A stretch of DNA of 34,967 nt from a virus. Location of the stretch: positions 1-34,967 of the IMG/VR virus record IMGVR_UViG_3300025127_000118; one strand, 5' to 3'. This document shows, in pieces, positions 1 through 34,967 of this stretch (the stretch's first letter is position 1; the number at the start of each line of letters is the position of its first letter). The notes beneath the pieces were generated by a model. That model did not search any database, had not been told where the DNA came from, and saw nothing but the letters and a program-made list of their open reading frames with translations. The translations under genes were made by a program, and so were the position numbers.

Positions 1-440
1 ACACCGACAAGATCTCTAGCTCGTTGTGCTGCGGCTAACTGGTCAGCTGTTAATCCTGCAACCTCTTGCGGGACAATAACCGGTCTGCCTTCTTCGTCAA
101 AAAAGGTGCGCTCTGCTGCACGCATGGCGCCGGGTATGAACCCGCCTTCGCCATCCAAGCCAAACAATAATTGTTGGAGAGCGGGATCTCTTGATGTGGT
201 TGAGGTAGTTGCAGACGCCACATATGGAGCATCGCCCGCTGTTTCTTGTGCAGCAGGCAAGGCACCGATACCTGCTTGCTGTTGTCTAAAATTTCTTAAT
301 TCATCGACAGTTATGCCGTAAAAATCAGCTTCTTGTTGATCGTATTCTTCTTGTGTTAAAGGCTCAAACTCCTCTGGATCGAACCCATAAAAACTTGCGT
401 CTAATATACCGCCTTCTTGATATTCTCTAACTGGTTGCAT
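1..440 (-). CDS. Hypothetical phage virion-associated protein (3' end cut by window)
   Basis: The first 146 codons of a gene that continues past the left edge; no stop codon lies inside the window. It starts with ATG at 440, inside the last 14 bases of the upstream gene, so the two are probably translationally coupled. The visible protein is acidic and rich in Glu, Gln and Ala (starts MQPVREYQEGGIL), with no signal peptide or membrane segment. I do not recognise the family. Its position after a large Gly/Ala-rich virion-type protein suggests another internal virion or tail component. Confidence 0.7.
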   Translation of the reverse strand, partial: MQPVREYQEGGILDASFYGFDPEEFEPLTQEEYDQQEADFYGITVDELRNFRQQQAGIGALPAAQETAGDAPYVASATTSTTSRDPALQQLLFGLDGEGGFIPGAMRAAERTFFDEEGRPVIVPQEVAGLTADQLAAAQRARDLVG

Positions 441-2313
441 TCGCGTATCTCCCGAAGACATCCATCATTTGATACATTAGCTGAGTTCCACGATCTCTGC
501 TTTCAGAACCAGATGGCACCAAAGTCAATATGCCGTTAGGCTCTTCGTTTAATTCAAATGAACCAGCTCCTCTAACCGCTTGTCCGGTCATTACAAACTC
601 GCCGTCACTCAACATCGCTGGGATGTCGTCACTTGTTTCGGTTCCAGGTCCGTCTATGTCGCCGTTCATTCTTTGGAAATCTTCCATGGCTACGTCGCCA
701 CCTTCGGCATAAGCCATAGGCATTATCGCCCCGCCCATGGCTGCTTGTTGTACATATGGAGATGTTACAGCTTCTCTTCTTGGTCCTGCCTGTCCGCCGC
801 TTAATGTTGGGAATCTAGGCTGTAAACCAAACTCAACAGGATTTGGTGCGGCTCTGCCCATCCTACGAGCTATCTCCGCTTCTATGTTAAATCTTCCGCC
901 TGCATCCATCGTAGTCAATGGAGTCAACGGCACGCCCCTGTCTCTTCGAGTTTCATCCATAGCAAGCTGGCCAAGTTTTAGCGCAGCTCCACCTGCTAAC
1001 CCTAAACCTGCAAGGCTACCTAGACCACCAGCCAAGCCGCCACCACCACCAGCAGCTCCCGGTAAAAGTCCACCTAAGAACCTGCTTATTGCACTACCTT
1101 GTGGCTGTGCAGCTGTTGTAGTTGTCGTCGGCGTAGTAGTTGTCGTCGGCGTAGTAGTTGTCGTCGTGGTTGCAGTGGGATCAGGCTGGAAAAACGGCTG
1201 TCCGTCTGGACCAGTGCCAAAAATGTAACCGCCAGCTTTCTTTAAGTTACCAAAAAGACCAATCTTGTCTTCTCCCGGCATAATTAATTCAGTTGCTTTT
1301 CCTAAGAATCCTTCACCCGGTAACGAAGCTAAACCGCCACCGACTGATTGTATTTTTCCTACTAATCCTTTTTTAGCAAAATCTGCTGCTGAAGTACCAC
1401 CTAAGCTACCGATACCTGTAATAGCTTTACCAAATGTATATCCTGATAACCCACCTTTTAATGCTTCGCCTATGTTTTTTCCGGCTGCTAGGTTGGTTGC
1501 AGCACCTATACCAGCAGCAACCAAAGGACCAACGCCCGGAATAAAGTTAGCTAATGGACCGGCTACAGGTGCAATTTTTTTGGCTACTTTTTTGAGTGCC
1601 TTACCTATCTTTTTGAAAAAACCAAACTCTTCGAGTCCTGTCATTTGGTTTAGGCTTGCGATACCCACACCAGCTACAGCTTCTTGTGGATCAATACCAG
1701 CTTCCATGAATTTTTTTTCAATCATGGACTCTAATTCTGGATCATCTAAAAACTGTGGCGGCAAAACCACTTCGCCAGGACTAAGGTGAGCCAACACAGT
1801 ATCTTCGCCTGTACCAGCCTCTTGTATCATCAAAGCTTGATCAGCTAACGGAGCTTGTGCGCCTAGTTGTAGGCGCTCGATGGTTTTTCCTAATTGTTTT
1901 TGTTCGTCTACGTCGTCACTGGCTTGCATCTCCATCATGAGCTGCTGTATACGAGCGCCCAGATCATCTTCACCAGTTTGTTGCATCATCATAAGTTCTT
2001 GGTCTGATACGGCTCCAACACCTTCAAACGCATTCATTTCATTTCCGGTAACGCCCATGGCATCCATGACCGCTTCCATTTCTTTGTTAGAAATAGCGCC
2101 TTTGTTCCTTGTGAGCATGTCCAGTGTTGCGCCTAAAGCCATATCTGTTGGCCTAGCACCACCTAAATTTTGTTGAATCATATCCATATCTCTGTTGGAT
2201 ATTGATCCCTTAAGAGGGCTTAAAGCCATCATTTCTTGGTCAGAAACCGCACCAGCTCCCGCAAATTGGTTAATTCGATCTAAAAGTTCTGGTGATATTG
2301 TGTTCTCTGCCAT
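427..2313 (-). CDS. Large Gly/Ala/Met-rich phage structural protein, possibly internal virion protein
   Basis: A 628-residue protein. The N-terminal 130 residues contain imperfect repeats around GAVSDQEMM, GSISNRDMD and GAISNKEME. A middle region (about 230-300) is Lys-rich, then strongly hydrophobic and Gly/Ala-rich, and could interact with membranes. A Thr/Pro tract follows (about 380-400), then Gly-rich sequence. Two GE-V/F-V motifs, LSPGEVVLPP and MLSDGEFVM, resemble motifs I associate with large marine-phage internal or tape-measure-like proteins. The gene follows the neck/nozzle genes, where podoviruses encode ejected internal proteins. The family is not certain and no enzymatic domain is visible. 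Confidence 0.7.
   Translation of the reverse strand: MAENTISPELLDRINQFAGAGAVSDQEMMALSPLKGSISNRDMDMIQQNLGGARPTDMALGATLDMLTRNKGAISNKEMEAVMDAMGVTGNEMNAFEGVGAVSDQELMMMQQTGEDDLGARIQQLMMEMQASDDVDEQKQLGKTIERLQLGAQAPLADQALMIQEAGTGEDTVLAHLSPGEVVLPPQFLDDPELESMIEKKFMEAGIDPQEAVAGVGIASLNQMTGLEEFGFFKKIGKALKKVAKKIAPVAGPLANFIPGVGPLVAAGIGAATNLAAGKNIGEALKGGLSGYTFGKAITGIGSLGGTSAADFAKKGLVGKIQSVGGGLASLPGEGFLGKATELIMPGEDKIGLFGNLKKAGGYIFGTGPDGQPFFQPDPTATTTTTTTPTTTTTPTTTTTAAQPQGSAISRFLGGLLPGAAGGGGGLAGGLGSLAGLGLAGGAALKLGQLAMDETRRDRGVPLTPLTTMDAGGRFNIEAEIARRMGRAAPNPVEFGLQPRFPTLSGGQAGPRREAVTSPYVQQAAMGGAIMPMAYAEGGDVAMEDFQRMNGDIDGPGTETSDDIPAMLSDGEFVMTGQAVRGAGSFELNEEPNGILTLVPSGSESRDRGTQLMYQMMDVFGRYANATS
1115..1175 (-). repeat. 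Thr/Pro-coding short tandem repeat
   Basis: Repeats of an 18-base unit on the plus strand (GTAGTTGTCGTCGGCGTA) encode runs of Thr separated by single Pro in the large virion-type protein. It looks like a flexible linker and is a likely slippage site. Confidence 0.75.
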
Positions 2314-2317
2314 AATA

Positions 2318-2629
2318 TTAACTTGTCGTGACGGTTACACTGCCAACGCTCAAAGTGCCTCCCAATCCTGTTACATATGTTTGATGCTCATATAAATTCC
2401 TAAATTCCGTGCCATCAAACGCTTGATGGACTTCCACGGTGCTATTAAATATTATAGCACCAGTAGCGAATTGTAACGCAGAAATTTCTGAAGCGTTGAA
2501 AACCGGCGTTTTATCCACATCTTTAGCGCCTAGATTGATCTCTAAGATCCTAACCAAACGATTAAACGTATCGGCACTAACCTCGCCGTCCATAGCAAGA
2601 GGCAAGCGAGTCTCAAGAATTTTTGCCAT
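2318..2629 (-). CDS. Small phage protein with SVGxVTxTTS C-terminus
   Basis: A 103-residue protein between the nozzle-like protein and the large virion protein. The start ATG at 2629 shares one base with the stop of the upstream gene (TAATG-type junction), so translation is coupled. No signal peptide or membrane segment is visible. The last residues (SVGSVTVTTS) nearly match the last residues of the 104-residue protein at 6652-6966 (SVGEVTITTS), which suggests a shared docking tail among neck proteins. A virion role is inferred from position and this match. Confidence 0.65.
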   Translation of the reverse strand: MAKILETRLPLAMDGEVSADTFNRLVRILEINLGAKDVDKTPVFNASEISALQFATGAIIFNSTVEVHQAFDGTEFRNLYEHQTYVTGLGGTLSVGSVTVTTS

Positions 2630-4539
2630 TAGCCTCGACGCCCGGAGGGTTGTATGTCTAGCCTAGTGTCACCGACTCTAAATTTGTAATCTTTTTTGTT
2701 TGCTTCAACGCTGTTGTCATCGTCACTTTCAAACCGCAGAACCACCTGTCTGGTTCTTGTGCGCAAATTTGTAAAACGAGTGGATGTAGTAATTTGACTA
2801 GTGCTGTCTGTAGACAGTGTGTCATTGTTGTAATCTCTTCTTTTCACAACAATGTTCATCGCTGGTGTATTTGAAACGCCAGTTGTAGTTGAAAATTTTA
2901 TATCAGGTATAAGCTTTTTGACGAACATAAAGTTTTCGCCGTCCGCAAGATCAATGTCTGCTGACTCAATAAACACGTCAGCCATCGCGCTGTCATCATC
3001 GTTAAAACCAGATTCATGCAAATAGATAACACCTGAACCTGAAGCTTTGCCAGCTGCTAGTGGTTTGTCTTCGATACCTGCATCTAGCCAGCTGTATCTA
3101 ACCAGCTTGCCAATACTCCAAGTTGATTCTTCGTAGTTGTAAATCACGTAGCGCGAAATCTCATCCGTGCCGTCTTCTTCTGACACATACCAAAACCAGA
3201 CTTCAGAGTGTTCAGCGTGCAGTGATGCGTAACATTTGAAAGCTTGAGTAAGATTGAGATCTGAAAACACATAATCTTGTACACTACACGGTAGTTTTTT
3301 TACGGCACCGTTATAGTAGTAAAAGCCGTTTTTGCTCATAAAAAACACACCAACAGGACTATTGACTGCTGCTTTCGGAGCGATAAGTCCAGCACCCTCG
3401 TTTATGAGATTGAGAGCAAAAGTAAGTGGTGGTCCGATAAACGTCATTGAGTAAAGGCTGGTGTCGGTCCAAATCAAGGTTTCTTGTCTTGATTTCAAAC
3501 CGCCTACAATCAGTGATCCAGATGATAGCCTTACGGATCCAGCTGTATTGGTAGCTGTCGGATTAAAGTCTAGTTCGTTTTCTGTGTCTGAGAAGGCAAC
3601 TAACATAGGGTCGATAACGCCTGTTCTGTTGCCGCTACTGCTGTCAATAGGATCAGCGCCAAGCACGATCAAATGACGATCTACTTCACTGGTTATCACT
3701 TGTAGCCCCAAAGTAGGCACTTTGCTTGCACCGGAAATCCCTTGTAGCTCTAACGCCCTGGTGGATAATCCATCGTTTTCAACCCACCTGAATATGCCTC
3801 CACCTCTTGGGTTTATGATTAAGTTTTCACCAAAATTGTCATGCGTCCAAAGTCTGAGCTGGCCCTCAGCTGTTATGGCAGACGAAGAACCCCAAGTGCC
3901 AGCGCCCCATGTACCAACACCCCATCCAGTGCTAGGCACATAAACGTCCAAACCTGTATTGATTTGATAGTTTCCAACAACGCTACTACCGCCATTGCCG
4001 CTATCACTTGAGTTTGCCGTCACCTCTGCACCGCTGGTATCTTTAGCAGTGACCGTGTAAGTGTTAGTCCCGGTAACCAAAAGTATTTGATACTCTTGAT
4101 TAATGACTGTCGCCGTTACGTTACCACCCAAAGAAGCAGCGCCTGAGAAAGTTACAAAATCGCCCGTAGCTGCGCCGTGTGAGGCGTCAGTTACGGTCAG
4201 GGTAGAGGATCCATTAGTTGCGCTAAATGTAACGTCTCCGGCGCTTGTTGTAAGTCTTATGGGGGTTATATCGTTGTAGGCTTCACCCTCTTCGATATAG
4301 TATTTTAGATGCGTGCCGATACCCAAGTATCGCGCTCCGCCAAGGGAGATCCAGCTGTGTAAAGCCCTGCCGGATCCTAAATAGGTGTTGCTATCGGATT
4401 GTTTTTCCCAGCCACCAATTTTTTCTGGCCTGCCTTTTCTAAACCGAATAAGGTTGCCGTCTACCCATCCGTTTTCGTTTGAGTAATCGGTTTCCTCTTT
4501 ATTGATACCCGGTCTAAAATTTAATGTTGTTAGTGGCAT
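2629..4539 (-). CDS. Tail nozzle / packaged-DNA stabilisation-like protein
   Basis: A 636-residue protein that opens with TLNFRPGINKEETDYSNE and RFRKGRPEKIGGWE, an N-terminus typical of the beta-rich stabilisation/nozzle proteins (P22 gp10-like) of marine podoviruses. It contains a WGVGTWGAGTWG aromatic-glycine motif at about residue 205-215 and later beta-rich blocks with Y/F-rich strands. It follows adaptor-like genes and would sit at the tip of the portal-adaptor stack. There is no clear Shine-Dalgarno sequence. A TGGTAAAAT box ends 6 bases before the ATG, so a leaderless transcript is possible. Family by recognition only. Confidence 0.65.
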   Translation of the reverse strand: MPLTTLNFRPGINKEETDYSNENGWVDGNLIRFRKGRPEKIGGWEKQSDSNTYLGSGRALHSWISLGGARYLGIGTHLKYYIEEGEAYNDITPIRLTTSAGDVTFSATNGSSTLTVTDASHGAATGDFVTFSGAASLGGNVTATVINQEYQILLVTGTNTYTVTAKDTSGAEVTANSSDSGNGGSSVVGNYQINTGLDVYVPSTGWGVGTWGAGTWGSSSAITAEGQLRLWTHDNFGENLIINPRGGGIFRWVENDGLSTRALELQGISGASKVPTLGLQVITSEVDRHLIVLGADPIDSSSGNRTGVIDPMLVAFSDTENELDFNPTATNTAGSVRLSSGSLIVGGLKSRQETLIWTDTSLYSMTFIGPPLTFALNLINEGAGLIAPKAAVNSPVGVFFMSKNGFYYYNGAVKKLPCSVQDYVFSDLNLTQAFKCYASLHAEHSEVWFWYVSEEDGTDEISRYVIYNYEESTWSIGKLVRYSWLDAGIEDKPLAAGKASGSGVIYLHESGFNDDDSAMADVFIESADIDLADGENFMFVKKLIPDIKFSTTTGVSNTPAMNIVVKRRDYNNDTLSTDSTSQITTSTRFTNLRTRTRQVVLRFESDDDNSVEANKKDYKFRVGDTRLDIQPSGRRG

Positions 4540-4568
4540 ACAAAAATTTTACCACAAAAGATTAAATT

Positions 4569-4997
4569 CTAAGCCAATCGTATAATCGCAGCTGTTGCAT
4601 TCGCAGCCGGGAACACAATTGTAAAATTACCTGCGGTACTGGTTTTGTCACCACCAAAGTCAATGACAGCTACAGCTTTGTCAGATTGCGTGTCATTGTA
4701 AATCATGCATCCTCTTGCTGTAACCGTAGCAGTTCCAAACGTAAGATCCGCAAAATCACATAGGGCTGTAGTGCCGGATGTTGTTGGCGTGACTGACGTT
4801 AAAGTGGCTCCGCCACTGGTGTAGTTTGTACCTGATGCCTGCCCGGTTGTCGTAAAAGCTGTCGTAGTGGCGCCCAAAGTAGCCGAGCTAGTGTACAAAG
4901 CAAGCTTAAAAGAATTACCGGAGCTGGCAGTAAAATTATGTGTACCGACAAGCAGCTCTTGCTTAAAACTTGTTGGTATAGCGCTTGATATTGCCAT
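4569..4997 (-). CDS. Ser/Thr/Ala-rich phage structural protein, hypothetical
   Basis: A 142-residue protein very rich in Thr, Ala, Ser and Gly, beginning MAISSAIPTSFKQELLVG. The alternating hydrophobic/Thr pattern suggests an all-beta fold. It resembles small virion proteins common in marine phage genomes, but I cannot name the family. An AAGGAG ribosome-binding site lies about 9 bases before the ATG. It sits between a 98-residue gene and the nozzle-like gene, within the neck/tail block. Confidence 0.6.
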   Translation of the reverse strand: MAISSAIPTSFKQELLVGTHNFTASSGNSFKLALYTSSATLGATTTAFTTTGQASGTNYTSGGATLTSVTPTTSGTTALCDFADLTFGTATVTARGCMIYNDTQSDKAVAVIDFGGDKTSTAGNFTIVFPAANATAAIIRLA

Positions 4998-4999
4998 AA

Positions 5000-5296
5000 C
5001 TATAACTCCTTAATTATCTTCGCCATGTCATGATGACCTTGACTTGTCAATAAGTTTACCATAGTTGTCCGATCTGAGGTAATTGCGTTCTTAATTCCGT
5101 ACAACACTATCGTATAGATATAATTTTGAAAAGCTTCAGCTTGCTGCCTAACGTGCGGTGGTGCTTCCGCTGAAATGTCACAAATCTTCTTTGTTATTTG
5201 CTCTGCCCAAAACTCAGGGTCATGGCCTTTATTTTGTGTGGTTTCAACCATCACGCTGCCTAGTTCTAAAAAGCTATCCTTGCCCATGTCAGCCAC
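5000..5296 (-). CDS. Hypothetical phage protein, helical
   Basis: A 98-residue, mainly helical, mildly acidic protein. The start overlaps the end of the upstream Rossmann-like gene by 8 bases, and the stop lies 2 bases before the next start. No motif, signal peptide or membrane segment is seen. It is kept as a real gene because the tight spacing matches the rest of the operon. Confidence 0.6.
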   Translation of the reverse strand: MADMGKDSFLELGSVMVETTQNKGHDPEFWAEQITKKICDISAEAPPHVRQQAEAFQNYIYTIVLYGIKNAITSDRTTMVNLLTSQGHHDMAKIIKEL

Positions 5297-6008
5297 GGTA
5301 AGGCTCCGGCGATAAAACAGGCTCTGGAACCTTAGCTCCAGCCTTTTTCATTTCTTTTTCGATCTGCGAGTTTCCGCAAACTATCCAGCCAGAGTCATGA
5401 TTGACTGCGACTACAGGGTCCCCTAATCGGTGAAAACCGTATATGCGCTCTTCTAACGGCACGTTTTGATCGAGCAAACCAGATCTATGAGATACCCCGA
5501 TTTCAATGTTTGCTTCCATACATTTAGCCAGCCAAAACTCTACACACGCCCTGCCAGCTTCTGCAAAATGCAAATTGTGTTGATAGCTATAATCGACGCC
5601 AAAAAGATCGATCCTCGCTACTTTGTTCCAGTAGGCGAATGCTATTGTCATCGGTATGGTGTTGTTGAGGTATGCGCATTTAGTATCCTGCACCACCTCT
5701 TTTATAGGATATACGACAGCTGATGGCACACGCTCATCAAGCTCGCAGGTGTAGCAAGGTATATCACACTCTGGCAAAAACTTTTTCATCACATCGGTTT
5801 GCGCTCCCGCATCATCGGTATCAAAAAACCGACTGGCGGGGTCCAACATGAACATACGATCTGATTTATAGACAGCGGCTGCGGAGTTGACGGTCCAGAC
5901 TTCATCCCATTGCATGCTGTTTTCTGCACCGATGGCATAATCTACTTGGGAGTTGCCCAGGGCAACAATCGCTACGTGAGCGCCCTGAAGCGACTCAATT
6001 TTTGGCAT
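5289..6008 (-). CDS. Rossmann-like protein, possibly DUF115/MptE-like
   Basis: A 239-residue protein. The N-terminus has VAIVALGNSQVDY, then VWTVNSAAAVYKSDRMFMLD, and later KVARIDLFGVDYSY. This order (glycine-containing first strand, a vanishing-subject strand ending in D, then a DLFGVDY strand) resembles the Rossmann-type domain shared by DUF115 proteins, 6-hydroxymethylpterin pyrophosphokinase MptE-like proteins and some glycosyltransferases. In a phage neck block it might modify a sugar or structural protein; the substrate is unknown. The start shares one base with the stop of the upstream adaptor-like gene. Fold assignment is moderate, function unassigned. Confidence 0.55.
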   Translation of the reverse strand: MPKIESLQGAHVAIVALGNSQVDYAIGAENSMQWDEVWTVNSAAAVYKSDRMFMLDPASRFFDTDDAGAQTDVMKKFLPECDIPCYTCELDERVPSAVVYPIKEVVQDTKCAYLNNTIPMTIAFAYWNKVARIDLFGVDYSYQHNLHFAEAGRACVEFWLAKCMEANIEIGVSHRSGLLDQNVPLEERIYGFHRLGDPVVAVNHDSGWIVCGNSQIEKEMKKAGAKVPEPVLSPEPYRG

Positions 6009-6655
6009 TAATTTACTCCTGTTCTCAGGAGGTCGTAACGATATTCGTCTCTGGTTGCACGCCCCTCGCTGAAAGTCTTCATTCTAGCAATGGCTTCTTT
6101 GAAACGCTGTTCCAATGTCGCTATGACATCGGGTTGCTCTTTAAGAAACACTGCCGCCTCTGCGAGAGAACCATAAAGAAGTGCGTCAGGGTAGTCTGTG
6201 GATAGTAATGTAGTGCCACTTTCTGCACCGGACGTTAGGGACGCCGGTTTATGCAGATAGTGGATTTCTACGTCGTAGTTTGCATCAGGCACTGGAGCAA
6301 GCTCAAATGCCGTATCATCAAACAATGAATAGTATCTAGGCCTACCAGTTGTGGTTGTATTAGGCGCAAACTCTTTAATAAAAGAGGTGTGCTTAAAATC
6401 TAAATAGTGGTAGGTGTTTGCAGATATAATCGCCACACTAAACGGCGCGTAAAAGTCAGAGGGCGTGGCTAAAAATCTATTGCTAGAAGTTACCTGGCCC
6501 GTGACGTTCTTACGCTGTTTTGGTAGCTCAACAAGCTTGAATATACGTTGTTCTGACTCTTGAATAAAAGTGGGCAGATTGTTAACAAATGTAGTCTCTG
6601 TACACTCTAAGTAGTCTTGTATTGCAGTTTTTAATGTCGCTAACGTAAAACTCAT
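6008..6655 (-). CDS. Phage adaptor-like neck protein
   Basis: A 215-residue protein starting MSFTLATLKTAIQDYLE, with the motif FIQESEQRIFKLVELP, then Y and D/E-rich beta segments (DFYAPFSV, EIHYLHKP) and a helical C-terminus ending in Arg/Tyr. This is the layout of the phage adaptor family found between portal and tail in many podo- and siphoviruses (DUF6682-like). It overlaps the upstream gene by 4 bases (ATGA). It would help connect the portal with the tail nozzle. Confidence 0.6.
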   Translation of the reverse strand: MSFTLATLKTAIQDYLECTETTFVNNLPTFIQESEQRIFKLVELPKQRKNVTGQVTSSNRFLATPSDFYAPFSVAIISANTYHYLDFKHTSFIKEFAPNTTTTGRPRYYSLFDDTAFELAPVPDANYDVEIHYLHKPASLTSGAESGTTLLSTDYPDALLYGSLAEAAVFLKEQPDVIATLEQRFKEAIARMKTFSEGRATRDEYRYDLLRTGVN

Positions 6656-6966
6656 GATGTCGTTATGGTTACCTCGCCAACACTTACAGTAAGCTCGTAA
6701 GTGTCAAGTTTAGTGCCAAGTATACCTTTGTCTACATTTGTATACAATACAAAAGACTGATTGAATTCTGATACCTCTGGTCGAGCGTTACGAATAGCCT
6801 GTGGATCTGCTGGCTTAGGCTTGGGATCTAATTGTGGGTGTTTGGGTGACCATTGATCTGGACCCACAATCAGACCATTCCAAGTTTTTTTCATCTCGCG
6901 TCGCTTGTAACGGAACCCGGTGATGTCGCAGATCCCGTAAGCTTCTTTTCCAGATGCGAATGCCAT
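6652..6966 (-). CDS. Small neck-region protein with SVGxVTxTTS C-terminus
   Basis: A 104-residue protein with an aromatic and basic N-terminus (YGICDITGFRYKRREMKKTW), a Pro/Lys-rich middle, and the C-terminal SVGEVTITTS shared with the protein at 2318-2629. The N-terminal CDITGFRY segment has one Cys and does not form a visible zinc ribbon. The start shares one base with the stop of the P22 gp4-like gene. It probably belongs to the head-tail junction; the exact role is unknown. Confidence 0.6.
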   Translation of the reverse strand: MAFASGKEAYGICDITGFRYKRREMKKTWNGLIVGPDQWSPKHPQLDPKPKPADPQAIRNARPEVSEFNQSFVLYTNVDKGILGTKLDTYELTVSVGEVTITTS

Positions 6967-7661
6967 TATGCTGAGTTATACCTATTTAAACTTGGGGTGA
7001 TTCTCAAGGACGTGCGCGGTTCATCTTGTGATAAAGCCCTGGTAAATTCTTCTTCGTAGACCTGTTTTAGCATGCCTGTCCTTTCCGGCGCTTTTTTCAT
7101 GCTGATGTAATAAGCAAGCCCAGCTACAAAACAAGGGAAAAATCTGAATGGCATATCTACTGTGTCTACAGCTCCATCAACATCATCCATACGGGTCAAG
7201 ACATTAAGTCTTACAGTGTAAGTGCTATTTTTATCAGGCACTGGCCAAACCGTAATCGTTGGAGTTGTTTGTTTGTTAACAAAAACTTGATTAGGTTTTC
7301 CGCTTGTCGTTTTGACGCTTAGGTTTGCATATTCTGCGCGACTAATTTTATTTAGAGGGAAGTCTGTAGTTTCGTTGTTAATAGTCTCTCGAATATATGC
7401 ATCCAGCACATCGATAGGCGCTGTGGCATTAGTCGAATCGATGTTATAAGTAGAAGTATCTTTAACCATGGTTATGTCTACTTCTTTTATCGTCCACTGA
7501 TTTAGGCCCCGGTTAGCCCATTCTGCCAGCATGAGGTTGGCGCTTCTTTTGGCAGTGCGTAAATCATAACCAGTGCGGAGCTCCAAGCCGCATCGCTCGA
7601 AAGCCTCTTCGATGTACTCCGATACATCTGGTTCAAAATTTTTGCTGCCGGATAATGCCAT
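6966..7661 (-). CDS. Head-to-tail adaptor, P22 gp4-like
   Basis: A 231-residue protein. The N-terminal half is helical with EYIEEAFERCGLELRTGYDL and ANLMLAEWANRGLNQWTI, matching the helical core expected of tail-accessory/adaptor proteins of the P22 gp4 type. The C-terminal half has beta segments (ITVWPVPD) and a second helical block. Such proteins bind below the portal after packaging and lead to the nozzle. It is immediately followed by two more neck candidates. Assignment is by pattern recognition. Confidence 0.6.
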   Translation of the reverse strand: MALSGSKNFEPDVSEYIEEAFERCGLELRTGYDLRTAKRSANLMLAEWANRGLNQWTIKEVDITMVKDTSTYNIDSTNATAPIDVLDAYIRETINNETTDFPLNKISRAEYANLSVKTTSGKPNQVFVNKQTTPTITVWPVPDKNSTYTVRLNVLTRMDDVDGAVDTVDMPFRFFPCFVAGLAYYISMKKAPERTGMLKQVYEEEFTRALSQDEPRTSLRITPSLNRYNSA

Positions 7662-8336
7662 TTAATCCTCGTATAAATTATTAAAAGTTATTGCCGGATC
7701 CAAATAACTTTCATGTCCCTCTGCGCTATGCGCCCACTGCGATGGTTTGAAGTCCGGTGCGCCTTCACCTGTAACCCACAAAGCTGGGCTTGTGGCCCTA
7801 ACACGGTTGTTAGGTAACGCAACCAGATTGCCTTTCCATTCACAATCTTCAGTAATATATAATACATGAGATTGCTTATGTTGTGCAGGATCGTCCGCAA
7901 TGTCTGAATCGGTGTAGTCAACCGTAAACAAATATTTAGCTTGATAAAACTCACCATCTATTTTTGCAATCCACGGTGAAGAGCTGACACGGTCCATAAC
8001 GGTGACCGCATGATGTCTCGATTCGCAATCCCAAGGTTGTGCCAAATGATCTTCCATGGGTTTTGGAAACTCTTCTAATGGCATGTCAAAAACCAGGCCT
8101 TGGATGGGCATACGCGCCCACATAGCGCCGCCGTGTACATTTTCTTCATCCCAATCTTCACAATCTGCCTCGCAGCCTGTAAAAACTACCTGAAAACTTA
8201 AGGAGCGGTCTGGAATAGTGTTAACGGCTATCGCTAGAGCGTGTATGTATTCATCATGATACTTTTCATGATTGTGGGTAAACTCCCGCCTCACCCAACA
8301 TTTAAAGTGCGGGACGTTACTTATAAGGTAGGACAT
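7662..8336 (-). CDS. Conserved hypothetical marine-phage protein
   Basis: A 224-residue acidic, Trp/His/Cys-containing protein (CWVRREFTHNHEKYHDEY; FTGCEADCEDWDEENVHGG). It has no signal peptide or membrane helix. It lies between the basic-protein run and the neck genes; its stop is directly followed by the P22 gp4-like start. I do not recognise a fold. The spaced His and Cys residues could bind a metal, but that is speculation. Confidence 0.55.
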   Translation of the reverse strand: MSYLISNVPHFKCWVRREFTHNHEKYHDEYIHALAIAVNTIPDRSLSFQVVFTGCEADCEDWDEENVHGGAMWARMPIQGLVFDMPLEEFPKPMEDHLAQPWDCESRHHAVTVMDRVSSSPWIAKIDGEFYQAKYLFTVDYTDSDIADDPAQHKQSHVLYITEDCEWKGNLVALPNNRVRATSPALWVTGEGAPDFKPSQWAHSAEGHESYLDPAITFNNLYED

Positions 8337-8339
8337 AGC

Positions 8340-8684
8340 TTACCTTTTTGATTTTCGGTTCATCGCTCCGCCTTTGGATTTACGCATGATGCGTCCGCCT
8401 TTCGACTTTTTCATCATAGCTCCACCCTTAGACTTCTTCATAAGAGATCCGCCTTTTGATTTTTTCATCATAGCGCCGCCCTTAGATTTTTTTGCCAACT
8501 TAGTGATCGCTTGATTTACGCCATTACGTTTGGTTTTTTTCATCATGGCTCCGCCTTTCGACTTTTTCATGAGAGAACCGCCCTTTGATTTACGCATCAT
8601 TGCGCCACCTTTGGATTTCTTCATCATGGAACCGCCTTTCGATTTTTTACCTATGGCATAACCTTTGGTTTTTCTATATGTCAT
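8340..8684 (-). CDS. Highly basic KSKGG tandem-repeat protein
   Basis: A 114-residue protein made almost entirely of a 9-residue unit of the form KSKGGAMMK, with nine KSKGG cores in two blocks separated by a short non-repeat linker (NGVNQAITKLA). About a third of residues are Lys or Arg. It has no hydrophobic segment or signal peptide. The composition suggests binding to DNA, RNA or an acidic protein surface. It lies in a run of five consecutive basic genes between virion genes. Function unknown; the repeated coding sequence is prone to unit gain or loss. Confidence 0.65.
   Translation of the reverse strand: MTYRKTKGYAIGKKSKGGSMMKKSKGGAMMRKSKGGSLMKKSKGGAMMKKTKRNGVNQAITKLAKKSKGGAMMKKSKGGSLMKKSKGGAMMKKSKGGRIMRKSKGGAMNRKSKR
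8340..8684 (-). repeat. 27-base tandem repeat coding for KSKGG units
   Basis: Almost the whole gene consists of diverged 27-base units (plus-strand core like CCGCCTTTCGACTTTTTCAT), with at least nine recognisable copies. Confidence 0.75.
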
Positions 8685-8693
8685 ATCCGCTCC

Positions 8694-9008
8694 TTAAATA
8701 CGCCCAAACAAACCCATGTTTGAGCTTTTTGTTATTTTACCACCACTTGCAGCAAATGTTTTCACATTAGTGGGTTTGCCGCCCACACCTTGTTTTTTTG
8801 CCCGCTTTCTGCGAACCGCTGATTTAATTTGTGATTTTGACATTCTTGCTGCTTTGGCAGCTGGTACACACTTGGGGTACTTTCGTTTGCGGTCTTTTTC
8901 TAACTTTGACCTACCACACTTTGCGTAGCCACCGCCCTTTTTAGGGGCGCCTATGTCCACCCAATCTTGTTTAAACCACTCGGTAAGGCCACCTTTAGGC
9001 TTTGCCAT
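8694..9008 (-). CDS. DUF5872-like basic phage protein
   Basis: A 104-residue protein starting MAKPKGGLTEWFKQDWVDIG, followed by KKGGGYAKCGR and KYPKCVPAAKAARM. This is the signature I associate with the DUF5872 family, a small lysine-rich protein frequent in marine phages. Two Cys flank a charged helix. It is strongly basic with no membrane segment. It overlaps the upstream gene by 14 bases. The biochemical role of the family is not known to me. Confidence 0.7.
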   Translation of the reverse strand: MAKPKGGLTEWFKQDWVDIGAPKKGGGYAKCGRSKLEKDRKRKYPKCVPAAKAARMSKSQIKSAVRRKRAKKQGVGGKPTNVKTFAASGGKITKSSNMGLFGRI

Positions 9009-9285
9009 GTTGCCTCCTGATAGCCTCTTTGCCTTTTTTAAACACGTTAGCTATGCCAGTTTTACCCATCACTTTGGCACGCTGCTCGCCTACTGTAAGT
9101 ATTTGTATTTTACGGGCAAACGGTTTTTTAATTCTTTTGACTTTTCGCACGGTGGCATCAGCATCTTTCATGGTTGCAAATTTAATGCTGACGGTGTCTT
9201 TAGGGTTTTCGTCTGTGTAAAGCCTTCTACCAGATCCCTTTGGCTTCTTTCCAATGCCTACTTTGGGATCTCTTTTCTTTTTCAT
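8995..9285 (-). CDS. Small basic phage protein (KGSGRRLYTDENP)
   Basis: A 96-residue basic protein with the distinctive block GSGRRLYTDENPKDTVSIKF and then ATMKDADATVRKVKRI. It resembles short hypothetical proteins recurrent in marine phage contigs. The start codon overlaps the stop of the 48-residue upstream gene by 4 bases (ATGA). Function unknown; it belongs to the basic-protein run. Confidence 0.6.
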   Translation of the reverse strand: MKKKRDPKVGIGKKPKGSGRRLYTDENPKDTVSIKFATMKDADATVRKVKRIKKPFARKIQILTVGEQRAKVMGKTGIANVFKKGKEAIRRQHGKA

Positions 9286-9428
9286 TTTCTTTTGTATTTT
9301 GCACTTTTGCGTTTTGTGCCATCAGCTCTTTTTATCAAACCTCTAGCTTTTGCTTGTGCGCGTTCACTAGCACCAAGCTTTTTGCCCTGCTTCATTTTAC
9401 GTTTGATTGTGCTTGCTTTGGCAACCAT
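9282..9428 (-). CDS. 48-residue lysine/arginine-rich protein
   Basis: A small gene read directly from the sequence: ATG at 9428, TGA at 9282-9284, 48 codons. The product begins MVAKASTIKRKMKQGKKLGA and ends KSAKYKRK. Nearly 40% of residues are Lys or Arg. Both ends are coupled: its ATG shares a base with the upstream TAA, and its TGA overlaps the downstream ATG. That exact fit, and composition like its neighbours, make it likely to be real. Function unknown. Confidence 0.65.
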   Translation of the reverse strand: MVAKASTIKRKMKQGKKLGASERAQAKARGLIKRADGTKRKSAKYKRK

Positions 9429-9874
9429 TATGAACGTGGCACTCTGGTTTTTTTGCGCTTGCTATCCATCATCGCGCCACAGCCACGCCCTTGAACCATA
9501 ACCGTACCGCCTTTAGCCATGAAACCCATGCGGTTCCTTACTTTAGTTGGTAATTTTGGCAGACCCTTGTTGCCTTTGGGTATTGGTTTGAGTGAAACCT
9601 CACCACCTTCAGCTTTTTTGGCTCCCTTATACTTGCCGCCCATCTTCTTATATTGAGAAACCATATAAGCATTTGCGTAAGCACTTGGGTACACATCGAA
9701 TTTTGCTTTAGCTTTTGCTTTCGCCTTTCGATATAAGGATGGGTTTGCCACATTAGCTGGTACGCTACCGCCTTTTTTCATCTTGATCGCGCCTAGAGTT
9801 TTAGCTTGTTGTGCATGTGTCTTGCTTGCTTTCTTCAATCCTTTAATTACTTTGTTTAGTTTTTTTTGTGTCAT
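9428..9874 (-). CDS. Basic phage protein with YPSAYANAY motif
   Basis: A 148-residue basic protein with NPSLYRKAKAKAKAKFD followed by VYPSAYANAYMVSQYKK, then Gly/Lys-rich sequence (MGGKYKGAKKAEGGEV, MAKGGTVMVQGRGCG). The YPSAYANAY block is conserved in small marine-phage proteins that I associate with DUF5872-type genes. It shares one base with both neighbours (TAATG junctions). No membrane segment. Unknown role. Confidence 0.6.
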   Translation of the reverse strand: MTQKKLNKVIKGLKKASKTHAQQAKTLGAIKMKKGGSVPANVANPSLYRKAKAKAKAKFDVYPSAYANAYMVSQYKKMGGKYKGAKKAEGGEVSLKPIPKGNKGLPKLPTKVRNRMGFMAKGGTVMVQGRGCGAMMDSKRKKTRVPRS

Positions 9875-10893
9875 TATCTCATCCTCCCGCCTCTTCCTCG
9901 CATTCTGCCCGCAGGTGCCATTTGCATAGGCGCTGGCATAACCGGCACAGGCATAGGTGCTGCTATTTGCGGCATTGTAAACTTAGGTAGCGATGGCATT
10001 GGCATCGGCGCAGGCATAACTGGAGCAGGCATAACTGGCGTTGGCATAACTGGAGCAGGCATAACTGGAGCAGGCATCGGCATCGGCTCTAGCACTCTTG
10101 TTGGTATCGGCTCACGGACTGGTAGCGCTCTCATTATCGGATCTGGTATGACTGTTGGCGTCGCTATCACCTCTGGCATCGGAGGCATAATTCTTTCTAT
10201 CGATGGTGGTTTTACTGGTATTCTTTCAATTGACGGCGGTTTTATCGGTATCTTTTTTGGCGTGCCAGGACCTTTCGTCAACTTCTTTCGTCCACCCACG
10301 TCTTGGGGTGGCAAGCTTACGACGGGCCTGCCTTTCGGCACTATCGGCATATCTGGTCTTTCGCCCACGTCAATATTCAGATTGGCGATTCTTTCTTTTA
10401 TCGCCTCTACATCTATGTCGGGTAGTTTGATATTACTGGGAACCATACCGCCTGCGACGTTTATTGCTGGTGGTATTCGTGGCCCAGCTGTTCCTAGAGG
10501 AAACTCACCAGAACCAGTGCCGCCAAGCGTTCCTATTCTTGGTTCTGCCACAGCCATGACTGGACCAGGCGCAGGCACAGCTGCTTGTCTAGCTGCTAGT
10601 TGTTCTTGTAACTCTGCAATTTTAGCCTCTAAGCTTGAAATTTGCCCCGCGAAATCGGGCATGGGCGCACGTTGTCTACGCCTAAATCTTGGCCTAAACC
10701 CACCGAAGAAACCGCCTCCCATGCTTGAGCCGCCCTGCATCATAGGGTTGAACGGAGGTGGCATAAACCTACCTCCGCCGAACCCACCAAATCCGCCCAA
10801 GGGGGGAAACATCGGGCGTCTTAATCCTCCAAATAAACCGCCTATACCGACCAAAGGCTGCATAGGCATTGCTTGGTTTCTAAAAATCGCCAC
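9874..10893 (-). CDS. Pro/Met/Gly-rich low-complexity phage protein
   Basis: A 339-residue protein. The N-terminal 60 residues are Gly/Phe/Pro-rich (GGFGGFGGGRFMPPPF), then a short coiled-coil (about 86-104), then Pro/Ile-rich sequence with two IERIPVKPPS-type repeats, and near the C-terminus a run of PAPVM pentads. It has no recognisable catalytic domain. The composition suggests an extended, disordered virion or linker protein. The opposite strand also has a long open frame here, but it is a compositional shadow of the repeats. Confidence 0.6.
   Translation of the reverse strand: MAIFRNQAMPMQPLVGIGGLFGGLRRPMFPPLGGFGGFGGGRFMPPPFNPMMQGGSSMGGGFFGGFRPRFRRRQRAPMPDFAGQISSLEAKIAELQEQLAARQAAVPAPGPVMAVAEPRIGTLGGTGSGEFPLGTAGPRIPPAINVAGGMVPSNIKLPDIDVEAIKERIANLNIDVGERPDMPIVPKGRPVVSLPPQDVGGRKKLTKGPGTPKKIPIKPPSIERIPVKPPSIERIMPPMPEVIATPTVIPDPIMRALPVREPIPTRVLEPMPMPAPVMPAPVMPTPVMPAPVMPAPMPMPSLPKFTMPQIAAPMPVPVMPAPMQMAPAGRMRGRGGRMR
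10013..10085 (-). repeat. 15-base direct repeats coding PAPVM pentads
   Basis: Several copies of a GGCATAACTGGAGCA unit on the plus strand follow one another and encode MPAPV/PAPVM repeats on the minus strand. Confidence 0.75.
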
Positions 10894-10902
10894 GATTACT
10901 CC

Positions 10903-11307
10903 TTAGTCGTATCTCTTAATCATCTCCAAAATAATAGAGTAACTGTCGCCGCTGGAGTGACCCACAGTTGTGAAGTCAATGTCTCCGGTTTTGCCAGATC
11001 CAGCATTATTTGGGATAGCCGTAAAGTTATCGTAATATTCATCGCCGGTTGCGTCTGCCGGTATGTGTGTTAGCAAGACGTTTGTTGAAGCATCAAACTC
11101 TAACTTAACGCTCATTCCGACCGTCATCCAATAAATTCTTTGGATGTGTACCTCAGTGCAGGCTTGTCCGGCAGAGTTTGCAGCTAAGGCAGATACATCT
11201 ACCTTTTTAACTGCCGACTCGCCAGTGCCGTCTGACACGTTGGTGAACCGCATGACGACGTTTCTTTCGCCGTCTTGAATAGTTTGGGTAGTTACAGCAT
11301 CAGCCAT
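10903..11307 (-). CDS. Hypothetical phage virion protein (beta-rich)
   Basis: A 134-residue protein beginning MADAVTTQTIQDGERNVVM. Repeated beta-like segments (VVMRFTNVSDGTG, CTEVHIQRIYWMTVGMSV, VKLEFDAS) suggest a beta-sandwich; proteins of this look are common in marine phage structural blocks. A purine-rich GGGGGTGAG sits just before the ATG. It follows the lectin-like gene in the same transcript. Its role (decoration or tail component) is inferred from position. Confidence 0.55.
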   Translation of the reverse strand: MADAVTTQTIQDGERNVVMRFTNVSDGTGESAVKKVDVSALAANSAGQACTEVHIQRIYWMTVGMSVKLEFDASTNVLLTHIPADATGDEYYDNFTAIPNNAGSGKTGDIDFTTVGHSSGDSYSIILEMIKRYD

Positions 11308-11317
11308 ATCTCACCCC

Positions 11318-12028
11318 CTACAGTTCAGTTACCGCAGTGCGTTCTTTGTGTGCGCCAATGTAATCAACGGTCAAAGTTTTCGCAGCGGCAGCACCATTTT
11401 GTATACCAAACGATACGGTTAACTCTTCATCGTCTGGAGCGTTAGTGCTTACTACCGTGCCAGCTAACACGTTGTTTTGGAAAACGTGAAACTTCTGATC
11501 TTTTGGATCATAAACAAATCCAATAGTCATGAAAGTGTCGTCAGCCAAAGCGTTCGGCAAATCCAAAGTAGATTGCGTGCTATCTTTTTCAACGACAAAA
11601 GTAACAGTTGTGGCGCCATCAGACTTCAGGAAGAAGATGCCGTCGGTTACATCTAACGGGCTTGTATCCGTAAGTTGTAAACCAGCAACGATATCAGTTT
11701 GCGTTGCATCGTTGGTTTTAAACCTCATATTGAACGCTAACTGCTTACCAGCTTCATACTTGAAGCCTTCTTTAACTAGTTGCAGAAAGTCATTGTCGTT
11801 GTCGGCATCATCGTTAGTGATTAACAATAAACCGCCATCGCCATCTGCTAAAGCCTCACTAGCATCGCCAGATCCGCCTTCAGTTGTTGTAATTGTCCAA
11901 TCGGACGCTAGATAAGTATCAAAATCATTAAAGTAACTATGATACTTTTGGGGTGCGGGCATTTTTAATTTACCAAGTGTTCCATCAGCTGAAACATTAG
12001 TAACTCCGCTTGTAAAGTGTGTTGTCAT
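11318..12028 (-). CDS. Concanavalin/LamG-like virion surface protein
   Basis: A 236-residue acidic protein. From about residue 30 it reads as a jelly-roll: FNDFDTYLASDWTIT, GKQLAFNMRFK, IVAGLQLTDTSP, DGIFFLKSDGATTVTFVVEK, FMTIGFVYDPKDQKFHVFQN. That strand series is characteristic of concanavalin-like lectin/glucanase folds in phage head fibres. It is the first gene after an extended -10 promoter and has a consensus AGGAGG 8 bases before the ATG, so high expression is likely, fitting a virion component. The fold is inferred from pattern. Confidence 0.6.
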   Translation of the reverse strand: MTTHFTSGVTNVSADGTLGKLKMPAPQKYHSYFNDFDTYLASDWTITTTEGGSGDASEALADGDGGLLLITNDDADNDNDFLQLVKEGFKYEAGKQLAFNMRFKTNDATQTDIVAGLQLTDTSPLDVTDGIFFLKSDGATTVTFVVEKDSTQSTLDLPNALADDTFMTIGFVYDPKDQKFHVFQNNVLAGTVVSTNAPDDEELTVSFGIQNGAAAAKTLTVDYIGAHKERTAVTEL

Positions 12029-12036
12029 ACTACAGT

Positions 12037-12042
12037 CCTCCT
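12037..12042 (-). promoter_or_regulatory. Consensus ribosome-binding site AGGAGG
   Basis: AGGAGG on the minus strand, 8 bases before the ATG of the lectin-like gene. Confidence 0.7.
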
Positions 12043-12089
12043 AAATTAGACCAGCAACCGGCCCATCCGATTGCCATAGAGACTCTGTC

Positions 12090-12098
12090 AGTATACCA
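12090..12098 (-). promoter_or_regulatory. Extended -10 promoter TGGTATACT
   Basis: The minus strand reads TGGTATACT, an extended -10 element (TGn-TATACT). No good -35 is seen at the usual distance. It lies directly downstream of the SNF2 terminator and about 62 bases before the lectin-like ATG, so it would restart transcription for the late virion genes. Confidence 0.55.
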
Positions 12099-12120
12099 CT
12101 AAAAACCTAAAAACAAATAA

Positions 12121-12138
12121 AAAGGGCCGAAGCCCTTT
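12121..12138 (-). terminator. Rho-independent terminator after SNF2 gene
   Basis: Minus strand AAAGGGC-TTCG-GCCCTTT followed by TTATTTGTTTTT. The stem begins right after the SNF2 stop codon. The tetraloop is a stable TTCG, and the stem is nearly identical to the terminator at 14055-14076. Confidence 0.8.
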
Positions 12139-12139
12139 C

Positions 12140-13963
12140 TTATCCGTAAATTTTTTGGTAGGCCTCACCTCTACCAGCATTCACAATCTGTCTTTTGTAT
12201 TTTTTGATCATGGTTTTTGCAGCATGCTGTTGGGCTGATGTCCATTGATCTTGCCTCGCAAGGCTTTTGCCGAAATTGCTGTCTGTCCCGTTGAAACCCA
12301 CCCCATCTTCTTCAAACGCTCCGTCACACGCACCCGCGACAACAGAAACAAAATCCTGTAGTGCAACCACCACATTTGCAGGCAAAGGCTTAGGCGACTT
12401 TTTGAATACTTTTTCCACGGACTCCACATCTATTGCTATCTCCTCAATACTGACGTTGTTTTCAACCACGTTGTCTAAAGCCTTATCTAGCACTTTTTGC
12501 TTGCTAACAAGCACTTCAGCCAACCTGGCGTCGATTGAACCATCAACAACCAAGTGTTGGACCAGCACTGAGCTGTCCTGACCAATTCTGTGGCATCGAT
12601 CTTCTGCTTGTGACACGTTACCAGGCACCCAATCAAGCTCCGCAAACACTACGTGACTTGCAGAAGTCAGGGTGATTCCTACACCCGCAGCACCGATGGT
12701 ACCGATGAACACATCAGCGTTGCCAGCTTGGAAAGTGTCCACAGAGTTTTGTCTGTGAGCTTGCGTGCAGTCGCCTGTAAGAGTAACCACAATCTTACCA
12801 GCTGCCTCTAAGCCTTCTTTAATGCCGTCAACAACGTCTTTGTGATGAGCCATAACGACCACTTGATGGTCGATATCGGCTACGTGAGCTACTACATCAG
12901 CTACTTTCGCCAAAGCAGTATCGTGACGCACACCTGACATACGTTCAAAATCTACATCTTCTGAGGATGTTTCTGTAACCGCATCTGCAAGAGTCTCAAA
13001 CTCTTTTTTTATCTGGTCACTATAATGGTTACTTGGCAACACGATGATCTGACGTACCTTTTCAGGAAGCTCTTTTAATACTTCGTCTTTTTTCCTGCGG
13101 ATCATAAAGGATTGACGCAACAGTCTTTGCAGCTCATCTAGGTTAGAGGCTCCGTCAAAATGCCAGCCAAATCTGTCTTTATATGCGCTGGCATATCTAC
13201 GACCAAACTTGAAAAAGTTACCAAAAGTAACAGGGTCAAGATAACCAGCAATCGGCTGTAGTTCGATAGGACGGTTTGTAATTGGTGTCCCGGTCAATAC
13301 AACCTTGCGGTTTGCTTTGATTCCTACAGCAACGCCGGTTCGCTTGGCTTTTGGATTCTTTATGTAGTGCGCCTCGTCCATGATAACAAGGTCCCAAGTG
13401 CGTGCGCTGATTGTATCTTGGTGCTTAGTTAACACATCGTAGTTAATAATAACCACATCAGGCGTCTCAGGAATCTGCTCACCACCACCGTTGACGATCT
13501 GAATGTCCCGCTCCGAAACCAACCATTTGTTCATTTCGTTCTTCCAATTGATCTTGAGAGAAGCTGGACATACAACCAAAACAGTTTTTGGAGCTGTAGC
13601 ATTGATCACGCCGATAGCTTGTATGGTTTTACCTAGACCCATTTCATCACCGATCAACGTAGATTGACGCTGTGTCGCATAAGCGATGCCAGCTTTTTGA
13701 TACGGAAGATAAGACAGTCCAGCCGGGACCGGGATCTCGATGTCTGCATCGACAGCCTGAGAATCAGCAATTGCCTGATCGTTGTCTCTGAGGCGGGTAA
13801 CTACCCACTGGTCATCGACCTTGCGTACAGAGTAACCAGCGGCCTTGACTGCTGCTTTACGCTCGCGCCATACCTGCCAAAAGTCTGAGTTAGGCTTGGC
13901 AGTGCTGATGAAACGACCATCTGTGTGGACCGTTTCTGCTGACCAATCTAGTTTCAATTCCAT
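12140..13963 (-). CDS. SNF2-family DEAD/DEAH helicase
   Basis: A 607-residue superfamily 2 ATPase. Walker A is DEMGLGKT (106-113), the DEAH box is at 196-199 (MDEAHYIKN), motif III is LTGTP (223-227), and the helicase C motif VI is EDRCHRIGQ. Residues 1-80 form a small N-terminal segment. The C-terminal 80 residues carry a separate helical domain. The organisation resembles small SMARCAL1-like SNF2 translocases that remodel DNA or replication forks. It may aid phage replication, recombination or defence escape; the sequence does not decide. It has its own promoter (13996-14024) and terminator (12121-12138) between capsid and virion genes, which suggests an independently acquired moron. Confidence 0.93.
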   Translation of the reverse strand: MELKLDWSAETVHTDGRFISTAKPNSDFWQVWRERKAAVKAAGYSVRKVDDQWVVTRLRDNDQAIADSQAVDADIEIPVPAGLSYLPYQKAGIAYATQRQSTLIGDEMGLGKTIQAIGVINATAPKTVLVVCPASLKINWKNEMNKWLVSERDIQIVNGGGEQIPETPDVVIINYDVLTKHQDTISARTWDLVIMDEAHYIKNPKAKRTGVAVGIKANRKVVLTGTPITNRPIELQPIAGYLDPVTFGNFFKFGRRYASAYKDRFGWHFDGASNLDELQRLLRQSFMIRRKKDEVLKELPEKVRQIIVLPSNHYSDQIKKEFETLADAVTETSSEDVDFERMSGVRHDTALAKVADVVAHVADIDHQVVVMAHHKDVVDGIKEGLEAAGKIVVTLTGDCTQAHRQNSVDTFQAGNADVFIGTIGAAGVGITLTSASHVVFAELDWVPGNVSQAEDRCHRIGQDSSVLVQHLVVDGSIDARLAEVLVSKQKVLDKALDNVVENNVSIEEIAIDVESVEKVFKKSPKPLPANVVVALQDFVSVVAGACDGAFEEDGVGFNGTDSNFGKSLARQDQWTSAQQHAAKTMIKKYKRQIVNAGRGEAYQKIYG

Positions 13964-13995
13964 TTTTGTCTCCGGTACTGCGTATCTATATTGTT

Positions 13996-14024
13996 AATAT
14001 ACACATTACCGTGTCCGTGTGCAA
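13996..14024 (-). promoter_or_regulatory. Sigma70-type promoter for SNF2 gene
   Basis: Minus strand TTGCAC, a 17-base spacer, then TATATT. The start would fall near 13989, about 26 bases before the SNF2 ATG. The 150-base space between SNF2 and the capsid gene holds only this promoter and the capsid terminator. Confidence 0.75.
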
Positions 14025-14054
14025 GTTTTTGTACATATGTATTTAGGCATAAAA

Positions 14055-14076
14055 AAAGAGGGCCGAAGCCCTCTTT
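14055..14076 (-). terminator. Strong Rho-independent terminator after major capsid gene
   Basis: Minus strand AAAGAGGGC-TTCG-GCCCTCTTT, a 9-base-pair stem, followed by an uninterrupted T-run that overlaps the end of the stem. It lies about 40 bases after the capsid stop, and its sequence is closely related to the terminator at 12121-12138. Confidence 0.88.
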
Positions 14077-14113
14077 CTCAGTAGTTGAGTAATAAACCCT
14101 ACTGTTGGTTCAA

Positions 14114-15034
14114 TTAAGCACCTTGCGAGCCAAAGATTCCTCTCCAATCAGAGAAACCAAAGCTGTAACGCTCTCTAGCCTTATATCTAATGTTGCCAGT
14201 CGTAAAGTCTGGTTCCATTGATGTTTCCATTGCTGTTCTTTGGAACATCTTAAGGCCTTCACCTGACTCAGTGACCGTAGTCAATAAGAAATACGCATCA
14301 GGGTCATTTAGGTAATGGTTAACTGTGTAACCACCTGGAACGACGCCAGTATTTCTAATTGCATTTAGGTCATTGTCAGCTGTTCCAGTTCTACCGGGTG
14401 AGTTGAGAATCCTATCAGCAACAAACACTAGCTGTGGTGGAACCACAAGCTTTGTAGCCTGCACTGAGATCGTTAGACCTCTGTCATCAGTAAAAGTGGA
14501 AATATCAATCAGATTATCTTCGAGACTAGTCTCGTTCAAGTCTGCCATGGTTGTTGCTCTGTTCGCAGCAGTTCCACCACCCGCAAGTGGGTGAGCTGTA
14601 TTGATTAGAGAAACGCCATCGCCACCTGTGAAAGATGAGCTGAATGCGTTGTTAAGTACGTCCGCGCCCTTCACTTCTTTGGTGTGAGCCATAGATTGTG
14701 CAAGTGCTTTTACATACCTTTTACCAAGAGAATCATAAAGATTGTCTTCAATTGCTTCTTCAGTCAAAGCAAAAGCAAGCGCGACAGTGTCGTGCGTATA
14801 CCTTGCTGTGAAACCTTCATTAGCATTATCGAAAGCAACCCCTGCTCCCTCTGTTTTTGTCGGTGCGCTACCGAAGCCTGTGATTAAGACCTCTTCCTCG
14901 AATGCTCTCTGACTGTCCTCGACACTGAAGATATCAGCATATTCCTGACCTCCATAACTGTCGTATGACATACCAAATAAGCTATTAAGTCCGGGTTCTA
15001 ATTCCTTGGCTAATTGCGCTCTTGAAATCGCCAT
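14114..15034 (-). CDS. Major capsid protein, HK97-fold (Mu-like)
   Basis: A 306-residue protein starting MAISRAQLAKELEPGLNSLF. It has a central helical block (EEAIEDNLYDSLGKRYVKAL), then LVVPPQLVFVADRILNS and a C-terminal YKARERYSFGFSDWRGIFGS, the pattern of Mu-type HK97-fold capsid proteins. No N-terminal delta domain is evident; the separate scaffold-like gene upstream would replace it. The ribosome-binding site TAAGGAGGT is a full match, 7 bases before ATG, the strongest I saw in the window, and a strong terminator follows. Both fit very high expression. It is preceded by a putative decoration protein. Confidence 0.85.
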   Translation of the reverse strand: MAISRAQLAKELEPGLNSLFGMSYDSYGGQEYADIFSVEDSQRAFEEEVLITGFGSAPTKTEGAGVAFDNANEGFTARYTHDTVALAFALTEEAIEDNLYDSLGKRYVKALAQSMAHTKEVKGADVLNNAFSSSFTGGDGVSLINTAHPLAGGGTAANRATTMADLNETSLEDNLIDISTFTDDRGLTISVQATKLVVPPQLVFVADRILNSPGRTGTADNDLNAIRNTGVVPGGYTVNHYLNDPDAYFLLTTVTESGEGLKMFQRTAMETSMEPDFTTGNIRYKARERYSFGFSDWRGIFGSQGA

Positions 15035-15041
15035 CTAATTA

Positions 15042-15050
15042 ACCTCCTTA
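15042..15050 (-). promoter_or_regulatory. Perfect Shine-Dalgarno TAAGGAGGT for capsid
   Basis: A nine-base full complement to the 16S rRNA tail. It begins in the stop codon of the upstream gene and ends 7 bases before the capsid ATG. Confidence 0.8.
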
Positions 15051-15632
15051 AGCTAACCCGGCACTTTTCGCACCGAATATATGGTTTTGGATTACAACGT
15101 ATACGTTGGTTGCATCCGATGAGACATCGTCGTTGTCAGGATCTTCTGAAATGTCGATTGCCTTAACAGACAAAGTCGCTCCAGTTCCACCGTCAGAGAC
15201 GTTAAGTTCAGCACCTGAAATACCAGTAGTGGTATTACCAGATGTCGTATACACAATGTCAAAATTACCAAACAGGTCTGCAATTGGGAACGCTGCGTTG
15301 CACTGTATCTCGAAAACGACATTTGGATCGTCAATAATAAACGCTATTATGTCCGATGCATTTGTCGATGCGGGATAGTGGTTGCTAAACACTTGTTCGC
15401 CAGTTGTAGGGTCCGTGAATTGGCATCCATTAAATACGCCTACGATGGGAACAGTCCCACCATCAGCGTGAACCTCAACGGTTCCACCAGTGACTTGAGC
15501 TACCATATCGCCTTGAAATATTGCTGTTCCGTAGTTCGCGGCTATACGATATCGACTCTGTCCACCAGTGTAAGGGCTTCCACCAATCATTTTGACTGGT
15601 TTCATGCCGAAAGCGGCATCTTTATTAGCCAT
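15048..15632 (-). CDS. Putative capsid decoration / head protein
   Basis: A 194-residue protein (MANKDAAFGMKPVKMIGGSP) with beta-rich segments (RYRIAANYGTAIFQGDMVAQ; GGTVEVHADGGTVPIVGVF; VYVVIQNHIFG). It lies directly upstream of the major capsid gene, where phages often encode decoration or head-stabilising proteins. An AGGAGTG precedes the ATG. Family not certain; a second capsid-type protein cannot be excluded. Confidence 0.6.
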   Translation of the reverse strand: MANKDAAFGMKPVKMIGGSPYTGGQSRYRIAANYGTAIFQGDMVAQVTGGTVEVHADGGTVPIVGVFNGCQFTDPTTGEQVFSNHYPASTNASDIIAFIIDDPNVVFEIQCNAAFPIADLFGNFDIVYTTSGNTTTGISGAELNVSDGGTGATLSVKAIDISEDPDNDDVSSDATNVYVVIQNHIFGAKSAGLA

Positions 15633-15644
15633 GATACACTCCTA

Positions 15645-16124
15645 TCATTGTTTACCGAAGGTCACCTTGGTATCCCTTTGAGGATCGTATTTGACGTAAC
15701 GTCCATCTTTGCGTGAATCATTGAAAACCGTATTGTCTAAAGCTTCCACTTGATCTACGTTTTTTTGTTGATAGTACGCATTACGTTGTTCGACCATCTC
15801 AGTGGGCATTTTGCCCAAAATCAAACCTTCATTGTTAATAATGCCAGTAGACTTGCCTACCTCAACGGTTGACATGTGCTGCCATTCAGCAGGAAGTTCT
15901 TCTAACTTAACCAGTTCCCATCCTTCACGGATACGTCTTGATACGTTAGATCGATCTTCTTCGCCAAGCATTGCACTCCTAATCCACCTGTAGGTCATAC
16001 CCGGTGGTGGAGGTGGAGCTTCTAAGCTTCTAACTGGCCTCCATGGTTTACTACGAAGATTATTATCGTGAGCTTCGGATTCACGCGAGTTTCGATTCGT
16101 TACTTTCTTTTCATTAGTTGTCAT
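15645..16124 (-). CDS. Conserved hypothetical head-region protein
   Basis: A 159-residue charged protein with LEAPPPPPGMTYRWIRSAML near residue 35-55, then a helical GEEDRSNVSRRIREGWELV, and later GLILGKMPTEMVEQRNAYY. It is found between scaffold-like and decoration-like genes, and similar proteins occur in this position in marine phage contigs. The start overlaps the scaffold gene by 4 bases. Function unknown; a scaffold partner or head-assembly role is a guess. Confidence 0.55.
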   Translation of the reverse strand: MTTNEKKVTNRNSRESEAHDNNLRSKPWRPVRSLEAPPPPPGMTYRWIRSAMLGEEDRSNVSRRIREGWELVKLEELPAEWQHMSTVEVGKSTGIINNEGLILGKMPTEMVEQRNAYYQQKNVDQVEALDNTVFNDSRKDGRYVKYDPQRDTKVTFGKQ

Positions 16125-17062
16125 ATTGCCTCCCTTTGAGCAATTTTTTGCTTCTCTTGAGCTACTCGTTTCAACCAGTCTTGTTCAGACATGTTGTGCG
16201 GTTTTAGCCCTCGAAGGCGCTCGACTTCTGACTTAGAGAAAGTTACGCCGTTCTTTTTACTACGTGTTTGTTGACGACTTCCAACGGAAGCGGATGCGAC
16301 TCTTTGCACGGAGGGTCTGCTATCCTTTTGACCGTCACCCTCACTTGCGGATTGCAAGTGCGGATAAACTTTATAAATTCGGTTATTAAGCTCACCATAG
16401 TAGTCCTCTGAGTCAGGCTCATATCCTTCATTGATAAGCATATTGTGTTGGAAAAAAGCAAACTGAGTTGCTTCTAAATTACCTGGATCTTCCTGATCAC
16501 CGTACCATTGGTTATTTTCATACCAGCTTAGAGCCTCTTGTGTGGGCTGAACCGCTTCTTCTTGTTGTCCGGCTGGCTGTTGTTGATATAAAGATGGATC
16601 TACTTGCTGCGCTTGTGGAGCTTGTTCTCTTTTGCGCTTCGCAACCTTAATCTTTTCTTTTTGGATCCTAAGATCACCTTTTAAGTCATCTGCTTTGCTC
16701 ATTAACTCAGCATCACCAGATTCTACAGCGCGCTTGTATAGATCCGCAGCTTCGCGCTCTTTGGCTTCTAAAGCTTCTTCTTCTTTTTGTAAAACCGTAT
16801 CTTCTTGCGCCTGATAGCTTTGCTGATAAGCAGTTAGCTGTTCTTGTTGTTGACGCGCAATCTGCTCGAAATATGCAGCTCGCTCTTCAGCGGCTTTCAC
16901 CTGAGCATTCTTTTTGTTGATTCGTTTGCTTACACTTTTAGTGTAATTATCCAGCTCGTCGTCTGGGCTGGCAGTTTGTTCAGGCTCGACAGCAGCATCC
17001 TCTTGGATGTCTACTTCGATTTCTTCGACTTGGTTTTCTTGGTTTTCGTTGTTTTCAATCAT
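16121..17062 (-). CDS. Capsid scaffolding-like protein
   Basis: A 313-residue acidic, Glu/Gln-rich protein with long predicted coiled-coil (about 45-150) and an acidic N-terminus; the C-terminus is basic (KSEVERLRGLKPHNMSEQDW). High charge, low hydrophobicity, coiled-coil and location between portal and capsid genes match scaffolding proteins, which organise capsid subunits and then leave. No protease gene or catalytic motif is seen, so exit would be without obvious self-cleavage. The start lies 2 bases after the stop of the co-chaperonin gene. Confidence 0.65.
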   Translation of the reverse strand: MIENNENQENQVEEIEVDIQEDAAVEPEQTASPDDELDNYTKSVSKRINKKNAQVKAAEERAAYFEQIARQQQEQLTAYQQSYQAQEDTVLQKEEEALEAKEREAADLYKRAVESGDAELMSKADDLKGDLRIQKEKIKVAKRKREQAPQAQQVDPSLYQQQPAGQQEEAVQPTQEALSWYENNQWYGDQEDPGNLEATQFAFFQHNMLINEGYEPDSEDYYGELNNRIYKVYPHLQSASEGDGQKDSRPSVQRVASASVGSRQQTRSKKNGVTFSKSEVERLRGLKPHNMSEQDWLKRVAQEKQKIAQREAI

Positions 17063-17064
17063 GG

Positions 17065-17490
17065 TTACACGCTCATTATATCATCTGGATTAAGGATTGT
17101 GGCTATGACTTCGTCGTCATTAATAATTCTGACTTCAGCACCGTCTTCGAGTTTGAAACGAGAACCAGCGTAACGGCCAATCATCACCCATTGCTTTTCA
17201 CAGCACCATGGCGTGTCGCCAAAGCGATTTTTGTCGTTATAACACTGAGGTCCCATCGCCACAACATAAGCAACAACAGTCGCCAAAGACTCTCTTTCGA
17301 CGGTTTCACTTGTCAAAAGAATACCGCCCTTACTTGTGTTTTTACCGCCATATGGCAAAACCAGCATCCGCCAGCCTGTTGGCTGAGGCATTCGCTCTAA
17401 CACTGATTTATCTAGTAGGGTGGGATCGAGGACTCTATCGTCGGAATCGACGTAAGCGTCTACGATTGCTTTTTTTGCTTGTTCAGACAT
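17065..17490 (-). CDS. GroES-like co-chaperonin
   Basis: A 141-residue protein with a Cpn10 pattern: PTGWRMLVLPYG (first strand), a mobile-loop region KNTSKGGILLTSETVE (about 50-65), TVVAYVVAMGP, an RYAGSRFKLEDGAEVRIIND segment and a final EVIATI. About 35 extra N-terminal residues precede the fold compared with bacterial GroES (about 95 residues). A Cys pair (WCCEKQW) is unusual. By analogy with T4 gp31 it may cap host GroEL to fold the capsid protein; it lies directly before scaffold and capsid genes. Confidence 0.85.
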   Translation of the reverse strand: MSEQAKKAIVDAYVDSDDRVLDPTLLDKSVLERMPQPTGWRMLVLPYGGKNTSKGGILLTSETVERESLATVVAYVVAMGPQCYNDKNRFGDTPWCCEKQWVMIGRYAGSRFKLEDGAEVRIINDDEVIATILNPDDIMSV

Positions 17491-17493
17491 TCG

Positions 17494-17676
17494 TCACAGT
17501 TCCTTGTTATATTCTTTTATCTCCGATTCGATATAGTATAACGCAGAAAGCTCGCCTTGCAAAAATTTATAATGTTCTATACTTTCTAATGCTCCCGACA
17601 TAAGTGTCTCGCTAATTTGCGATTCACGATCTTTGATGACTTTTTTGATTTTGTCGTGAAGCGTAAGATCGTCCAT
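17494..17676 (-). CDS. Small coiled-coil hypothetical protein
   Basis: A 60-residue helical, charged protein (MDDLTLHDKIKKVIKDRESQ). It resembles short helical proteins adjacent to head genes in other phages. It lies in the gap-free run upstream of the co-chaperonin; its ATG at 17676 follows the stop of the 48-residue gene by 1 base. Function unknown. Confidence 0.55.
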   Translation of the reverse strand: MDDLTLHDKIKKVIKDRESQISETLMSGALESIEHYKFLQGELSALYYIESEIKEYNKEL

Positions 17677-17677
17677 T

Positions 17678-17824
17678 CTATCTGACTTTAAATTTCAAAC
17701 CTTTGGTTGCGGCGCCCTTGCCTTTCATATCGACAATTTTTTCTACGCCAGCGTTTTTCATTTCGCCATCAACCATCTTTTCGATAGTTTTTTTCTTGAG
17801 TTTGTACTTTGTGTATCCTTCCAT
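17678..17824 (-). CDS. 48-residue basic protein
   Basis: Read directly: ATG at 17824, TAG at 17678-17680, 48 codons (starts MEGYTKYKLKKKTIEKMVDG). Lysine-rich, no membrane segment. It fits exactly between the AT-hook-like gene and the 60-residue gene, with 1-2 base gaps. Function unknown. Confidence 0.6.
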   Translation of the reverse strand: MEGYTKYKLKKKTIEKMVDGEMKNAGVEKIVDMKGKGAATKGLKFKVR

Positions 17825-17826
17825 AA

Positions 17827-18111
17827 TTAATCCTTTTTCTTAGCTGGTCTGCCGCGCTTCTTTGGCGCTTGTTTTTTCGCAGCAGGCTTTTCTTCCTCTA
17901 CGACTGGTTCTGGTGCAGGCTCTGGCTCTACTGGTGCCGGTTCGCCTTTTGCTATACGAGCTAATTTTTTAGAAATACGAGCTTCGTTCTCTACATCGGC
18001 TTTTGCTTGTTCTGCGATTTTTGCAGATAAAGCTTCAGCTTCTGCTTCACGCTCTAATTTCTTTTGCGCTTTTAGCTCTGCTATTGCTTCTTTTTTATAA
18101 CTAGTTGTCAT
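17827..18111 (-). CDS. Lys/Glu-rich protein with AT-hook-like C-terminus
   Basis: A 94-residue protein: residues 5-55 are a charged helix (coiled-coil), 55-75 a Pro/Glu/Val-rich linker, and the end is KKRGRPAKKKD. The RGRP core flanked by basic residues matches an AT-hook, which binds the minor groove of AT-rich DNA. It is immediately downstream of the portal gene. It might act on phage DNA in packaging or head assembly, but only the motif supports that. Confidence 0.6.
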   Translation of the reverse strand: MTTSYKKEAIAELKAQKKLEREAEAEALSAKIAEQAKADVENEARISKKLARIAKGEPAPVEPEPAPEPVVEEEKPAAKKQAPKKRGRPAKKKD

Positions 18112-18126
18112 ACTTTCTCCTTGATC

Positions 18127-20616
18127 TTATCCCCTCATTTTTTGCTCTAACTCAAGGAGTTTTAGATCTGCTTGCTGTTGCAACCTTTGCAACGCAACAT
18201 CAAGTTTATCATCAGCTACGTTTTTTTGCACATTTATACGTTGCTTCTGTATTTCGTTCTCAAGAATCTTTTCTTCTGCACGTTGATTCTGTCGAGCTTC
18301 AAACTGAGATTGCTCTTGATCAAGCTCTTTATCTCTCAGCTCTACTTCTGCTTTTCTGATCTCTACTAATGGATCCTCTGAACCTTGCCCGATTGATTGT
18401 AAAAACTCGGCACTGAGTTGAGCCATAATTGGTGCAGCGAATTGATCGAGCAACATTTGTATTTGTTGCGCAGCTTGTTGCTGTTGATCTATAGGCAGTT
18501 GTTGCAATTCTTGTTGCACTTGGCTGATTCTTTCCATCGTCTCTGGCGGGATTTGTTCTTGCGCCAGCTGTGCAGCCAAAAATTGTAGATGCTGCATAAC
18601 ATGGCTTATGACCATTGCTTGTATCTGGGGGTTTTCTTTGACCACTTGTGTAAGAAACAAAGCTCTGTGCGTTTCTACGTGAGCCGTATGGTTTTGACCC
18701 TCGAAAGCTTGCGCCGGTTGTCCCATCAAGAAACCACTGTTTTCCAAACCTGCATCGATTGGTCGTGGGGTCATGTCAGGAGGTGGCTGCAACAAGGCTT
18801 CTACATTGTCTACTCCCAACGCGCCATACATGCGCCTGTAAGCTTCATAGATGCCGTTTGGACCATGCACCTGTGGGTTTGATTGGACCATCTGCAAAAG
18901 CTCTTGTGCGAGCGTTATGCGCTGACTCTGACTGAAAATGTTTGGATCTGAAACCGGGATGACATCGATACGATTGTCAAAATCAGTTACTTTTATCTCT
19001 CTTGGGCCTGTGCCTGTTTCATATGCATATTCGGGCGGGAGGTATTCGCTGAAGATTTTTGATAACAGCTGAAACTCTAATCGTTGTGCGTAGTGCAATC
19101 TTTTGTGTATAGCACTCATGACTTTGGTGCCACGCTCTAGCAAAGCTACAGTTGTTCCCACCGGCATAGCTTGATTCATGTCACCGATGTTCATATCAGC
19201 GATAGCAGCGAATCTTTTTCCTGAGTCTACAAGGATGCCTAACAAGCTCATCAACACGTTGCTAGGTTCTTTGATAGGTAGCGGGATTAAGTTTTCTCGT
19301 AAAGATCCGCCTGTTGTATCTATATCTCGAAACTCACCCGGTTGTAGCGGTTCATCCTCATCTCGGATTCGCATGCCTCTGGCTTTGAAACCGGCAGGCA
19401 GATTGGCTAAGGTTCCGGCATCAATTAACTGTCTCAATATAGAGGTAGAAGCTTGTGACAGTCCTCCAATCATGTGCGAAAGACCTAAGCCATAGAAACC
19501 TAAACCGGGTAAAAACTTGTATTGTACAAAATAGTTTATTTTGTTTTTGTAGGGGTCTCCCTCTACATAGTTACGGCGTATAGATAAAACCGTTTGAGAA
19601 GACTCATCTATCGTGACTATATAAGGTAATTTCAATCCGGTTGGGTTGCCTTCCTGGTCTACGTCTTCAAAGCCCGCCAAATCTAAAATTGTGTGTACTT
19701 CATAAACAGTATGGTCCCTATCTTCTGCATAAGACGGACTCATTCCCTCTATCTCGTCTATTTCTTTTTGAACATCATCATCATCAGGATCGTATGAGCT
19801 AGACTTGATTTCAACGTCTGCATAGAAGCCGGATAGTTGTTGTTTTTTTATTTCATTCCGCGACATGTTTATAGCGTGAGTGACCCTTTCGGCACTGCTA
19901 ATGTCAGATGCCTCGTATGGGACGATCAGATCTTCAGGCGCCACAAATTTAGATACTGCCCGATTAAGCACATTGTCGTAGTAAATCTTTTTGAAGGCCG
20001 AGCCAGCTAACGGTAAGTAGAACAGCAACATGTCCAGTTCTGGATCGTAATCTTGCATCACATTCATAATGTAGAAGTTCATAAACTCCTGCACACGATC
20101 TGCTTGCGCTTCAGTTTCTGCGGTTCTTTGACCTACAAGTTGTGTCTTCACCGGACCTTTAGCCGGTAGCATTTCTTTGTACGCTTGCGCCTGAAACTGT
20201 GTGACGGCCTCTGCAAGTATGGGGTGTATTACTCCACTAGAACCCTCAAACGGCTCTGATCTAGCTTCATCAAACTTCATGCCTAGATACTTCAAGCCGT
20301 CTACATAAGTCTTTTCCCATTCGCTGCGTGATTCTTTGTCATGTTGGATGCTCGATAAAATGTCGCCTGACACTTTTTGCAGCTCACTGTCATCTATAAA
20401 GTCGACTAAGTTAGCATCGAATGCCATAGGGTCTGCTTGCGGCTCATCGGCATCGATTTCATCTCCGACAAGTATTTCTTCTTCAGTGACTAATATTTCT
20501 GCCGCTTCACGAATTTGATCTTGTCTGGTAGGCTCTGGAAAAACCTCAATCGCATTGCCTCCCACGTTCACGTCTGGGTTGTCTTGCGTGCCTAATTGTC
20601 GTTTTTCAATAGCCAT
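18127..20616 (-). CDS. Portal protein (large podovirus type)
   Basis: An 829-residue protein directly downstream of the terminase, in the standard packaging order. The N-terminal 90 residues are acidic, followed by a core with SEWEKTYVDGLKYLGMKF, EGSSGVIHPILAEAVTQFQA and later GLGFYGLGLSHMIGG and DMNIGDMNQAMPVGTTVALL, which match large portal proteins of marine podoviruses. The C-terminal 200 residues are Gln-rich and coiled-coil, suggestive of a long barrel. Portals form the dodecameric DNA-entry ring. There is no good Shine-Dalgarno sequence before the ATG. Confidence 0.85.
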   Translation of the reverse strand: MAIEKRQLGTQDNPDVNVGGNAIEVFPEPTRQDQIREAAEILVTEEEILVGDEIDADEPQADPMAFDANLVDFIDDSELQKVSGDILSSIQHDKESRSEWEKTYVDGLKYLGMKFDEARSEPFEGSSGVIHPILAEAVTQFQAQAYKEMLPAKGPVKTQLVGQRTAETEAQADRVQEFMNFYIMNVMQDYDPELDMLLFYLPLAGSAFKKIYYDNVLNRAVSKFVAPEDLIVPYEASDISSAERVTHAINMSRNEIKKQQLSGFYADVEIKSSSYDPDDDDVQKEIDEIEGMSPSYAEDRDHTVYEVHTILDLAGFEDVDQEGNPTGLKLPYIVTIDESSQTVLSIRRNYVEGDPYKNKINYFVQYKFLPGLGFYGLGLSHMIGGLSQASTSILRQLIDAGTLANLPAGFKARGMRIRDEDEPLQPGEFRDIDTTGGSLRENLIPLPIKEPSNVLMSLLGILVDSGKRFAAIADMNIGDMNQAMPVGTTVALLERGTKVMSAIHKRLHYAQRLEFQLLSKIFSEYLPPEYAYETGTGPREIKVTDFDNRIDVIPVSDPNIFSQSQRITLAQELLQMVQSNPQVHGPNGIYEAYRRMYGALGVDNVEALLQPPPDMTPRPIDAGLENSGFLMGQPAQAFEGQNHTAHVETHRALFLTQVVKENPQIQAMVISHVMQHLQFLAAQLAQEQIPPETMERISQVQQELQQLPIDQQQQAAQQIQMLLDQFAAPIMAQLSAEFLQSIGQGSEDPLVEIRKAEVELRDKELDQEQSQFEARQNQRAEEKILENEIQKQRINVQKNVADDKLDVALQRLQQQADLKLLELEQKMRG

Positions 20617-20641
20617 AGTTTTTCAGTTTAACACTTCTCGC

Positions 20642-20660
20642 CGGTTTTAATAATAAACCG
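20642..20660. repeat. Short inverted repeat at the terminase/portal junction
   Basis: CGGTTT, 7-base AT loop, AAACCG; overlaps the end of the terminase gene. No T-run follows on the minus strand, so it is not called a terminator. It may be chance. Confidence 0.3.
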
Positions 20661-22128
20661 TGCGTTTACGTGGTAGTAAATCTGCCTCCATTTGATAGTC
20701 TTCATCTAACGATACGAATCCGCCTTGTCTAAATCTCATAAGTGCCATTGTAGCAGAGTCACAATAGTCGTCATGATCGCCGTATGGGAAAGATGCCATT
20801 TCTTCGATAACCTCATCTGCAAATTGGTCTTCAGTAGCCCAAACCATACCCGATTCAAAGATAGGCGCTACTGAGTTCATCCTCGCTATTTTATCTTGGC
20901 CTCGGCTTGGGGTGTAAGATGTTACCGGAATACCCATACGTCTGAGTTCTTGCGTAAGCGGAGTGCCGCTTGCTTTTGCCTCAATTAGAATACAATCAGG
21001 CTCCCAATATTTGTATTCTTCCCAAGCAAGCTTTTTAAGCTCTGGGAAGTCAACTCTTACCCGCTTTGCATCTAATAATATAATCTGATCTGCCTCACCA
21101 TCAGACGGGCTGAATATCGCCCATGTAGTAATCGCTGAGTAGTCTGCTGTCTCTTTTTTACTGAAGGCAGTATCGTAACTTTGTATCACATAGCTGTATC
21201 CTGGCACTTCGCCTTCCCATGTCTGCCACCACTCTCGCTTTACGATAGATCCTTCCTCAGCTGTTGGGTTTTGTAACCACTGAGAGTTCCATTTTGATAT
21301 GGGGAGAGAGGCTTTTACTGACAAGAGTTCTTCTTTCTTCCAAAACTCCGGCCATAGAGGTGTGTCAGATTCGGGCATGATTGCAGGAAACTCCACCACC
21401 TCCCATTGATCAGCGTTCTCTTCACCCTGCTTTTTCAGAACCTTGCCAACCAAGTCTTTAGTAGACCAACGTGTCATCACTATTATGATAATGCCACCTG
21501 GTTGCAGACGTTGTCGCGGACCAGATGTGTACCATTCGTAAGCGCTTTCCATGGCTGTGGGCGACATGGCATCTTGCTCTGAATGCGGATCGTCAATAAT
21601 AAGTAAATCGGCGCCTCGACCAGTGATTGCACCACCGACACCGGCTGCGAAGAATTCACCTTCTTGGTTACTGGTCCATCTACCAGCTGATTTGTTATCA
21701 GCCTGTAGCTTTAGATCTGGGAAGATTGTGCTGTATTCTTGGCTGTCGATTATGTTTCTGACTTTACGTCCAAATCGAACCGCAAGCTCTGCTGTGTGAG
21801 TCGTTTGTATAATTTTGAGATTACCGCGCAAGCCCATCATCCAGCTTGGGAAATAGGTACTCGCAAACTCAGACTTAGAGTGCCTAGGGGGTAAGCAGAC
21901 AATAAGTCTCTTGAGTTTGCCTTGCGCGATACGGTTGAATTTTTCCCCGATAATCTTGTGGTGACGACCTTCAATAAAGTCTGGCCACAAGTGCTTCAGG
22001 TAACTTATAAAATCTTTCTGACAAGCTTCTTGCTTTTTAAGCTGCTCAAACCGATTGAGCAGAGCAACGGCTTCTGCTTGATCCTGCTGCGACAGGATGT
22101 CAAAGTCTTTAAGAGAAAGATCTCCCAT
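20647..22128 (-). CDS. terL: Terminase large subunit
   Basis: A 493-residue packaging motor. The ATPase has a Walker A-like LPPRHSKSE (79-87), a Walker B LLIIDDP (175-181) and a coupling VMTRW motif near 217-221. The C-terminal RNase H-like nuclease shows SYDTAFSKKE, LIEAKASGTPLTQ and DDYCDSATMALMRF, with the acidic residues expected for metal binding. It drives DNA into the head through the portal encoded next. No small-terminase gene was recognised nearby. The stop of the endolysin overlaps its start by one base. Confidence 0.93.
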   Translation of the reverse strand: MGDLSLKDFDILSQQDQAEAVALLNRFEQLKKQEACQKDFISYLKHLWPDFIEGRHHKIIGEKFNRIAQGKLKRLIVCLPPRHSKSEFASTYFPSWMMGLRGNLKIIQTTHTAELAVRFGRKVRNIIDSQEYSTIFPDLKLQADNKSAGRWTSNQEGEFFAAGVGGAITGRGADLLIIDDPHSEQDAMSPTAMESAYEWYTSGPRQRLQPGGIIIIVMTRWSTKDLVGKVLKKQGEENADQWEVVEFPAIMPESDTPLWPEFWKKEELLSVKASLPISKWNSQWLQNPTAEEGSIVKREWWQTWEGEVPGYSYVIQSYDTAFSKKETADYSAITTWAIFSPSDGEADQIILLDAKRVRVDFPELKKLAWEEYKYWEPDCILIEAKASGTPLTQELRRMGIPVTSYTPSRGQDKIARMNSVAPIFESGMVWATEDQFADEVIEEMASFPYGDHDDYCDSATMALMRFRQGGFVSLDEDYQMEADLLPRKRTVYY

Positions 22129-22610
22129 CAGACTTCATACCAATCCTTTTCCTGCCACATAAGCGCTTCTGCTTCTCTGCGCCTTTCCAGTCCCGGTAAA
22201 ACAACCTTTTCACCATTGACAGTGCCTTTGTTCCATCGGCGTATTTGTGCAGGTACTTCGTTGTATTTTCCTTCGTTCAGGACCCGCCTCAAAGTTGAGC
22301 TGGAAAGCGAACCACTGCCTAAGTTGTAGGTGAATGAAACTAAACTGTCGAATTGATGCTGCTCTAGCGGCACTTCGATCAAGCTGTTGACGTAACCTTC
22401 GTACTCTTCAAGCTCATGATCTAGACGTTCTTCTGCCTCCTCAAACGTCATGGTGGTGTTTTCATCGACACCTTTTATAAAACCGTAGCCACAAGTCCAA
22501 ATTCCTACAGCGTCTTTGTAAGAATGACAGATGCCGTCTTTTTGCGGACATCCTTCAAACTTCTTGATAAGGGCTTTGCCCTCTTCACTAATCACTCTCA
22601 TATCTTTCAT
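22128..22610 (-). CDS. GH24 (T4/P22-type) lysozyme, endolysin
   Basis: A 160-residue muramidase that cuts peptidoglycan at lysis. The start at 22610 (MKDMRVISEEGK) immediately follows the stop of the nuclease gene; the frame stays open to 22790, but that extension lies inside the nuclease gene. The GH24 triad is visible: Glu19 (KKFEG), Asp33 (YKDAVG) and Thr39 (WTCGYG). The Glu-Asp gap is longer than usual by about five residues. No signal peptide, so a holin must release it; holin-like genes lie upstream. Confidence 0.88.
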   Translation of the reverse strand: MKDMRVISEEGKALIKKFEGCPQKDGICHSYKDAVGIWTCGYGFIKGVDENTTMTFEEAEERLDHELEEYEGYVNSLIEVPLEQHQFDSLVSFTYNLGSGSLSSSTLRRVLNEGKYNEVPAQIRRWNKGTVNGEKVVLPGLERRREAEALMWQEKDWYEV

Positions 22611-22611
22611 A

Positions 22612-23007
22612 TTATTCTCCCCATGTGCCGTCGTCTTTGACTCTGGCAAGTTTCTTACCGCCAAAATATTCAACGGCATGTCCTTCGTTAACAAGTGTTT
22701 TGCAAATGTCAGCACCGTCTTGATCATACGGTATACCAAGGATCCTGCCGTACTTGCCTTTGCCAAGCGACTTGATCTTGAATCGTCCAATGCATAACTC
22801 CTTTAGTCTTTCTTTTGCTTTCAGGCCTAAAGCCTTTTCTGCAAGATTTCTTGTTCTAGATTCGGGTGTGTCAATTCCGTGAAGACGAACACGCTGTTTG
22901 GTTAAATTTACATCGAATCCAAGCCGGAGCGTTATATCAATCGTGTCACCGTCAATTACCCTTTCAAGCTCGGCCTCATAAACGTATGCTTCTGGGGCAT
23001 CACTCAT
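22612..23007 (-). CDS. Staphylococcal-nuclease-like (thermonuclease) protein
   Basis: A 131-residue SNase fold with the main active-site residues present: Asp21 (IDGDTID), Arg41, Asp46 and Glu49 (RLHGIDTPES) and Arg88 (KYGR). It hydrolyses DNA or RNA with calcium in known members. No signal peptide is seen, so it probably acts in the cytoplasm or after lysis, perhaps degrading host DNA. It overlaps the o-spanin gene by 8 bases and sits inside the lysis cassette. Confidence 0.88.
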   Translation of the reverse strand: MSDAPEAYVYEAELERVIDGDTIDITLRLGFDVNLTKQRVRLHGIDTPESRTRNLAEKALGLKAKERLKELCIGRFKIKSLGKGKYGRILGIPYDQDGADICKTLVNEGHAVEYFGGKKLARVKDDGTWGE

Positions 23008-23389
23008 CTGGCTTCTCCTCTGTTTCTAAATCTTTATCTTGCTCCCTATAATACTCTATTATCGCCAGCACATTAGTAACGTATCGTTTAAGCTCTGCCA
23101 TGTTCATGCTAAGGCTTTCATAACCCTGCGTCGATAATGCATAGTAGGGTTCAGCTGGCGCCTTGCCTTCTTTGACCAGCTGTAAATATTCCTCCATCAC
23201 CTCTGGCGTAAGCACACGCCACTTTATGTCTTGCAGGTTTACCTCTAAAGGCATAGGAGGGTGGTACATCGGAGCAGGCAAAGTAATTGTTTTGATCTCC
23301 ACAGGAGCAGTGCGTGGTTGAAACAAAGAGCAACCACTAACAACAAAAACTAAACTAATTACTAGCAGGTGCCTCATCTGTACTCTCAA
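23000..23389 (-). CDS. Outer-membrane spanin-like lipoprotein (Rz1-type)
   Basis: A 129-residue protein with an N-terminal signal ending in VVSGC; Cys20 is a lipobox cysteine. The rest is Pro-rich near residues 28-48 and contains IKWRVLTPEVMEEYLQL, a pattern seen in phage o-spanins. It overlaps the i-spanin-like gene by 35 bases, as Rz/Rz1 pairs often do. It would join the outer membrane to the inner-membrane partner at lysis. Confidence 0.72.
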   Translation of the reverse strand: MRVQMRHLLVISLVFVVSGCSLFQPRTAPVEIKTITLPAPMYHPPMPLEVNLQDIKWRVLTPEVMEEYLQLVKEGKAPAEPYYALSTQGYESLSMNMAELKRYVTNVLAIIEYYREQDKDLETEEKPDE

Positions 23390-23768
23390 ACATGTTTGGA
23401 TCTGTTAATTCTAAAAACTCTGTTTTTACTTTAGCTGTGCCTTTGTTAATTATGTTTTCTATCAGCCCCGGCTTTGCCATTGCCAGATTGTTTAGGCTGT
23501 GGCGTTGAAAGGTATTTCTGAGTTGATTGACTTCGCGCACCGCTTCTTGATTCTGCGCGTTGAGCTGATTAATTTGCTCTGTCGTTTCTTTTTGCTTGGC
23601 TAGGTAGTTGTCTATGCTGGCGTTTTGTTCTTCTATTTTACCTTCTAATAAAATTGCATTTGCTTTGAGCGTAGAGATTTCTTTCGCCTGCATTTGTACG
23701 AAAAACCATAGACCGGCGGTTACTATTAAGAGTAATCCGGTAGAGACTGCTGCAAATTTGAATCCCAT
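23355..23768 (-). CDS. Inner-membrane spanin-like protein (Rz-type)
   Basis: A 137-residue protein with one N-terminal transmembrane helix (about 7-25), then a periplasmic coiled-coil (about 30-90). A conserved-looking GLIENIINKGTAKVKTEF segment follows. This topology and its overlap with the lipoprotein gene support an i-spanin. Its start lies 43 bases inside the cyclase gene. Confidence 0.72.
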   Translation of the reverse strand: MGFKFAAVSTGLLLIVTAGLWFFVQMQAKEISTLKANAILLEGKIEEQNASIDNYLAKQKETTEQINQLNAQNQEAVREVNQLRNTFQRHSLNNLAMAKPGLIENIINKGTAKVKTEFLELTDPNMFESTDEAPASN

Positions 23769-25516
23769 GTGTATACGTTTAATGCCTCGCTTTTACCTTT
23801 CACTTTAATCGGTTCTAATGATTTTAACAAATATTTGCACTTTTGTGCAGTATTGTATCCAATTAAAATATCTACGCCTGCTTCCTTCGTTGCGCTCTCT
23901 AATCTGGCCGCTACATTTACAGCGTCACCGATAGCCGTGTAATCGAATCTTGTGTCCGATCCCATATTGCCAACCACTGCCTCACCACTGTTTACGCCTA
24001 CGCCAATAGCAACATGAACCGGGAGCTTTTCATTTAACTCTTTGACTCTTTCTTGTATGCGTATGGCAGCTGCGACTGCTCTATTTTCTTGTTCTGGAAG
24101 ATCTAAAGGTGCCGAGAAGATGGCCATACAAGCATCGCCGATAAATTTGTCAATGCAGCCACCAGCACGTTGTATTTCTTCTACTTGGACCGTCAAGGTA
24201 GCATTCATTACCTCAGTAACCTCTTGTGGAGACAATTTTTCACTTAATGATGTGAAGCCACGCAAATCGGTAAACAAAAACGTGCAATATCTCGTTTCAC
24301 CACCTAATTTCAACAAATCTGGGTCTTTTTGAAGCTGTTTTACCTGTCTAGGATCCAAATAATGCTCAAATTGCTTCTTAATTTGCTGTCTGAGGCGGTA
24401 TTGGGTGCGAAAATTCAAATAAAACGCTCCTGAAGCCGCAAAAAACTGCGAAATCAGGCTCCAAGTCACGTCTAGAAGCACTCCAGACTGTATTAGATAG
24501 ATTCCAGAGTAAGCTGTGAGGCCAAATATTGCCAAAAACGATGTTACACCCCACGTAACGCCAAGTTGTGTGACTAACAACCACACAAGAGCCACAGAAA
24601 ACGCAAAAATGCCCAGTTCAGCGGCGTAGGACCAGTCAGGTATGCGTGGGCTGTCTTGTATCAAAATGGATTCAGCTAGAGCCGCTTGTATTTTATGTGG
24701 CTCAAGCAATCCAACCGGGGTCGCCAGTTGCGGCATGATACCCATGGCGTCGGTGCCAATGAAAACAAACCGTTCTTTTACGTCCATTTCGGATAAATTT
24801 GTTTCGTCGGTTTTTACCCAGCTAATCCACTTGCGGCCAAGCGAGTCTGTAGGCACAGGCGGCAAACCTTGCACTACAACCTCCTGTATGCCGTTCTGAT
24901 TGGTTTTAATAATGTAGGTATCAGCGCCCACCATGCCTTTCAAAACTTCCGTACCGAAAGCAGACACCCATCCATCGGGTGTTTTCATAAGCAAAGGCAT
25001 GCGCCTTACCAGCTGATCGACATCCACCGGGGCAGAGGCAATACCTTGCGAAGCAGCGTTTCTCAGGATCTCTATGTTTTGCACTACGCCAGAAGCAGGA
25101 TAACCGCCAATAGGCTCACCCATAATTACAGTGCCTACGGTAGCTGGGTAACCGCTTCCTGGATTCTCGTACATGGCAAGAATACTGTTACGATCTTGCA
25201 AAGATTCTGCAAATTTTTTGTCACCACCCATCCGGTCAGGCTGTGGAAACGCAACAGTCCAGCCAACACCAAAAGCTCCACGGGCCATCAATTCGGTTTG
25301 TATTTCTGCGAGTATAGCTCTAGGTAACGGCCAGCCACCCTCACGTTCTATGTCTTCTTCAGTAATGTTGAGGATAGTAAAGTAATTAGATTGTTGTTTT
25401 TCAGGGACCAATGCATCAAATGTTTTAAGCTTTAAGATCTCTAAAGGAGACCACTGCATTATAAATGGCAGTGATAATACAAACACCACTGCTATAGTTT
25501 TGAATGATGTCTTCAT
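23726..25516 (-). CDS. CHASE2-domain class III adenylate cyclase
   Basis: A 596-residue membrane cyclase that would make cAMP from ATP. An N-terminal TM (about 5-20) leads to a periplasmic CHASE2-like domain (about 25-290), then three TM helices (300-368), then a cytoplasmic catalytic domain (about 405-585). Metal-binding Asp417 (FTDLRGFTSL) and Asp461 (KFIGDACMA) are present, as are Lys457 and Thr527 (substrate choice, adenine type) and Asn534 and Arg538 (VNVAARLE). It looks complete and active. It overlaps the FecR gene by 4 bases (ATGA) and the spanin gene by 43. This is unusual cargo for a phage; the signal sensed is unknown. Confidence 0.92.
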   Translation of the reverse strand: MKTSFKTIAVVFVLSLPFIMQWSPLEILKLKTFDALVPEKQQSNYFTILNITEEDIEREGGWPLPRAILAEIQTELMARGAFGVGWTVAFPQPDRMGGDKKFAESLQDRNSILAMYENPGSGYPATVGTVIMGEPIGGYPASGVVQNIEILRNAASQGIASAPVDVDQLVRRMPLLMKTPDGWVSAFGTEVLKGMVGADTYIIKTNQNGIQEVVVQGLPPVPTDSLGRKWISWVKTDETNLSEMDVKERFVFIGTDAMGIMPQLATPVGLLEPHKIQAALAESILIQDSPRIPDWSYAAELGIFAFSVALVWLLVTQLGVTWGVTSFLAIFGLTAYSGIYLIQSGVLLDVTWSLISQFFAASGAFYLNFRTQYRLRQQIKKQFEHYLDPRQVKQLQKDPDLLKLGGETRYCTFLFTDLRGFTSLSEKLSPQEVTEVMNATLTVQVEEIQRAGGCIDKFIGDACMAIFSAPLDLPEQENRAVAAAIRIQERVKELNEKLPVHVAIGVGVNSGEAVVGNMGSDTRFDYTAIGDAVNVAARLESATKEAGVDILIGYNTAQKCKYLLKSLEPIKVKGKSEALNVYTWDSNLQQSLPDYS

Positions 25517-26712
25517 CCCTGCTTGATCTTTATCACAGAGCTGCCGCCACCGTTGATCGTAATTGTTTTACTAACACCATCTTGTATAAATATCACCGTA
25601 TATGCGCCAGAGCCGTCTATATCTACTCTTACGTTTTCACTGACATTACGTCGCAAACTAATTTGTTGACCTTGTATAATGGTGGTGATTTGTGTTGATG
25701 GATCTTGACCAACAGAAGTTCCGGTGATGGCTATGCTTGTTTCTATCTGATCTATTTCGTCATCACTCAATGCGTCTAGATCTTCGACAATATCAAGTAA
25801 GTCTTCAAGAAAATTAACGTCCAAGAAGTTGATATCAAGCTCCTCGAAAGCAAGCTCTGCTTCTGCATCAAGATAGTCCACGTCCAGCTCGTCAAACTCC
25901 AACGCATCAAAGTCTAAGACGTTGCTTGCTTTAGATACAGATTCTTCAGCTGCAATCTCTTCTTCTTTTGGCGGTGAGACGATCAACATGTTGTCGATCA
26001 GATCCAAAGTAATATCGAGCAGTACAGGGCGAGTAGGTACGCTTTCATAAACCGAAGCAGTAGTTGCTTGATACGGTTTGTTTAGCGTGACAGTGCCAGC
26101 CCCGGTAGCCACTATAATTTCACCAGAGGCATCACCATTTGCATCAGGCAATAGAATAATCAGGCTACGTCCCAGCTCATCTACCGTGCAGGTAAAATCC
26201 GTACCTCTTATTGCGATTTGTGCGGTGGGGGTAGTGATGTTGATGCGCTCTTTATTAATAAGGCCCATCTTTGAAGTTATGAATCGTGCAGTGCCGGAAG
26301 CAAAGCGTAAACTTAACTTAGATTTGTCTGGATCTGGATTGAAGATATATTCGGTTATAACTAGCTTGCTGTGTTCTGTAAGCCTAACGACAGAATCGTC
26401 CACAAACGTAATACCGATCCTGCCAGCTGCGGTCCTTACATCGTCCATTTGCTGAACCGGGAAAGCCATGGTGACGCCATAAGCGTCATCGCGTATGATT
26501 TGCGCGTTGCCGTTTAGTTCTGAAACTTTGCCTATATCAGCAGGAAGTGCTTGTACCTTGGTCGTCTTGAATAATGCACAAAGTACCACCAGTAGAATTA
26601 GTAATGATTTTAAGCCAGTCGTTATTAAGTGTTGATTGCTGCTGTATGTTGAAAGTTCTGCTGTTTCCGGTTTGATCCAAATAGAAATACCCTCCTGCTG
26701 CGCCGTCACCAT
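25513..26712 (-). CDS. FecR-domain periplasmic protein with acidic repeats
   Basis: A 399-residue protein. A hydrophobic segment (about 34-48) ends in VQA-LPAD, a plausible signal-peptide cleavage site. A FecR-like domain follows (about 60-210; GRIGITFVDDSVVRLTEHSK, TPTAQIAIRGTDFT). Residues 266-325 are an acidic repeat (units like LDFDALEF and ELDINFLDVN), then a beta-rich C-terminus (QQISLRRNVSENV). FecR-domain and CHASE2-cyclase genes are commonly paired in bacteria. The start is uncertain: the ATG at 26712 lacks a ribosome site and gives a 30-residue leader, while a consensus AGGAGG lies inside the leader with no ATG after it. Confidence 0.85.
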   Translation of the reverse strand: MVTAQQEGISIWIKPETAELSTYSSNQHLITTGLKSLLILLVVLCALFKTTKVQALPADIGKVSELNGNAQIIRDDAYGVTMAFPVQQMDDVRTAAGRIGITFVDDSVVRLTEHSKLVITEYIFNPDPDKSKLSLRFASGTARFITSKMGLINKERINITTPTAQIAIRGTDFTCTVDELGRSLIILLPDANGDASGEIIVATGAGTVTLNKPYQATTASVYESVPTRPVLLDITLDLIDNMLIVSPPKEEEIAAEESVSKASNVLDFDALEFDELDVDYLDAEAELAFEELDINFLDVNFLEDLLDIVEDLDALSDDEIDQIETSIAITGTSVGQDPSTQITTIIQGQQISLRRNVSENVRVDIDGSGAYTVIFIQDGVSKTITINGGGSSVIKIKQG

Positions 26713-27244
26713 CGTATGTCAAATTATTACTATCTCCATCTATATCAAGATACGAAGTGGCGCCATCTATGTCTAACGCATAGTTTATTGTGTTTCCATC
26801 TCCATTAATAATCCAGTCAAGATCTAGCTGCGAAGCCAAGCCAGCTGTGCCATGATTTAGTGTAAAAGTGTTGGTCGATCCGGTGACATCTACGTTGTAA
26901 TTCGAGCTGTCAATACCAAAAGTATTGGTTGGATCCCCTTGAATGGTGAAGGAATTTGTATCTCCGTCAAACTCAAAAAAGCCGGTGATCGAATCACCCG
27001 TTATGTCTCCGAGAAATTTATTGGTGTTACCGATTTGATTGATATCGAGGGTGAGTCCAGTCCCGTCAAGATCAAAAGCTGTCAGGGTACCGGCTACTGA
27101 GTTCAGGCCTCCGATGATATTGGAGCCGCCTAATTGTTCTAGGTCTATGTTGGCTGTTGCGCCACTTTGGTCCACGTACACTTCATTATCAGCTGCCCAT
27201 GCTGATAACGTGACAAACAAAAATATTGCTGTGTAGCGTTTCAT
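26537..27244 (-). CDS. Curlin-like secreted repeat protein
   Basis: A 235-residue protein with a signal peptide (MKRYTAIFLFVTLSAWA, cleavage before ADNEV). The mature part is made of repeats with alternating Gln/Asn/Gly/Asp, such as VDQSGATANIDLEQLGGSN, LDINQIGNTNKF and YLDQTGNSRTFNIQQQS, the style of curlin beta-strand-loop-strand units. There are two Cys near the end (TLC..., STSC), unusual for curlins. It lies next to CsgG and CsgF homologues, so it is the probable export substrate. It overlaps the FecR frame by 176 bases. The repeats are degenerate, so amyloid formation is inferred. Confidence 0.78.
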   Translation of the reverse strand: MKRYTAIFLFVTLSAWAADNEVYVDQSGATANIDLEQLGGSNIIGGLNSVAGTLTAFDLDGTGLTLDINQIGNTNKFLGDITGDSITGFFEFDGDTNSFTIQGDPTNTFGIDSSNYNVDVTGSTNTFTLNHGTAGLASQLDLDWIINGDGNTINYALDIDGATSYLDIDGDSNNLTYDGDGAAGGYFYLDQTGNSRTFNIQQQSTLNNDWLKIITNSTGGTLCIIQDDQGTSTSC

Positions 27245-28071
27245 CTCCTAACCGTCCAATACTTATATTCTATTCCTTCTTTGATGGTTTGTAAAACGGC
27301 CGTCTCAATTGCAGCTTGAAGTGCAATGTTGACTGATTCATTTCGCACTACTCCACCCTCTACTTCGACAAGCTCTGTAGAATTGGCTACGAAACGAAAA
27401 ACGTCATTATCAAGCGATGCACTCAATATTGTCTTAGATACTAGAACTTCCATTAACACCTTCCCGGTTGTTACGGAAACTGTTCTTAGCGAAACTTGTA
27501 CAGTGTCCCTCCTGTAAGCTTTGCTCATCCCTATCCCTAAATAACGCGCACCAGCGCCTCCGCTGGTAGTGTTAGATTCGTAACCTATAACACCACCTTC
27601 CATTATAAGTCCAGCAAAGACTAAAGGTGGTAACTTTTGTTTTTCGTCAAAACTTTCACGGGTAGACCGAATCAGCTGGCGCTCTTTTGTGACGTGATCT
27701 AATCCCACGCGCTCAACGACCTGGAAAAAACCTTCGTTGTTTTTACCCGCATGTTTCAATGCGCGTATGAGATAAGCATGTGGCGCTTGTGTAATCGCTG
27801 TGCTAAAAGTTGCGAATTGGCTGTTGCTTCTACGGGCGCCGGTTTGGTCAGTGAATGATTCTCTGTATACGGCTATAACCGGAGCGCGGATGGGTGGGTC
27901 TACGTTTAACAATTCATCATTAACCAAGCTTCTGATTTCAGCTTGTTCGATTCTTTGTATGGGGGCGATGTTGTTTTCGATGGGATCCGGTATGAGGATC
28001 GTACAAGAAGCAAGCAAGTAGCTAGAAAGTAAAGCTACCGATAGGGACCGTAATCTCTGTGGTGTTGCCAT
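27241..28071 (-). CDS. csgG: CsgG-like curli secretion channel lipoprotein
   Basis: A 276-residue protein from the ATG at 28071, giving a lipoprotein signal that ends LLASC; the frame stays open to 28113. It matches CsgG strongly by eye: FSTAITQAPHAYLIRALKHA, MEGGVIGYESN, SGGAGARYLGIG and SKTILSASLDNDVFRFV have direct counterparts in E. coli CsgG. CsgG forms a nonameric outer-membrane pore that exports curli subunits. In the constriction the Phe of FSTA is kept, but the positions of E. coli Tyr51 and Asn55 appear as Ser and Thr. It overlaps csgF by 50 bases and the curlin-like gene by 4. Confidence 0.92.
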   Translation of the reverse strand: MATPQRLRSLSVALLSSYLLASCTILIPDPIENNIAPIQRIEQAEIRSLVNDELLNVDPPIRAPVIAVYRESFTDQTGARRSNSQFATFSTAITQAPHAYLIRALKHAGKNNEGFFQVVERVGLDHVTKERQLIRSTRESFDEKQKLPPLVFAGLIMEGGVIGYESNTTSGGAGARYLGIGMSKAYRRDTVQVSLRTVSVTTGKVLMEVLVSKTILSASLDNDVFRFVANSTELVEVEGGVVRNESVNIALQAAIETAVLQTIKEGIEYKYWTVRR

Positions 28072-28573
28072 CAGAGTCGGTAATCTTGAGTGTGATAAGT
28101 CCAGCTGTTTCATCTACTACATATTCTATTGTGTTTCCTAGTAATTCTATTATTCCGCTAAGGCTTGGATTTTCACCAAACAGCGCATCTACTAACTGAC
28201 GTGACAGCTGCGCATACACTCTCGATTCCAAATTTCTAATAAATCTTGCAAGCGTGCTGTTTTCTTCGTCACGCGCTAATTTCTCATTATACGCTTTTAT
28301 TTCAGCCTTGATCGCTTCCTTGCGATTAAACTCTTGGTTTTCAATAGTAAGATAGTGTGCAGATGTACCGATGCCAGAAAAGCTCGGAGACTTAAATTTG
28401 TGGACCATTTCGTCAGCGCTTGCAACAGAGGCATACAAAACAGAAAAGACTATAAAAATTATGCCAGACACGGCGAACCACATTTTAATTTTTTCGTCGC
28501 GTGCCTCTTGTTGTTTTTGCTTTAGGCTCGGCCTGCCTCTTTTTCTCTGCTTCATTATGTTTTTGTACAGCAT
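28022..28573 (-). CDS. csgF: CsgF-like curli assembly factor
   Basis: A protein of up to 183 residues. A hydrophobic signal ends near SVASA-DEM, followed by HKFKSPSFSGIG, which parallels the pore-inserting N-terminus of CsgF (F-x-x-P-x-F-x-G). The C-terminus (ITLKITDSDGNTTEITVPIG) matches the CsgF end. CsgF couples CsgG to extracellular curlin. The start is unresolved: ATG at 28573, 28555 or 28483; the last follows the upstream stop by 1 base and gives a signal without basic residues, while longer forms have a basic RKRGRP leader coded in the overlap. Confidence 0.85.
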   Translation of the reverse strand: MLYKNIMKQRKRGRPSLKQKQQEARDEKIKMWFAVSGIIFIVFSVLYASVASADEMVHKFKSPSFSGIGTSAHYLTIENQEFNRKEAIKAEIKAYNEKLARDEENSTLARFIRNLESRVYAQLSRQLVDALFGENPSLSGIIELLGNTIEYVVDETAGLITLKITDSDGNTTEITVPIGSFTF

Positions 28574-28802
28574 CAGCTTCTCTTAGCTCAATCACTGTAT
28601 TAACTTTCTCTTGTAATCGTATCATATCTTGATCTAAAAGTCTGAGTTGGTCCGTCAGGCGTATGATTGTGTCCTTCATGTCTTGGACCGCAGGATCAAT
28701 TACGTTGGTGATTGTTTGCCAGACAAAGTAAACGAAATAACCTAAACCGATAACCATGACTACGGGAAAGCCAAAGTCTGCGACGAGCTTGGCTACGTCC
28801 AT
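28485..28802 (-). CDS. Single-TM coiled-coil protein, YvrJ/holin-like (copy 2)
   Basis: A 105-residue protein with LVADFGFPVVMVIGLGYFVY (TM about 8-28), then a long charged coiled-coil and a basic tail. The LxxxFGFPVxxxxGLGYFV pattern resembles the downstream half of YvrJ-type and phage holin-like proteins, and it is paralogous to the gene just upstream. It may act as a holin, antiholin or membrane anchor. It overlaps csgF by up to 89 bases depending on the csgF start. Confidence 0.6.
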   Translation of the reverse strand: MDVAKLVADFGFPVVMVIGLGYFVYFVWQTITNVIDPAVQDMKDTIIRLTDQLRLLDQDMIRLQEKVNTVIELREADAVQKHNEAEKKRQAEPKAKTTRGTRRKN

Positions 28803-29098
28803 TAGTCGCGCCTAGCGTCTATTTTCCCGTCTTCTACAAAGTTTTCCGCACGCGCTATGCGCTGCAAGTCTGGTGGGATGTGTAACGCGCTGGATACGCT
28901 GGTGTCTATGCGTATCATATCGTTGTTCATAATAGATGCCCTAGTAATTAGCATCTTGGATATGCCTTGTATGGTTTTGATCTCATCGACCAAACCATTC
29001 ATCATTTGGCGCATAACCAGAAAAATGAAGTAGCCCATAATTAGGCCGCTCGCTATCGGGAGTCCTAATTCTGCAATCAGATTAAGCTGATCTTGCAT
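28802..29098 (-). CDS. Single-TM coiled-coil protein, YvrJ/holin-like (copy 1)
   Basis: A 98-residue protein starting MQDQLNLIAELGLPIASGLI, with one TM (about 14-32), then a helical cytoplasmic or periplasmic part. The same layout (E/D-LG/FG-LP then G-Y-F) occurs in the next gene, so the two look like a tandem duplication that has diverged. The ATG of the next gene shares one base with its stop. Confidence 0.6.
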   Translation of the reverse strand: MQDQLNLIAELGLPIASGLIMGYFIFLVMRQMMNGLVDEIKTIQGISKMLITRASIMNNDMIRIDTSVSSALHIPPDLQRIARAENFVEDGKIDARRD

Positions 29099-29276
29099 GA
29101 TCTCGATCTTTCTTTAGACACACTTTACCCTCTGTGTCCTCGTAAAGAATAAATTTGTCGCCTTGCTCAAAATCGTGTTCTGATAATTTTTCCATCGTGA
29201 GTTTGTCTTCATCGTCAGAAAACTGTATGCCATACGGAGACATAGCTAACTTGTAACCAACATATGTAACTATCAT
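29082..29276 (-). CDS. Small hypothetical protein
   Basis: A 64-residue acidic protein (MIVTYVGYKLAMSPYGIQFS). No membrane segment. It overlaps the following gene by 17 bases and directly follows the holin-like gene. No family recognised. Confidence 0.5.
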   Translation of the reverse strand: MIVTYVGYKLAMSPYGIQFSDDEDKLTMEKLSEHDFEQGDKFILYEDTEGKVCLKKDRDHARSA

Positions 29277-29594
29277 TTACTCTTCGCCTTTGAAATTTTT
29301 AGAGCTGTTAGATGTTCCAGCGTACAATCCAAACCACGCAGCGCCTGCTCCTACAATAATAGAGATGAGGCCAGATTGCTCTAGTGATGGATCTGGCAAG
29401 CTCATAAACCACATAGTCGAATAATACAAAAGGAATATATAGACGGTGAGAAACAATCGAGGGAAAATACGCCAGGCATCGACAGCTCTAGCTAGATAGA
29501 TCCACTTTTGATAAGGATTGATGCCACGCTCCACAGTGGTCGTGCCGACTTCTACTTCTAGCTCAATCTTTTTTTTGGTTACTTCCTCGCTCAT
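29277..29594 (-). CDS. Two-TM holin-like protein
   Basis: A 105-residue protein with a polar N-terminus (1-40), two TM segments (about 45-65 and 75-93) and a short charged C-terminal tail ending GEE. Size, topology and nearness to endolysin and spanin genes fit a class II holin, which would let the signal-less lysozyme cross the membrane. Several other membrane genes nearby could share this role, so which one triggers lysis is unclear. Confidence 0.6.
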   Translation of the reverse strand: MSEEVTKKKIELEVEVGTTTVERGINPYQKWIYLARAVDAWRIFPRLFLTVYIFLLYYSTMWFMSLPDPSLEQSGLISIIVGAGAAWFGLYAGTSNSSKNFKGEE

Positions 29595-29776
29595 AGCAAT
29601 ACTGCTACTCCGATAACCGTTGCCACGATGAATGGGTACACACCCCAGAGCAACATCTCTAATCTTTTGAATTTTTCGCTGCCGTCGTCTAAACGGCGCT
29701 GGATGTATTCATAGCGGACGGCGCACTCTCTTTGGTGTGCTTTGATTTCAGCCAGAGCTTCCACGCCTTCCTCCAT
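29591..29776 (-). CDS. XhlA-like small membrane protein
   Basis: A 61-residue protein with an N-terminal amphipathic helix and a C-terminal TM (about 42-60, WGVYPFIVATVIGVAVLL). This order matches XhlA-type hemolysin/holin accessory proteins. It overlaps the holin-like gene by 4 bases (ATGA), supporting a joint membrane role. Confidence 0.6.
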   Translation of the reverse strand: MEEGVEALAEIKAHQRECAVRYEYIQRRLDDGSEKFKRLEMLLWGVYPFIVATVIGVAVLL

Positions 29777-29947
29777 CTATTTTTTGCTCGCTTTCTTTTT
29801 CTTTTTGACTCTGACTGTCTTGTAAGCCTCGTCAACATCAGGCGTCGACTCGTCGTCACCAATGTACTGGCCCTTATCGTTTCTTGCTCTTACCTTCTTG
29901 CGTTCTGTGCCAGTAAGAGTATCAACAAGTTTTGACCACCAGCTCAT
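29777..29947 (-). CDS. 56-residue basic conserved phage protein
   Basis: Read directly: ATG at 29947, TAG at 29777-29779. It starts MSWWSKLVDTLTGTERKKVR and ends in a Lys-rich tail (VKKKKKASKK). The MSWWSKLVDTLTG opening resembles short proteins I associate with marine phage lysis regions. It follows the 87-residue gene with a 4-base overlap and abuts the XhlA-like gene. Function unknown. Confidence 0.6.
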   Translation of the reverse strand: MSWWSKLVDTLTGTERKKVRARNDKGQYIGDDESTPDVDEAYKTVRVKKKKKASKK

Positions 29948-30207
29948 GATTCTTTTACAGAAGCCTCATCTTCTACTAATGTTTCGTCAGCTTGTTTTTT
30001 TGTTGTTGCAACTAAAGCGTCTTCGTGCCATTTCAGTGAGGGCATCAAATCGTCAATTTCAAACTGTAATTTTGCTATTTTATTCCGCAAACTAATAACA
30101 TGATTTTTATGGTGACTTTGTTCTGGCGTAAGATCACCTTCTTTTATTTTTGTATCGCCAATGTGGTTTATGTTTTCTTCTTTTTGTTTTTTCATGCTTC
30201 TCCTCAC
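29944..30207 (-). CDS. Coiled-coil hypothetical phage protein
   Basis: An 87-residue charged protein with a central heptad-like helix (VISLRNKIAKLQFEIDDLM). It resembles small proteins in tail-lysis junctions of marine phages. It overlaps the upstream gene by 4 bases. Function unknown. Confidence 0.55.
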   Translation of the reverse strand: MRRSMKKQKEENINHIGDTKIKEGDLTPEQSHHKNHVISLRNKIAKLQFEIDDLMPSLKWHEDALVATTKKQADETLVEDEASVKES

Positions 30208-30563
30208 GATGCTAATATTTTGAGTTCAGATGTCGGCGTGTTTTTTTCTGCTATTTTGCCGTCTAACTTTAATTTTAGAGCGGCTACCTCATCCTCACCC
30301 ATCGCTGTTTCCACCCATCCTCGCAAATCGTCACCTGTTAAGGTGGACCAATTTTTGAAATTTGAAAGATCAGAAATATCTAAGTCTTGCGCACCTTTTG
30401 CTCTTGCTTGAGTTTGCATATCATTGCCTAAGACATCTTTTTCGGTATTAGAATCATCTGTAGCCGTCAAGGTCCAATGAACCCTATAAACAACATTAGA
30501 TTTACCGCCGTGTGACGGATATCTTTCATGTTTTTTACAATCCCAAACGTAACTTATTGCCAT
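30204..30563 (-). CDS. Conserved marine-phage protein (VVYRVHW motif)
   Basis: A 119-residue protein that opens MAISYVWDCKKHERYP and has NVVYRVHWTLTATDD, then WSTLTGDDLRGWVETAMGED. This pattern recurs in many T4-like and podovirus marine contigs near tail-fibre genes. A structural or fibre-assembly role is possible. It lies 4 bases from the tail-fibre stop, so it belongs to the same transcript. Confidence 0.6.
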   Translation of the reverse strand: MAISYVWDCKKHERYPSHGGKSNVVYRVHWTLTATDDSNTEKDVLGNDMQTQARAKGAQDLDISDLSNFKNWSTLTGDDLRGWVETAMGEDEVAALKLKLDGKIAEKNTPTSELKILAS

Positions 30564-30567
30564 ATTT

Positions 30568-33222
30568 CTATCCTATCTTTACCGCCACCAAAGGTCTGCC
30601 ATCACTTTCGGTTGCCCATATTTTTCCTACGCATAATTGATATTCTTCAAATGTAGGATTTGATTTCGCTACACACTGTATACCGCTACCATTCGCTTGC
30701 GGGTATACATAATCACCAACATTGAAAGAACCTGTTATATTTACTGGCACTTGGCCGCTAAATGCTATTCTATCGTGCTTTTGTCTTTCAGCTTCGTATT
30801 GTTCCTCTGTTAAATTTAACTCGACTGAACCCCATATATCTCCTCCAACATAAGATGGGTCAGTTGATTTTATTACAAAAGAAATGGAGTTACTAAACAC
30901 ATCTGTTAGCTTGCCTGTTGAGTCAACACCACACACGTCGCCCTTAGCGATAGTGCCGCAAGCATCTGCTTTTTTCATGTATTCAGCGTAGTCAGCTCCA
31001 GAGGCGTTTATACTGCCTCCTGCACTTATAGATCTTGCATTACCAGAGTGTCTGCCTACTTTCATGGCAGTCGTGCCAGAGTCGTATAAATTTTGTGATA
31101 CTACTTCTAAAACGAAAGGTGTAGCATTTGAACCACCGCCTTGTGCTACAAAATATGTGTCACCATCAGTTTCACCGCTTCCCAACCCTTGCCTAATACC
31201 ACCACCAGATACTCCCAGAGTAGCCGTAGTACCAAGGTGTAAATTTCGCTCTGCACTAAACCTAGCCGTTTCAGTTGACGTGCCGCCAGTAAAGAAAGCA
31301 ATGCTTTGACCACTATTTATGATCATGGCATTGGCAGTGGAGCCATTGTGGTCTATGAATTGGAGGGCAGCTTCATCGCTAGAGCTATTGTCTCTACCGA
31401 TCATGTTGATACAAGAAGCGCCGCCGTCAGCTGCGACCTCTAAGGGTCCACCCGGCGAGCTTTCTAGTATACCTACTCGGTCATTGCCAGCATCTACGAA
31501 TATAGCGTGAGTGTTGCCGTTTGACTCGACGCGGAAGTTGTAATCGTTGCTAGCTTCGTTTACAACCGTTTCGGACGCGCCGATAACCATACGTTCTGCT
31601 AAAGCCCCGTTAATATTATTACCGGGGTTAGTGTGAAACGTAATGTTCCCAGAGCTAGCGTTACCTGATAAATCAGCATGATTTAACCTAATCTCGGCAA
31701 CCGACGAATTTGCATCGTGAGAAGGTTGGTTAGGATTTATACTTGTTCCTCTAAGCTTTAATAGTGCTGTTTGCGTATAATCATTGGATGCAGAATTACC
31801 ACCTGTTAATAAAATTTCACCTGTGCTGTTATGTCCTATTGTGTCTACGTCTAGAGAATAATTAGGACTCGTAGTTCCTATGCCTACGTTTCCAGTAGAA
31901 AGTACTGCTAAAAGTTCATCTGATACAGAACCCGACGAACCATATCCAACTCTCCAATAATCCGTAGAGGCTGAAGCGACCAACATATTATCAAAAACGA
32001 CATTATCACCCGCTCTATAAGCAACACTTGGATTATTGCCTGTGCCAGCTGTTTTGATTGTTAAATCAGGATTACCCGAAGCAGCATTAATAAAGATGTT
32101 GCCTACTGTTTCGATTGTTTGTGTGGGACTTGCAACGCCCACTCCTAAAAATCCACCAGAAGTAAGTGTCATTCTAGTTGCTGCTGCTGCACTGGATCCT
32201 GTCATAAAACCCAAGCTAGTAGCGTTACTTGAGGCACTAAAATCACCTTCTGAAATTGCTTGTATAGCTGCTGCTACTAATATTGCATCTGTTCCCGCGC
32301 CTTCATCTGGAGCTTGAAAAGATATTTTTCCTAAAACATCATTTGCCGCTATATCTGTTTCAGATGTTTGTAGAGTAAGAGACATAGGATTATCGTCCCC
32401 TGTACCTACATTTTTGAGTGTGACGGCTCCAGCCTCAGTTATAGAAATAATTGGTGTTGTTCCTACTGTACTCCCTAAACCAACAATTAAATCATCTGCT
32501 GAATCGTCTAGTGCTATATAAAAATCTTGAGCGTTACCATCAAAAACAATTTTAGTATCTTCTGCTCCAGCATCACCTATTGTTAGTGTGGGTGTCGTTC
32601 CAGTTAGTTTTACACCAGCAGTTGCGGTGAGTTCTTGTGCAAATGAAGTGCCACCGCCATCTGAAATAGTTATGGCGTTGTCGCCATCAGTAAATCCTAT
32701 GTTTGCTGTTTGTACTTCACCAGATACAAGTAAATCGCCGCCTACTGACGCATCGTCCGTTACCGTTAAATCGTCTTGTACTTTTAAATCAACAACGCTA
32801 AGGCTTGCAAAAGCATCGACTACAGCAGCGCCACTCCCGGCGCCGTCTAGGTAAACGACTTTCACGTCTCCCGGCGGTATGGTTACATTCGCCCCACTAC
32901 CTTGGGAAATAATAATATTTTGTGAGCCAGATGTGCCATTTTCAATAAAATGTAATCGGCTTAATGTGTTCGGTGCGATGGTTATTGTGCAGGCTGAATC
33001 AAGTGTGCCGGTGTACTTGATGTACATAGATCGTGCTGGATCTGTAGAGCCATCGGCAACGGTAGAAGTGTGAGTATCGGCGTTGGTAGTAATAGCTTCT
33101 GTGCCAAAAGAAAGAGCTTCACCTATCAATTCAAGGTTAACATTCGTTTCGGTTCCCCAAGTTCCTGAAGACTCTCCGGTGCCGATCTCTTTTAATCTGA
33201 GGTCATTTACATAGGTTGCCAT
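30568..33222 (-). CDS. Tail fibre with GIGTTSP repeats and Peptidase_G2-like end
   Basis: An 884-residue fibre. The N-terminal 100 residues (LRLKEIGTGESSGTWGTETN) resemble the virion-binding part of marine fibres. Long beta-rich sequence follows with repeat units such as TGNVGIGTTSPNYSLDVD. From about residue 735 the C-terminus has GADYAEYMKKADACGTIAKG and later KSTDPSYVGGDIWG, the pattern of the Peptidase_G2 intramolecular chaperone, which trimerises fibres and cuts itself off. It probably recognises the host surface. An extended -10 and AAAGGAG site precede the ATG. Confidence 0.8.
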   Translation of the reverse strand: MATYVNDLRLKEIGTGESSGTWGTETNVNLELIGEALSFGTEAITTNADTHTSTVADGSTDPARSMYIKYTGTLDSACTITIAPNTLSRLHFIENGTSGSQNIIISQGSGANVTIPPGDVKVVYLDGAGSGAAVVDAFASLSVVDLKVQDDLTVTDDASVGGDLLVSGEVQTANIGFTDGDNAITISDGGGTSFAQELTATAGVKLTGTTPTLTIGDAGAEDTKIVFDGNAQDFYIALDDSADDLIVGLGSTVGTTPIISITEAGAVTLKNVGTGDDNPMSLTLQTSETDIAANDVLGKISFQAPDEGAGTDAILVAAAIQAISEGDFSASSNATSLGFMTGSSAAAATRMTLTSGGFLGVGVASPTQTIETVGNIFINAASGNPDLTIKTAGTGNNPSVAYRAGDNVVFDNMLVASASTDYWRVGYGSSGSVSDELLAVLSTGNVGIGTTSPNYSLDVDTIGHNSTGEILLTGGNSASNDYTQTALLKLRGTSINPNQPSHDANSSVAEIRLNHADLSGNASSGNITFHTNPGNNINGALAERMVIGASETVVNEASNDYNFRVESNGNTHAIFVDAGNDRVGILESSPGGPLEVAADGGASCINMIGRDNSSSDEAALQFIDHNGSTANAMIINSGQSIAFFTGGTSTETARFSAERNLHLGTTATLGVSGGGIRQGLGSGETDGDTYFVAQGGGSNATPFVLEVVSQNLYDSGTTAMKVGRHSGNARSISAGGSINASGADYAEYMKKADACGTIAKGDVCGVDSTGKLTDVFSNSISFVIKSTDPSYVGGDIWGSVELNLTEEQYEAERQKHDRIAFSGQVPVNITGSFNVGDYVYPQANGSGIQCVAKSNPTFEEYQLCVGKIWATESDGRPLVAVKIG

Positions 33223-33241
33223 TTTCTATTCTCCTTTCTGC

Positions 33242-33250
33242 ATTATAGCA
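33242..33250 (-). promoter_or_regulatory. Extended -10 promoter TGCTATAAT before tail fibre
   Basis: The minus strand reads TGCTATAAT in the 36-base gap upstream of the fibre; the A/T-rich run before it lacks a clear -35. An AAAGGAGAA ribosome site follows. The transcript leader would be short. Confidence 0.6.
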
Positions 33251-33258
33251 AAAAATTA

Positions 33259-33807
33259 TCAAGCTGCATCTCGGCCTGCTTTTATCTCCTCATAACCGGG
33301 AGTTTGTGTTGTACTTATTGTAGCGTAATTAGGAGTTTGTGACGTATCTATTTCGCCGTACACCAAAGTCGTGCCGACACTTACTGTCGCTGACTGACCT
33401 GTAGGCGTTACGTTAGCAGCTGCATTTGTTGTAACCGATCCCAGTCCAGAAGTCATAGACAAGCCTGTAACTTCTGCTACAGCATTGTGGTGTACTTCTA
33501 CGGACCCAAGTGCTGAGGTTACAGCTCTGCCGGTAGGTGTTACGTTAGCCTGGGCGACAACCGATACCGATCCTAGCCCGGATGTAACCGCTTGCCCTGT
33601 AAGTGCTTGGTTTGCTTGCGCGACGACAGATAGTGAACCTAAGCCAGATGTTATTGCACGGCCTGTCGGTGATACGTTTGCCTGTGCAACTACAGCGACG
33701 GATCCAAGGCCAGATGTTATGGCTTGTCCAGTTACGTTAACAGGTAGTTCGGTTCCCCAAGCGCCTTCATCCCATGCGCCTCGACCCCACCCGTTAATAT
33801 TGGCCAT
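33259..33807 (-). CDS. 22-residue tandem-repeat virion-type protein
   Basis: A 182-residue protein: an N-terminal NGWGRGAWDEGAWG aromatic-glycine motif, then about five and a half copies of a 22-residue unit of the type VTSGLGSVSVVAQANVTPTG, then a short tail. Each repeat looks like a beta-hairpin, so the protein may be an elongated tail part. It lies just upstream of the tail fibre. Its start shares a base with the stop of the 46-residue gene. Confidence 0.65.
   Translation of the reverse strand: MANINGWGRGAWDEGAWGTELPVNVTGQAITSGLGSVAVVAQANVSPTGRAITSGLGSLSVVAQANQALTGQAVTSGLGSVSVVAQANVTPTGRAVTSALGSVEVHHNAVAEVTGLSMTSGLGSVTTNAAANVTPTGQSATVSVGTTLVYGEIDTSQTPNYATISTTQTPGYEEIKAGRDAA
33358..33726 (-). 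repeat. 66-base tandem repeats coding beta units
   Basis: Five full and one partial copies of a 66-base unit, diverged; protein core TSGLGSVSVVAQAN. Confidence 0.8.
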
Positions 33808-33947
33808 CAGCTAAGATCCGCTTTTGCGCTTTCTAAATACGCTTTGATATGCGTTAATTCTTCTCGCACCGGACCTGTTATATAGTCGAGCAACAAGATC
33901 GAATCTATTTTCGCAATCGCCGCCTCTATATTTTCAAGTGTAGTCAT
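33807..33947 (-). CDS. 46-residue hypothetical helical protein
   Basis: Read directly: ATG at 33947, TGA at 33807-33809. Helical and amphipathic, beginning MTTLENIEAAIAKIDSILLL. The start directly adjoins the inverted repeat at 33948-33971; an AGGA lies 7 bases before it. It is coupled to the 22-residue-repeat gene through a TGATG junction. Function unknown. Confidence 0.55.
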   Translation of the reverse strand: MTTLENIEAAIAKIDSILLLDYITGPVREELTHIKAYLESAKADLS

Positions 33948-33971
33948 ATGCTAGTCCTGTGCTACTAGCAT
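33948..33971. repeat. Perfect 8-base inverted repeat after recombinase gene
   Basis: ATGCTAGT, 8-base spacer, ACTAGCAT. It lies between the recombinase stop and the 46-residue gene, and its edge overlaps a TATAAT box on the minus strand. It could be an operator or a recombinase site, or an mRNA hairpin. No T-run follows, so it is not a terminator. Confidence 0.5.
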
Positions 33972-33975
33972 TATA
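33970..33975 (-). promoter_or_regulatory. TATAAT -10 box upstream of 46-residue gene
   Basis: A perfect minus-strand TATAAT with no convincing -35; predicted start lies inside the inverted repeat at 33948-33971. Confidence 0.45.
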
Positions 33976-33990
33976 ACTAATAAAACGCAA

Positions 33991-34788
33991 CTAGGAAGCT
34001 ACTCCCTGAAACTTGCGATTTAAGATCTTGACGACTTTGTTTGGTGAGAAGTCTTCGTAACCTGCGTGCGTGTTGGCAACCTGCTTTGCAATGCGTCTGG
34101 CACCGAGGCCACGTTGCTTACACTTTTGTATGGTTTTTATAACAGCTTGCTCTTCAGGTATCTCTACCAGTTTTTTGCGCGTCTTCATACGGTTACCTTG
34201 TGGCAGTCGTTCTTCTTCAAATTCAAAGCCAAAGGGTGCGGAGCCACCGATTGAGTAACCACGTTGCGCCCAAGCAATCTTGCCTTCTGCAAATTTCTTT
34301 TTGGTGTTTTCAAACTCCATCTCAGCAACAGCTGACAAAACCATCAACATAATCTGGTTTACCAGCGAGTTCATGTCGTACTTAGACTCTAGACCTTTTG
34401 CGGCCATCTCTTTGGGATAGACCACCGGCATGTCGTTGAATTGTTCGCACAGATATAAAGTCACGCCGCTTTCTTCCAGATGCGGAATCGTTTGCAGTAG
34501 ATCGTTACAGCTACGTGATAGCCTGTCGATCCGAGTAGCAATCACGATGTCATACTCATCAATCACATCGGTCATGGCCCGACACTGCTCACGCTCCATG
34601 ATCGGCACGGTCCCAGATACGCCAGCATCTATAAACCACTCAGTAACATCCCGGTTAAATTTATCGCGCACAAACTCAGAGATCAGCTCTTGCTGGGTAT
34701 CGATAGAGATCCCGTTCTCAGCTTGCTCGGTGGTGGATACACGGCAATAGCCGTAGATGTTGCGAATTTGTTTTTTTGGATTGCTCAC
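33991..34788 (-). CDS. Serine recombinase (resolvase/invertase family)
   Basis: A 265-residue site-specific recombinase. The catalytic N-terminal domain shows YGYCRVSTTEQ with nucleophile Ser18, then TRIDRLSRSCNDLL and a long E-helix. The C-terminal 75 residues (IPEEQAVIKTIQKCKQRGL; FSPNKVVKILNRKF) look like a shortened recombinase domain with a helix-turn-helix. It lacks the Cys-rich zinc ribbon and coiled-coil of large serine integrases. It starts with GTG at 34788, overlapping the upstream gene by 4 bases. It could integrate or resolve phage DNA, or invert fibre DNA; the adjacent repeat is noteworthy. Confidence 0.88.
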   Translation of the reverse strand: MSNPKKQIRNIYGYCRVSTTEQAENGISIDTQQELISEFVRDKFNRDVTEWFIDAGVSGTVPIMEREQCRAMTDVIDEYDIVIATRIDRLSRSCNDLLQTIPHLEESGVTLYLCEQFNDMPVVYPKEMAAKGLESKYDMNSLVNQIMLMVLSAVAEMEFENTKKKFAEGKIAWAQRGYSIGGSAPFGFEFEEERLPQGNRMKTRKKLVEIPEEQAVIKTIQKCKQRGLGARRIAKQVANTHAGYEDFSPNKVVKILNRKFQGVAS

Positions 34789-34967
34789 TTTGCACCTCCG
34801 ACGAATCCATATTTGGTTAGCTCTTCATGCATGCGCTGCCAGTCAATATCGAGAGGACGACGGCCCTCAGCATAATCGCCCAACAACAGCTGCCCATCTT
34901 TGAGCAGCTGCACTGAACGCCAGTTACGTGGCGCACCATCAAGCTGGATATCAATATTATGCTTGAG
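34785..34967 (-). CDS. Unknown protein, C-terminal 60 residues (5' end cut)
   Basis: The last 60 codons of a gene that enters from the right edge; stop TGA at 34785-34787 overlaps the recombinase GTG start. The visible part reads QLDGAPRNWRSVQLLKDGQL and then DIDWQRMHEELTKYGF, without a recognised domain. It is likely part of the same operon as the recombinase. Confidence 0.6.
   Translation of the reverse strand, partial: LKHNIDIQLDGAPRNWRSVQLLKDGQLLLGDYAEGRRPLDIDWQRMHEELTKYGFVGGAK

Follow-up and report, generated by a model that had tools for sequence, protein, structure and literature searches.

A marine podophage with a curli-type secretion module, its curlin-like substrate, FecR and a CHASE2 cyclase

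Curli-type (type VIII) secretion modules are reported to be common in ocean phages, making up about 0.1% of the assembled viral proteins of GOV2.0, and versions from pelagiphages are expressed in metatranscriptomes (PMC9599517). Wittmers et al (2022) described them, substrate included, in pelagi-podophages and re-annotated them in pelagi-myophages, giving the order 'HK'-csgF-csgG-csgA/B-fecR-(csgA/B)-cyclase and stating that phage modules deviate universally from bacterial operons (PMC9599517). The T4-like myophages HTVC008M and Melnitz carry a cluster in the order small pair-CsgF-CsgG-curlin-FecR-curlin2-cyclase (PMC7029224, PMC9004378), and curlin genes, which the Melnitz paper did not recognise (PMC9004378), are labelled in the GenBank entries of both phages (KC465899 and MZ577097). 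A pore for lysis has been proposed for Melnitz (PMC9004378) and a pore for uptake has been suggested (PMC7029224, PMC9599517). Our literature search found no experimental work on any phage type VIII secretion system and nothing linking CHASE2, FecR and cyclase to curli.

Here we analysed a marine phage sequence of 34,967 nucleotides (the window; IMG/VR record IMGVR_UViG_3300025127_000118). Its TerL is 57–62% identical to those of 023Pt_psg01, HTVC027P and HTVC023P, and by sequence it is a podophage of the HTVC023P type. The initial annotation had joined csgF, csgG and a curlin-like gene, all on the minus strand, into one overlapping unit, and both the coordinates and the overlaps were verified. 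The operon-like unit nevertheless proved larger than these three genes: a small membrane pair lies upstream (28485-29098) and fecR and a CHASE2-cyclase gene lie downstream, so that the run reads small A, small B, csgF, csgG, curlin-like gene, fecR, CHASE2-cyclase (Table 1). Order and phage group are those of the published pelagiphage module, from which the window phage differs in its GC content of 44.7%, its single curlin gene and the lack of a kinase match in its 'HK' genes.

Table 1. Genes of the secretion module and of its lysis-gene surroundings in the window
Feature	Position	Strand	Evidence
Small protein, two hydrophobic segments, candidate holin by position only	29277..29594	-	phrog_10198 E=2.3e-22, no function attached
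Small protein A, 98 aa	28802..29098	-	phrog_18771 E=3.5e-23
Small protein B, paralogous to A, 105 aa with predicted TM segment and coiled coil	28485..28802	-	phrog_18771 E=2.4e-24
csgF, secreted pore-extension/plug protein	28022..28573	-	PF10614 E=8.9e-16; phrog_35372 E=3.8e-46
csgG, outer-membrane lipoprotein export pore	27241..28113	-	PF03783 E=6.3e-45; lipobox LLASC
Curlin-like substrate, signal peptide + ~217-aa acidic repeat protein	26537..27244	-	family alignment; Curlin_rpt in relatives
FecR-fold protein	25513..26712	-	PF04773 E=1.8e-10; AlphaFold2 model
FecR curlin-repeat-like C-terminal tail, residues ~360-399, ...YTVIFIQDGVSKTITINGGGSSVIKIKQG	25513..25635	-	motif counts; HHalign
CHASE2 sensor + class III adenylate cyclase	23726..25516	-	PF05226 E=1.5e-29; PF00211 E=3.8e-18
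Inner- + outer-membrane spanin genes, directly downstream of module	23355-23768 + 23000-23389	-	Rz-like phrog_739 E=2.2e-14; phrog_812 E=1.7e-15
Endolysin (phage lysozyme)	22128..22790	-	PF00959 E=3.3e-37; phrog_7 E=1.2e-49

Retention was counted over 116 non-redundant viral loci, throughout which the gene order is fixed, each gene being scored only where the flank permits. CsgF is kept in 113 of 113 testable loci, the curlin in 88 of 88 and FecR in 77 of 77, at least one small membrane protein precedes csgF in 98 of 98, and the cyclase is found in 44 of 58 and missing in 14. HTVC008M and Melnitz, which are unrelated to the window phage, share the module with a CsgG 45–46% identical to that of the window, but carry it away from the lysis genes and with a second curlin. 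All parts are under purifying selection (omega ~0.015-0.065 for the curlin, ~0.025-0.11 for FecR, ~0.045-0.08 for CsgG and ~0.04-0.08 for the cyclase). Judged by its genes, the module is a complete type VIII secretion machinery with cargo, maintained under selection. Such a set had been thought unusual for a phage, a view that the universal presence of the curlin, the 2022 description and the GenBank labels contradict; novelty in phages is ruled out likewise. Since the same order, substrate included, has been published for the HTVC023P-type group (PMC9599517), the module is not unusual in kind, and this phage is a further example of the viral curli sets published in 2020–2022.

In common with the E. 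coli curli system, the phage has CsgG and CsgF homologues and a curlin-family substrate with a signal peptide, to which it adds FecR, the CHASE2 cyclase and the small membrane pair. CsgG residues 76-288 match positions 8-208 of the 210 of PF03783, and structures of CsgG from E. coli are matched by the phage CsgG family profile at E=1.6e-96. The homology proposed for CsgF stood, but the match, placed initially at both ends of the mature protein, spans the whole family (PF10614 profile positions 3-132 of 132); its N-terminus, read from the sequence, retains the FCP-like motif F-x-x-P-x-F-x-G, and the single sequence returned nothing real from the PDB. Two marks of type VIII secretion, a CsgG-family lipoprotein pore and a CsgF partner, are present. 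In E. coli, CsgF makes the pore narrower, not wider. At the positions of the E. coli constriction residues Y51, N55 and F56 the phage protein has N, T and F, so that Y51 and N55 are changed. As first noted, CsgE has no match among the neighbouring genes; nor have CsgC and CsgD among the module genes of this fragment, where they were covered by general family scans. CsgE is said to be missing from alphaproteobacterial modules as well (PMC9599517).

Whereas Pfam profiles upheld CsgG and CsgF, the curlin-like protein of the window by itself matches no Pfam family, and its standing as a curlin-repeat substrate comes through its relatives: 5 of the 21 family members contain a Curlin_rpt (PF07012) match, the strongest at E=8.6e-6, and the repeat-rich curlin of a cellular Hyphomonas csgFG operon is matched by the protein in BLASTP (E=1e-8) and by the family profile (E~1e-26). 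After the signal peptide the protein has 30 acidic and 3 basic residues (pI 4.05), with two cysteines in its C-terminal region, and the family alignment holds 57 invariant columns. No N22-like secretion signal is evident by eye after the signal peptide. The AlphaFold2 model is all-beta and solenoid-like (pLDDT 77.5) and has no Foldseek match below E=0.001; VIA-align scores it against the CsgA fibril at Z=11.1, but several unrelated solenoids score higher, up to 15.6, so the match to CsgA is not specific. Profile searches of solved-structure sequences gave antibody-like chance matches only and were discarded as a route to curlin identity. An amyloid of this protein on the host surface, as initially suggested, is plausible.

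The fecR gene overlaps the curlin-like gene by 176 nt and encodes an N-terminal hydrophobic segment, a FecR domain, an acidic linker and a C-terminal beta domain. PF04773 is present in 41 of 41 relatives, and the AlphaFold2 model aligns with 6ovk_R, the cell-surface signalling domain of PupR, at Z=16.0 (rmsd 2.5, 136 aligned); the FecR profile found nothing among PDB sequences, and the C-terminal domain has no clear structural match. FecR/PupR-type periplasmic domains report on an outer-membrane channel. The phage protein shares their fold, but it begins with the hydrophobic segment in place of an anti-sigma N-domain, has no TonB receptor or ECF sigma partner among the genes scanned, and adjoins the CHASE2 cyclase instead. 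Its tail resembles curlin repeats, weakly in absolute terms: 82 of 84 unique phage tails end phi-x-phi-x-Q, QxGxxNx[AVI]x[VIA] occurs in 44 of the 84 and nowhere in FecR bodies totalling 43,075 residues, and when FecR is compared with curlins in HHalign the tail is the top-scoring window, equalled by 0 of 100 column shuffles, at a probability of only 16%.

The cyclase matches solved cyclases at E=4e-33 and has the complete catalytic set, with the metal-binding D417 and D461, the adenine-binding K457 and the transition-state residues N534 and R538, all intact in 92–93 of 93 distinct relatives. From these residues it should make cAMP, although the loci that lack the gene show that cAMP is not essential to the module.

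The two small proteins appear, by position and copy number, to be the 'histidine kinase' genes of earlier annotation. With 98 and 105 aa and no kinase match in Pfam (22 members) or NCBIfam, they give no support to a kinase identity. Judged by eye, small protein A has a predicted N-terminal TM helix and coiled coil and a conserved C-terminus ...DARRD. Two phrog_18771-type copies occur in 79 of 98 testable viral loci, and 76 of the 78 loci fetched with the B family hold CsgF/CsgG alongside. Holin identity is doubtful as well, the matches being weak (phrog_4898 E=0.002 for B, YvrJ E=0.043 in the family) and the genes tracking the secretion system, not lysis genes. The pair looks like an obligatory phage partner, possibly gating or transducing.

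A cellular counterpart lies on a 705 kb contig of a Hyphomonas sp. TMED17 MAG, where csgF-csgG-curlin-fecR-CHASE2-cyclase stand among ordinary chromosomal neighbours. The order is that of the phage but without the small membrane pair; identity is 33% over the full length of the cyclase, 37% over 254 aa of FecR and 29% over 174 aa of the curlin. The Hyphomonas curlin is twice as long, its FecR tail lacks curlin-type glutamines, and its CsgG falls outside the phage clades, on a long branch. Since the phage profiles found no fecR or cyclase within about 8 kb of 27–28 further Caulobacterales/alphaproteobacterial csgF loci, the arrangement is rare; its existence means that FecR and the cyclase are not purely phage additions and contradicts the stated universal deviation from bacterial operons (PMC9599517).

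In the phage-curli literature we did not find this Hyphomonas locus, the small proteins' lack of a kinase match and their universal presence, the curlin-repeat-like FecR tail, the intact cyclase residues and purifying selection on all parts, or the podophage module's usual place beside the spanin-lysozyme cassette.

We lean towards a type VIII system by which the phage exports an acidic curlin with a beta-solenoid fold, coupled through FecR to cAMP. The module, lying within a run of structural and lysis genes, is probably expressed late. Sec would deliver its proteins to the envelope, and nine CsgG with CsgF would build the outer-membrane exporter. Export of the curlin-like protein from the infected cell is likely, and its assembly into a fibre or solenoid on the cell surface is an even prospect; coupling of FecR and cyclase to export is more doubtful. 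FecR would sense export or assembly, its tail perhaps touching the cargo, and pass the signal to the CHASE2 domain, altering cAMP in the infected cell. Benefits might be cell aggregation and retention of new hosts, a block to superinfection or tuning of lysis time. Against coupled export stand the lack of a CsgE match among the genes scanned, the altered CsgG constriction, the lack of an evident N22-like signal, the solenoids that fit better than CsgA, the weak HHalign score, the cellular tail without glutamines and the loci without cyclase; moreover, cytometry and TEM of Melnitz infections revealed no clumping (PMC9004378).

Display alone, with the exported curlin serving as an adhesin or a shield (for aggregation, 'sibling capture' or a block to superinfection) and FecR and cyclase as inherited passengers of minor regulatory role, would suit the dispensable cyclase beside an exporter and substrate that are always retained, and the company that FecR and cyclase keep with curli genes in Hyphomonas; we consider it unlikely, given the unfailing retention of FecR and a cyclase that, where present, has all catalytic residues and low omega. 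Equally unlikely is the fullest form of coupling, a trans-envelope relay in which the FecR tail docks on exported curlin as cap, nucleator or chaperone, FecR and the cyclase convert export or assembly into cAMP that sets lysis timing or host state, and the small pair serves as gate or transducer.

A lysis device, in which CsgG/CsgF would permeabilise the envelope in the manner of a pinholin or secretin and time lysis, the curlin being plug or incidental, draws on the neighbourhood: i-spanin, o-spanin, nuclease and lysozyme follow the module in the window, and a spanin or lysozyme comes next in 42 of 58 testable loci. However, relatives without the secretion system still have their spanins and lysozyme, which shows that lysis does not depend on the module (in one of them a comparable two-hydrophobic-segment gene precedes the spanins), the myophages carry it away from lysis genes, and a permeabilising pore, also raised initially, leaves the selected retention of curlin, FecR and cyclase unexplained; we hold this reading to be improbable. 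A tail-fibre inversion was considered separately and dropped, no convincing long inverted repeats being seen near the recombinase. Least credible is an ungated channel admitting larger nutrients or siderophores to the periplasm for phage replication with FecR reporting, which fits the transport-linked FecR fold and the lack of a CsgE match but explains neither the dedicated, strongly conserved substrate nor a CsgF that narrows the E. coli pore, and sits poorly with a FecR that lacks the anti-sigma part and lies beside a cyclase rather than a TonB receptor or sigma factor.

Since substrate and FecR are kept in every testable locus and under purifying selection, a role in lysis only or uptake only is less likely. 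Specific targets for mutation, with which to study the role of phage curli modules, are the intact cyclase, the curlin-like tail of FecR and the small membrane proteins that always accompany the module, and the Hyphomonas operon offers a bacterial counterpart in which coupling of FecR, cyclase and curli may be studied.

Csg genes that the initial annotation had read as one unit at 26537-28573 (csgF, csgG and a curlin-like substrate gene) are all present on the minus strand, with the overlaps it described. In Pfam profile searches, CsgG matches PF03783 (E=6.3e-45) and CsgF matches PF10614 over the full profile (E=8.9e-16). The curlin-like protein, a signal peptide followed by an acidic repeat body (217 residues, of which 30 are acidic and 3 basic), matched no Pfam family on its own; 5 of 21 relatives match Curlin_rpt (best 8.6e-6), and a Hyphomonas MAG encodes, beside csgFG, a long curlin rich in repeats that is its homologue. 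The CsgG and CsgF matches, Curlin_rpt in relatives and the Hyphomonas homology confirm at sequence level that the set is real and far above chance. The AlphaFold2 model of the curlin-like protein is all-beta and solenoid-like (pLDDT 77.5, pTM 0.77), and its comparison with solved structures was not specific; we would guess that this acidic protein folds extracellularly in Ca/Mg-rich seawater.

Scanning of neighbouring genes showed that the unit spans 29098 down to 23726, in the order small pair, CsgF, CsgG, curlin, FecR and CHASE2-adenylate cyclase, followed by i-spanin, o-spanin, nuclease, lysozyme, TerL and portal genes. The fecR start lies inside the curlin gene (176-nt out-of-frame overlap with the curlin 3' end, 26537-26712), and these two genes overlap at length in relatives as well, which suggests translational coupling.

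Features of the curli module and other genes in the window
Feature	Position	Strand	Description
Small pair	28802-29098, 28485-28802	minus	two paralogous ~100-aa proteins; phrog_18771; predicted TM segment and coiled coil
csgF	28022-28573	minus	
csgG	27241-28113	minus	
curlin-like	26537-27244	minus	
fecR	25513-26712	minus	
CHASE2-adenylate cyclase	23726-25516	minus	
Serine recombinase	33991-34788		265 aa; phrog_95 integrase and phrog_125 invertase matches
Repeat protein	33259-33807		adjoins recombinase
Tail-fibre-like	30568-33222		adjoins recombinase
GroES-like co-chaperonin	17065-17490		PF00166, E=2.9e-07; among head/packaging genes
Helicase	12140-13963		phrog_62, E=1.2e-107; among structural genes
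114-aa protein	8340-8684		near-identical K-K-S-K-G-G-[AS]-[ML]-M repeats; within a series of small, strongly basic proteins (8694-9874)

By its size and position, the serine recombinase looks more like a tail-fibre invertase than a large integrase; a search for its inverted repeats gave none convincing. The GroES-like gene is also annotated in HTVC027P and 023Pt_psg01, and no GroEL was noticed within the window.

Three scans of viral contigs with per-locus profile searches returned, among the best-scoring 80 loci per scan, at least 163 CsgG-bearing viral loci (116 once near-identical CsgG were collapsed). Counted only where contig ends permit, and in loci that share ancestry and are not independent events, CsgF was found in 113/113, curlin in 88/88, FecR in 77/77, the cyclase in 44/58, a second curlin in 9/58, and a spanin or lysozyme directly 3' of the module in 42/58. 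The small protein occurs in 98/98 (two copies in 79), some of them retrieved by searching with that protein, and in 59/59 of those retrieved with CsgG only. Conversely, the small-protein family retrieved 78 loci, and 76 of these carry CsgF/CsgG. Of the two that do not, one is a truncated contig; in the other (L356, 3515-4781) lysozyme directly follows the small pair and curli genes, FecR, cyclase and spanins are all absent, which may reflect either natural loss or the state before insertion. The T4-like myophages HTVC008M and Melnitz have the same gene set distant from the lysis genes. A 1,499-base "Salmonella phage" record (OR851715.1), whose CsgG falls among typical bacterial homologues, is likely host DNA contamination.

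Pairwise Nei-Gojobori omega against close relatives, ignoring saturated pairs and somewhat biased by the overlapping frames (curlin/FecR, CsgF/CsgG), was about 0.015-0.065 for curlin, 0.04-0.08 for the cyclase, 0.025-0.11 for FecR, 0.045-0.08 for CsgG and 0.09-0.28 for CsgF, compared with 0.007-0.016 for TerL. The cyclase matches solved cyclases at 4e-33. In 92-93 of 93 distinct sequences it retains D417, D461, K457, N534 and R538, the residues that mark a class III cyclase as active and ATP-specific.

FecR is predicted to comprise, from the N-terminus, a hydrophobic helix, a FecR domain whose model superposes on the cell-surface signalling domain of PupR (Z 16.0, rmsd 2.5 over 136 residues), an acidic linker modelled at low confidence (about 244-324) and a beta domain (335-398 in the AlphaFold2 model). 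Of 84 unique phage FecR tails, 82 end in phi-x-phi-x-Q and 44 contain QxGxxNx[AVI]x[VIA], a motif absent from the FecR bodies (43,075 residues). The tail is the top-scoring FecR window against the curlin alignment and beats 100/100 column shuffles, with an HHalign probability of only 16%; a resemblance of the domain end to a curlin repeat is suggestive.

CsgG/CsgF have been reported in HTVC008M and pelagimyophages (PMC7029224), csgG has been counted among the most abundant virulence-type genes of marine phages (PMC7003362), and the full module with CsgA/B, FecR, cyclase and "HK" (by position and copy number, our small pair) is known from HTVC023P-type podophages and myophages, including its expression and ocean-wide distribution (PMC9599517). 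With TerL 57-62% and portal 45-53% identical to the HTVC023P-type group, the window's phage (GC 44.7%) is by sequence a member of it. Its module is a further example of a published kind, with a few details that we did not find in the open-access literature and for which priority is not certain.

Cyclase, "HK" and FecR were said to deviate universally from bacterial operons (PMC9599517). When the phage CsgG profile was searched against one genome per species, the closest long chromosomal contig (705 kb) was from Hyphomonas sp. TMED17, where csgF-csgG-curlin-fecR-CHASE2-cyclase (8348-14371 of locus L091) stand in phage order without the small pair, flanked by ordinary genes (TonB receptor, alanine racemase-like, FAA hydrolase, 2OG oxygenase). 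This locus, of which we found no description in the open-access curli literature, is a counter-example for FecR and cyclase, two of the three. Identity to the window is 33% for the cyclase over its length, 37% for FecR and 29% for curlin. A gammaproteobacterial MAG contig has the order curlin-csgF-csgG-curlin-curlin-fecR; in about 27-28 further csgF loci from alphaproteobacteria, the phage profiles found neither fecR nor cyclase within about 8 kb. In a CsgG tree, Hyphomonas falls outside the phage clades, on a long and weakly supported branch. FecR and cyclase were thus probably acquired from bacteria together with the module; the small pair and the FecR tail with its glutamines appear specific to phages. 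The cellular scan also found phage-type T8SS modules on five short contigs (L087, L088, L089, L090, L093) with MAG labels Maricaulis, Neomarinimicrobiota, Pelagibacter and Flavobacteriaceae; these are probably phage contigs that ended up in bacterial bins.

The initial annotation's observation of the genes stands, and its interpretation overall is supported in part. For Melnitz, a lysis-pore role was proposed and clumping was not seen (PMC9004378). A pore acting just in lysis leaves substrate, FecR and cyclase without explanation, as does one acting just in uptake. The simplest account, which fits all kept parts, is that the phage's own CsgG/CsgF would export the curlin-family protein. To such export, FecR and the CHASE2-cyclase should add a cAMP output, and they may sense export, a reading helped by the FecR fold match and curlin-like tail. 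The module may serve aggregation, a superinfection block or lysis timing.
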